From Bacteroidota bacterium (lineage in GTDB: Bacteria > Bacteroidota > Ignavibacteria > Kryptoniales > JAKASW01), in assembly GCA_023480735.1 (NCBI GenBank), contig JAMCXB010000072.1:1-47434 (forward strand): a stretch of DNA of 47,434 nucleotides, read 5' to 3'. This document shows, piece by piece, positions 1-47,434 of this stretch. Every line of letters starts with the position of its first letter. Position 1 is the stretch's first letter. Both the position numbers and the translations under genes were made by a program. A model generated the notes under the pieces. It searched no databases and had not been told where the DNA came from. It saw nothing but the letters and a program-made list of their open reading frames with translations.

Positions 1-2026
1 TATCGCCGACGACTCCGGCCTTGTGAGCTTCGCTTCCCTTGCCGCCGTACATTCCTGTCTCAATGAATTTCTTCGCATTGTCCCATGCACCACCGCCGTT
101 GTTGAGGAGTATCGCCATCAGTATTCCTGCGATAGTGCCGACCATCAGGAGTGCCGCCACCGCCTCTGCGCCGACATTGAACAACCTAAAGATTACTCCG
201 ACCGCAATGGGTGTACCAACCGCCAGAAGGCCGGGGCCAACCATGCTGCGTAGCGCGCCGCGCGTGACAATATCGACGGTGCGGCCGTAGTCGGGTTGTT
301 CCGTTCCGGCGAGGATTCCGGGCTTCTCCTTGAACTGAGCCCGAACGTCGTTAATCACATAGTACGCGGCTCTGCCGACGGCTTTTATTGCGAGCGAGCT
401 GAAGAGAAATACCAGCGCGGCTCCGAGAAGCGCGCCCACGAACACCTGGGGCCTCGCAATGTTGACGGACAACATCGCAGGCAGATTCTTTTCCTTCAAG
501 AGCACATTCACATCGTCGATGTAAGCCGAGAAGAGAAGGAACGCGGCAAGTGCCGCGGAACCGATTGCGTATCCTTTCGTCAAGGCCTTCGTGGTGTTCC
601 CGATCGCGTCCAACCGGTCCGTTTTCTTTCTCACATTTTCCGGTTGTCCGCTCATCTCGACAATACCTCCGGCATTATCCGTGATGGGACCGAAGGTATC
701 CATCGCGAGGATGTATGCCGCCGTGCCGAGCATTCCCATCGTGGCCACCGCGGTTCCGAAGAGTCCCGCGTTAGGGATACCGGTCGCAAGGCCGAGGTAA
801 TATGAACCGATGATCGCGGCCGAAATTACCACCACGGGCATCCAGGTCGACTCCAGGCCAACCGCGAAGCCGGTGATAATGTTGGTCGCCGGCCCCGTCT
901 GGGACGCTTCTGAAATTGATCTAACAGGCCTGTATTTGTACTCGGTGAAATACTGCGTGATAAATACGAAAGCTATGCTTGTGACGATTCCGACCACACC
1001 GGCGAAAAAGAAGAAGATCCAGGCGTTGGGGGCCTCGGGCGTGTCAAGCAGCCATCGCGAGCCGATGAAGAAACCGACTGCCGCGAGTGTCGATGTGATG
1101 TAGTAACCACGGTTTAACGCCTTCATCGGATCTACATCTTCCCGCGTTCTGACGAACATTACGCCGATTATGGAGGCGATGAGTCCGAATGCGCGGACAA
1201 CCAGCGGGAACATGATTCCCTTTAGTCCGAAGAAATGAAACAGCGCAACTCCGAGAATCATGGCACCGATATTCTCTGCAGCCGTCGATTCAAACAGATC
1301 CGCTCCACGGCCCGCGCAGTCGCCGACGTTGTCACCGACGAGGTCGGCAATAACGGCAGGATTGCGTGGATCGTCTTCCGGAATTCCGGCTTCGACTTTA
1401 CCAACAAGGTCTGCTCCAACATCCGCAGCCTTGGTGTAGATCCCGCCCCCAAGCTGGGCAAACAGCGCCACGAAGGAAGCGCCGAATCCGAATCCCACGA
1501 TCATGAATGGTATTTTCTCGATCGGAGTACCCATCGCCTGCAGTGTTCCAAAGAGTCCGCCCACTCCGAGAAGACTCATTGCGACTACGAACAGGCCGGA
1601 TACTGCGCCGCCTCTCATCGAGATCTGAAGAGCGCGATTCAGGGAAGTCGTCGCTGCGCTCGCCGTTCTCGTGTTGGCCCGGATCGAGACAAACATGCCG
1701 ATGTATCCGGCAATGCCTGAACAGAGCGCACCGAAGAGGAATGCAAGCGCGGTGTAAGAAGCCAGGCGAACAGGATCAACCGGATCGTTCGGCATCGGGC
1801 TTCTGACGAAGGCGTAAAGAACAAATATTATGGCAGCCGTCACGACGCTCAACATCGCAATCGTCGAGTACTGCCTCTTCAGAAACGCCTCGGCCCCTTG
1901 GCGGATGGCGTCTCCGATCTTCTGCATCTCAGGTGTACCACGATCCTGTCTCAGGACATGGCGAGCGAGGTACAACGCAAACAAGAGTGAAAGCACACTA
2001 ATGGATAGAATCAATGCTAACTCCAC
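1..2026 (-). CDS. hppA: Proton-translocating membrane pyrophosphatase, K+-independent type (3' end outside window)
   Basis: Integral membrane ion pump that hydrolyses pyrophosphate and moves protons across the cytoplasmic membrane. The gene runs off the left edge, leaving about 675 codons; probably a few dozen C-terminal residues are missing. I start it at the GTG at 2026 because AAGGAGGG lies 6 bases upstream. The substrate-binding signature DVGADLVGKVE is near residue 200, followed by the acidic stretch DLVGDNVGDCAG. Near residue 484 it reads GNTTKALTKG. The family has Ala in K+-dependent and Lys in K+-independent enzymes at the position after GNTT, so Lys here predicts a K+-independent proton pump. 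The protein is strongly hydrophobic throughout. It lies downstream of two hairpins that end the TonB operon, so it probably has its own promoter. Family assignment is certain; K+ independence is inferred from one diagnostic residue. Confidence 0.95.
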   Translation of the reverse strand, partial: MELALILSISVLSLLFALYLARHVLRQDRGTPEMQKIGDAIRQGAEAFLKRQYSTIAMLSVVTAAIIFVLYAFVRSPMPNDPVDPVRLASYTALAFLFGALCSGIAGYIGMFVSIRANTRTASAATTSLNRALQISMRGGAVSGLFVVAMSLLGVGGLFGTLQAMGTPIEKIPFMIVGFGFGASFVALFAQLGGGIYTKAADVGADLVGKVEAGIPEDDPRNPAVIADLVGDNVGDCAGRGADLFESTAAENIGAMILGVALFHFFGLKGIMFPLVVRAFGLIASIIGVMFVRTREDVDPMKALNRGYYITSTLAAVGFFIGSRWLLDTPEAPNAWIFFFFAGVVGIVTSIAFVFITQYFTEYKYRPVRSISEASQTGPATNIITGFAVGLESTWMPVVVISAAIIGSYYLGLATGIPNAGLFGTAVATMGMLGTAAYILAMDTFGPITDNAGGIVEMSGQPENVRKKTDRLDAIGNTTKALTKGYAIGSAALAAFLLFSAYIDDVNVLLKEKNLPAMLSVNIARPQVFVGALLGAALVFLFSSLAIKAVGRAAYYVINDVRAQFKEKPGILAGTEQPDYGRTVDIVTRGALRSMVGPGLLAVGTPIAVGVIFRLFNVGAEAVAALLMVGTIAGILMAILLNNGGGAWDNAKKFIETGMYGGKGSEAHKAGVVGD

Positions 2027-2137
2027 TATCCACCCTCCTTCCTTACTGTTGTGGACTATTTTGCTGGTTGCTAATGTTTATTCTAAGAAAGAAAAGTCAC
2101 ATAACCGAGTTACAAACCCAACGCCTGTATCCGGCGT

Positions 2138-2171
2138 GTTGAGGCGTGACCGGAGAGGGCCACGCCTCAAC
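2138..2171. terminator. Strong hairpin between TPR gene and hppA
   Basis: GTTGAGGCGTG and CACGCCTCAAC form a perfect 11-bp stem around a 12-base loop. A second short stem (ACGCC/GGCGT) lies beside it at 2120-2137. There is no long T-run on the minus-strand side, so this may be a back-up terminator or an mRNA-stabilising structure. Confidence 0.5.
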
Positions 2172-2172
2172 G

Positions 2173-2195
2173 AAAAAGCCAGCTATTCGCAGCTG
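2173..2195 (-). terminator. Rho-independent-like terminator overlapping the TPR stop codon
   Basis: On the minus strand CAGCT-GCGAAT-AGCTG forms a 5-bp stem followed by GCTTTTTC. The TAG stop codon of the TPR gene (2183-2185) sits inside the hairpin. This would end the nine-gene operon. Confidence 0.5.
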
Positions 2196-3895
2196 AGAGA
2201 TTTTTGGAGCTGCAGCATTTGATTATAAGTCGGATCGTCCCGGGAAGCGGTTCTCAAGACAATCTTTATCTCTTTACAGGCTTCATCCATCTTACCCATA
2301 AGCGCGTAGTCCTGCGCAAGGAGCGCATGGGTCTTGTAATCCTTCGGGTCGTACTTGACGGCATTCATAAGATCCTGATTCGCGCTCTGGTACAGCTTGG
2401 TTGCTTCATCCGGATTGTTCTTCGAGAGTCTGCTCCCCGAAATAATCTTATAAGTCGCCTTCACGCGATAAGCTTCGTTCAAATCAGACGAGTGGTCGGT
2501 TTTTGAGGTATCCTTCAGAGCCAGCGTGATCACATTGTCGTACGCGTTTGCAGCCTGTTCCAGGGAATCTGCGAACGAATATGTCCTCGCAAGCCAGAGA
2601 GCCGCCTGATAGTTGTCGGGTATTCCGGTCAGCACCTTCTTCAATATGATGATCGCATCACCGAAGTTCCGGCTCGCCACATAGCACAGCCCCATGTTCA
2701 ACATTGCCGCGTAGTCGTTCGGTTTCATCGTGAGGTATCTTTTGAAATGAGCGATGGCCTCGTCGTATCTTCTTGCAGAGAAGAAAACCCCGGCCAGCCT
2801 GTTTTCGATGACATCAAGCGAGGTGTCCATCTTAACCGCGCGGGACCAGGCTGAGATCGTGCTGGCCGTATCGTGAACCGCATCCGCCGCGAGACCGAAC
2901 CTGGCCAGGTCCTTCACATCCATTGAATCGATCGGAATACTCTTGAAGATGTTGTACGATTGCACGGGCTTACTCTCGAAAAAGTACGAGGCGGCAATCG
3001 AAGCCTTTGCCATGATTGAGCCGGGATATTTCTTCAGGTATTCCTGATAGTACGTCACGGCATCGCTGTAAAGATGTCCCTCATAGGCGGATTTAGCGAG
3101 ATCCAGGAGTGTCTTATCATCGTTCGGCTTGAGCTGATGATACTTCTGCAGGAAAGGAAACGCGTCGCGGTACCGCTTGTTGGTATACAAAAGTTCGCCG
3201 GCCTGGTACTGCGCATCGGCATTGTTCGGCGCAAGCTGGGAAACTTTGACAAACATCTCATATGCCTTTCCGCCGTCGTTGTTCTTCATATAAGTATTTG
3301 CAAGCTTCAGCATGAGCGGAACGTTTGAGGAATCCAGCTGCAATGCGTGGTTATAATTCTCAATCGCAGCTTCCAATATATTCTGCTTGAAATAAACGTC
3401 GCCTATCCCTTCGATCGCCTGCACGTTCTTATCGTTTAGATCTGTCGCCCTGTAGAAAGCCTTCATCGCGGCATCGGTCGAATCGTTTTCCAGATAAGCG
3501 TATCCGAGCGCAACCTGATATTTGCCGTCCTTGGGATCGAGTGTCGTGGCGGTTTTCAGGTTTTCCAGAGCTTCAACATCCTTCTTCTGCTTCAGATATA
3601 CCTGGCCTAGCCCGAAGTAAGCCGGTGCCGACTTGTCATCGTATCTGACCGCAAACCTCAGAAATATTTCCGCGCTGTCGAGATTCCCCAGACAGAGATA
3701 GGCGCTTCCTAAATAGAGATTTGCCTTCTCGGACTTAGGATTATCGTTGATTGCTCTCTTCAAATAAGGTAAAGCTCCCGCACAATCCTTTTTGTCAAGC
3801 AGACTCATCCCTACATCCAAGGCATTCTGAGCGAACACTTTCGCTGTGAAGGTTGACAGAGACAGAGCAAGAAAGAGTAATGTGATTTTTTTCAT
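2183..3895 (-). CDS. Secreted tetratricopeptide-repeat protein
   Basis: 570 residues with an N-terminal signal peptide (hydrophobic core about 4-20, ending near KVFAQ) and then a nearly continuous array of TPR helices. Recurrent signatures such as AYFGLGQVYLKQK, AALWLARTYSFADS and KTHALLAQDYALMGK show the W/L-G-Y-A pattern of TPRs. No catalytic domain is visible. It is probably a periplasmic scaffold. Its start overlaps the end of the PstS-like lipoprotein gene by 4 bases, suggesting translational coupling, and it is the last gene of the TonB/ExbBD operon. In related bacteria TPR proteins are often found with TonB/ExbBD clusters. The binding partner cannot be read from the sequence. Confidence 0.85.
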   Translation of the reverse strand: MKKITLLFLALSLSTFTAKVFAQNALDVGMSLLDKKDCAGALPYLKRAINDNPKSEKANLYLGSAYLCLGNLDSAEIFLRFAVRYDDKSAPAYFGLGQVYLKQKKDVEALENLKTATTLDPKDGKYQVALGYAYLENDSTDAAMKAFYRATDLNDKNVQAIEGIGDVYFKQNILEAAIENYNHALQLDSSNVPLMLKLANTYMKNNDGGKAYEMFVKVSQLAPNNADAQYQAGELLYTNKRYRDAFPFLQKYHQLKPNDDKTLLDLAKSAYEGHLYSDAVTYYQEYLKKYPGSIMAKASIAASYFFESKPVQSYNIFKSIPIDSMDVKDLARFGLAADAVHDTASTISAWSRAVKMDTSLDVIENRLAGVFFSARRYDEAIAHFKRYLTMKPNDYAAMLNMGLCYVASRNFGDAIIILKKVLTGIPDNYQAALWLARTYSFADSLEQAANAYDNVITLALKDTSKTDHSSDLNEAYRVKATYKIISGSRLSKNNPDEATKLYQSANQDLMNAVKYDPKDYKTHALLAQDYALMGKMDEACKEIKIVLRTASRDDPTYNQMLQLQKSLSCE

Positions 3896-4851
3896 AATGG
3901 TTGGCTATTTAATTGAACAAGTCTGACGGGCATAGTGGCAGGAACAAGCCCATTGTTGAGTAAGATCTGCTGTCCCGGAGCACTCGCGGCGAACGTAAAG
4001 AAACCCGCACCCAAACCGTGCTCAAAATCGCGGGACAAGAAGTATATATTCCTCGTAAGTGGATAGTAATGCCTGTATATATGTGCCTGATAAGGGTAGT
4101 AGTAACTTCCAAAAGTGTTCGGGTCTACGTACTTCAGGTTGCTCGAGTCCACTTCCGCGATCTCCAGCGCCTTCGGTGCAGGCTCCTTCCCCGGAAGAAG
4201 CTTCTGACCCGAGTTCAGCCAGTTGGAGCTGATCAAGCCGATCGCATTTTCATTATCTCTTACGAATTTGTACACGTGTGTCATCGTCGAGCAGGGGTAG
4301 ACATTAACAAATTTCTCGTTGCCCAGAACCCGGTCGCCGAAGAACTGGACGGTCCCTGAATTCTCACTTTCGATCGCGGGAATGATTCTCCCCTGAAAGT
4401 CCTTTTCCAGTTTTCCCCAGATGGTTGTTTTCCCGCTGTATATGTCCCTCAACTGACTGGTGTTTATTCTCTTCAGCGGATTGCGCTCGTTTACAATGAT
4501 GACCACTCCGTCCATAGCGACAGTCATCGAATCGGCCTTAATCTTGTATTTCTTCATCGCGCTCAATTCGTCCTGATTGAAGTAGCGCGATGTCACCGCG
4601 AGGGTCGTCTCGCTGTTGAGAAGCTTATAGATGGCAACACGCGTGGGGACGGATTTAACCGTGATGTGTGCCTTGTTGTAAAGGTTCATGAATTGGTTGG
4701 CGACTTCCGTTACAGCAGGTGCAACAGATTCGGCACAATAAACCACCAGGTTACCCTCTGTGGGAGACGCTTCCGGTTTCCCGGGCTGGCAGGATGACAG
4801 GATTAGCGTCAATACAAGTACAACAGCCAGAGAGAGCCTATTCATCATCAT
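3892..4851 (-). CDS. PstS-like periplasmic binding lipoprotein
   Basis: 319 residues. A hydrophobic N-terminus ends in the lipobox LSSC, so this is an exported lipoprotein anchored by Cys at about residue 21. The body matches the PstS-type phosphate/anion-binding fold: ANQFMNLY early, DGVVIIVNERNPL in the middle, LRDIYSGKTTIWGKL and the anion-loop region ESENSGTVQFF. No pstC, pstA or pstB transporter genes are nearby. It sits between a small membrane protein and the TPR protein in a TonB/ExbBD operon, so it may serve as a sensor or envelope factor rather than an ABC import partner. It overlaps the small membrane gene by 14 bases. Whether it binds phosphate is not established. Confidence 0.8.
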   Translation of the reverse strand: MMMNRLSLAVVLVLTLILSSCQPGKPEASPTEGNLVVYCAESVAPAVTEVANQFMNLYNKAHITVKSVPTRVAIYKLLNSETTLAVTSRYFNQDELSAMKKYKIKADSMTVAMDGVVIIVNERNPLKRINTSQLRDIYSGKTTIWGKLEKDFQGRIIPAIESENSGTVQFFGDRVLGNEKFVNVYPCSTMTHVYKFVRDNENAIGLISSNWLNSGQKLLPGKEPAPKALEIAEVDSSNLKYVDPNTFGSYYYPYQAHIYRHYYPLTRNIYFLSRDFEHGLGAGFFTFAASAPGQQILLNNGLVPATMPVRLVQLNSQPL

Positions 4852-5044
4852 TTCGTCTAGATCTCATACCAGTGATTACAAATCGGTAAACCGCCCAAAG
4901 CATTAGCACAATTCCCGCAGTTATTCTGAATTGCTCTGGTACATACTCGGGAATAAGCACTCCGAAAATAACAAAAAGTCCGCCGAAAAAAAAGACGGCG
5001 GACATAATGTATCCATAATATTTTGATAGCCTGCCGAGGTCCAT
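4838..5044 (-). CDS. Small two-helix membrane protein
   Basis: 68 residues with two predicted transmembrane segments (about 11-30 and 38-58) and a charged tail ending RSRRNDDE. It overlaps the following PstS-like gene by 14 bases and begins 9 bases after the tonB stop, so it is translated with the operon. I do not recognise the family. Genes of this size and topology occur beside TonB/ExbBD clusters, and it could be an accessory subunit. Confidence 0.7.
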   Translation of the reverse strand: MDLGRLSKYYGYIMSAVFFFGGLFVIFGVLIPEYVPEQFRITAGIVLMLWAVYRFVITGMRSRRNDDE

Positions 5045-5053
5045 CCCGGCTGC

Positions 5054-5800
5054 TTATTGCTGCCTGAGCTTGAACGTAAAGGGTATTACGACCCAAACAG
5101 CAACGGGGCCCTTATTCATAATTGCGGGAGTGAAGCGGTACTGCATTGCTGCATCGACAGCGGGCTTGTTGAAGATTTCCGCATCGCTTTTAAGCACGAT
5201 AGCCTGATGCGGTTTCCCGTCTTTATCGACCCAAATCTTCACTATCACTCTTCCTTCAATACCGGCTCTCTGAGCAAGTTCCGGGTACTTAGGCGTCACC
5301 TGCTTTATGATCTGCGGCTCTTTTTCGACAGGTACAAAATCCGGAGGCGGCCCATCGCTGTTGACTTTGATATCGTTCGGATTGAACGAAACGCCGACCG
5401 AATCTCCCCCTGTACCCTGCGTTACCGGACCGACGATTTTGCTCAATTCCTTCTGCGTTGCAATCGTCTGCTCGGGGGAAACTTGAGCATCAGGAACGGG
5501 AACCGGAACACCGACATTAGGCTTTGCCATAGGCGTAGACACGGCAACCTGAGGCAGGGCCTGTTGGTTCGTAATCGAAGGGGGCGGACCTAGTTCGGCA
5601 TACCTCAACATGACGACAGGGGCGTTGCTCTGGTCCTCACGGCCAAGGTACTGCGAAGCCCAGTAGGCTCCGACGCCGGCAAGGTGAATAGCTACTGCAA
5701 TGGCCAACCCGATGCCGGTGTACTTCTGAGCCAGGCGCTTCAGAAGCGGCGCACCGTAGTCGCGCAACTCTCCTGCACTTTCTTTCTTTTTCTTTGCCAT
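5054..5800 (-). CDS. tonB: TonB energy-transducing protein
   Basis: 248 residues. A basic cytoplasmic N-terminus is followed by one transmembrane helix (about 29-50), a Pro-rich periplasmic spacer (about 70-160) and a C-terminal TonB domain from about residue 165. That domain carries the typical TPKYPELAQRAGIEGRVIVK opening and the FTPAIMNKGPVAVWV strand region. It should couple the ExbB/ExbD proton channel to outer-membrane receptors. The TonB-dependent receptor at 36921-40157 is one possible client. The gene is immediately downstream of two exbD genes in the same operon. Confidence 0.92.
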   Translation of the reverse strand: MAKKKKESAGELRDYGAPLLKRLAQKYTGIGLAIAVAIHLAGVGAYWASQYLGREDQSNAPVVMLRYAELGPPPSITNQQALPQVAVSTPMAKPNVGVPVPVPDAQVSPEQTIATQKELSKIVGPVTQGTGGDSVGVSFNPNDIKVNSDGPPPDFVPVEKEPQIIKQVTPKYPELAQRAGIEGRVIVKIWVDKDGKPHQAIVLKSDAEIFNKPAVDAAMQYRFTPAIMNKGPVAVWVVIPFTFKLRQQ

Positions 5801-5818
5801 CTTAGATCAACCTTCCTT

Positions 5819-6313
5819 TCATTTTGCGCCGACCTTTGCGAGTGCCTGATCATCCTCAGGAGTCATAGGCGCAAGGCTGAAACGAGTAACATTATCGACG
5901 TTCAGCTCATCAATAATATTTATCATGTCCTGGTACTTTGCCTTTCTGGAAACTTTTATCAGCGTGATCAGACGAGAATTCGCCTTGTTGCTGTTAACTA
6001 TGAGTTCCCTGAAATTGCTCCAGTCGACTTTCTGGGGCGGTTTGGTCCCAATGTTCCAGTAGATTGAGCCGTCCGGAGTGACTCTTAACGTCATCAGGTT
6101 GGTTTCGGCCACCTCGACCTTCGAGTCGCTGGGTGGTAGGTTTATTTCCATGGCCTGAGGACGACTGAAAGCGGTGGTCAACATGAAAAATGTGAGAAGC
6201 AGGAACGCGACATCCACCATCGGCGTCATGTCGATACGTACTCCAAGCCTTCTCTTCTTCTTATGCTTACCCTTCTGCTTCCCGTGCTTCTCGGCAACTT
6301 GAACGTCAGCCAT
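5819..6313 (-). CDS. exbD: ExbD/TolR-family protein (second copy)
   Basis: 164 residues from the chosen ATG. I prefer this start over one 42 bases upstream because GGAGGT lies 5 bases before it. The start then overlaps the preceding exbD by 8 bases, typical of coupled translation. A Lys/Arg-rich cytoplasmic N-terminus precedes RIDMTPMVDVAFLLLTFFML, the single membrane helix carrying the conserved Asp needed for proton-driven function. A periplasmic domain follows. This is the second of two adjacent exbD genes; two unequal copies may build mixed stator complexes. Confidence 0.93.
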   Translation of the reverse strand: MADVQVAEKHGKQKGKHKKKRRLGVRIDMTPMVDVAFLLLTFFMLTTAFSRPQAMEINLPPSDSKVEVAETNLMTLRVTPDGSIYWNIGTKPPQKVDWSNFRELIVNSNKANSRLITLIKVSRKAKYQDMINIIDELNVDNVTRFSLAPMTPEDDQALAKVGAK

Positions 6314-6830
6314 TCTTACCTCCGTTGTCGCCGCGGAGTTCGGTCTGCAGCTCAAACCTGGTGATTTGCGCCTTTTCCAGGTCGTTCATCACATCCATCA
6401 CCGGGCCGTACTCTGCATCCTTGTCCGCTTTGATTACAGTCACTAATCTGATGTTGTGTATGCGGGCATTTACAACGAGTTGGACAAGATCTTTCTCCTG
6501 AACAGGAATCTCCGGCGCGAGCCATACAGGAATCATTTTCCCGTCAGGGCTCTGTATTCCGTTCGGATACATCGGCTCAAAAAGATCCTTGCGCAGTTGC
6601 TGCTGGTCGACACCCATGAAAATCTGTCCTGCCTTGTCAACGCTGATCGTCATGACACCGCTCTCAGGCAATTTAGGACCCTTGTCTGAAGAAGGTAGAT
6701 CAATCTTGACCTGCTGCGGCGGCTTGAACTGAGTCGTCATCATGAAGAATGTCAGAAGCAGCATGGCAACATCCACCATAGGGGTCATGTCGATCCTTAC
6801 GGGAAGACGTTTTTTCTTTATTTTTGGCAT
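6306..6830 (-). CDS. exbD: ExbD/TolR-family protein (first copy)
   Basis: 174 residues. A basic N-terminus is followed by the ExbD membrane segment RIDMTPMVDVAMLLLTFFMM with the essential Asp, then a periplasmic domain. This copy has an insertion of roughly 25-30 residues (about 85-115, including SPDGKMIPVWLAPEIPVQEK) relative to the second copy, so the paralogues are not interchangeable. It lies 26 bases downstream of exbB and overlaps the next exbD. Confidence 0.93.
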   Translation of the reverse strand: MPKIKKKRLPVRIDMTPMVDVAMLLLTFFMMTTQFKPPQQVKIDLPSSDKGPKLPESGVMTISVDKAGQIFMGVDQQQLRKDLFEPMYPNGIQSPDGKMIPVWLAPEIPVQEKDLVQLVVNARIHNIRLVTVIKADKDAEYGPVMDVMNDLEKAQITRFELQTELRGDNGGKNG

Positions 6831-6856
6831 TTGCTTAGCTCCTTAACTTACGATGA

Positions 6857-7588
6857 TTACCGGCCCTCAAGTCTGCGTGAATTCAGAATCTGAATAATGC
6901 TCGAAGTGGCTTCGTCAATCATATAAGTGAAGTTGTCAACTTTGTTGACGAAGAAGTTGTATGCAATGATTCCGGTTATGGCTGCGATCAATCCACCGGC
7001 TGTGTTAACCAGAGCTTCGGAAATACCGATAGAAAGCTGAATAGCATCCGGCGCGCCCGCGTGCGACATAGCCTGGAATGCGCGAATCATACCTATAACG
7101 GTTCCCAACAGTCCGATCATGGTGGCAATTGACGAGATTGTAGAAAGGACGATCAAGTTCTTCTCGAGAATTGGAGTCTCGAGCATGGTTGCTTCTTCGA
7201 TCGCACGCTGTACTTCTGCCATGTATTTCTCAGCGTCGATGTGGCTGTCTTTAAGTACTTCCTGGTATCTCTCAAGTCCGTTCCGAATAACGTTAGCCAT
7301 TGAACCGCGCTGCTTGTTGCATGCCTCAATTGCCGAGTTGACATCACCACTGTTGAGGTTGTCCTCGACATCCTTGAGGAACTTTGTAAGAGCGCCCTTT
7401 CCTTGCGCCTTCCGCAGTGAGAAAAGACGTTCAAAAATGTACGTGAACACCATTATCGAAAGCATGAGCAATACCACTACCAGGGGACCACCTTTCGTGA
7501 TATAGTCGGGAAGTAAATTCAGGTACACGTAAAGCGAAACAGCAAATGCAACGATCATAAGAATCGCCGCGAATAAGCCTTGTTTCAT
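6857..7588 (-). CDS. exbB: ExbB/TolQ/MotA-family proton channel protein
   Basis: 243 residues. Two N-terminal membrane helices (about 6-25 and 35-53) are followed by a cytoplasmic helical domain and a pair of membrane helices in the C-terminal half. The signature region STISSIATMIGLLGTVIGMI, followed by GISEALVNTAGGLIAAITGI, is the MotA/TolQ/ExbB proton-channel core. It forms the stator with the two ExbD proteins and energises TonB. The gene lies 55 bases downstream of the STAS gene. Confidence 0.95.
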   Translation of the reverse strand: MKQGLFAAILMIVAFAVSLYVYLNLLPDYITKGGPLVVVLLMLSIMVFTYIFERLFSLRKAQGKGALTKFLKDVEDNLNSGDVNSAIEACNKQRGSMANVIRNGLERYQEVLKDSHIDAEKYMAEVQRAIEEATMLETPILEKNLIVLSTISSIATMIGLLGTVIGMIRAFQAMSHAGAPDAIQLSIGISEALVNTAGGLIAAITGIIAYNFFVNKVDNFTYMIDEATSSIIQILNSRRLEGR

Positions 7589-7642
7589 TTTAGTTAAGCC
7601 TCCTTTTGAAGGTTTTTGTTGAAGTTATGTTAAGCGTCAAAC

Positions 7643-7999
7643 CTATTTCTTCTCTTTCGAGAAACTCGCGACGGCATCCAGCTGTGTGTCGCGAACATCA
7701 AACACCATCGTCAGCTTCGTGACCACAAATATATTCTTAATGTTCTTGTTCAAATTTGCCAATTTCACCTCACCACCATCCTTTGCATAGTGAGTATGAG
7801 CCCATATCAGAACACCGATTGCGGTACTGTTCAGATAAGTTGTCTTGCCTAAATCGATCACAAGCTTCTTATTTCCTCCGGTTGAGAGTTTCGCCACTTC
7901 AGAGCGGAGTTCATCAGTCTCATCGCCGCCGATAAGCTCCCCCTTCGGCTCAATAACCGCTATTTCGCCGTCAGCAAGCTTAGATACTTTCAGTGCCAT
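7643..7999 (-). CDS. STAS-domain protein (anti-sigma-factor-antagonist-like)
   Basis: 118 residues forming a single STAS domain. The SpoIIAA-type phosphorylation loop appears as TTYLNSTAIGVL with Ser at about residue 58, where the antagonist is normally phosphorylated by its anti-sigma kinase. AGGAG lies just upstream of the ATG. No anti-sigma kinase (SpoIIAB/RsbW) or PP2C phosphatase gene is adjacent. Its neighbours are a lone receiver domain upstream and exbB downstream, an arrangement that could link a partner-switch signal to TonB energisation. That link is inference. Confidence 0.88.
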   Translation of the reverse strand: MALKVSKLADGEIAVIEPKGELIGGDETDELRSEVAKLSTGGNKKLVIDLGKTTYLNSTAIGVLIWAHTHYAKDGGEVKLANLNKNIKNIFVVTKLTMVFDVRDTQLDAVASFSKEKK

Positions 8000-8011
8000 T
8001 TTCTCCTCACT

Positions 8012-8392
8012 TTAGTTAAGGGTTTCCTTGATAGTGCTTGAAATATCAGAAATACTGAACGGTTTTTCAATGAACGCTGCTACAAAGGCCGAAAGTGTCT
8101 TGCTCTGCATCTCGTATTCCGAAATCCCTACTGCAATCATCGGAAGTCCCGGCTTGAGCTGGGCGGCAGTTTCAACAAAGTCTCTCAGTACCTTCTCCGG
8201 CATCTCACCGTCGACAATCAAAAGATCAACATGTGTCGCTATCAGTTTCTCGAGGGCCGCATCGAGATTAAACTCGCAATGCGCCGCGTAGCCGGTCTGT
8301 AACAAATACTCCTGAATCAATCCGGCTACTCTTGGATCCTGTGCCGCAATGAGCACGGTCTTCGCTTTTTCTGAAACGCGCACACAAACCAA
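8012..8392 (-). CDS. Stand-alone response-regulator receiver domain
   Basis: 126 residues with no output domain. The phospho-acceptor is Asp61 in LLIVDGEMPEK and the conserved Lys is 110 in IEKPF. The usual N-terminal acidic pair is reduced to one Asp (about residue 19, AQDPR), and the Ser/Thr switch position reads MIAVGIS, so signalling may be atypical. An in-frame TGA lies just upstream of the TTG start, so no longer form is possible; a GTG three codons in is an alternative. It is the first gene of the operon that runs through STAS, exbB, exbD, exbD and tonB. Confidence 0.82.
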   Translation of the reverse strand: MVCVRVSEKAKTVLIAAQDPRVAGLIQEYLLQTGYAAHCEFNLDAALEKLIATHVDLLIVDGEMPEKVLRDFVETAAQLKPGLPMIAVGISEYEMQSKTLSAFVAAFIEKPFSISDISSTIKETLN

Positions 8393-8610
8393 CTCGCAAT
8401 ATCAGTGCCGAAACGAGGCCCTGGACAAACGGATAGAAATTGCCGATTCCTACTCATATTGAATCCTTCTGGGGCAGTGGAAGGACAGCAAAGAAGAACT
8501 TCAGTGTGCAAATTGCAAGGAAATTGTCAACGATGCAAGACCAAATTATTTTACCGGATAGTCCGCCGTGCAGCAACCCCGTTCCACCGACAGCCCGAAG
8601 ATCGCTTAAG

Positions 8611-8642
8611 TTTGACTTTAGCTGCAGACAGTCTTAGATTTA
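8611..8642 (+). promoter_or_regulatory. Candidate Bacteroidota-type promoter for the baeRF gene
   Basis: TTTG at 8611-8614 and TAGATTTA at 8635-8642 are 20 bases apart, close to the Bacteroidota housekeeping pattern TTTG, about 19-20 bases, TANNTTTG. The ATG follows 24 bases later. The divergent response-regulator operon begins on the other side of this 274-base gap. Confidence 0.45.
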
Positions 8643-8666
8643 GTTGAGTCAACCGGAGAGGAGAAA

Positions 8667-9851
8667 ATGATCGGCCATCAGGAGGTGAACCTTCTGACGA
8701 ATTATATAGCCAGGGAGGGCGTGGCTATATCTTTCTATCTGAACACAGATGGGAGCGAGCGAGCCAGAAGCATCTGGGATATTGAAACAAAGGACCTCGT
8801 AAAAAAAGCACGAAAAGAGCTTGATGGCCTGAACATCGGGCGAAAGTCCGTCGAAGCTGCCGATGAGTCTCTGAGGCGGATTCAGCAATTTGTTTCGATG
8901 GAAAATCCTGCCGCACGATATAAATCCCTGGCAATATTTGCCAACTCCGTGGAACATTTTTATCAGATCTACTGGCTGCCGATGCCGGTAAAGTCCAATC
9001 TTGTCATCGACACGAATTTTTATTTACGCCCCCTCCTCGCAATGCTTGAAGAGCATTACAGGATCGGCGTTGTGCTCGCGGACTCAAGACACGTCCGCCT
9101 CTTCGAGGTATACATGGACGAAATTATAGAGCACCACGATTTTGCATTGAAGGCAAAGCCGGCGCGGAAACCGCTCCTTGAGACATTCATGAAGCGTGAA
9201 AAGAGATTGATGCAGCGAAAGGAAGAACAGACACGTTTCCACCTCGGTTCTGTCGCGGAGCTTCTGAAATCGATGTCGGCAAACCGGCATCTGGATAAAA
9301 TAATAATCGGAGCGCGCAAACCACTGGGCGATCATCTCGCGAGATTACTTCATGCACGCCTTCGCAATAATCTCATAGGGGTTTTTGAAATCGACATTCA
9401 TGCGAAAGAGAACGAAGTACTCTCGAAGGCGCTGGCTGCCGAACGAGGTTTCGAACTGGATGAGGAGAGAATCCTACTCAGAAAAATCTCGGTTGAAGTG
9501 GAAAAAGACGGTTATGCAGTTAAAGGGATAAAGAAGGTGGTCGAGGCGACACAGGAGTATAACCTGCAGGTCCTTGCAGTAGCTGAAGATTTTTCGCAGC
9601 CCGGGCTCGTCTGCACACAATGCGGAATGCCTCACATTGAGGGGGCGGCGTGCGTTTGCTGCGGAGGAATGCTGGTCCAGGTTTCAGATGTTGTATACGA
9701 CCTCGTTGAAGAAGCAGTTCGTCAGGGTGCAACGGTGCGGCACATCCGGGGTGAGAACCTCATCGGTTCACTCGAGAATATTGCCGCGATTATTAAGTTC
9801 AAGAAGGGAGAACTCGTACAGCTGGAAGAGACAGCCGAGACAGAGATCTGA
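8667..9851 (+). CDS. Bacterial archaeo-eukaryotic release-factor-like protein (baeRF family)
   Basis: 394 residues resembling the central and C-terminal domains of archaeal/eukaryotic release factor 1. GVVLADSRHVRLFEVYMDE near residue 135 is the characteristic opening strand of the eRF1 domain-2-like fold. The helical segment around KIIIGARKPLGDHLARLL and the later AVAEDFSQPGLVC segment fit domain 3. The GGQ motif of true release factors is absent. A Cys-rich zinc-ribbon-like patch, CTQC followed by CVCCGG, lies near residues 315-335. GGAGAGGAGAAA before the ATG supports the start. The cellular role of baeRF proteins is unknown; ribosome-associated functions have been proposed. galK follows on the same strand. 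Confidence 0.75.
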   Translation: MIGHQEVNLLTNYIAREGVAISFYLNTDGSERARSIWDIETKDLVKKARKELDGLNIGRKSVEAADESLRRIQQFVSMENPAARYKSLAIFANSVEHFYQIYWLPMPVKSNLVIDTNFYLRPLLAMLEEHYRIGVVLADSRHVRLFEVYMDEIIEHHDFALKAKPARKPLLETFMKREKRLMQRKEEQTRFHLGSVAELLKSMSANRHLDKIIIGARKPLGDHLARLLHARLRNNLIGVFEIDIHAKENEVLSKALAAERGFELDEERILLRKISVEVEKDGYAVKGIKKVVEATQEYNLQVLAVAEDFSQPGLVCTQCGMPHIEGAACVCCGGMLVQVSDVVYDLVEEAVRQGATVRHIRGENLIGSLENIAAIIKFKKGELVQLEETAETEI

Positions 9852-10073
9852 ACTTCTTGAATTCTCGGGTTAGGGATAAGTAAGCACCTTTCAAGCGAAG
9901 GAATAAGATATAATTTACCAGAGATGGAGATGTTGGAAGGTCTCAAATGCGAGACCGAGGTTTCACCTTATACAAAACGAACGAAGAAGACGGACTTTGA
10001 ATTGCGTGAACATGCGAGAATAAAACGGAGATACCTTCAGCATTTCGAAAACGATGCTGAAGTAAATGTGGCC

Positions 10074-11240
10074 ATGGAAGAGGACATAAGGAAGGAACTT
10101 TTCAAGCTATTCCGGCTGGAATTCGGCAAATCTCCCGAAGTCATAGCGAGCGCTCCAGGCAGGATAAATTTGATCGGCGAGCACACCGATTACAACGAGG
10201 GGTTCGTCCTCCCGATTGCGATAGACCGCCGCACCTACACGGCGGCCGGAAGAAGAGGCGGAAAGCTTTTCATAGCCTACTCGAAAGAACTCAGCAAGAA
10301 GACTTCGTTCGAAATATTCCCCGGCAGGTTCGAGCATTCGAATTTCTGGGTAAACTACATAAAGGGGGCGTGCAGCCTCCTGAGCGATCTGAAGAGCATC
10401 GAGGGAACCAATTTTGCGATCGGCAGCACCGTTCCCCGCGGAAGCGGACTGAGCTCTTCCGCCGCCTATGTCGTCTCGATCATTGAAGCCGTTTCGTACC
10501 TTTACGATATCAGACTCAAAGACATCGAGATTCCGGTCCTCGCACAGCGTATCGAAAACGAGTTTGTCGGTGTTCAGTCGGGCATCATGGATCCCTTCGT
10601 CGCCAAGTTCGCCCAGGCTGAAAACGCGGTCCTGGTCGACACCCGTTCCCTGGACTACGAGTATGTACCGGTGCCGCCCGACTGCTCTATCCTCGTCTGC
10701 GTCACCGGGATAAAGAGGGCCCTCGCAACCACCGAGTACAACAAACGGAGACAGCAGTGCCAGGAGGCCGTCGACTCACTTTCCGGACTTCTCGGGCGGA
10801 GTCTGAATTCTCTTCGAGACGTAAATATAGATGAACTGAAGGGTCTCGAAAGAGAAATGGATCGGGTCCTGTATATGAGGGCGCTGCATATCCTTACTGA
10901 AAACGACAGGGCGCTTAAGGCCGCCTCCGCATTGAAGAAAGACAACCGGGACTTGGTCGGAAAGTTGATGCTCGAATCGCACATGAGCCTCCGCACCAAT
11001 TATGAGGTAAGCTCCCCCGAGCTGGATGCATTCGTAGAAATAGGTGAACAGCTCGAAGGTGTGTACGGAGCACGCATGACGGGTGCCGGTTTTGGAGGAA
11101 GTGCAATCTGCCTCGTCGATGCGAGCGCGGAAGAGCCACTTGCGACAGAGATTGAGCGCAGGTACAAAGAGCGCGGATATGAAAACGGTAGCGTCTTTAT
11201 CGCCAGAAGCGGCGGCGGTTCAACAATAGAGCGAATGTAA
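10074..11240 (+). CDS. galK: Galactokinase
   Basis: GHMP-family kinase that phosphorylates galactose to galactose 1-phosphate in the Leloir pathway. All three GHMP motifs are present: GRINLIGEHTDY (residues about 29-40), VPRGSGLSSSAA and GARMTGAGFGGSA. The catalytic Asp is in GIMDPF, where most galactokinases have Gln after the Asp. The frame is open back to an ATG at 9924, which would add 50 charged residues. I prefer the ATG at 10074 because it gives 388 residues and the N-terminus normal for the family. Neither start has a good ribosome-binding site, and a TATAATTTA box at 9909-9917 would put transcription very close to the upstream ATG. No galT or galE gene is nearby. Confidence 0.9.
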   Translation: MEEDIRKELFKLFRLEFGKSPEVIASAPGRINLIGEHTDYNEGFVLPIAIDRRTYTAAGRRGGKLFIAYSKELSKKTSFEIFPGRFEHSNFWVNYIKGACSLLSDLKSIEGTNFAIGSTVPRGSGLSSSAAYVVSIIEAVSYLYDIRLKDIEIPVLAQRIENEFVGVQSGIMDPFVAKFAQAENAVLVDTRSLDYEYVPVPPDCSILVCVTGIKRALATTEYNKRRQQCQEAVDSLSGLLGRSLNSLRDVNIDELKGLEREMDRVLYMRALHILTENDRALKAASALKKDNRDLVGKLMLESHMSLRTNYEVSSPELDAFVEIGEQLEGVYGARMTGAGFGGSAICLVDASAEEPLATEIERRYKERGYENGSVFIARSGGGSTIERM

Positions 11241-11248
11241 GCGGCCTT

Positions 11249-11268
11249 CCCGCCTCTTTCTTCGCGGG
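11249..11268. terminator. Short hairpin between convergent galK and msrB
   Basis: CCCGC and GCGGG pair around a 10-base loop in the 49-base gap between two convergent genes. There is no clear T-run, so terminator function is only suggested by position. Confidence 0.3.
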
Positions 11269-11289
11269 ACGCGATTATCTCCCCCGTTC

Positions 11290-11691
11290 CTACCTCTTCT
11301 TCTCTTCGAATTTCAGTGCAGCCGAGTTAATGCAGTATCTCAGTCCCGTGGGCCTGGGCCCGTCGTCAAACACGTGACCCAAATGAGCACCACATTTGCT
11401 ACACCGGACTTCCGTTCTTTTCATGCCGAAGCTTGAGTCGGTGAGTTCTTCAACAATCTCTCCGGAGACCGGCTTGTAAAAACTCGGCCAACCGGATCCG
11501 GAATCGAACTTGGTATCCGACTCGAAGAGCTCGCTCCCGCAGCAAGTGCACCTGTAAATGCCCTGCCCGTGAAAATCCCAGTACTTCCCGGTGAACGCCC
11601 GTTCCGTACCCTTCTTCCGTGTGATGTTGAATTCCTCAGGAGTCAGTTCCTTTTCCCAATCGTTTTCTGTCTTGTTTATCTTCCCGGCCAT
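11290..11691 (-). CDS. msrB: Peptide-methionine (R)-S-oxide reductase
   Basis: 133 residues from the ATG preceded by GGAGGAGTTAGAA; a start 69 bases upstream has no ribosome-binding site. The protein repairs oxidised methionine. It has the two zinc CxxC pairs (CTCC and CSKC), the substrate loop [10 protein letters not shown] and the catalytic Cys in [11 protein letters not shown]. No signal peptide is visible from the chosen start, so it should be cytoplasmic. It stands alone, convergent with galK. Confidence 0.95.
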
Positions 11692-12003
11692 TTCTAACTC
11701 CTCCAACAGTTTGAATTCTCCCGCCACCGTATGTGGACGGATGACAGGTATGACTGCCATCGCGCTTGCTTCACTAATATAAACCGTGAAGGAGCCCTCT
11801 TAAGTTTCTGCTGCCCGGCAGGTGCATTCGGGAAAACAGGCCGCATAAAGCGGGAATGAACCGCCGTTATGGAAAGTACACATTCGTTTGTTTTCGATGA
11901 GACAGGACAAAGGACCTTACTGCTGGCTAACTCACGTCCCCTGGACAGAGACGGATATCAGCCTGGTTTAAAGGATAATTGAGGCTTTGCGTCGAACAGA
12001 TTA
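11692..12003. other. Intergenic region between msrB and rluD
   Basis: 312 bases with no convincing gene, tRNA or riboswitch. A weak inverted repeat, AGCCT...AGGCT, spans 11959-11985 with a 17-base loop and might follow rluD transcription. The first 70 bases are an open extension of msrB that lacks start signals. Confidence 0.4.
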
Positions 12004-12966
12004 TCAGAGCCGGTCGAGAACTTCCGTGAAATCATCTGGAAGCTCGGAATCAAAATGCAGGTGTTCCTTTGTCAACGGATGGATAAACCCCAGGGTCTTT
12101 GCGTGGAGAGCCTGCCTGTCCATTATCTTCAACAGCAGGGTCACTTCCTGCCTCAATCTTGGAGTCGGCTCACCGTAGTTTATCCGCCTGCCGTGATAGG
12201 TCGGGTCGCCGAACACGGGATGGCCGATATACGAAAGATGTACGCGTATCTGATGGGTCCTTCCGGTACGCAGCTTCAGTCTCACCAGCGTAAGGAACTT
12301 GAACTCTTTCAGGACTTCGTACTCGGTCGCCGCAAATTTCCCATCTTCGACGACGGCGAATTTCTTCCTGTCGCTTTTGCTGCGCCCGATCTCGGCTTCG
12401 ATGAGCCCGCGTTTCGAGTTGAGCTTCCCCCATACGAGAGACCAGTATTCCCGGTCGATTGTCCTGTCGGCAAATTGCCTGGCCAGGGAAGCATGGGCTA
12501 CGTCGTCTTTCGCAGAGACGATCAAACCGCTCGTGTCCTTGTCGAGCCTATGCACTATTCCAGGCCGGACGTGAGGGTCGTTCAGCGTCGAGAGCCTGTT
12601 ACAGTGATAAAGAAGCGCATTGGCAAGGGTGCCTGTCCAGTTTCCGTGCCCCGGATGAGTGACCATTCCGGCCCGTTTGTTGACGACTATTAGTGATTCA
12701 TCTTCATAGACGATGTTAAGCGGAATGTTTTCGGGCTTTGCCCTGTCCGGCGGCGCCGACGTTGGAATGTCGACTATTATTTTGTCATGGGGGGAAATTT
12801 TGTAACTCGCACGAACGGCTTCGCCGTTGATGAGTACGAGACCTTCTTCGATGTACTTCTGAACTTTTGCGCGGCTCGCGACTTCCAGTTGAGCCGCGAG
12901 AAATTTGTCTATCCGTTCTTTCTTCTTCTGACCAGGGGCAACGACAATCTCAACCCTTCGCAGCAT
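12004..12966 (-). CDS. rluD: 23S rRNA pseudouridine synthase, RluD family
   Basis: 320 residues from the ATG at 12966, which follows an AGGTG-like site; a longer frame reaching 13071 lies inside lspA and has no family support. An N-terminal S4 RNA-binding domain (about 15-75, RIDKFLAAQLEVASRAKVQK) precedes the catalytic domain. That domain contains the RluA/RluD signature VHRLDKDTSGL with the catalytic Asp, and RTGRTHQIRVHL. It isomerises uridines in the large-subunit rRNA. The start overlaps the end of the downstream-most lspA by 17 bases. Confidence 0.93.
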   Translation of the reverse strand: MLRRVEIVVAPGQKKKERIDKFLAAQLEVASRAKVQKYIEEGLVLINGEAVRASYKISPHDKIIVDIPTSAPPDRAKPENIPLNIVYEDESLIVVNKRAGMVTHPGHGNWTGTLANALLYHCNRLSTLNDPHVRPGIVHRLDKDTSGLIVSAKDDVAHASLARQFADRTIDREYWSLVWGKLNSKRGLIEAEIGRSKSDRKKFAVVEDGKFAATEYEVLKEFKFLTLVRLKLRTGRTHQIRVHLSYIGHPVFGDPTYHGRRINYGEPTPRLRQEVTLLLKIMDRQALHAKTLGFIHPLTKEHLHFDSELPDDFTEVLDRL

Positions 12967-13612
12967 TGCCTGTTTCACCTGCTTGCCCACAGGTTTCCGA
13001 TGACGACCTGCCCGCTGTATTATCACCAGCTGCATCGCATCCGATCGGATCGGTGCCGGCAATTTCAACATGTGGGTTCTCCATCGTCCGCTTGTGAAAA
13101 ATCAGGAGCATTACGACGCCGACGGTCACAGATGCGTCAGCAATGTTGAAAACCGGAAATCGGGAAAAATTGTATCCGAAGAGATGAATATTGAAAAAGT
13201 CGAAATCGATGAAGTCGATGACCCTTCCGTGAAAAAGAGCTGTGCCGTCGAACAGGGGACCATAAAAGACGCGGTCAATCAAATTCCCAATTGCACCGCC
13301 GAGGATCAGTGCGAGCGAGAACCTGACGATTCTGCTCTCCTGCCGGACTTTATACAGGTACAGAAGTATCGCCAGGCTTGCAACGATTGAGAACAGCGCA
13401 AAGAATGACTTCCATCCGAAGTCAATTCCAAAAGCCATCCCCGGATTTTGAATGTACGTGAATCGCAGAAAATTGCCGATAATCGGTTCACTCGAGTATA
13501 GCGGCATGCCCGGTATGTGAATTCCCAGTGACGGGATCTGCAGACCCATCACGAGTATTTTCGTAACCTGGTCGGCAATTACGACCGATAGTGTAACGTA
13601 GAGTACCTTCAA
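12950..13612 (-). CDS. lspA: Lipoprotein signal peptidase II, copy 1 (extended C-terminus)
   Basis: 220 residues with a TTG start one base after the TAG of the preceding lspA. This inner-membrane aspartic protease cleaves signal peptides of diacylglyceryl-modified prolipoproteins. Four hydrophobic segments are visible, and the catalytic Asps are in GNLIDRVF (Asp114) and NIADAS (Asp159). The NPGMAFG loop is intact. Beyond the last helix the protein has a hydrophilic tail of roughly 45 residues, overlapping the rluD start, that family members and its twin lack. This tail may have arisen when the original stop was lost. Confidence 0.93.
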   Translation of the reverse strand: MKVLYVTLSVVIADQVTKILVMGLQIPSLGIHIPGMPLYSSEPIIGNFLRFTYIQNPGMAFGIDFGWKSFFALFSIVASLAILLYLYKVRQESRIVRFSLALILGGAIGNLIDRVFYGPLFDGTALFHGRVIDFIDFDFFNIHLFGYNFSRFPVFNIADASVTVGVVMLLIFHKRTMENPHVEIAGTDPIGCDAAGDNTAGRSSSETCGQAGETGNAAKG

Positions 13613-13613
13613 A

Positions 13614-14177
13614 CTACTGGCCTCTTTTCAATATCTGCGGTTCTTCCACTGTCCTCCTATGAAAAATTAGGAGCATTATCACACCAATCGTGACAGATGC
13701 GTCGGCAATGTTGAAAACCGGAAAGCGCGAAAAGTTGTAACCGAAGATGCTTACCTTGAAGAAATCGAAGTCGATGAAGTCAACGACCCTGCCGTGAAAG
13801 AAGGAGGTCCCGTCGAAAAGGGGTCCGTAGAAGACGCGATCGATCAAATTTCCAATTGCACCACCCAGGATTAGTGCAAGAGAAAATCTGACGACTCTGC
13901 TCTCTTGCCGTACCTTATACAGGTACAAGAGTATTGCTATGCTGGCGATGATCGAGAAAATCGCAAAAAAGGACTTCCATCCGAAATCGATCTCGAATGC
14001 CATGCCGGGATTTTCGATGTACGTAAGGCGCAAAAAGTTGCCTATGATTGGCGTGCTCGAGTAGAGAGGCATGCCGGCTATGTTGATCCCCAGGAAGGGG
14101 ATTTGTACGCCTCTTACAAGAAGCTTCGTGACCTGATCCGCGATTACGACCGAAAGCGTAACGTAGAGTACCTTCAA
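13614..14177 (-). CDS. lspA: Lipoprotein signal peptidase II, copy 2
   Basis: 187 residues, nearly identical to the neighbouring lspA over the first 170 residues, with both catalytic Asps retained (GNLIDR and NIADAS). One notable change is NPGMAFE, where copy 1 and most family members have Gly in the last position. It starts with TTG one base after the TAG stop of the dksA-like gene, and it ends with the same LKRGQ-stop as that gene. Two active-looking peptidases could serve different lipoprotein sets, or one could be decaying. Confidence 0.93.
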   Translation of the reverse strand: MKVLYVTLSVVIADQVTKLLVRGVQIPFLGINIAGMPLYSSTPIIGNFLRLTYIENPGMAFEIDFGWKSFFAIFSIIASIAILLYLYKVRQESRVVRFSLALILGGAIGNLIDRVFYGPLFDGTSFFHGRVVDFIDFDFFKVSIFGYNFSRFPVFNIADASVTIGVIMLLIFHRRTVEEPQILKRGQ

Positions 14178-14178
14178 A

Positions 14179-14682
14179 CTACTGGCCCCGTTTCAATTTA
14201 CAAGTTATGCACAATTGAGCATGAGGGACAGCTTCGAGGCGAGCCTTATCGATGAGTTTTCCGCAGTCCTGACAGAATCCATAGACACCCTTGTCAATTC
14301 TCTTCATCGCATCGTCCAGATATTCAAGGAACTTGCGCTGACGAGCTGCCAAGAGGTAATTCTTCTCCTTTTCCATCGTATCGGTTCCCTGCTCCATGTG
14401 AAGCGAATACGGGGAATTTTCCTCAAAATAATCGCCTCCGGAACTGTCGTTCATTGCCTCGCTCATCAACTCGAGCTCTTCGATAATCTGCTTCCTCTTC
14501 TCCAGAATTATCTTCCTGAAATGGTCCAGCTCCGCCTTGTTGAATCCCTTCTTGGGTTGCGCTTCTTTGGACGAAGGCTTTACGGGACTGACGACCGGAC
14601 GCGCGACAATCTTCTTCCTTTGGGCCGCCGTCGGTGCCCTTTTAACCTTCTTCGCCGGTTTTGCTGCCAATTTCTTTGCCAT
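14179..14682 (-). CDS. DksA/TraR-family zinc-finger protein
   Basis: 167 residues. A Lys/Ala/Pro-rich basic N-terminus (1-45) precedes a long helical hairpin (about 50-125) and a C4-type zinc finger with CQDC and CITC. The family binds the RNA polymerase secondary channel and adjusts transcription, often with ppGpp. The basic extension is unusual compared with E. coli DksA, and the coiled-coil tip lacks an obvious DxxDxA motif, so it may act differently. Its position between ileS and lspA resembles an ileS-dksA-lspA order found in many bacteria. Confidence 0.85.
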   Translation of the reverse strand: MAKKLAAKPAKKVKRAPTAAQRKKIVARPVVSPVKPSSKEAQPKKGFNKAELDHFRKIILEKRKQIIEELELMSEAMNDSSGGDYFEENSPYSLHMEQGTDTMEKEKNYLLAARQRKFLEYLDDAMKRIDKGVYGFCQDCGKLIDKARLEAVPHAQLCITCKLKRGQ

Positions 14683-14684
14683 TG

Positions 14685-17600
14685 TTAGACTCCTTTGCTT
14701 GCCCTGCTAACTGAAATTTTAAACTTCTGCTTTTCTATTTCAACATCCTCTGTGTACTCTCCCTCTTTTATAGTCGTGGAGAAATCCACAGCTAAGGTCT
14801 CCGATCTTATGTAATCGGATAATCTTGTTACGGCTTCAATGAACTCCGCCGGACAGTCGACGTACACCCGTATTCTGTCCGTGACTTCAAAACCTGCATC
14901 TTTCCTGAGATTTTGTATTCTATTTACAAATTCTCTCGCTATTCCTTCATTTTTGAGATCATCGTCCAGCTCTGTATCCAAAGCAACGGTGAGCGTGCCA
15001 TCGGACTCGACCAGCCAACCCGAAAGCTCCTGGCTGAATACTTCGACGTCGGCAAGTATGACATGGAATGCCTTGCTGTCGGTGCGAAGGTCTATCGAAC
15101 CCTCCTTTTCAAGTTTCTTGATGTCCTTACTCGTCATAGACTTTATGAGTTCGGCAACCGTCTTAACGTCCTTACCGAACTTCGGACCGATCGATTTAAA
15201 GTTGGGTTTGGCTCCCTTGTTCACGAACTCGGAGTCATCGTCGACGTACATTGCGGACTTGACGTTGATCTCGTCGAGAATAACACTCTCGACCTGTGAA
15301 ATAGTTTCGCGCATGTGCTGAGACGAGACCGGGATAATGATTCTTCTGAGCGGCTGGCGCACTTTTATGTTATACTTCGCGCGCATCGCCCTCGAAAGAT
15401 ATACGATCCTCTCCGCGAGTGCCATTCTCTCTTCGAGGCTCGAATCTATCTCGTCTTCCCCCACTTCGGGATAATTAGAAAGGTGAATAGACTCATGCGG
15501 GTCGAGTCCGGTTACTCCGTTCAGATATCCGTAAAGCTGTTCGGAAAGGAACGGGGCGAACGGCGACATAAGTTTCGCAACCGTCACGAGGCATTCGTAA
15601 AGCGTCTGGTACGCGGCGAGTTTGTCTTTCGCCATTTCACCCTTCCAGAACCGCCGCCTGCTGCGGCGGACATACCAGTTTGAAAGCTGGTCTATCGTGA
15701 AATCGGAAACGGCTCTCGCTGCTCTTGTCACATCATAAGAGTCCATCCAGCCCGCGTAGTCTTTCACGAGCGTATTCAAAACCGATATTATCCAGCGATC
15801 AATCTCGAGCCTCTCATCTACCGGGATCCTCGGCCCGGAATACGTGAATCCGTCTATGTTCGCATAGAGGCCGAAGAAGGAGTAGGTGTTCAGGAGCGTG
15901 CTGAAGAACTTCCTCTGAACTTCGACCAGGCCGCCCTCGTCGAAGAGTTTCGGCTTATGCGGCGGACTCGAGGTGACCAGGTACCACCGCACAGCATCGG
16001 CACCGTATTCAGAGACAACCTTGAAGGGATCAACCACATTCCCCTTCGATTTCGACATTTTCTGGCCGTCCTTGTCAAGGACAAGCTCATGGCTGATAAC
16101 GGTCTTGTAAGCCGGGCTTCCGAAAAGGAAAGTCGAAATTGCGTGCATCGAATAAAACCATCCCCGCGTCTGGTCGATTCCTTCGGATATGTAGTCGGCC
16201 GGGAAGTGGCTCTCGAACCATTCCTTGTTCTCGAACGGATAATGATACTGCGCAAACGGCATCGAGCCGGAATCGAACCACACGTCGATGAGCTCTGGCG
16301 TACGTTTCATCTCTCCGCCGCACTTCTCACAGGTCAGCGTGATACCGTCGACAAATGGCTTATGAAGGTCGATATCTGCCGCCACATTCCTTCCGAGCTT
16401 GCGGAGTTCCTCGACGCTCCCCACGGAATGAAAATGGCCGCATTTCTCGTTCGTGCAGACCCAAATGTTGAGCGGCGTCCCCCAGAACCGGTCGCGCGAG
16501 AGCGCCCAATCCTTGTTCTCCTCCAGCCAGTTGCCGAACCTTCCGACCCCGACTTCAGGTGGTACCCAGTTGATCGTTTTGTTCAACTCGACCATCTTGG
16601 CGGCAAACTTCGTCGTTGCGATGTACCACGACGCGCGCGCATAATAAAGAAGCGGAGTCTTGCAGCGCCAGCAGTGCGGATAACTGTGCGTGATCGTCTC
16701 CTTCTTGTAAAGAAGACCGCGGCGCTTGAGATTATCTATTATTTGGGGATCGGCTTCCTTGACAAACATCTCTGCGAAGTCCTTCACTTCCGGTGTCATG
16801 TTGCCGCTCTTATCGACCAGCTGCAGAAACGGTAGATCGTATGCCCTTCCGGTCTGGTAATCGTCTTCGCCGAAGGCGGGAGCGATGTGCACTATTCCGG
16901 TACCGTCGTCCATCGTGACAAAATCGCCGTGAGTAGCGTAGAATCCGCGCTTCGTTACCGGCGTGTAGTCGAACAGCCTTTCGTATTCCTTGCCCAGCAG
17001 ATGGCTTCCCTTGAACTCGGACTCGATCGAATAGTCGCCGTCGAGGATGCCGACCCTGCTTCTGGCCAGGATCAGGATCTGACCTTTGTTCTCGACCCTG
17101 ACGTAGTCTTCGTTCTTGTTTATCGCGATCGCCACGTTCGACGGAAGCGTCCATGGAGTGGTCGTCCACACCAGGAAGTAAGTGTTGTCCTCGCCTACAA
17201 CCTTCAGCTTGATGTAGATTGAAGTGTCCTTCACGTCCTGGTAACCGAGTGCGACTTCATGCGACGAAAGCGAGGTCTCGCAGCGCGGGCAGTACGGCTG
17301 GCTCTTGTATCCCTTGTAGATGAGTCCCGCATCGAAAATTTTCTTCAACGCCCACCAGACAGACTCGATGTAATAATTCTCACAGGTGATGTAGGCATCG
17401 TTGAGATCAACCCAGTAGCCGATCCTCTCGGTCATTACCTCCCAGTCGTCCTTGTATTCGAAGACAGATTTCCTGCACAGCGCGTTGAACTTCTCTACGC
17501 CGTAGTCGACGATCTCATCTTTGTGCTTTATGCCGAGTTTCTTCTCGACTTCAATCTCAACCGGCAGCCCGTGAGTATCCCATCCGGCCTTGCGATGAAC

Positions 17601-17840
17601 CTGGTACCCGCGCATTGTTTTGTAACGGCACACCAGGTCCTTCAACGTCCGGGCCAGTACGTGATGTATTCCCGGTCGTCCGTTCGCCGTCGGCGGTCCC
17701 TCATAGAACGTAAAATTCGGCTTCCCCGCCCGCTCGCTGACGCTTCTCTCGAAAATCTTGTTCTTCTTCCAAAACTCAAGGACCTCGTGCTCAAGATCGG
17801 AGTATTTGATTTTATCGCTAATCTCTTTGAACTTGCTCAA
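14685..17840 (-). CDS. ileS: Isoleucyl-tRNA synthetase, long (type 2) form
   Basis: 1051 residues, class Ia aminoacyl-tRNA synthetase that charges tRNA-Ile. The HIGH-equivalent is GRPGIHHVLAR (residues 54-64), and KMSKSKGN lies near residue 595. A CP1 editing domain lies between them. Zinc-binding Cys pairs appear in CWRC, CTNEKC and CEKCGG, followed by the anticodon-binding domain and a C-terminal extension. The length and the GRPGIHH and WFDSGSMPFAQ motifs match the eukaryote-like IleS2 group rather than the roughly 930-residue IleS1 group. IleS2 enzymes are generally insensitive to mupirocin; that property is inferred here. Confidence 0.96.
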   Translation of the reverse strand: MSKFKEISDKIKYSDLEHEVLEFWKKNKIFERSVSERAGKPNFTFYEGPPTANGRPGIHHVLARTLKDLVCRYKTMRGYQVHRKAGWDTHGLPVEIEVEKKLGIKHKDEIVDYGVEKFNALCRKSVFEYKDDWEVMTERIGYWVDLNDAYITCENYYIESVWWALKKIFDAGLIYKGYKSQPYCPRCETSLSSHEVALGYQDVKDTSIYIKLKVVGEDNTYFLVWTTTPWTLPSNVAIAINKNEDYVRVENKGQILILARSRVGILDGDYSIESEFKGSHLLGKEYERLFDYTPVTKRGFYATHGDFVTMDDGTGIVHIAPAFGEDDYQTGRAYDLPFLQLVDKSGNMTPEVKDFAEMFVKEADPQIIDNLKRRGLLYKKETITHSYPHCWRCKTPLLYYARASWYIATTKFAAKMVELNKTINWVPPEVGVGRFGNWLEENKDWALSRDRFWGTPLNIWVCTNEKCGHFHSVGSVEELRKLGRNVAADIDLHKPFVDGITLTCEKCGGEMKRTPELIDVWFDSGSMPFAQYHYPFENKEWFESHFPADYISEGIDQTRGWFYSMHAISTFLFGSPAYKTVISHELVLDKDGQKMSKSKGNVVDPFKVVSEYGADAVRWYLVTSSPPHKPKLFDEGGLVEVQRKFFSTLLNTYSFFGLYANIDGFTYSGPRIPVDERLEIDRWIISVLNTLVKDYAGWMDSYDVTRAARAVSDFTIDQLSNWYVRRSRRRFWKGEMAKDKLAAYQTLYECLVTVAKLMSPFAPFLSEQLYGYLNGVTGLDPHESIHLSNYPEVGEDEIDSSLEERMALAERIVYLSRAMRAKYNIKVRQPLRRIIIPVSSQHMRETISQVESVILDEINVKSAMYVDDDSEFVNKGAKPNFKSIGPKFGKDVKTVAELIKSMTSKDIKKLEKEGSIDLRTDSKAFHVILADVEVFSQELSGWLVESDGTLTVALDTELDDDLKNEGIAREFVNRIQNLRKDAGFEVTDRIRVYVDCPAEFIEAVTRLSDYIRSETLAVDFSTTIKEGEYTEDVEIEKQKFKISVSRASKGV

Positions 17841-17846
17841 TTCTTT

Positions 17847-18086
17847 TTACCTCTTGGAGAAATAAGAAATCAAATATAGTATCAAGGTCAAAATAACGCT
17901 CAAGATAATGCTTGTAGCAATCGGGAAATAGACCTGAAAATTCTTCCCCTTTATTTGGATGTCACCCGGGAGCTTTCCGAAAAAAGGGAAATTGAGCCTC
18001 TCAGAAAGCATAAAAAGGAGCCCAAGGACAAGAATTATCCCTCCGATAATAACCAGTGTCTTTCCTAAACCTTGTAAACCGTCCAT
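17847..18086 (-). CDS. DUF2905-family small membrane protein
   Basis: 79 residues. A first hydrophobic helix (about 11-27) is followed by the conserved loop FPFFGKLPGDIQIKGKNFQV, the hallmark of DUF2905, and a second helix (about 53-74). The function is unknown. It ends 6 bases before ileS begins, so the two may be co-transcribed. Confidence 0.85.
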   Translation of the reverse strand: MDGLQGLGKTLVIIGGIILVLGLLFMLSERLNFPFFGKLPGDIQIKGKNFQVYFPIATSIILSVILTLILYLISYFSKR

Positions 18087-18154
18087 ATATATAATCGTCC
18101 ATCAATTCACTAATCCATCATCCCGGTATACCGGTTCTCCAATATTCCGCCCAT

Positions 18155-18976
18155 TCAGATTTTCTCAATTACCGTCTTCATCAACTTTGTCAACTTAGGC
18201 TGCGCTCCATTTGCCACGCGGATTATTTCCTGGACTTCTGCCGGGACAAGCGAATCGGGGAAACATTCATCGGTAATAACAGAGAATCCACACACCTTCA
18301 TTCCCATGTGAACGGCAACGATATCTTCGGGGACCGTCGACATTCCGACTGCGTCCGCACCGAGCATGCGCAGGAATCTGTATTCAGCACGCGTTTCGAG
18401 ACTCGGCCCGGTCATTGCGGCAAACACTCCGCGTTCGACCCTGATCTTATTGTCAATGGCAGCCTGCATTGCGAGATCGATCAACTCTTTCGAATAGGGT
18501 TCGCTCATATCCGGAAACCGCGGACCGATTGTATCGTCGTTAACGCCGATGAGCGGATTATCGCCGAGCAAATTTATGTGGTCGACAATAATCATAATGT
18601 CGCCCTTGTGAAAATTCGGGTTGAGCCCGCCCGCGGCGTTCGACACCATAAGCGTCTTCGCGCCCAGGAACTTCATCACCCTGACCGGCAGCGTGATCTG
18701 TTCCATCGAGTAACCCTCGTAGAAATGGAAGCGTCCCTGCATCGCCACGACATCCTTCGCGCCGAGTCTGCCGAGTATGAGCTTCCCATGATGAGATTCT
18801 ACCGTCGAGAGCGGGAAATGCGGAATTTCGCCGTAATCGATTACGGTCTTGTCGGTAATATCATCAGCGAGAGCGCCGAGACCGGTACCTAGAATAATGC
18901 CGATTGAGGGTTGCCGCTTGCTTTTCGTCCTGATAACTTCGACAGATTCCTGAATCTTCTCTTTGAGATTGCTCAT
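18155..18976 (-). CDS. punA: Purine nucleoside phosphorylase, trimeric type
   Basis: 273 residues of the PNP/MTAP family, which cleaves purine nucleosides with phosphate to free base and ribose 1-phosphate. Visible motifs are [13 protein letters not shown], the phosphate-site [19 protein letters not shown], and the substrate region [11 protein letters not shown]. The base-specificity loop reads VITDECFPD near residue 235, with Asp where 6-oxopurine-specific PNPs have Asn. Bacteroidota homologues often share this Asp, so adenosine acceptance is possible but unproven. The start overlaps the divIVA stop by 4 bases. Confidence 0.92.
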
Positions 18977-19506
18977 TTTCTTTCCGGCTTCGGTTTCTCT
19001 ATTGACTCAATTATCGACTTGATATCGAGCACATCAGACGGTAAGGTTCGGTCAAGGAGCTCATTATCGAGTGAACTAAGCATGTCGAGCTGTGCGGTGA
19101 GAATCGTGCGAACGGTTCTCAGGATCATCTCTCTCAAGTCCTTGACTTCGTCTAGCTTAACTTTCGCACGCGACAATTCATCCCTGGCTTCGTTCAAAAG
19201 GAGTTGTGCTTTCGCCTCGGCCTCGCGCTCAATTATCTGCGCCGTTTTCTTCATTGTTTCGGTAGATTCGCTGGCGGCTTTTTCGGCGTGTGAAACGAGT
19301 GTCCGAAGCGAATCTTCAAGCTTCTTGTAATTCTGCAGTTCCTCCGTCAGCGCAGTTTTTTGCGCCCTGAGGTCCATGTTCTCTCTGAGAAGCTCTTCGA
19401 AATCATTTGCTGCAGTGGATAGAAACGCCTCCACCTCTTCGGGATCAAACCCGCGCAACTTCCGCGCGAATTCCTGTTTGCGCATTTGGATAGGAGTCAG
19501 TCTCAT
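18973..19506 (-). CDS. DivIVA-domain coiled-coil protein
   Basis: 177 residues. The N-terminus [20 protein letters not shown] followed by DPEEVEAFL is the DivIVA membrane-binding module. A long coiled coil (about 30-130) follows, then a short acidic tail. In Gram-positives DivIVA marks poles and septa; in this Gram-negative setting its role is undetermined. It is translationally coupled to purine nucleoside phosphorylase. The 5' side borders the group II intron remnant. Confidence 0.88.
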
Positions 19507-19619
19507 TTCTGCGTTGGCTAGTCCACTTCTGAAGGGAAAATATAACCGTTAAATGAAGGAAAATCAAAGTATGGGGAAATACTGAATGGCCTCTCCAGGC
19601 CGATATTATCTTGATTAAC

Positions 19620-19760
19620 ATAGAGTAGGAGGAGGTTCAACAGAACCTCCGTCCCCTCATCAAACCGTACGGACGGATTTCCCGTATACGGCTTTCCTGT
19701 CCCGCTTTACGGGATGCCGCATCATATGAAATACTATAATGAAGGAGCGGCATAAGGTTG
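19620..19760 (-). mobile_element. 3' end of a class IIC-like group II intron (domains V and VI)
   Basis: On the minus strand the segment at about 19693-19662 reads AGCCGTATACGG-GAAA-TCCGTCCGTACGGTTT (written in parts). It folds as a domain V hairpin with a GAAA loop and an AGC base. It is followed by the domain VI hairpin GGAGGTTCTGTTGAACCTCC (19650-19631) and the 3' end CTACTCTAT at 19620. No reverse transcriptase is encoded next to it. The upstream limit is uncertain; the part above about 19700 may be the tail of domain IV. It is in the same orientation as the 5' intron piece at 46893-47221. Confidence 0.75.
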
Positions 19761-20233
19761 CCCCGTTTCAGGGAGCGACAGGTAAGCAAGTCTCAAAGCC
19801 TCCAGAGAGACAAGGCCCATAGAGGCAAAGACGCTCCGACATCGTCCTTCTCCTTTCCTGCACGATCTACTCAATTCCAACTCTTGATTTTATTCCCGCT
19901 TCTGTCCGGCAAGCTCTGAAATCTAACAGTCCTCCAGTACGAAATTCGAAGGTTTTCGAGATATGGGGACACAAGTGTGACACAGTTATTCTCCCTGCTG
20001 GTACTCCAATTTTCGTACAATTAAGTCAAAAAGTTGCACCTATTTTTAGCGAATATTGTTACAGTTCTTCCTGAGAGTACATGGGACTTCAGTTGCGTAG
20101 GGAATATCGCGTCTAGTATTTCGCAGACTCACGTTTCCGAATCCACGGGAAGAAAACTGTCAGGTCGCGATTATCACTAGCCCCCCACCGCGCTCAGTCT
20201 GCTTGGCGGTTCAACACTTCGATGATTGCAGAC
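19761..20233. other. Non-coding stretch between intron remnant and the MFS gene
   Basis: About 470 bases with no convincing reading frame on either strand and no tRNA. It forms one border of the catabolic island and probably contains decayed mobile-element sequence, but I recognise no specific element. Confidence 0.4.
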
Positions 20234-21574
20234 TCACATCTTCTCTGCCTCAGTTTCTATTTGTGGCGTTTCAGTTACTTCCGTTTCGGTATCTCTGAAA
20301 GGCACAAGCCATGAAATCAGAAACGAAGGTATAGTTGCTATCATGACCCAGATGAAAAAGTCTTTGTATCCGAGAAAGTCACTCAAGTATCCGCTGAACA
20401 TCGCGGGAAGGTTTGTACCAAATACAAGTATCGCTCCTCCAAATGCATAGTGGGCCGTCTTGTATTTTCCGGGCGCGACCTGCTGCATGATAAACAGCAC
20501 CATCCCGACAAATCCGAAGCCGTAGCCGAAGTACTCGATGACACAAGCCACACCAATTACAACGGTATTGACCGGCTGCGTAACTGCGAGAAAAGCATAG
20601 GCTGCGAAAGGTACGTTGAAAAAAGCGCAGAGCGTTAGGAGAGATTTCTTGAGACCACGCCGGGCAGTATAATAACCCGCAAGGATAGAACCCAGGATAA
20701 ATGCGATCGGTGGGAACACCCCGTAAATCACGCCTATCTCTTCTAGCGGTAGACCGAGACCTCCCTTCACTCTTGGCGCGCGCAAGAAGAGAGGAAAGAT
20801 CTTGATCCCCTGTCCTGAGGCAAATTGGTAGAGAATGAGGAAACTGATACCCCACCAGATATATTTTTTTTGAAAAAAGGTCTTCACCACGTTGCGGAAG
20901 ATATCCAACGTCTCTTCAAACGTCTTCACACGGGCTGAAGTACCGCCTGTAGGAAGCATTTTCACATGGTACAGACTTGTAAGAACCATAAATGCTCCGA
21001 ACAGGATCATTACGACCATCCATCCTCCCCTCACGCCGATCCTTACTTCGAGATAGCCGGCAAGCATTACAAACACTCCCTCAGACAGAACTTTCCCGAC
21101 GTTATAGAAGGCACCCTGCCACCCGACATATTGAGATTGCTCTTTCTCCGAGAGCGTATTTATGTAGATGCCGTCTGCAGCAATGTCATGGGTCGCGAAG
21201 TTGAAAGCGATTATGGTGAAGGCAATAAGAGACAATACAAAGAAATCGGGGAGCTTCAGGGTTAAGGAAAGCAGACCGAGACAGATTCCGCCGAAAAATT
21301 CCGTAACTACCACAAAATACTTCTTGGTCCTGAACATTTCCAGAAAGGGTGCCCAGAGAGGCTTTAGCATCCAGGGCCACGCGGCCAGGGTTGTGAAGAG
21401 CGCAATCTGACTATCAGGAATTCCAGGAAGTCCCTTGCTCTTCAACATCAGACTGAAATCCTTGTACATGAGAACCGACACAACGTTCACGATCACAAAG
21501 GGAAGACCTTCTGCCGTGTATAGAGTTGGCATCCAGAAGGCGGGGTTCACTTTTTTTAAGGTCGTATTGGACAT
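20234..21574 (-). CDS. MFS transporter, AmpG-like
   Basis: 446 residues with about twelve hydrophobic segments. The N-terminal region MPTLYTAEGLPFVIVN and the internal HDIAADGIYI fit the AmpG/acetyl-CoA-transporter branch of the major facilitator superfamily. The first half has TLAAWPWMLKPLWAPFLE, the conserved substrate-path loop of AmpG relatives. I start at the ATG at 21574; an upstream ATG at 21670 adds 32 hydrophilic residues without a ribosome-binding site. It is the most downstream gene of the island, next to a sugar kinase fusion, so it may carry an oligosaccharide. The substrate is unknown. Confidence 0.82.
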   Translation of the reverse strand: MSNTTLKKVNPAFWMPTLYTAEGLPFVIVNVVSVLMYKDFSLMLKSKGLPGIPDSQIALFTTLAAWPWMLKPLWAPFLEMFRTKKYFVVVTEFFGGICLGLLSLTLKLPDFFVLSLIAFTIIAFNFATHDIAADGIYINTLSEKEQSQYVGWQGAFYNVGKVLSEGVFVMLAGYLEVRIGVRGGWMVVMILFGAFMVLTSLYHVKMLPTGGTSARVKTFEETLDIFRNVVKTFFQKKYIWWGISFLILYQFASGQGIKIFPLFLRAPRVKGGLGLPLEEIGVIYGVFPPIAFILGSILAGYYTARRGLKKSLLTLCAFFNVPFAAYAFLAVTQPVNTVVIGVACVIEYFGYGFGFVGMVLFIMQQVAPGKYKTAHYAFGGAILVFGTNLPAMFSGYLSDFLGYKDFFIWVMIATIPSFLISWLVPFRDTETEVTETPQIETEAEKM

Positions 21575-21884
21575 CCATCTTTCTTTCACTTGTCTGGGTG
21601 AATGTTGAGCTATATTGTTCTCCAAATTAATTGGGGATCCTCCCCGTACCGCTTGATTGGGGAGGGACATTGGGAGAATACACGATTCTTATTTTACTCG
21701 GAAATGAGTATTCAATCTGCTTAGTCGGCTTGAATGGGGTTTGATAGTTCCGGTTAATAGCGAGCGACTTTGGCGCGCCATTAGGTCTCTTTCGCTTCGT
21801 TGCATCAACGGCCATAATGTCAGCACCGGTCTTGAGCTTACTCAATTGATCCACCAACTATCCGCGAAGGCGAGATTCATAAAC
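21575..21884. other. Gap between the kinase fusion and the MFS gene
   Basis: 310 bases. Its only open frames are the unsupported N-terminal extension of the MFS gene and a short low-complexity frame. No clear terminator or promoter consensus is seen. Confidence 0.35.
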
Positions 21885-24023
21885 TCAGTCATCAGTTTCT
21901 GCCTGATTTTGTTGGTTAACATCTATGGTAACTGTCGTGCCTGGCATCAAGTTCTCAAATGCGCTCGCCGCTGCACCGAGTATCCCCGCCTCCTTATTGA
22001 AATCAGAAAATTCAATCAGAAGAGTATCTGCTGTCGGCTTGATGGCACGCTGCCGTACTGTCCTCTTGAATGCTTCGAAGTAGGGGGCACCCAATCCAGC
22101 CAGGCTGCCGGAAATGACAATCATTGACGGATTGAAAATATTCACGAACCCGGCTACGGCGATACCCAGCTTTTCACCCGCTTTGTTCAACAAATCGACG
22201 GCGACAGGATCTCCCGATAGCGCTGCTTCACCGATGGCCTTGGCCGAGAGGTCATCTCGCGCGCCCAATCCGGACAATGGAGGGAACTTTTCCCTGGCCC
22301 ATCTCACTAGACCCGATCCCGAAGCATATAATTCTACACAGCCGCGATTCCCACAGGAACACTTCGGACCATCGGCATCGACGCTGACATGTCCTATCTC
22401 AGATGTAAAGTTGTTCTGTCCCCGTAGGAGTGTCCCATCAACATAAATACCTCCACCGATACCGGTACCTAATATAATGGATATGAAATTGTCTACGGAC
22501 TTCGCTTTCCCGAATATTTTCTCTGCCACCGCTGAGCAGTTGCCGTCATTGTCGACAACAACAGGAATGTCAGTAGTACGCTCGATAACTTTTCTAATAT
22601 TTACATTTTGCCATCCAGGTATCAGGGATGTCGAATCCACCACTTCGCCTTTTTCGAAGTTCACTCTTCCGCCGGTACTCACCCCTATTCCGGCCGGCAA
22701 GTACCCACTCGACTCACAGAATTTCAATCCTTCTGCGACTCTCGCGACGACCGAGTCGAGAATCACCTGTTTATCCGAGGGCATTTCTTCCTGTTTCCAA
22801 TGCAGAATCTTACCGGACTCGTCAACGACTCCCATTCTTAGATTGGTCCTGCCTAGATCGATGGCGATTGCTGCCCGGTTCCGGGGCACGAAAATGCAGC
22901 GAGGCGGAGGAGGCGGATAGGCTTTGATTTGGTAAGTACCTTTGACGAAATGATAGATATCGTCGTAGAATTCCCGTTCAACCGGGTCTGCGTGACTGTA
23001 CATTCTCTCCAGCGAACCGACTCCCTGAAAATGCGCACAGGCGGATTCATTCATGTAGCCATATTTCAACCCCGCATTGAGGTACTCCCTAAATCGGATA
23101 TGCCTCTCGTTCGTGATCGCAATCGGCTCGTCCAGTTCCATGTAGTATTCCATCTCTAATCCGGCGTTGCATCTCTTTGCTACTGCTGATGCTACTTCGA
23201 TGGTCTTCCCTTCTTTGTAGAATAAAAAGTTCGGCTGAAGAAATGCCATGTCAAAATAGTAATCCTGGTAGCTCTCAAGAAGATGAAAATTGTAAGTGGC
23301 ATAGAACGGGATCCATAGAAACTTGAGTCCCTTGGAGTTGACATGTTTCTTCAACTCCTTCAAGAGAACGTGGTCATCCACGTCCCACGACCTGTAAACC
23401 GTCTCAAATATCCAATACACGCCGAGCAAATTCAGGTTCTTGTACCGCTCTTCCTTCCATCTTCTGACAGTTTGTTCTACAAACCAGACCTCTGACTTCA
23501 GGCGCGAATCTGTAGCTTGGGAAATGTTTTGCCCCTTTATTGAAAAATTCAGATTGGGGCTGCCTGCTTCTAATGCCCCGAACGACTCCTGAGTGATATG
23601 CGGATACGGAAGGGTGAGGACTACGTTTCTCCTATGCTGAGGAGAACCGATACTCGTCGACAGCTCCTCTATCGTTTCATCGAGTGTCTGCAACGAACCG
23701 CCCTCACCGAAATAGGACTCCAGAAGTTCCTCCCAATCAATCTTGTCTGAAGGAGTTGGGGAGCAAACCGGGAAGAAATCACCTTCGCCAGCCATCGACT
23801 TACCTAAATTCACATCTGCGACGTAATCCGTTCCAGATTTGGATTTCGGATTTATAAACAAGAATGAATCATAAAACCAATCATCTGCATGACCATCGGG
23901 ATCAAGGTGCGCAGCATAGTACTTCAATTGTTCTTTTGTCCACGGCTTGACCGCATCACCATAAAGAAGCACCAAATGTCTTAGGTAATTGAATTCAGGT
24001 TGGTCCTGTTTAAGGTATGACAT
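21885..24023 (-). CDS. DUF4855 domain fused to a ROK-family sugar kinase
   Basis: 712 residues in two parts. Residues 1 to about 365 match DUF4855, a putative TIM-barrel glycosidase-like domain: RHLVLLYGDAVKPWT, DDWFYDSFLF, GVYWIFETV, LKFLWIPFYATYN and FDMAFLQPNFLF. A Pro-rich linker (about 370-378) leads to a complete ROK kinase (about 385-700). That part has the ATP loop IAIDLGRTNLRMG, ILGTGIGGGIYVDG near 520, EIGHVSVD, and the zinc motif CSCGNRGCVE near 554. There is no helix-turn-helix, so it looks like a kinase rather than a ROK repressor. There is no signal peptide, so it is cytoplasmic. AGGAG precedes the ATG. Both halves are full length, so this is a genuine fusion rather than a frameshift artefact. 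The sugar is unknown. Confidence 0.85.
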   Translation of the reverse strand: MSYLKQDQPEFNYLRHLVLLYGDAVKPWTKEQLKYYAAHLDPDGHADDWFYDSFLFINPKSKSGTDYVADVNLGKSMAGEGDFFPVCSPTPSDKIDWEELLESYFGEGGSLQTLDETIEELSTSIGSPQHRRNVVLTLPYPHITQESFGALEAGSPNLNFSIKGQNISQATDSRLKSEVWFVEQTVRRWKEERYKNLNLLGVYWIFETVYRSWDVDDHVLLKELKKHVNSKGLKFLWIPFYATYNFHLLESYQDYYFDMAFLQPNFLFYKEGKTIEVASAVAKRCNAGLEMEYYMELDEPIAITNERHIRFREYLNAGLKYGYMNESACAHFQGVGSLERMYSHADPVEREFYDDIYHFVKGTYQIKAYPPPPPRCIFVPRNRAAIAIDLGRTNLRMGVVDESGKILHWKQEEMPSDKQVILDSVVARVAEGLKFCESSGYLPAGIGVSTGGRVNFEKGEVVDSTSLIPGWQNVNIRKVIERTTDIPVVVDNDGNCSAVAEKIFGKAKSVDNFISIILGTGIGGGIYVDGTLLRGQNNFTSEIGHVSVDADGPKCSCGNRGCVELYASGSGLVRWAREKFPPLSGLGARDDLSAKAIGEAALSGDPVAVDLLNKAGEKLGIAVAGFVNIFNPSMIVISGSLAGLGAPYFEAFKRTVRQRAIKPTADTLLIEFSDFNKEAGILGAAASAFENLMPGTTVTIDVNQQNQAETDD

Positions 24024-24413
24024 TTATTCTCCTGTGAATAAAATACTTGTAGAGACGGACAGAGGCGCTGTAGTGTAGAGGTCATGTGAGACCAAACGTT
24101 TCTCCTCATAGGAAGAGTCTTCTCGTTCAGGCCCACCACCCGTACAGTTGGCGAGGGCATCCTCCCAAAGGGATCCATTCGGAAGGGATGTGCCGCTTGG
24201 AGTCGCCTCAAACAAACCAATGATAGCACCCGCCGACACTGAGCTTGTCGACGCAACCCACACATCACCTGAAGAATCAACCGCGCAAAGGTAAGGCGCA
24301 ACCAGCGACTTGGCGATACTGAGACCCATGGAGCCGGTGCAAGCGAAAGTGCTCGTCTCCGAGAACGTGGCTCGGCTCACCGGGGTTATCCAGTGAAACA
24401 ATTGCCGCTTCAT
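24024..24413 (-). pseudogene. Possible remnant of a beta-propeller protein
   Basis: The middle of this open frame reads LVAPYLCAVDSSGDVWVAST, then SVSAGAIIGLFEATPSG. This resembles one blade of an NHL/SMP-30-type propeller. The first 25 and last 40 residues look random, and the stop abuts the start codon of the kinase fusion. I treat it as a decayed fragment in the 430-base gap; it could also be chance. Confidence 0.25.
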
Positions 24414-24452
24414 TCTCTTACCAAACGACAGTGCACCAAAAGCAAGATTCGT

Positions 24453-25769
24453 CTACTTCCCTTCAAGTCCCACTTTCGCGTATTTCCACCAGCCATACTT
24501 GTCAAGATGGACTACATCGAAAATCATCACCCCGTCCGTGAGCCTCAGATCGGCCTTGATCGCTCGTACAAATTGTTGAGGATTATGCTTGTCCAAATAT
24601 TGTTGGACATACAGGCTTCCGTAAGCTGGTACAACTCCCTTTATTACTCTCATCGCGATTTTGGCTGAGCCGTCTACCGAGTACCACCAGTAGTAAGAAG
24701 GTTTCTTTGTCGGATCCGGAGAGGGAGTATGGGATTTGATTGCTTCTTTCTCGGTCACGTCATAGAAATATGTCCCCACAAACATCTTATCGAGAAGCTG
24801 AGCATATCCTGTGCGATAGTAAGTTGGATCCGCCCAACTGTAGTGCTTGGCAGGATTGTAAGTTCTGCTTGCCCAGTTCACACCCATCTGGTAATAAATT
24901 GGGTACCACGCGCCGACGTAATCGGCATACACCACTTTGGGGTCGATTTTCTTGACGCTGTCGCGAGCTTGGCGAATGAAATCATAGATAACCGCCGAAT
25001 GCCACTCGATCCATTTCTTAAAGAGCGGACCCGGAACCTGTGTCACCTTGCCATCGGGTGATGTTCTGTAAGTAAAAACATCCTGCGGCCACTTCTCGAT
25101 TTTATGACCAATGAATTTTTCAAAAGCTACTCGCGAGGCATTGCTGAAATCGGTCTGATCAATGATTTTGCTGCTCGGGTATCGAGCTCCGTCAAGAACT
25201 ATTCCGTCAGGTTTGTACATCCGCAGCAATTCCTGCAACAGCGAAATCTCATACGCGCGAACTTGTGGGAGAACAGGGTTTACGTAGACCGCTGCTCCTC
25301 CGGAAATCTGGCTCATGGGCACTATACCTTTGGGAGTGTAGGCCTGACATTGCCAGTTCGGATGTGTGGTATACAAAATCCCTCTATGGTCTTTCTTGTC
25401 CCCTTCCTGGAACTCACTCATCCCGAAATAGACCTTGAGACCGAGCTTGTGTCCCTCTTTCAAGACAACTTCGGGAAAGTTGTAATTGTCAGGCCTCCTG
25501 AATCCGTGCAACTCGTGCAGCACAGGTGCGATGTGACTGGGGTAAAACACATAACCATCGTATCCTTTCAAACCAAGAATAACGTCTGTGAAACCGGTGG
25601 ATTTGGCGTCCTTGAGTACGCGATCCACACCTGCTTTGGTTCCTAAACGTTTGAAATTCGCATGGCCATCGAGCCAAAGAAAGGCTTCCTTTCCGTGAGC
25701 AGGCTTTGCGCTTACAAGCAGGTTCCCGAAGGTCAACAAAAGAACGAGTGCAACTAGGATGCGACGCAT
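24453..25769 (-). CDS. Secreted glycosyl-hydrolase-like TIM-barrel protein
   Basis: 438 residues with a signal peptide (about 1-26, ending near HGKEAF). The body resembles the glycosyl-hydrolase-like family 10/DUF187 group: FLWLDGHANFKRLG at the start, DVILGLKGYDGYVFYP, KEGHKLGLKVYFGMSEFQ, MYKPDGIVLDGARYPSS with a likely acidic active-site residue, and YADYVGAWYPIYYQMGVNW. GAGGAG before the ATG supports the start. It lies between a T9SS-exported protein and the kinase fusion. It lacks a sorting domain, so it is probably periplasmic. The substrate is not readable from the sequence. Confidence 0.72.
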   Translation of the reverse strand: MRRILVALVLLLTFGNLLVSAKPAHGKEAFLWLDGHANFKRLGTKAGVDRVLKDAKSTGFTDVILGLKGYDGYVFYPSHIAPVLHELHGFRRPDNYNFPEVVLKEGHKLGLKVYFGMSEFQEGDKKDHRGILYTTHPNWQCQAYTPKGIVPMSQISGGAAVYVNPVLPQVRAYEISLLQELLRMYKPDGIVLDGARYPSSKIIDQTDFSNASRVAFEKFIGHKIEKWPQDVFTYRTSPDGKVTQVPGPLFKKWIEWHSAVIYDFIRQARDSVKKIDPKVVYADYVGAWYPIYYQMGVNWASRTYNPAKHYSWADPTYYRTGYAQLLDKMFVGTYFYDVTEKEAIKSHTPSPDPTKKPSYYWWYSVDGSAKIAMRVIKGVVPAYGSLYVQQYLDKHNPQQFVRAIKADLRLTDGVMIFDVVHLDKYGWWKYAKVGLEGK

Positions 25770-25793
25770 GATTATAATTCTCCTCTACTGACG

Positions 25794-27680
25794 TTATTTC
25801 AAAAGCATCATCTTCTTTGTCATGACGTTCGCCCCTTCCTGGACAGTGTAGAAATAGACTCCACTGGCAAACTTGTCCATGTTCACATCATAGGTGTACA
25901 CACCCGGAGCTTTGTATCCTTGCTCCACCACCTTCACCAACTGTCCCAGTACGTTGTAAATCTTCAGGCTCATTATTCCGGCATGGCTCAAGCTCACACG
26001 GATCACCGTTGATGGGTTAAACGGGTTCGGATAGTTCTGCTGCAATGCAAATCTTGTCGGCAATGCAGATTGCTGATCGGAGATGACACTTGTTACTAAA
26101 TTATCTGGATCCATATAGCACCACGCGGGGCCAACCGCACCGCTGTCGTTCGGGATGTTATTCCGACGATACCACCAAGCCTCAGTGCTCGTGTTCTGCG
26201 ATGTGTCGGCGTAAGCATTGTAATCGTATAAATCAACGCCTAGCCAAAGAACATGATCTCCGAGATTAGCAGGGTATCCGAGTTTTGTGAGATCAATTGC
26301 GGCTTCAACTTGATAGCCAGTCCCGACGTTGCCGACATCATTGACAGTCGAGCCGGGTTTCAGCATTAAAGCGGCGCGAACTGCATGTAACGAATCACTC
26401 ATATATGAACCGTCACCGTCCAAAACTGCGAAGCCAGCCTGGCCTTGGTAAAAGAGGCCGGGTCTGATTATGAGGTCCCACACCTTCAGTTCATGGCTGT
26501 TTCCGAGCGTAGATTCGTCATCGATAGTAAATCCGATTCCATCATTAGATGTCACGACTTTGTCGTCAACATCGGCTCCCAAGTATAATGTGTCACCGAT
26601 GAAGAAGGCCTTGATGGTCGCGGAGGCTGTGTCAAGCAGAGGTCGGGTCGCGCCATCAATCATGTGGTTGATTTGGCCGCTAAGATATTTACCCGCGCCA
26701 TTGTACGTGTCATGCAGTGCCGAATCTCCGTATTCAATACGGAAGCCTTTTATATGATTCCACACCGGATCACTTAGGTTGCCGCTAATTACGGGGGGTG
26801 AAAAACTCTGTCCGTTAGGAATAACATAACTGGGAGGAATGGGAGGTTCCGGACCGGAGTTTATTGTAACACTAGGGTTAGTATGTATTCGCATCGCGTC
26901 GTAGGCCTCCGTCGTGCTCCAAGCCCCTTGAATCCAGGCTTTAGCGTCGCTGAACTTGCTAGGTGATTGTGGCCATTGCCAGTTCGCATCGTATTGCGCC
27001 ATGCTGAATAGAATGACGCCGCCATTTGGATTGTCGATATGGTAACCACGAGCTCCCAGGTAGAACCGCATTTCGACAGAGTAACCGGTGTCAGGGCTGA
27101 AAGTTCCGTTGGCAGTAGTATCCGAGTTCGTTGTGCCATAGACGTAAGCGGCAGCCTGCCAAGTCGTGTCGCTTGCAGAACCACTGAGTTTGCTCGGCAT
27201 CGCTCCAACGTTACCTGTGCTTGGATTACCCCAGGAATTTGTTAACCACCCGTAAAAGTATTCGTGTGGCTCCGCCATGCCGCTGTTTATATCATAAATA
27301 TTTACCAGAAATCCATCAAAATTCGGCCACAGCCCGCCGCCGATGGAGCTGTCGGGCACCCATGCCCCGACATAAAGCGAATCGCCGGATACCAGAAACT
27401 TTACAGTGGTGTGGATGGGATCTGTGGGTTCATTCTGACCATAGTTTATCCATCCGCTTCCCGGCAGTCCGGAGCTTTTTCCATAATAAATATGGACTGA
27501 GTCCGCCACGGCCCAGGCAGGTGAATCGAGTTTTCCAGTCAATGCGATTGTCCCCGGCGGGACTGCCCGCGCCCAAATCGCATCACTCCTAGGTATAGTC
27601 TGGGCACGCACATACGAAAATCCGCCCATAACGCAAAGCGCCAAAACGGCAAATATATGCCTTCGTCCAATGCGATTCAT
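25794..27680 (-). CDS. T9SS-exported protein with two CBM9-like modules
   Basis: 628 residues. AAAGGAG lies 6 bases before the ATG at 27680, which I choose over an ATG two codons upstream. After a signal peptide (about 1-26) come two modules of CBM9/DOMON-like type (about 35-240 and 270-500). Each has the pattern 'LDSPAW...', 'VKFLVSGDSLYVGAWV' or 'IKAFFIGDTLYLGADV', and 'YQVEAAIDLT'. The C-terminus from about 543 (FALQQNYPNPFNPST) is a type IX secretion sorting domain ending MTKKMMLLK. It is a surface or extracellular carbohydrate-binding protein. No catalytic domain is obvious. Confidence 0.82.
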   Translation of the reverse strand: MNRIGRRHIFAVLALCVMGGFSYVRAQTIPRSDAIWARAVPPGTIALTGKLDSPAWAVADSVHIYYGKSSGLPGSGWINYGQNEPTDPIHTTVKFLVSGDSLYVGAWVPDSSIGGGLWPNFDGFLVNIYDINSGMAEPHEYFYGWLTNSWGNPSTGNVGAMPSKLSGSASDTTWQAAAYVYGTTNSDTTANGTFSPDTGYSVEMRFYLGARGYHIDNPNGGVILFSMAQYDANWQWPQSPSKFSDAKAWIQGAWSTTEAYDAMRIHTNPSVTINSGPEPPIPPSYVIPNGQSFSPPVISGNLSDPVWNHIKGFRIEYGDSALHDTYNGAGKYLSGQINHMIDGATRPLLDTASATIKAFFIGDTLYLGADVDDKVVTSNDGIGFTIDDESTLGNSHELKVWDLIIRPGLFYQGQAGFAVLDGDGSYMSDSLHAVRAALMLKPGSTVNDVGNVGTGYQVEAAIDLTKLGYPANLGDHVLWLGVDLYDYNAYADTSQNTSTEAWWYRRNNIPNDSGAVGPAWCYMDPDNLVTSVISDQQSALPTRFALQQNYPNPFNPSTVIRVSLSHAGIMSLKIYNVLGQLVKVVEQGYKAPGVYTYDVNMDKFASGVYFYTVQEGANVMTKKMMLLK

Positions 27681-27971
27681 AGCCATCTCCTTTCAGAGTT
27701 CAGTTCTGAGGTGCTCGTTAACCTTTGCTCAAGTCCAGATTCCACCGGCTGTATACTATAAGTCTTGCTTAACGCACTCACAGCGTTCTTCCTTATGTTT
27801 GTGCTTAGCCATATACAACTCACGATATGTTTTACTCGACACATGCTCCTCCACTAATGGAAGGATTTTCTTGCTCAGCCGCACTAGCTGCACAGTTAGC
27901 GAGGATCTGCAGAATCGTACTCTGTTCGGAACCTTTCATCCCAATAGGAGCAGGAACGCATCTGTCGAAGC

Positions 27972-30605
27972 TCATTTCAAAAGCATCATCTTCTTTGTAA
28001 TGATGTTCGTACCTTCCTGGAGAGTGTAGAAATAGACTCCACTTGCGAAATTGTTCATGTTCACATCGTAGCTGTACGAACCCGGAGCTCTGTATCCCTG
28101 CTCCACCACCTTTACCAACTGTCCGAGAACGTTGTAAATTCTAAGGCTCATTATCCCCGCATGGTTCAAGCTCACACGAATCACCGTCGATGGGTTGAAC
28201 GGATTCGGATAATTCTGCTGCAGCCGAAATGCGAGAGGCACAACCGTTTTGCTTCTTACTCCCGTAATGCTGACCGTCCTTTTGAACATGACTGCGTCAG
28301 CGACTAAGTACAGAATTGTATCGGCTCCCTGCGTAGACGATAGCATCACTCCTCCTACTTCCCCAGCACTGTATTCGAATGTCCCCAAGTCCAACCAACC
28401 ATTTACTGCGTTTTGTTGTGAGGTAACCACAGAATCAGTACCATTTTGGTCCAACACCAGATACAGACATCTCTTTGAAACAGGATACGGGATTTGTGGG
28501 ATACTCGCATAGACATCATAATATCCACTCTGACTAACCCGAATCGGAGCCCATTCCGCCCGGACAATGTTCGTCGATTGTTTTATAATCCTGCATGATC
28601 CGCCAACCGCGGCAGTGTCGCTTATCGTTAACCACGGATATCCCATCATCGTAAACTTGTAAGGCGTAGCGTCGTCCACCTCAACTACCGCACTGTCTGG
28701 ATTGTACATAACCGACATCGTAAAACTAGAGGTGTCGTAGTTAGCGCTTACAACGTCAACTGCTCGCAGGGTGTACAGCTTACCACTCTCCATGAGCGGA
28801 ACAGTCACATGCAAGACGGAGTAGTCACCGTTATCAACATATGCCGAGGCTGCGCTGTCCTGGCCCATGGGGGCCGGGGCAATATATACCCTGGTACATG
28901 ACGCCAGTGGATTCAGAAGGAATTGATTGAACTTGAGCAGCACGTGTTCGCTATCCGGCACCGCCTCATCCTGAAGCTGCATAGCAATTCCTCTTCGCAA
29001 CCTGAAAGCATCAGCGATAACATTTCCACTCCCGCTCCCACTTATCGTGACCCGAACCGTGTCTCCGGAATTCAGTGAGAACGCATCAATCAGATTCCAT
29101 GTGTTAAGCCCCCTCGATTGGTTTACAGTGTCAACCTTCGAGATGGAGCTTGATTTTGCGTCGACCAATACTGATTTGCAGTTTGAGGTGCTGTCACCGG
29201 ACCAGTAGCCGTACAAAGAGTAGTTCCCGCTTCGTAGGATTCTAAACGTGTACGTTGCCGTGTTGGCGCTTGATGCCGGCGATTCATAATATGTCGGACC
29301 GTATCCACCACGCGGCAAGTAAACATCGCCGTACCCCCCCGTCATCAACGTCCACGATCCCTGTTTAGAGAAGACCCCCGGAGTCGAATTGTCCACTAGT
29401 ATATCATCAAAACTCGGAAGAGTTTTTGAGGGGAACACCTCAGACTTCAGTTCGCCGAGGGCATCGGGATAGGACATAAGAGACCCATAGTGCGAACTGG
29501 TCCCATAATACCAGATGTTAACACCAGCAGCACCCTTTGTTCTGGCATCCTGTATTTCGGAAATTGTATTGGCAATCGACCCAGCAGAGCTAAGTGCAAT
29601 ACCTGGAGAGAGTTGAAACCCGCCCGGAACAGAATCATCACATGCACTCATCTGACTGCCGAAATCACTCGTATTCAAATAGAGCATGGGTTCCAGCATG
29701 TCCACATACCCGTTTTTCGCCCAGTCGCCCCACGATTCGAGCATATAGCTCGACATGTAAGGCGGCACGGCAGCGCCACTGACCACACAGTCAGGGTTGA
29801 CCCTCTTCACGTTTTCATAAATTTGCTTGACAACATTTGTAATCTGAAGATGTCGCCAGGCTAACCAGGCAGGGTCGTTCGCTGGCAAGGTCAATGGGTC
29901 GGGATCCACGGTCTCTTGCGTAAAGCGGGCTCTGGCAATGGTCGAATACGACAACGTTGTATCCATTTCTATATCCGACTCGATGCCGTCAAGATCAGGA
30001 TAGTCTTTTGCGAGCTCCGTGTACAAGTTAACGACAAAGCTGTCTGCAGCGGGCACGCCCGGATCAAGTCCAAAGTAGTAACCATCCGGGGTGTGCTCAA
30101 AATCCTTCGTCGTGTCGCGTTGCACGAAAGCCCAGTTGGGATGCGCTTTGAGAATCATGGGTACATTTGTTGAGTCATAATCCAGGCTAATATCAAATGA
30201 CCCCATTTCAAACCACGCAAATACTTCCATCCCGTATTTGTGAGCTATGTCTATGTAAGTACGCAGCGGATCTTCTCCCACAAAAGCCGGAGACTGAAGC
30301 GGTCCACCCGCATCCTTCACGACGGTGCTCGGATAAATCGTGCCCGCTTCGGGACTATGACCGTCCCAGACACTGACGTAGAGTACATTGAAGTTTGCCG
30401 CGCTTAGGTTTTTGACCATCGCATCTATATCTGCAGAGTCGGACGGCGAATATCCCGCGGGAATCCACACGCCTCTCGTCTCAGGATCAGGAAAAACCTG
30501 AGCAGAGGACACCGGTGCAAACAGGGTGAGTAAAAGGAGCGAACACAATAATGATATTCCCGTTTGAAGGACCCCGGCGTTTTTCTCAAGTGTTAGTATA
30601 AGCAT
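27972..30605 (-). CDS. T9SS-exported family-10-like glycosidase with golvesin-like domains
   Basis: 877 residues. A signal peptide (about 1-36) precedes a GHL10/DUF187 barrel (about 40-400) with ETRGVWIPAGYSPSDSADID, FNVLYVSVWDGHSP, GMEVFAWFEMG, LDGIESDIEMD and WGDWAKNGYVDMLEPMLY. Two beta-sandwich modules of golvesin C-terminal type follow, about 405-535 (VLVDNSTPGVFSKQGSW) and about 640-775. The T9SS sorting domain starts at FRLQQNYPNPFNPST and ends MTKKMMLLK-like (ITKKMMLLK). It likely acts outside the cell on a polysaccharide. AAGGA precedes the ATG. Confidence 0.83.
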   Translation of the reverse strand: MLILTLEKNAGVLQTGISLLCSLLLLTLFAPVSSAQVFPDPETRGVWIPAGYSPSDSADIDAMVKNLSAANFNVLYVSVWDGHSPEAGTIYPSTVVKDAGGPLQSPAFVGEDPLRTYIDIAHKYGMEVFAWFEMGSFDISLDYDSTNVPMILKAHPNWAFVQRDTTKDFEHTPDGYYFGLDPGVPAADSFVVNLYTELAKDYPDLDGIESDIEMDTTLSYSTIARARFTQETVDPDPLTLPANDPAWLAWRHLQITNVVKQIYENVKRVNPDCVVSGAAVPPYMSSYMLESWGDWAKNGYVDMLEPMLYLNTSDFGSQMSACDDSVPGGFQLSPGIALSSAGSIANTISEIQDARTKGAAGVNIWYYGTSSHYGSLMSYPDALGELKSEVFPSKTLPSFDDILVDNSTPGVFSKQGSWTLMTGGYGDVYLPRGGYGPTYYESPASSANTATYTFRILRSGNYSLYGYWSGDSTSNCKSVLVDAKSSSISKVDTVNQSRGLNTWNLIDAFSLNSGDTVRVTISGSGSGNVIADAFRLRRGIAMQLQDEAVPDSEHVLLKFNQFLLNPLASCTRVYIAPAPMGQDSAASAYVDNGDYSVLHVTVPLMESGKLYTLRAVDVVSANYDTSSFTMSVMYNPDSAVVEVDDATPYKFTMMGYPWLTISDTAAVGGSCRIIKQSTNIVRAEWAPIRVSQSGYYDVYASIPQIPYPVSKRCLYLVLDQNGTDSVVTSQQNAVNGWLDLGTFEYSAGEVGGVMLSSTQGADTILYLVADAVMFKRTVSITGVRSKTVVPLAFRLQQNYPNPFNPSTVIRVSLNHAGIMSLRIYNVLGQLVKVVEQGYRAPGSYSYDVNMNNFASGVYFYTLQEGTNIITKKMMLLK

Positions 30606-30706
30606 CTCTTCCTTCTGTCAACAACACGTATTCTATTTACGGGCGCGTAATGAATCCGTCATGTGTGGCGTTTTGAATCGCATTTCGTCTTTGTTAATAT
30701 GCACCG

Positions 30707-32848
30707 TCATTTGGTTTCCTTTCCAAACATGATTCTGACGGTCTGGGGCATCACGTCATTGATGGTGGAGCTTTTGGTAAGTGTCCAAAAGCTTTGGTTA
30801 TTCTCCAACAATACCTCCGCGGGTACGATCCAGCCTTGTATCCATCCTGTATTGGTAGACCATGCTCCCCATCCCGCATCGCCGTTAGCCCCCCAGTAAT
30901 CCCATTGACCATAGTCGAAGGTTCTAAACCAGGCTCCATCAAGAGCTCTATGTTTGGCACTTTTAACCTGGATGCGGATAAGAAAATCGGCAAGCTTCTT
31001 TTCGGCGGCCATGTACTTCTTGTTTTTTGTGGCATGCGCGGCCTCATTCAAGGCAAATAAAGCGAAGTTGCAGGTATATAGCATGTCCGACACCGGTTCA
31101 CCGTTCCTGAATATCAAGGGTTCCTCTGCCGTTCCGTAAGCCTGGTTCGATTTCGGCGGAGGGCAGAATCCTTTCCCTGGTGTACCCAGTTCTTCCCTTA
31201 TGGCACCGCGGGGGGCCTGATACTTTAACATGCCGGAGACCACCTCATTCAACCATTTTCTGTGCTCAGGTGTATTTTGTATTCGCACCAACCAGGCAAG
31301 AGGTAGAATCATACGAGCCCTTTCCTGCTGCAATCCGTTCGTCCAAATCCAGTTCTTCGGATAATCTTGCATGGTGGTCCTGATTGCTCTTTCCGTTCTT
31401 GTCAGAAGAGGCTTGTAACCTGTTCTGCTATACAGCCAAAGGTAACAGGCCCACATCCAAGCTTCGAAATGTGGGTGTGGATTGATGATATTCCTGTTCC
31501 AGTAGTATTTCCATCCGTGCTTTAGAAGCTTATTCTGGTCAATCCGGTCACCCCGAAATCCTTCCCGACCGGTAGTTCTGAAATTGGCCACAATGCCTTC
31601 AGCAATTTCCTTATCCCACCGGTGAGTTTTCATGTAGGCTTCTGCACCTATGAGTCCCAGCAGAAGGTGAGCATTGTCGTCTCCATAAAAAGCCCCTGGA
31701 GCGGTGGTGGCCCATCCGATGAGGCCAAAAGCCGGACTTCGTCTGTCGTTCTTGAGACCGGACCTGAGATTGGAATGATAGAAGACATAATTGGTCAGGT
31801 TGGAGGCGTACTTGTAGTAGTTCTTCTTATTCAGAAAATGTCCCGCGGCGGCAAGGGCATAGGCAACCTGCCCCTCGTTGTCAGCCCGTACCCAATAGTG
31901 AACCGGCTGCGAACCATTATAATAAATCTGTGAAGTCTGTCCTTCGAAAATTCCCAAAGAGCCATTTCCGTTCGGCCAGTATTTGCCGACAGGAGACGGG
32001 ACGTTTCCATGATCCTTCACGTACAGTTTCTCCCAAGTGGAGTCGACAAAGAAATGTCCGTTGAAAAGCCACTGCACGCCTTTTCGTATTGATGTTCGCA
32101 TTGCATTCGGTGCCAGAGGTTCGTTTCTTGCGTACATCGGAGAAACATACGAAAGCCAATGATGCAGCTCTATGTTCTTATCTCCGGATACCCATGACAT
32201 TATATACTGCCACACGATCTTCCAGTAGGGTTCCGGTTGATAGCGACCGGTTGCAAAACTACTTAACCGGGTCATTGCCACAAGCATATTCCCTTTCCGA
32301 AAAAGGAGCGGATAGGTCTTGACACCTTTAAGTCCGTATGCAGCCTTATCGAGGCCAGCCACCTTGCCCAAAACTATCAGTGGATCCTTAACGTTTACAG
32401 GTATTACGTGACAACCGTTGATCCCCAATATGCTCATCGGTCCAAGCTTATCTCCGAATACGTCTGATACAACCACTCCTCTGTCCAGCATTGGCGCGAC
32501 TACGGTATCCTGGATACTCAACCCCGGCAAAGACGCAGGATATTCTATATAAAGTCTGAGTTCCTTTTCTTTCGCGATCTCCAGCAGCCTGTTACTGATC
32601 GACGTCTTCTGTTTCGGATAAGAGTCAGCCAGTATTAAAACCCCCGTTCCCTTCTTCGCGTGCGTAATAGCCTCTTGAGGATTGCGGTAGAGGTTCACGC
32701 CTATGTCATTCTTGCGCAAAAGAACATACAAGTCGCTGTTTGTATTACCGCAGAGATTTATTCTCGCTCTTTCACTTTGAGAATAAACCATCGTCGAAAC
32801 AAAGAGCGAAAAAACAATCAAGCTGCTGATAAAGTAACTTACTTTCAT
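30707..32848 (-). CDS. Secreted (alpha/alpha)-barrel protein, glycosidase-like
   Basis: 713 residues with a signal peptide (about 1-23, ending VYSQSE). Residues 30-210 look like a Rossmann or glutamine-amidotransferase-like region (GVLILADSYPKQK, SILGINGCHVIPVN). From about 240 to 690 the protein has repeated helical hairpins rich in Trp and Tyr (VRADNEGQVAYALAAAGHF, FEAWMWACYLWLYSRTGY, FDYGQWDYWGANGDAGWGA). These are typical of six-hairpin glycosidases. I cannot name a CAZy family. It lies between GHL10 and GH172 enzymes, so a role in glycan breakdown is likely. Confidence 0.65.
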   Translation of the reverse strand: MKVSYFISSLIVFSLFVSTMVYSQSERARINLCGNTNSDLYVLLRKNDIGVNLYRNPQEAITHAKKGTGVLILADSYPKQKTSISNRLLEIAKEKELRLYIEYPASLPGLSIQDTVVAPMLDRGVVVSDVFGDKLGPMSILGINGCHVIPVNVKDPLIVLGKVAGLDKAAYGLKGVKTYPLLFRKGNMLVAMTRLSSFATGRYQPEPYWKIVWQYIMSWVSGDKNIELHHWLSYVSPMYARNEPLAPNAMRTSIRKGVQWLFNGHFFVDSTWEKLYVKDHGNVPSPVGKYWPNGNGSLGIFEGQTSQIYYNGSQPVHYWVRADNEGQVAYALAAAGHFLNKKNYYKYASNLTNYVFYHSNLRSGLKNDRRSPAFGLIGWATTAPGAFYGDDNAHLLLGLIGAEAYMKTHRWDKEIAEGIVANFRTTGREGFRGDRIDQNKLLKHGWKYYWNRNIINPHPHFEAWMWACYLWLYSRTGYKPLLTRTERAIRTTMQDYPKNWIWTNGLQQERARMILPLAWLVRIQNTPEHRKWLNEVVSGMLKYQAPRGAIREELGTPGKGFCPPPKSNQAYGTAEEPLIFRNGEPVSDMLYTCNFALFALNEAAHATKNKKYMAAEKKLADFLIRIQVKSAKHRALDGAWFRTFDYGQWDYWGANGDAGWGAWSTNTGWIQGWIVPAEVLLENNQSFWTLTKSSTINDVMPQTVRIMFGKETK

Positions 32849-33147
32849 AAATCACCCGTCCTCATTTAATTAATTCCTTGATGCATTCAGATCGATTTTC
32901 TGAATATTCTCCGCGACAAGAGACTATAATGCCAAGAAAGAATCGATACATCTCAACGAGCAAAATATCATTGGGTATTCTCACATTGCTACTCATGGTT
33001 TTCTCACTAATGATATTTTCATTTGAACAACTTCTGCGTTTCTGTCAACGTTACCTCAAGCATCTCCTCTATGTCTCCGCCAAGCAGGTTCTATTTGTAC
33101 GGAGGTAGTGAAACCATCAAAACTTCTTGCGATCCCTTCATCTACTT

Positions 33148-34227
33148 TTAATTTGTTACGAGCTCGTTCTTTGGCGGCAGTTTTGGAAAAGGATTGTGCG
33201 GCTCCGTCTGGTACCAATACACAACGGAAGAAATACGATCCTGTCTGGGACGATATTTGCCATCATCTCCCCACCCCAAATCCTGTATCGTAACTCTCAA
33301 TGTCTCTTTGAAATGTATCGGATCAGTGATATGCCACCTGTACATACCAAACCGCTCCATTACGTTATAATGTCCATCTCCGCGTATTACCTGCGGCAGC
33401 CCGCTATAAGGGCTGCAGAATTCAGTGTACTCAATAGTTTCTATCCCGGGTGCCTTTTCCTTTTTTGTGTCAAAACTATAAGAGCCACAGAAATAATCTT
33501 CGGCACCCGTCCCGCAGATCGTCGGGAACTGGACATCCCCGTCTATAAAAAACTTGATTTCACCTTCTCCCCACCATCCGTTGCTGCGGGTTTCCAGCGC
33601 GAGGTATGTCCCCACATATTGACCTCTGCCATGGATATTTTCAACGAGTACATAATCCTTTTTATAAGAAACAGGATCCTCCTGCTTAAACTCTGCGTGA
33701 AAATAAGCTGCATCGTTTGGAACCTCCGCCAAGACATAATCAATCTGGTAATACAGTGTTACATCGTGGTCGCTAATGTTCTCCAACGTAATCCTGCATT
33801 TCTTATGAAAAGGCATCGGCCAGTAACAATTGAAACCGTTGCCGGGATTCACGGCTACAGCCAAAGACTGCAAAGGCGAATATTGTCCCCATCCCATGCA
33901 AAAGAAATCTCCTACCGGACATTCTACCGAAGGCTCTTTCTCATCATCCCAATAAATTCTAAAAATCAAAAGCCGCCAATTACCGGTAGCGGTCATCCAG
34001 ATATGTTTGATCTCACCAGGTCCATCCACTTCTGCCAACGTAAAAGTTGATTTCGAATCTATCTTAACACTTGGGCTCACTTTCCACCCTTGGCCCAGGT
34101 TCTTGGCAGCGTCAGCGCCAGTACCCTCTGTTGCCATGCCGCCCTGTCCCTTCGCACCTGTAAAGTTTTCCGGACTGATGGAACGGCTCACAGCATCAGA
34201 TAGCTTGTACAAGTTGTCCAGCGTCAA
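33148..34227 (-). CDS. GH172 (DUF2961) glycoside hydrolase
   Basis: 359 residues forming the double jelly-roll of DUF2961. Motifs include GEIKHIWMTATGNWRLLIFR, FFCMGWGQYSPLQS, NCYWPMPFHKKCRITLEN, SNGWWGEGEIKFFIDGD and CGTGAEDYFCGSYSF. The last two hold acidic residues that are candidates for the catalytic pair. Characterised GH172 enzymes act on alpha-D-fructofuranosides and alpha-D-arabinofuranosides, including D-arabinan. The gene starts at TTG with GGGAG four to five bases upstream. There is no signal peptide, suggesting a cytoplasmic enzyme working on imported oligosaccharides. It fits well with the isomerase and pentulose kinase genes of the same island. Confidence 0.88.
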   Translation of the reverse strand: MTLDNLYKLSDAVSRSISPENFTGAKGQGGMATEGTGADAAKNLGQGWKVSPSVKIDSKSTFTLAEVDGPGEIKHIWMTATGNWRLLIFRIYWDDEKEPSVECPVGDFFCMGWGQYSPLQSLAVAVNPGNGFNCYWPMPFHKKCRITLENISDHDVTLYYQIDYVLAEVPNDAAYFHAEFKQEDPVSYKKDYVLVENIHGRGQYVGTYLALETRSNGWWGEGEIKFFIDGDVQFPTICGTGAEDYFCGSYSFDTKKEKAPGIETIEYTEFCSPYSGLPQVIRGDGHYNVMERFGMYRWHITDPIHFKETLRVTIQDLGWGDDGKYRPRQDRISSVVYWYQTEPHNPFPKLPPKNELVTN

Positions 34228-34933
34228 TTGTCTCCCTTTCGAATTAGTATGTTAGAATTGAGGTCTTTACATAGCCTAATAGACCCCCGAGTTACTTTTG
34301 TGGTTCTGTGCGTTATTTCTTTGATCCCCACTTCATTGGTTCCTTTCATTTGTAATTTCTCTACTTCGCGCGGTGTTGATGTATCTGTCTACTGCATTCT
34401 GACCGAGCACCGTTTTCAGCAGTGTGTCCACCGAGACCTTATAAACTTACGATTAGTCGTTTGCGTGCCGGTAGACTTTCCTTGTCCAAGGCGTACGCCT
34501 TTGGCGGAAATCTCTCTCCCGCCTTTTTTCGGCGGGCATCTGGACATTTCCTTATCGCATTTAAGTTCCTGTCCATCAGCACAATCAGCTCTGCTCCGCT
34601 TTTTGATCCACTTTGCCTCATCGGTTCCTTGAACGGCCCTACGCATGGTCCCTACGGTTCTTGTTCTCTACGCTCACAGTTACTGTTTCTGTTTCTGTCT
34701 TCTTTCACCAGTGTATCATCTTGCAGCAGGCACTCCTTAGCCGTTGACAGTCTCGGCTCGCTAATCCTTGGGAAGAGCTCATATGAGTTCTCTCCCAAAG
34801 GGATCCCTTTGGGATAACTCCCATATGAACTCTCCTTCCGAACCCTTTGTCTGCCTTCTCTCTAATTCTTTCTCGTTCATCTGTCTCCTCAGGTTTTCTA
34901 AAAAATTAACTCCACCTGAGGCGACAAATGTCG
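34228..34933. other. Large non-coding gap rich in palindromes
   Basis: 706 bases with no convincing protein. GGCGG (34503-34507) pairs with CCGCC (34519-34523) followed by six T, a plus-strand terminator-like hairpin. CCCGCC (34518-34523) also pairs with GGCGGG (34531-34536). A nested palindrome lies at 34778-34832. Short open frames on both strands have random-looking composition. It separates the beta-helix gene from GH172. Confidence 0.5.
34778..34832. repeat. Nested perfect palindromes
   Basis: A 22-bp perfect palindrome centred on the BamHI-like GGATCC (34793-34814, core CCCAAAGGGATCCCTTTGGG) is enclosed by CATATGAGTT and AACTCCCATATG arms. Together they can form a long cruciform or hairpin. 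It lies about 100 bases downstream of the stop of the beta-helix gene and might act as its terminator, a protein-binding site or a remnant of a small repeat element. Confidence 0.6.
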
Positions 34934-36670
34934 TTATTTAATCAGCATCATCTTCTTCGTCATGACGTTTGCGCCTTGCTGGAGGGTATAGAAGTACACT
35001 CCGCTTGCAAAGTTGTCCATGCTGACGTTATATATATATTCGCCCGGCGCTTTGTCACCTTGAGCCACAACTTTCACGAGCTGTCCGAGTACGTTGTAGA
35101 TCTTGAGTCTCATCATCCCCGCCTTGCTCAGTGTAACCTTGATAACGGTCGAGGGGTTGAACGGGTTCGGATAATTGTTGCTCAGATTGAATTTCGTTGC
35201 GACCTGTGCGGGCTGCTGCTTGACAGCGGTAAGACCGGTAAACCAGTACGGGTCGCCAAGCGGTTTCCCGTCGGTGCTGCCGTTTTTCACTGTTGCATTT
35301 GTATATTGCATGTCAGTAGCCTCGGGCAGCGGCCAATACGGAATCCAGTTCGAAGTACCCGTGGGTATAGACTGTATCTGATATCCCCAGCCAATCGTGG
35401 GGGATTGGTGTGTCCTTATCAACGTGAAGTAAGGCAGCAAACCGACTCCGTAGTTCCCGCCGCCTTGTAATACATTCGCAAATGAAGAGCCATAATCAGG
35501 ATCGACTCCTATCATGTTGCCTGACGCCGTGAAGCCCGGCCAATCCGTTTTGTCATTGAACATCTGCTGTGTACGAGCGTTCATCCACGACGGGGTGTAC
35601 AGCGAATCCGGAGATCCTGCCGTAACGGTGTCGTTCCAGGCTGTCCAGAAATTCGTTACGGCCGACGGCTCGTAGAAATCGTTGTTCTCCACTTGCACAA
35701 CTCTCTTCGCCTCGGCAAGCACCCTCCAATTCGATTTAGTGGAATCCCCCGGATCAAACACCTTGTCACTGGCTACGTTCATCGTATCAAAAGATATAAT
35801 CGCTGGAGTCGCCGCGGTGAACTCCTCATCCCACCATGGATATTCAGATTTCAGTTCACCTCCTACAAACGCGCCGTAAAAGAGGTTGTTATCCATTTTC
35901 GCATTTTCAGCAGCCATAATAAAGAACGGTTGCATGAACGAAAACACAACACTGTTATGAGAAAAGTCGATATAGCGCACAGGATACTTTGCAACAAGTT
36001 CAGCAGAATTGTCGCAGAAGAACGTATTATAATTCATAACGATCGTATCGACGGCAGCAATCGCCGGCCATAGGGGCTCCAACGCTGATGCATCTGTCCA
36101 AGTTATAGGATCAACATTGTCCCTAAAGTCACAATTCGTAATAAAGTAATCACCCCAGTTCCCGGTGTAAACGATTGCACATCCACTAACATCGCTGAAA
36201 ATAACATTATCAACGTGGAGTTTTACAGAATCCCCGGAAACCACGATACCGTAAGCGGGATGGACGAAAGAACCATCTGTGGATAAACCCTCGATAAAAA
36301 GATTCTTGAATTTTGCTACTAACCCGTTTCGATTCAGGTTGAACAAAGTGCCAGGTATCGAACCATCACTTAGAACACCCGGTTGTATGCATGGCGGTCG
36401 ACCGTCAGAGCCTAAGACTCCCAAAACTGTGATGTTCGACCTGGGTGTTATCTGCCCCAGGAATACATAGGTCGTGTCCAATGAAATGAGCTTGTATACG
36501 CCATGAGCCTGCTGGCCACTTGCGGTAGTATCACTGTTGATGGCCTGATCAAGATAGGGTCCGCTCGCGTAAACGACAAGCGTGTCGTTCCCCGCAGCTA
36601 ATGCTTTGCGTGCAGGTGCAAACCATACTGTCATCGCAATAGCGACCGATGCGATAAATACACTTCTCAT
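34934..36670 (-). CDS. T9SS-exported right-handed beta-helix protein
   Basis: 578 residues from the ATG at 36670, which has AAGGA nine bases upstream and begins the signal peptide (about 1-27, ending ALAAG). A longer frame to 36769 lacks start signals. The central part (about 40-330) has pectate-lyase-like coils: NITVLGVLGSDG, AKFKNLFIEGLSTDGS, VDNVIFSDVSGCAIVYTG, FITNCDFRDN and IDFSHNSVVF. The C-terminus from FNLSNNYPNPFNPST is a T9SS sorting domain ending MTKKMMLIK. It is a surface or extracellular polysaccharide-binding or lyase-like protein. I see no clear catalytic motif. Confidence 0.78.
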   Translation of the reverse strand: MRSVFIASVAIAMTVWFAPARKALAAGNDTLVVYASGPYLDQAINSDTTASGQQAHGVYKLISLDTTYVFLGQITPRSNITVLGVLGSDGRPPCIQPGVLSDGSIPGTLFNLNRNGLVAKFKNLFIEGLSTDGSFVHPAYGIVVSGDSVKLHVDNVIFSDVSGCAIVYTGNWGDYFITNCDFRDNVDPITWTDASALEPLWPAIAAVDTIVMNYNTFFCDNSAELVAKYPVRYIDFSHNSVVFSFMQPFFIMAAENAKMDNNLFYGAFVGGELKSEYPWWDEEFTAATPAIISFDTMNVASDKVFDPGDSTKSNWRVLAEAKRVVQVENNDFYEPSAVTNFWTAWNDTVTAGSPDSLYTPSWMNARTQQMFNDKTDWPGFTASGNMIGVDPDYGSSFANVLQGGGNYGVGLLPYFTLIRTHQSPTIGWGYQIQSIPTGTSNWIPYWPLPEATDMQYTNATVKNGSTDGKPLGDPYWFTGLTAVKQQPAQVATKFNLSNNYPNPFNPSTVIKVTLSKAGMMRLKIYNVLGQLVKVVAQGDKAPGEYIYNVSMDNFASGVYFYTLQQGANVMTKKMMLIK

Positions 36671-36712
36671 AATAGGAATCCTTTTGTTTGTGTTTCTGTC
36701 TTTTCCAATTTC

Positions 36713-36729
36713 TCCCGATAACGTCGGGA
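36713..36729. terminator. Small hairpin between TonB receptor and beta-helix gene
   Basis: TCCCGA and TCGGGA pair around a 5-base loop in the 250-base gap 36671-36920. There is no T-run, so it is weak. The rest of the gap shows no gene. Confidence 0.25.
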
Positions 36730-36920
36730 TCGCCCGAACGAGATGCCATACTCGACAAGCATTCCCCACTTAGTGACCACTCTTGCCATAGCACTTAATT
36801 CCACGAATCTAACATCACCTCTCTTCCTTTTTTGTTTGCGAATTAGATAACCGCCGCCAATGTGGCCGTGGTCGCCCTTTGTGGCGTCCCTCATTTGTAC
36901 GCAACTCCTAGATTTTCCCA

Positions 36921-39900
36921 TCACAACTTCCATCGAAATCCCAAATCAGCAGTGAATCCGTAGTCCTCTATCGCGGTAGGAGGACCACCTTGAATCACCT
37001 GCACATCATTAGAAGAATTTATGTTATTGAGGTCCGTATATACTTCAAGCCCGTCCCACGGCAGCTTCTGTCTCGCGGCAATGTCCCACCGCCTGTATGC
37101 GGCAGTGTATCCCCTCAACTGGGGCCACTGACTTGGCGAAGTGAAAATATTGGCCTGATAAACCATGGTGGCCCGGATTGAAAACCCCTCATAATCAAAT
37201 CCGAGGGAAAGATTGAATATGTCATCCGGCTGATCAACAAGTCGGTCGGTAAAAGAAGTGTCAATGTACTGGAGAGTACGACCAGTTGATACGGAATACA
37301 CGTACGGATATTGTGCCTTTGATTTCGTATGTGTGTAATTAACATCAAGCACCAATCCCGATAGGATACCGGGCAAATACCAAAAATGAGTTTGCCAGTC
37401 GAGTTCTATTCCATAGACTTCATTTAGATAAGGATTGTTTTCGGTTGTGTAAACAGAATAGGTAGTGTTAGGATTGAAATTCGCCAGATTCCGAGGCAGA
37501 TATTCCAGTGCAGCTGTCCCTTTGACAAAAAATTGCCACGAATATACCATATCGCGAATCTGCTTGAAAAACCCGTCCGCGCTGAACAGTCCAATCGTGT
37601 TGTCATAAAAGGAAACAGCAGCATCGTAGTTAGTCGAATAAGCCGGAACCAATCCACTGTTATTCCATCCGACTATAATATCGGACAGGTCGATCCTCGG
37701 CACGAAATCGCTGTAGCTCGGATAAGCCAATGTATTTGTATAGGAAAGCCGCATATCAGCCCATGAAACCGGGTCATATCTCAGGCTTATGTCTGGCAGC
37801 AAATAGCCGCGGTACCTGGTGATAGTCGTATCATAATGATTGTACGCCCATTGTGGCTCAGGACTCGTCACGCCGGCTACACCAGTGTAGGATGTCTGGA
37901 ACGTCTGAAATCTTGCCCCACCGACAACTGTTACTTGATGACCGACTTTCAGAGTCGCCATCGCGTAAACTGCGTTTGGATTCTCATGTCCGGAATAGTT
38001 CGATATAGTCGACTCATGGTAATCGTGGTAATAGATTGGCGTAAGAGTCTGCTCATTTTTTTGCAGAAGGGCTGCCAGCTGCGATATCATGCCGAGATTC
38101 AATGGCGCAGCCATTTTGTAATTGCCATTTAGAAACGTCCCATAACTGAAGTTCGGATCCAGAAAGTCCGTAATTGGTATGAGATAATTACCCATTGGCA
38201 AATTGAAGTGCGAGTTGATCAGATTATCACCGCTCAGCGATCCACCCGTGTCAAACATTCCAAGATCTGCACCATACAGATACGATCTTGTTACATACCG
38301 AGATTCTCCTCCGAATTTTATCACTGCGGAAACCGCATCCGAGAAAGTAATATTACTTTTCAGATTGAGTTTTGCCGTGAACGCGCGCGCTCTGGAAAAG
38401 CTGTTGGTATTATTAACGCCGAAGAGGTACGCCTCAGGCAAATTGGTGGTCGCTGCATCTACAACCGCCTGAGGGCTGATATTCCACATACCGCTGAACT
38501 GATTCAGACCTGCAGACAATTGCGAGAACGAGACTCCCCAGTTGTCGGGCGACTTGGTTTCCGAGTACGTGTGGCCAAGTTCTATATCCAAGTTAAAAAC
38601 AGGCAACTCTTGCTTAAAATCGAGGACGTCTGAAATAGTGTTCAATATGTCGCGTGAACCTGACAGGCCATAAAAAAGCATGTTGGAGCCGATACTGAAG
38701 TCCTCTGACCGTTGTTGAGCATTAGTAGTGCCGGAACTCAGGAAATTCATCAGTTTAAGTGACCCGCCAGAGTACTCATAATCCAAATCAAGTGCACCGT
38801 TGTAAAGAAGCTTGTCCCTGGGAATATCAAAAAGGGTCACATCATAAACGGCGTATTGAGATGTGCTATTCCCGAAATGGGTATACGCGCTCGACAACTC
38901 GTTCGAGGTAAGGTTCATTCTCTCAACATCTACTTGCGCGAAGATACCTAATTTGTCATTCAACAGCCTATCCTGTACGCTCCCAACATACTTGTAATTG
39001 TTGTATTTGTTATAGGCGTCTGGAAGATTATTGTATCCCCCCTGAACAAGCAGGCTATATTGTGGTACACCCGGTTTCTTTACTTCCGCCTCCCGCATGT
39101 CAAAATTGACAACCCCACCAATCACATTGGCGTCCATGTCCGGCGTGACCGTCTTCGACACCTGTATTCCTTCCAGCATATTCGATGAGATCATGCTCAG
39201 GTTGGTGCTCCTGTCATTCGGATTAGACGCTCCCATCTCGATCCCGTCAATCGTGATCTCATTATACTGTGGCGCCATCCCGCGGATTATCACTTTGTAT
39301 CCTTCCCCACCGCTCCTCAGGACAAAGACTCCCGGCAATCTCCCCACGGATTCCGCAGCATTCTCATCGGGCAGCTGCCGAATCTTTGCTGCAGAAACCG
39401 CGTTCATGATGTTGTCCGATGAAAGCTCCTGGTTGATAGCTTGCGCTTGACCGCTCGCTTGTGCAGTGACAACAACTTCCTTCCCCTTTACTCCGACAGG
39501 CTTCAGCTTCAAGTCCTCTGTGAGTTTCCCCCCTTCCAGCACTTGCACGAAGATTTCACGAGATACGTAACCGACATAACTCACACGGATGACATAACCT
39601 CCTGAAGGTATGTTCGGGATTGAATAATTGCCGTCCAGGTCAGTTGAAGCTCCCATGCTCGTTCCTTTCAACAGGACGTTCGCACCCGGCAGCGGGTCTC
39701 CGGTCTGCGCATCGAGGACTTCTCCGCGGATCTCCCCACTCAACTGATTACCGCCGCTCCTCTGCGTAATTACGATATACCTCCCTTTCAACGCTGTCCA
39801 GCTCAAACCTGTCCCTACGAAAACCTGATTAAGTGCATCTGCGAGCGTCACATGATCGGCAAACACGGTAATTCTCTTTTCAACGGGGACATCTTCCCTG

Positions 39901-40157
39901 CTGTAAGAAAAGCGCACCCCCGTCATGGAAGATATCCTGTTCAAAAGATCGACCAGACGGACATTGGTGACTCTCAGTGAGATCTGGGTGTTTAAGTACG
40001 CGAGTTGGCCTGAGAGAGGAGCAATCGAGGATTTACCCTGGTTTCCGGTTGGCTCATTCCCGGTAAGATTGCTGAGCTGCCGCGCCCTGATATTAAAGGA
40101 CCAAAGACACAGAACAACAAACGTGGTGATCGAGACAAAGTTATAAGTTCTTTTCAA
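36921..40157 (-). CDS. TonB-dependent receptor with STN signalling domain
   Basis: 1078 residues. In order: signal peptide (about 1-26); STN domain (about 55-112, LRVTNVRLVDLLNRISSMTG and VTLADALNQVFVGTGLSW); carboxypeptidase-regulatory-like domain (about 125-205, GEVLDAQTGDPLPGANVLLK); plug (about 225-350, AESVGRLPGVFVLRSGGEGY, ITIDGIEMG); and a beta-barrel ending in an aromatic-rich strand, GFTADLGFRWKL. STN receptors signal occupancy to a FecR-type anti-sigma factor. The fecR and sigma genes are directly upstream, with a 4-base overlap. No SusD-like lipoprotein is present. It probably imports the glycan oligomers handled by the island. Confidence 0.92.
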   Translation of the reverse strand: MKRTYNFVSITTFVVLCLWSFNIRARQLSNLTGNEPTGNQGKSSIAPLSGQLAYLNTQISLRVTNVRLVDLLNRISSMTGVRFSYSREDVPVEKRITVFADHVTLADALNQVFVGTGLSWTALKGRYIVITQRSGGNQLSGEIRGEVLDAQTGDPLPGANVLLKGTSMGASTDLDGNYSIPNIPSGGYVIRVSYVGYVSREIFVQVLEGGKLTEDLKLKPVGVKGKEVVVTAQASGQAQAINQELSSDNIMNAVSAAKIRQLPDENAAESVGRLPGVFVLRSGGEGYKVIIRGMAPQYNEITIDGIEMGASNPNDRSTNLSMISSNMLEGIQVSKTVTPDMDANVIGGVVNFDMREAEVKKPGVPQYSLLVQGGYNNLPDAYNKYNNYKYVGSVQDRLLNDKLGIFAQVDVERMNLTSNELSSAYTHFGNSTSQYAVYDVTLFDIPRDKLLYNGALDLDYEYSGGSLKLMNFLSSGTTNAQQRSEDFSIGSNMLFYGLSGSRDILNTISDVLDFKQELPVFNLDIELGHTYSETKSPDNWGVSFSQLSAGLNQFSGMWNISPQAVVDAATTNLPEAYLFGVNNTNSFSRARAFTAKLNLKSNITFSDAVSAVIKFGGESRYVTRSYLYGADLGMFDTGGSLSGDNLINSHFNLPMGNYLIPITDFLDPNFSYGTFLNGNYKMAAPLNLGMISQLAALLQKNEQTLTPIYYHDYHESTISNYSGHENPNAVYAMATLKVGHQVTVVGGARFQTFQTSYTGVAGVTSPEPQWAYNHYDTTITRYRGYLLPDISLRYDPVSWADMRLSYTNTLAYPSYSDFVPRIDLSDIIVGWNNSGLVPAYSTNYDAAVSFYDNTIGLFSADGFFKQIRDMVYSWQFFVKGTAALEYLPRNLANFNPNTTYSVYTTENNPYLNEVYGIELDWQTHFWYLPGILSGLVLDVNYTHTKSKAQYPYVYSVSTGRTLQYIDTSFTDRLVDQPDDIFNLSLGFDYEGFSIRATMVYQANIFTSPSQWPQLRGYTAAYRRWDIAARQKLPWDGLEVYTDLNNINSSNDVQVIQGGPPTAIEDYGFTADLGFRWKL

Positions 40158-41305
40158 ACATCAAACTCCTTGTTACGAAAATTCAGATTTGCATTGGCTT
40201 GCTTCTTATCCTTTTCTGACAATGATTTCCCTGATATGAATAAGACAGAATCCTGGGAGACTTTGCACTTTAGTTTCAGGGAAAGAGCAATAACCTTAAG
40301 AACCCGGTCAAGTGGGACACGGTTGTCAAAAGAAGTGGTGATCGTCCTGGAAAGGATGGAAGTGTCCGAAGCGAAACAGTTGATCCCATAGCTTCTCCGA
40401 AGCTGCTTGAACACTTCGCTCATGGGATCGTTATTGAATATCAGCCTGCCGCTCATCCAACCTATGTCCAACGAGACGTTAGCGTATGTTGGAGGTATCA
40501 CTATGCCTTTCTCATTGTTTATCACGGAATATTGATTGCGCAGAACGACGATAACCTTTCCAGCCAGGCCGCCGGGCTGAATAGATACCGCCCCGTCAAG
40601 GACAGATACTCGCGTATTGCTGTCGTCCGGCCATGCCCTGACGTCGAACTTGGTACCGGCATCCCTGATGATGTCCTTTCCAGCATGGACTATGAAAGGA
40701 TGCCTGACTGAGTGGACGACATCGAAAAATGCTTCGCCTTTCAAATACACATTACGCGAACCGTCTGGATTGACGCCGTATCTCAAATCACTCATGGAAT
40801 TCAGAGTGATCTTTGTCCCATCCGCGAGCATGAAGGTAACTTGTTGGCCCGGCTTTGTGGAGGCCTCCTCAAACACAAGACTCCTGTTGTGCCCCAGTCT
40901 CTCGCGTTCCAAAGCCTTTTCTTTGATGTAGTGAGTCGCGTATAACGTCCCGAGAAATGCAACCAACGCTGCTGCGATCAGGGAGACATATCTGATCCGC
41001 ATGAAAGCGATCTTCTTCTCCAGTGGTAAATTCGGACGCGGGGTAGTCCAGTAAGATCCCAAAGGCAAGACCTTGCGAGACAACATTTCTGCATCTCTTA
41101 CCCTCGTACGCAATTCCTGGAGTGTATCTCCATACGCCAAATTCTCATCGGCAGACCCCGAAAGCTCCCAGACCCTTCTCAGCTTATCGAAGAATTCCTT
41201 GTTTCTCTCACTGGAGTTGATCCAGGCTTCGACTTTTAATTTCTCTTTTGGCGTGCACGTGGAAGAGAGATAACGAGATAATACTTTTAGACTAGGCTTT
41301 GTCAT
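40154..41305 (-). CDS. FecR-family anti-sigma factor
   Basis: 383 residues from the ATG at 41305; a GTG at 41341 gives 12 more, and neither has a clear ribosome-binding site. The cytoplasmic part (1-105) should bind the sigma factor. One transmembrane helix (about 106-127) follows. The periplasmic FecR domain has PGQQVTFMLADGTKITLNS, LKGEAFFDVVHS, FIVHAGKDIIRDAGTKFDVR and VSVLDGAVSIQ. The C-terminal STN-like segment (LDRVLKVIALSLKLKC) is the usual contact to the receptor. It transmits receptor occupancy to the ECF sigma factor and is coupled to the receptor gene. Confidence 0.93.
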   Translation of the reverse strand: MTKPSLKVLSRYLSSTCTPKEKLKVEAWINSSERNKEFFDKLRRVWELSGSADENLAYGDTLQELRTRVRDAEMLSRKVLPLGSYWTTPRPNLPLEKKIAFMRIRYVSLIAAALVAFLGTLYATHYIKEKALERERLGHNRSLVFEEASTKPGQQVTFMLADGTKITLNSMSDLRYGVNPDGSRNVYLKGEAFFDVVHSVRHPFIVHAGKDIIRDAGTKFDVRAWPDDSNTRVSVLDGAVSIQPGGLAGKVIVVLRNQYSVINNEKGIVIPPTYANVSLDIGWMSGRLIFNNDPMSEVFKQLRRSYGINCFASDTSILSRTITTSFDNRVPLDRVLKVIALSLKLKCKVSQDSVLFISGKSLSEKDKKQANANLNFRNKEFDV

Positions 41306-41392
41306 CACATGTAATACGATTGACAGCGATGATTCCGCCACTCAAGCACGGAAATATTTCTGTTGCGAGACTCGACTGGAGGCAAAGGTAGA

Positions 41393-41965
41393 TTACGCAA
41401 GGAAAAACTTCAGGCTTTTTTTCAGGTGCTTAAGAGCACGCACGACTTGTTTTTCAACGGTATTCCCCGAAATGCCGAACAAGTCAGCGATTTCGCGATA
41501 AGTCAATCCGTCTTGCCTGCTCAGTTCAAATACCAACTTACATTTTTGCGGAAGTCTCCCTATAGCTTCTCTCACCGCCGCTTCCAGATCACCGTCTATC
41601 ATATCTTGCACGGGATCTGAATATGAAAACGCTTCCGCCTTATCGCTATCGGGATCCGTGAGCCCGTTTCCTTTGTTCTTGAGAAAATCAACTGCGCGAT
41701 TCTTGGTAGCCATGAAAAGATAGGCCTTTATAGACTGCTGCGCGTCAAGCGTCTCCTTGTTAAGCCACATCTTCACAAATACGTCCTGAACCACGTCTTT
41801 TGCATTTTCATTCGAACGAACAAAATTCAACGTGAACCTGTATAACCTATCGTAATATCCCCGGTACAATTCTTCGAAGGCAGCCTGATCTCCATGCTTT
41901 ATCTTCACCACTATTTCCGGTTCAGACAGGATTCCAACGAGTTGACTGTGGAAGTTCTGACCCAT
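41393..41965 (-). CDS. ECF sigma factor, FecI-like (Bacteroidota family)
   Basis: 190 residues with sigma2 (about 25-95, FEELYRGYYDRLYRFTLNFV, VVQDVFVKMWLNK) and sigma4 (about 135-185, LPQKCKLVFELSRQDGLTYREIA then the DNA-reading GISGNTVEKQV). GGAG lies 7 bases before the ATG. It should drive transcription of the TonB receptor and probably neighbouring genes when released by FecR. It lies 87 bases upstream of fecR. Confidence 0.95.
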   Translation of the reverse strand: MGQNFHSQLVGILSEPEIVVKIKHGDQAAFEELYRGYYDRLYRFTLNFVRSNENAKDVVQDVFVKMWLNKETLDAQQSIKAYLFMATKNRAVDFLKNKGNGLTDPDSDKAEAFSYSDPVQDMIDGDLEAAVREAIGRLPQKCKLVFELSRQDGLTYREIADLFGISGNTVEKQVVRALKHLKKSLKFFLA

Positions 41966-42063
41966 TATTGACTCCGACTTTCTTGAGGGAGGGTATGTAA
42001 AATTCGTGAGCTGACCATACTGAAACGAATGTTGAGCTACTTTGTCGATTTCGATTGCCTGCG

Positions 42064-43701
42064 TTAAAACCGGCTTAGAATCTCTTTATACTCCTGTAAG
42101 TGATCGTACATTTTATGGAAGACGGCGTACTTGGCTTGATGATAATCTCGGAACTCCTTGTTGGGATGATATACTTTTCCGGGAGCGCTCATCTTCACTG
42201 CGGCTTCCAATATTGAACCATACTTCCCGGCTCCGACGGCCGCGAGAATTGCAGTTCCAAGAAGAACAGCCTCGCTTTCCTTCGGAAGTATGATCGGCAG
42301 GCCGGTTATGTCAGCGTGCTCCTGGAGCCATAGCCCATTCTTGGTTCCTCCGCCGCACGCATAGACCCTGTCTATCTGATAACCGTGAGCATTCATCTCT
42401 TCAATTATGTGACGTGTACCGTAGGCGATCGCCTGTACAGCCGCGTAGTAATTTCTCGCCGCCGCCTCTTCACTCTCATCCAGGGTCAATCCGGCGATTA
42501 TGCCCCTCGCCGACGCATCTGCCCGCGGCGATCTGTTCCCGAGGAAGTAGGGGAGAATGTTGATATCCTTTGTAACCTCCGGTCCTTTTTTCTCCCCGGC
42601 CTTGATTCTGCCGACGATATTGTTCAGATATTGATAGATGCTGACACCACTATCCCGGGCTCTATCGCTTATAGAATCATGCTTATCGTTTTGTGCTATT
42701 ATGAAGTCTATCAATGCGCCGGTAGCACTTTGACCTCCCTCGTTCAACCACATGCCCGGTATCATTGCGCCGAAATACGGGCCCCAAACTCCAGGGAAGA
42801 ACCTGGGCTGTTTCGATACGGCCATGTGGCAACTGGAAGTTCCGCCAATTAGCGCAAGGATCTTCTCCAGTTCAGCGGGTTCAGGCACCGATTCGAATTC
42901 GGATCCAATCACTCCAATGCCGCCCGCATGTGCATCTATGATTCCGGCAGCCACTTTTGTCTTCACGGTAAGACCCAGCTCAGTCGCAGCTTTCTCCGTA
43001 AGATTTCCTATGAAGGTCCCCATCGGTTTTATGTTTGAACCTATCTTATCGCCGACAAAAAGATCGTCGATGTTTATCTGCTTATGAAAGCTCTTATCCC
43101 ACCTGTTCTCGTGTCCAAGATACGTCCACTTGCACACCGTCGTGCACAGGCTCCTGACGTCGATCCCTGTAGATTTGTATGTCATGAAATCCGCCAGGTC
43201 GAAGAATTTGCCGGCTTTCTTCCAGGATTCCGGTGAATTCTCTTTTATCCACAGAAGCTTTGGAGGTTCCTGTTCAGGTGATATTTTTCCTCCCACGTAT
43301 TTCAACACATCGTGGTTCAGGCTGTTTATTCTTTCCGCCTGTTCCGTTGCGCGATGGTCCATCCACACAATGACGTTGTGCTCATCATTTCCCGTCGGCG
43401 AGACAGTTACCGGGTTGTCCTGGGGATCAAGTGCAACCAGCGAGCAGGTCGCGTCGAATGAGATCCCGGCCACTTGCGCCGGATCTATCTTTTCTCTATC
43501 CAGCGCGTCCTTCACGCAATGACATGCGGCAGACCAGATATTGTCCGACGATTGTTCCACGAAATTTCCCTGCGGATACCAGATGCGGATTTCTTTTTGG
43601 GAATAGGAAACCATCCTCCCGGCCAGATTGAAAATTCCGGCTCTCACGCTCCCGGTTCCCACATCGACACCGATCACTAGTTCTTCACCGTTCTGTTTCA
43701 T
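42064..43701 (-). CDS. FGGY-family pentulose kinase (probable D-ribulokinase)
   Basis: 545 residues. The N-terminal ATPase half starts with VIGVDVGTGSVRAGIFNLAG. The family's sugar-site region includes GISFDATCSLVALD, VWMDHRATEQAERIN and AAGIIDAHAGGIGVIG, and the C-terminal half has FLGNRSPRADASARG and VYACGGGTKNGLWLQ. The overall pattern is that of the FGGY pentulose-kinase group that includes D-ribulokinases, rather than xylulokinase or glycerol kinase. It lies 43 bases downstream of an isomerase that could supply D-ribulose. The product would be ribulose 5-phosphate. The sugar assignment rests on family and context. Confidence 0.88.
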   Translation of the reverse strand: MKQNGEELVIGVDVGTGSVRAGIFNLAGRMVSYSQKEIRIWYPQGNFVEQSSDNIWSAACHCVKDALDREKIDPAQVAGISFDATCSLVALDPQDNPVTVSPTGNDEHNVIVWMDHRATEQAERINSLNHDVLKYVGGKISPEQEPPKLLWIKENSPESWKKAGKFFDLADFMTYKSTGIDVRSLCTTVCKWTYLGHENRWDKSFHKQINIDDLFVGDKIGSNIKPMGTFIGNLTEKAATELGLTVKTKVAAGIIDAHAGGIGVIGSEFESVPEPAELEKILALIGGTSSCHMAVSKQPRFFPGVWGPYFGAMIPGMWLNEGGQSATGALIDFIIAQNDKHDSISDRARDSGVSIYQYLNNIVGRIKAGEKKGPEVTKDINILPYFLGNRSPRADASARGIIAGLTLDESEEAAARNYYAAVQAIAYGTRHIIEEMNAHGYQIDRVYACGGGTKNGLWLQEHADITGLPIILPKESEAVLLGTAILAAVGAGKYGSILEAAVKMSAPGKVYHPNKEFRDYHQAKYAVFHKMYDHLQEYKEILSRF

Positions 43702-43744
43702 AAGTTTTACCGCTGTTCTCCCTAAATGACTGCGAATATAGTGA

Positions 43745-45343
43745 TCATACTTTGCCGCAGATGTAGACTTCTACGCCAAGTTCGTTCATTGCCGCTGCTT
43801 TCACATACAATGCTCGTCTTGCGCTTTGCTCGTCCGGTGCATAGGCAACCTGAATATGATTTGCCTTGTGCCGTGCCATCATTTGATCACGCGTTACCCC
43901 TTCCAGAACGGCGTGCATAATAGGCCATTCATGGTTAGTCAGATTCAGTCTTTCCTCCGTTTCCTTCTCGGGCAACTTCACTGCTTTGCCGAGACCTATG
44001 TCGTATTTCAATTTTCCGCCTTCAATGAACATCCTGCTCCAAACTATATTCCCCGGTTTGCTTACTCCCTTCAGGGTACCTCCGCCAAGTTTGAAATAGA
44101 CGGGAGGCTGGCGCTCGCTTACAGCTTCGCTGTATCCGCCTTCGATATGTGCCGCCGGTATCGAACCCGAAATCTCAAATACCCAGACAAAATCATCGAG
44201 GCCGTCGCCTTTGAAATGTCTTCCCCATCGAATGTCATGCAACGTTGTTTCAGGCGGATAACCTAGGCGCCGCCATACACGATTCGTAACGAGCGCATCC
44301 ACACCGGCTAATTCATCGGCTTCATTGAAATGCGGCAAAGCTTCGCCGGCAAATAATTCTCTCTTTGTTTCCTCGTGATATACCGGCGGTCTGTCGACAT
44401 TGTTAAACAGCCCTTCTGCCAAATCCGATGCGGGGCAAAGGTCCTTTAACCCCTGTTGATATTGGATCCCGATAAATGCGCAGCCGAACTCGTCAGCAAT
44501 CCGTAAAGCGGCGATATACATTTTGCACTGCTGAATGATTTGGTTCTCAGTGAGATCGGTTTCCCCATTCGAACCGAGATTGAATTTCATCCCTTTCGCT
44601 TTCAACCAATCGTAGATTTTTTGTGCTTCGCTGTCGGTGACGGTTTGCATTTTGGCATACAAAGTTGATTGGCTCAAACGCTCCTTGAAGATTCCCAAGG
44701 GTTGAAGGAGCTCGTCTGGTATTATCGCGTTGTACATTCCCATACAACCTTCATCGAATATCCCCATGATGGCTTTTTTGTCCATTATCTCTCTTGCGGA
44801 TTCAATGCCTTCTCTCGCCTCGGCCTTAGAAATTTCGCCGTCCTCGTACGGACGGACGTGAGTAACATCGTGAGAGATTGACCCGTTCTTGAGCCAGCTT
44901 CTTATTCCTTTAAGGAAAAACTCGTCGTCAAAATTCTCGCTCCAAATTGTGCTGTATTTTTTTCCTGCCTTTGTCAGTGAAGCGTTGATGTTCAATAGTC
45001 CGACTAAACCCGGCCATGTCCCGCTCCAATTGGCCACGGTCAGGATAGGTCCCCGATGTGTTATCAATCCGGGTAATATGTGTTGGGTATATTCCCATAC
45101 CGCCTCCGCGACAACTAGCGGAGCATCTTTAGGTATCGAGCGAAAAACTTCGATGCCATATTTCTGGCTGTCGATAAAGCCGTGCTTCTTGACCGGGTCA
45201 TATTGATGGGCGCGTACTACCTTTACCCCTTCTCTTTCCAAGGAAGCAATAAGCTTCCGCTCCATTTCAGATTGCGCCTGCTCACAAATCCTGTCGGCTG
45301 AGAGACGCAGATCGCCATTAGCAACCAAGTAAACTTTCTTCAT
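43745..45343 (-). CDS. L-fucose/D-arabinose isomerase-like protein
   Basis: 532 residues of the L-fucose isomerase superfamily. The N-terminal substrate-binding-like domains include VVAEAVWEYTQHILPGL, ILTVANWSGTWPGLVGLLN and GIFDEGCMGMYNAIIP. The central part carries FGCAFIGIQYQQGLKDLCPASDLAEG. The C-terminal part has NHEWPIMHAVLEG followed by HKANHIQVAYAP, a His-rich region that could supply metal or substrate ligands. Fucose isomerases also convert D-arabinose to D-ribulose. With the pentulose kinase downstream, D-arabinose is the more likely sugar, since no aldolase is present. An operator for the adjacent LacI lies 185 bases upstream. Confidence 0.83.
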   Translation of the reverse strand: MKKVYLVANGDLRLSADRICEQAQSEMERKLIASLEREGVKVVRAHQYDPVKKHGFIDSQKYGIEVFRSIPKDAPLVVAEAVWEYTQHILPGLITHRGPILTVANWSGTWPGLVGLLNINASLTKAGKKYSTIWSENFDDEFFLKGIRSWLKNGSISHDVTHVRPYEDGEISKAEAREGIESAREIMDKKAIMGIFDEGCMGMYNAIIPDELLQPLGIFKERLSQSTLYAKMQTVTDSEAQKIYDWLKAKGMKFNLGSNGETDLTENQIIQQCKMYIAALRIADEFGCAFIGIQYQQGLKDLCPASDLAEGLFNNVDRPPVYHEETKRELFAGEALPHFNEADELAGVDALVTNRVWRRLGYPPETTLHDIRWGRHFKGDGLDDFVWVFEISGSIPAAHIEGGYSEAVSERQPPVYFKLGGGTLKGVSKPGNIVWSRMFIEGGKLKYDIGLGKAVKLPEKETEERLNLTNHEWPIMHAVLEGVTRDQMMARHKANHIQVAYAPDEQSARRALYVKAAAMNELGVEVYICGKV

Positions 45344-45527
45344 CTCACTCTCTTTTTTTGCATGTGATCTTTATACAGCATCAGTTCTTGTTTTCTTACA
45401 TTATGTGTCTCAACTTGTACCATGATGGTCATCCCTGGCCCCTGATTGATGACGTCAACTGCATCTCTCGACCCCTTTCCAGTTTTTCGTCTTTCAAAAG
45501 CATTCGAGTAGAGGCACTGACGTAGAA

Positions 45528-45543
45528 TGATAAGCGTTTATCA
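45528..45543. promoter_or_regulatory. LacI-family operator upstream of the isomerase gene
   Basis: TGATAAGCGTTTATCA is a 16-base inverted repeat with one mismatch. It matches the site at 46578-46593 except for one base. It lies in the gap between lacI and the isomerase, about 185 bases before the isomerase start. Confidence 0.75.
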
Positions 45544-45574
45544 AAAATACAAAAAAGAAGATGCGGTTCACCGA

Positions 45575-46567
45575 CTAGATTCGACGACATGAATCTCCCA
45601 GAACCAGCTCGGGTTTCAAAAAGATCCCCTGCCTGGTCGAATTCTTGTTCTGGATTATGTTGGCTATCATGTCAATGGCAAACTCACCCAACGATCTTAT
45701 GGGCTGATTTATATGCGTGACTCTGGGGCGAAATATTCCATAGCCTTGAATCTCGTCAAAACTCAACAAGGAGACATCCTGTGGAATGGAAAGCCCCATC
45801 TCTTGAACAGCCTGAATGAAGCCTGATGACATCAGACCATTGAATGAAAAAACTGCCGTAGGTTTCTTTCTTCGACTGAGGACCTCTTTCGTTCGTTCAT
45901 ATGCCTTCGCCTCGTCCAAATCACAATTTATAATCAGTTCTTGGTCGATCAGGATGCCGTTTTCCTTCATCGCCTTTTCGAATCCCGCATACCGCTCAAC
46001 ATCGGGAAATATATATCCTGCTCCTCTCAGGATTCCGATTCGGGTATGGCCAAGCTTTATCAGGTACTGAGTCGCCTGATAACCGCCCTGGAAATGGTCC
46101 GTAGTTACGAAGTTCACCTTTAGATCTCTATATATCCTGTCGACAAGCACGAACTTCTGACCGCTTCCAATCAGGTATTCAACTGACTTTTTCGAATATG
46201 GAACAATGACCACGCCGTCCACTCTCTGGGCCTGCATCAGCTTCACGTAGTGCATCTCCTCCTCGGCATTGTCATCCGTATTGCACAGCAGTAAGCTGAA
46301 CTTATGGACGGTAGCGTGTTCTTCGAGAGAGCGGAACCACTTGTTAAAGAAGGGGTTCTTAACGTCCGGCATTATGACACCGAGCGTGTTGGTTCTCCTT
46401 TTGACCAATGACCGCGCGATTTGGCTGGGTTGAAAGTGCAACTCCTCCATGGCCTTATGAATCTTCGTTGCCGATTTTGCATTGACCACCTCAGGGTGGT
46501 TGAGCAACCTTGAGACCGTTACGACCGATACTTTCGCCCTTTTGGCGACATCATTTATCGTAGCCAT
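45575..46567 (-). CDS. LacI-family transcriptional regulator
   Basis: 330 residues. The helix-turn-helix ATINDVAKRAKVSVVTVSRL (residues 2-21) with hinge PSQIARSLVKRRTNTLGVIM is followed by a periplasmic-binding-protein-like effector domain. That domain has MQAQRVDGVVIVPYS, FVLVDRIYRDLKVNFVTTDH, TRIGILRGA and VSLLSFDEIQGYGIF. It should repress the isomerase and kinase genes until a sugar effector binds. A perfect palindromic operator is 11 bases upstream of its own start, suggesting autoregulation. The effector is unknown. Confidence 0.95.
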   Translation of the reverse strand: MATINDVAKRAKVSVVTVSRLLNHPEVVNAKSATKIHKAMEELHFQPSQIARSLVKRRTNTLGVIMPDVKNPFFNKWFRSLEEHATVHKFSLLLCNTDDNAEEEMHYVKLMQAQRVDGVVIVPYSKKSVEYLIGSGQKFVLVDRIYRDLKVNFVTTDHFQGGYQATQYLIKLGHTRIGILRGAGYIFPDVERYAGFEKAMKENGILIDQELIINCDLDEAKAYERTKEVLSRRKKPTAVFSFNGLMSSGFIQAVQEMGLSIPQDVSLLSFDEIQGYGIFRPRVTHINQPIRSLGEFAIDMIANIIQNKNSTRQGIFLKPELVLGDSCRRI

Positions 46568-46577
46568 GAGTTAATAT

Positions 46578-46593
46578 TGATAAGCGCTTATCA
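46578..46593. promoter_or_regulatory. LacI-family operator upstream of the LacI gene
   Basis: TGATAAGCGCTTATCA is a perfect 16-base palindrome with the central CG typical of LacI-family sites. It ends 11 bases before the start codon, positioned to block transcription or early elongation. Confidence 0.8.
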
Positions 46594-46620
46594 TGTCTTT
46601 TTGAAATCATACAACTTTCA

Positions 46621-46646
46621 GAATCAAAAGTCAAGACTTTTGATTC
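46621..46646. repeat. Perfect 12-bp inverted repeat upstream of lacI
   Basis: GAATCAAAAGTC and GACTTTTGATTC are separated by AA. It lies between lacI and the transposase remnant. It could be a second regulator site, a bidirectional terminator or the end of a lost mobile element. Confidence 0.6.
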
Positions 46647-46751
46647 CACGCCTCGCTCGTGCATTGACTCGTAAAAAGGGTGACTTTGGCGGATACAGAG
46701 ACAAATCGTTACCTCATAATTCAGGTAACCCAAATAGGAGATTTCCAGATT

Positions 46752-46892
46752 ATGGGAAAACGAAACAAGCGGGAGTACCCGTTAGCAATAATAAAGCGAT
46801 ACAGGCTAGCAACTAAAAAAGAGAAGCCAGAGATACTGGGTGAGTTCTGTAGAGTGTCTGGGTACAATCGCAGGTACGCTCTTCGCTTATAA
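46752..46892 (+). pseudogene. N-terminal fragment of an integrase-type transposase
   Basis: The fragment encodes MGKRNKREYPLAIIKRYRLA and continues KEKPEILGEFCRVSGYNRRYALRL before a stop. The basic start and the ILGEFC..SGYNRRYA pattern match the N-termini of a common family of integrase-core transposases of about 400 residues. The reading frame is cut at the junction with the group II intron piece. CGCTTAT occurs on both sides of the junction. The upstream stretch (about 46680-46750) may be the left end of the element. Confidence 0.55.
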
Positions 46893-47221
46893 GGTCGCTT
46901 ATCCTGACTCCTGTCAGGAACTCGACGAGTTCTCCTGGGGTCACGCTCATATCTTCCATACCGTGCCCGCACGCACGCACCTTGGTTCGATGGGTGGATG
47001 AGTAGCGCCTTCGCCTCCACAGTGCAGGCTTGACCTTTTCCCATCTTTGGCCGACCGGTTCATCCGTGGGTTCTCCACATTGATTGCGGCCCGGTACTTC
47101 TCCTCATGCCCTTCGGATCCCACCTCACGGTGGACACCCTGCACTCGGCTACATCACTCGGCTTGGGTTCAGTCATGACAGGACTTTAACCTGCAAGTTC
47201 GTGATACTGCACGGCACACAC
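46893..47221 (-). mobile_element. 5' part of a class IIC-like group II intron (domain I to about III)
   Basis: On the minus strand the element begins GTGTGCCGTGCAGTATCACG, matching the GUGYG intron start. It then has GCAGGTTAAAGTCCTGTC, GCAGGGTGTCC, GTGAGGTGGGATCCGAAGG and, near the inner end, GGAGAACTCGTCGAG and GGAGTCAGGATAAGCGACC. These line up in order with domain I and the D3 region of known IIC introns such as that of Oceanobacillus iheyensis. A transcription terminator lies immediately upstream, the preferred IIC target. No reverse transcriptase or domain V is present here. The inner end adjoins the transposase fragment. Confidence 0.8.
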
Positions 47222-47224
47222 GAA

Positions 47225-47247
47225 GAAGGAGGCTCAACACCTCCTTC
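47225..47247 (-). terminator. Terminator of the right-edge gene and group II intron target
   Basis: GAAGGAGG-TGTTGAG-CCTCCTTC forms an 8-bp stem on the minus strand, 30 bases after the stop of the edge gene and followed by TTC. The intron begins within about four bases of it, as expected for class IIC insertion. Confidence 0.75.
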
Positions 47248-47276
47248 CTCGCTATCGGATCACAGCTGAACTTATG

Positions 47277-47434
47277 TTAAGAGTTGGATCCTTCCTGCAT
47301 TTTCGCAGCGACAGACTCGTTCATTTCTTCCTGGGTAGACTTACCTGCCAGCTGGGCAGCCAAATCTTTAGCCTTCTGAGAAAGAACGACTGCGTCCTTC
47401 TTCTTGCTGGAAGTCGACGAGGTGCTTCCGGTAG
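47277..47434 (-). CDS. C-terminal part of an unidentified small protein (5' end outside window)
   Basis: The last 51 codons are visible and end at TAA 47277-47279. A Ser/Thr/Lys-rich stretch (TGSTSSTSSKKKDAVVLSQK) is followed by a helical acidic tail, AKDLAAQLAGKSTQEEMNES. The low-complexity linker and amphipathic helices recall small regulatory or flagellum-associated proteins, but I do not recognise the family. It is the core-genome neighbour on the right side of the island. Confidence 0.7.
   Translation of the reverse strand, partial: TGSTSSTSSKKKDAVVLSQKAKDLAAQLAGKSTQEEMNESVAAKMQEGSNS

Follow-up and report, generated by a model that had tools for sequence, protein, structure and literature searches.

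A DUF4855 domain fused to a GNE-like ROK kinase in Bacteroidota: a candidate two-step enzyme of ManNAc catabolism

What might a protein do that carries a DUF4855 domain and a sugar kinase in a single chain? The question is raised by an open reading frame in a 47,434-nucleotide stretch of DNA from a Bacteroidota bacterium, referred to in the following as the window. A preliminary description, made from the sequence alone, had read this frame as a putative glycosidase-like barrel joined through a Pro-rich linker to a complete, zinc-containing ROK kinase without a signal peptide, and had proposed a new arrangement in which one cytosolic enzyme releases a sugar and then phosphorylates it. The reading that we favor, with a probability of about 0.52, is that the fusion is a cytosolic, catabolic two-step enzyme in which DUF4855 would release ManNAc and the ROK domain would phosphorylate it; this is a joint figure for the kinase and the barrel, given because the two assignments are not independent. 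The features of the locus are collected in Table 1.

Table 1. Features of the fusion gene and its immediate neighbors, in window coordinates.
Feature	Position	Strand	Basis
DUF4855-ROK fusion gene, 712 aa	21885..24023	-	Single open frame; full-length relatives 52–78% identical
Shine-Dalgarno-like AGGAG	24029..24033 (+ strand numbering)	-	5 bases before fusion ATG; read from sequence
DUF4855 domain, residues 18–357	22953..23972	-	Pfam PF16147, E 1.5e-66
Glu207, candidate acid/base	23403..23405	-	Three residues past strand 4 (197–204); invariant in 35/35 DUF4855
Glu290 and Glu292, strand 7 (288–293)	23148..23156	-	Glu292 candidate nucleophile (role inferred)
Pro-rich linker, residues about 366–383	22875..22928	-	Sequence
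ROK kinase domain, residues 386–686	21966..22868	-	Pfam PF00480, E 7e-63
Arg392 in DxGGT phosphate loop	22848..22850	-	The other 7 fusions have Gly
Arg453 = GNE Arg477 (ManNAc contact)	22665..22667	-	Alignment; role from available text of PMC5458393
Asn492-Asp493 = GNE Asn516-Asp517	22545..22550	-	Alignment; roles from available text of PMC5458393, PMC2742894
Glu542, His545, zinc Cys555/557/562, Glu564 = GNE Glu566, His569, Cys motif, Glu588	22332..22400	-	
AmpG-like MFS transporter, next gene downstream, candidate importer	20234..21670	-	MFS_1 E 1.2e-16
GHL10-DUF4985 putative glycosidase, upstream	24453..25769	-	

The gene starts with an ATG at 24023–24021, preceded immediately by an in-frame TAA, and remains open to a stop codon ending at 21885, so that the continuous 712-residue frame and the linker of the preliminary description both stood up. 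Pfam recognized the N-terminal half as DUF4855 with 225.2 bits (curated cut-off 27), covering positions 3–312 of the 313-position profile, and the C-terminal half as ROK with 213.3 bits (cut-off 22.9); with these scores, chance similarity of either domain was ruled out. No signal peptide was visible by inspection, the DUF4855 domain beginning at residue 18 and the relatives starting alike, and the protein is probably cytosolic. The fusion was the only DUF4855 gene detected in the window genome, where five other ROK matches were found. The TAA that abuts the fusion ATG ends a 129-residue open frame (24024–24413, minus strand) in the same reading frame, which had no Pfam match and no counterpart among the open reading frames compared in related loci.

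Among 100 relatives searched, full-length matches were found at 78, 67, 65, 65, 60 and 52% identity in genomes G011, G002, G003, G009 (two copies) and G098, and a survey of the class added a fusion in G477. With the window copy, the architecture thus comprised eight genes in seven genomes of three families. A frameshift between two genes, or an assembly chimera, was rejected because the same architecture recurs in other genomes at 52–78% identity; the DUF4855-ROK fusion is real and makes one polypeptide. The linker was similar in the genus relatives and different in G098 and G477. Between the window copy and its nearest relative, G011, dN/dS was 0.075 for the DUF4855 half and 0.089 for the ROK half, at a dS near 1.5, and between G003 and G009 the values were 0.105 and 0.082, respectively, indicating that both halves are under purifying selection. 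DUF4855 itself is sparse in the surveyed class and phylum, with matches in 13 of 391 genomes of the class survey and five of 395 drawn from the phylum. In no plasmid record did a match extend over 80% of the query, and the listed plasmid matches were to ROK only or mostly to ROK.

In a tree of 35 DUF4855 domains, 11 cytosolic-type sequences (eight fused, three lone) separated from the other 24 with support of 100/99. The cytosolic-type proteins start only a few residues ahead of the domain, with M-x-Y; none of the 24 others had a kinase, and several of them had signal-like N-termini and stretches resembling a T9SS tail. The C-terminal stretch of the lone copy in G002, PPVPPRSTFVPKRR, resembles the fusion linker, and this gene therefore probably descends from a fusion whose kinase was lost. 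Three changes are needed to place the fusion trait on this tree, possibly a single gain with two losses. Genes of the non-cytosolic type were also seen in series (L086–L090, in G002 and G001) among GH3, GH20, DUF4434, phosphoesterase and TonB receptor genes; the series in G002 shares a contig with the fusion, about 18–53 kb away.

By sequence, by tree and by predicted structure, the kinase half is closest to the ManNAc kinase of human GNE. In a sequence search of the PDB, chains of the human GNE ManNAc kinase came first (E-values from 4.7e-59 to 2.6e-58), the first glucokinase appearing at 2.8e-44, and the best fold matches of the full-length fusion model were 2yhy and 2yhw, both human GNE ManNAc kinase; this model was of moderate confidence (pLDDT 72.0, pTM 0.62), and the relative placement of its domains is not interpreted. 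In a tree of 29 ROK sequences, which left out L007, L030 and L031, the eight fusion kinases and GNE formed one clade with support of 99/98, GNE being a single sequence on a long branch and the only verified ManNAc kinase included.

The residues of the sugar site point the same way. According to the available text of PMC5458393, ManNAc is coordinated in GNE by Arg477, Asn516, Asp517, Glu566, His569 and Glu588, of which Asn516 and Asp517 also have roles described in the available text of PMC2742894. Measured against that list, the window kinase keeps all six contacts, as Arg453, Asn492, Asp493, Glu542, His545 and Glu564, and so do seven of the eight fusions; in the eighth, that of G098, the position of Asn516 holds His. 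The zinc site claimed in the preliminary description was also found, the motif CxCGxxGCxE occurring in the window copy as CSCGNRGCVE, with Cys555, Cys557, Cys562 and His545 all present. All eight fusions have the Arg477 equivalent, which the 22 other ROK domains compared all lack, and the motif STGGRV (SSGGRV in G003) followed by ST was common to the eight fusions and GNE and likewise missing from those 22, a comparison that leaves out L030 as well as L017, L032 and L037, which have no stop-free reading on either strand. On the other side, among NCBIfam models, the glucokinase subfamily TIGR00744 ranked best at 205.8 (cut-off 260.35); the two NanK models NF003461 and NF047821 scored below it and under their own cut-offs (119.4 vs. 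283 and 114.5 vs. 450). The ROK half quite probably phosphorylates ManNAc.

For the N-terminal half, an AlphaFold2 model was built from an alignment of 35 rows (mean pLDDT 88.1, pTM 0.90). It predicts an eight-stranded barrel, with strands at residues 16–21, 53–57, 132–138, 197–204, 234–237, 259–263, 288–293 and 329–333. Like Glu207, Glu292 and Asp52 were invariant in all 35 sequences, Glu290 was present in 90% or more, and the invariant acidic residues hold across sequences down to about 26% identity. Model and alignment together place glutamates at the ends of strands 4 and 7, a layout found in many retaining glycosidases (clan GH-A). Clan GH-A enzymes usually have an Asn before the acid/base Glu; the window domain has no Asn ahead of Glu207.

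The glycosidase-like barrel of the preliminary description was thus upheld as a predicted barrel with glutamates after strand 4 and in strand 7, and found no specific likeness to a known glycosidase family in PDB sequence and fold searches. The sequence search of the PDB found no relatives of DUF4855, and Foldseek placed tryptophan synthase alpha chains first (TM 0.35–0.39), with a GH10 xylanase at rank 20 (TM 0.42); matches of this kind show a generic barrel and no specific tie to glycosidases. A relationship to the neighboring GHL10, DUF4434 or NanE proteins was rejected in profile comparisons (probabilities below 1%), a weak test with one sequence each on the second side. The open-licence papers searched yielded no described function of DUF4855 and no mention of PF16147. 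DUF4855 is most likely a glycoside hydrolase, as suggested by the layout of the model and the company of its genes rather than by homology, and we lean slightly towards ManNAc as the sugar that this predicted barrel would release.

The gene neighborhoods bear on the identity of the sugar. A NanE gene (PF04131) adjoins seven of the eight fusion genes (those of G002, G003, G011, G098 and G477 and both of G009), the window copy being the sole exception. The fusion and NanE genes are convergent in G098 and G477, and the NanE gene beside the second G009 fusion contains an in-frame stop. Because genus members that lack DUF4855 have NanE as well, only a NanE gene next to the fusion carries information, not the presence of NanE in a genome. 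The window genome encodes NanE (elsewhere), NagA and NagB, all scoring over their cut-offs. No NagB over the cut-off was found in G098, and neither NagA nor NagB in G477, leaving the lower pathway incomplete in these two genomes by these models. The gene directly downstream of the lone DUF4855 gene of G067 encodes an epimerase of the AGE family, which scored 423.5 bits with the N-acyl-D-glucosamine 2-epimerase model (cut-off 600). We dropped a rule by which fusions would go with NanE and lone DUF4855 genes with AGE, DUF4855 and AGE being side by side only in G067: the nearest AGE in G033, 52% identical to that of G067, is on another contig among other genes, and the lone copy in G002 has neither NanE nor AGE adjacent among the open reading frames compared.

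The transporter next to the window fusion scored 102.5 bits against the AmpG model TIGR00901, under the cut-off of 350. A 79% identical AmpG-like gene lies three genes downstream of the G011 fusion, in the order fusion, NanE, DUF5009, AmpG-like, and relatives of the upstream GHL10-DUF4985 gene were found near the G011 fusion (74% identical) and the second G009 fusion (84%). E. coli DigH is a GHL10 protein that acts on peptidoglycan. Glycans of the bacterial cell wall may be the source of the sugar, to judge from the GHL10 neighbors, the AmpG-like transporter and the NagX/DUF5009-like protein. A ManNAc-GlcNAc unit occurs in teichoic acid linkage units, and by analogy such a unit would fit as a substrate of the fusion.

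Other loci have a different upstream company. A permease gene and a hydantoinase/oxoprolinase-like gene lie upstream of the DUF4855 gene in G002, G009 (first copy), G098, G477, G067 and G033; on the G003 contig only the end of the hydantoinase/oxoprolinase-like gene is visible. The permease was present in seven of the 17 genomes searched, all seven with a cytosolic-type DUF4855, and had no match in Pfam or NCBIfam. The window genome (G000) and G011 have the fusion without this permease and have the AmpG-like gene nearby instead. The hydantoinase-like (HyuA-like) protein had caprolactamase subunit alpha as its top model, far under the cut-off. Together with an FAD oxidoreductase, the permease and the hydantoinase-like ATPase form a conserved trio upstream of cytosolic DUF4855 genes (L038, 4845–9974; also L041, L043 and L044), which may act on the same substrate as DUF4855. 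A GH38 gene of the alpha-mannosidase type was found close to the fusions of G098 and G477; in G067 such a gene adjoins a NanE-like gene. Downstream of the lone DUF4855 gene in G033, the reverse transcriptase gene of a group II intron was seen (L045, 6559–7950). A 713-residue protein encoded at 30707–32848 of the window (minus strand), without a credible Pfam match, is 68% identical to one encoded next to the second fusion of G009 (L042, 2538–4730), and it represents an undescribed family that recurs in fusion loci.

In the reading that we favor, a ManNAc-containing oligosaccharide would be imported by a dedicated transporter and hydrolyzed by the DUF4855 barrel, with Glu207 as one catalytic residue and Glu292 (or Glu290) as the other, freeing ManNAc. 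The GNE-type ROK domain would then phosphorylate the freed ManNAc with ATP to ManNAc-6-phosphate, which NanE would convert to GlcNAc-6-phosphate for NagA and NagB. The order proposed in the preliminary description, release and then phosphorylation, is plausible, and its unnamed sugar can be narrowed: it is most likely ManNAc because the kinase has a GNE-type signature and genes for NanE or an AGE epimerase lie alongside.

The order of events could be the same and the sugar another one, DUF4855 freeing GlcNAc, another hexosamine or a hexose for the ROK domain, and NanE serving other traffic. The first rank of the glucokinase model in NCBIfam would suit this, as would the GHL10, DUF5009/NagX-like and AmpG-like neighbors, which are what one might expect beside an enzyme for scavenging GlcNAc or peptidoglycan. 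We consider it unlikely, however, since the Arg477 equivalent and the STGGRV...ST motif are common to GNE and occur in none of the 22 other ROK domains, and since the NanE that adjoins seven of eight fusions is needless for GlcNAc-6-phosphate. DUF4855 might also yield ManNAc by a reaction other than hydrolysis of a glycoside; it could, for instance, be a lyase that cleaves sialic acid or a related compound, or could act on a phosphorylated glycan. This would be in keeping with the lyase barrels (tryptophan synthase alpha) at the top of the fold matches and with the phosphoesterase genes near DUF4855 genes in G002 and G001. None of the 35 DUF4855 sequences shares an invariant Lys, which disfavors a Schiff-base aldolase of the NanA kind, and the secreted relatives, with their signal-like N-termini and in places T9SS-type tails, sit among glycosidase genes, where a glycosidase fits better; this alternative is quite improbable.

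It is very improbable that DUF4855 is a non-catalytic, sugar-binding or regulatory module and that the kinase works alone. The domain is only weakly similar to any known enzyme fold, and a described activity was not found, as would be expected of such a module; yet invariant acidic residues persist at typical catalytic positions down to about 26% identity, and three genes encode DUF4855 alone, without the kinase.

A separate question is whether the window copy is still fully functional. Its phosphate loop reads DLGRT, with Arg392, where the other seven fusions have DLGGT, making it the only copy to depart from DxGGT. The Arg392 codon is AGG, and all five genus relatives checked have Gly codons. 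The description of the kinase as complete therefore holds for its Pfam score and zinc motif and not for its phosphate loop; both Arg392 and the lack of a NanE gene beside the window copy had been overlooked. Given Arg392 and the lost adjacency to NanE, the kinase of the window copy may be weakened or impaired. A stronger version, in which the gene nears decay in the window genome, its kinase damaged by Arg392 and its partner genes gone, draws on the same substitution and on the absence from the window locus of the NanE and DUF5009 genes that lie between the fusion and the AmpG-like gene in G011. Decay is seen at the G012 locus, a remnant in which a kinase fragment runs into the end of NanE. 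We nevertheless find this version somewhat doubtful: the window fusion has an open frame, a Shine-Dalgarno-like site and dN/dS below 0.1 in both halves against G011, NanE is encoded elsewhere in the genome, and Arg392 may be a base-calling error in the assembly. In the G012 remnant (L048, 10387–12862; L016), the fusion kinase fragment is 62% identical to the window copy and passes without a change of frame into the final portion of NanE; the stretch opens with a CarboxypepD/TonB-like start.

The arrangement has its closest precedent in human GNE, the enzyme linked to GNE myopathy. Novelty was claimed too broadly in the preliminary description, since in GNE, too, a domain that makes ManNAc shares one chain with a ManNAc kinase; what is new here is DUF4855 as the N-terminal domain and the catabolic setting. 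The two proteins share a C-terminal ROK kinase of the same subgroup, with the zinc motif and the six ManNAc contacts listed in the available text on GNE, and, for the fusion presumably, an N-terminal ManNAc-yielding domain in the same chain. They differ in that the N-terminal domain of GNE is a UDP-GlcNAc 2-epimerase of sialic-acid synthesis, as given in the accessible part of PMC2742894, whereas the fusion has a DUF4855 barrel in a breakdown-type gene neighborhood. With the bacterial NanK-NanE pathway, the fusion shares the sequence of a kinase followed by NanE and NagA/NagB, and the adjacency of kinase and NanE genes. However, NanK is a separate protein whose ManNAc is supplied by sialic acid lyase (PMC5458393, available text), whereas the kinase described here shares its chain with a barrel that would release ManNAc, and it falls short of the cut-offs of the NanK models. 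The DUF4855 proteins of Bacteroidota polysaccharide-use loci have the same invariant Glu and Asp as the fusion, the identity to the secreted forms being 26–29%, and the 24 others in the alignment lack the kinase. One such protein, B. thetaiotaomicron BT0442, comes from the single paper found to name DUF4855 (PMC10434189, available text), which lists it near genes for DUF5009, a "family 10 glycosylhydrolase" and a phosphoesterase, the same gene company as in the fusion loci. The open-licence papers searched contained no DUF4855-ROK fusion.

Bacteroidota from the gut and from the environment have DUF4855 in their polysaccharide-use loci, and a fused kinase with a predictable sugar names a likely product of the domain, ManNAc, by which the function of the whole family becomes testable. 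Tentatively, at a little short of even odds, DUF4855 may be a new glycoside hydrolase family whose cytosolic branch hands ManNAc to a fused GNE-type kinase as a catabolic analogue of GNE. The domain arrangement of human GNE would then have a counterpart in bacterial catabolism, and the kinase half of the human enzyme would have bacterial relatives fused to a quite different ManNAc-producing domain.

Two further observations concern the window outside the fusion locus. A sugar-use cluster at 33148–46567 (minus strand) encodes a DUF2961 (GH172-type) protein, a protein with a T9SS tail, a TonB receptor, FecR, an FGGY kinase, a fucose-isomerase-like protein and a LacI regulator. The isoleucine-tRNA ligase at 14685–17840 (minus strand) scored 984.7 bits with the MupA model, for which the cut-off is 1900, and 976.3 bits with the general IleS model.
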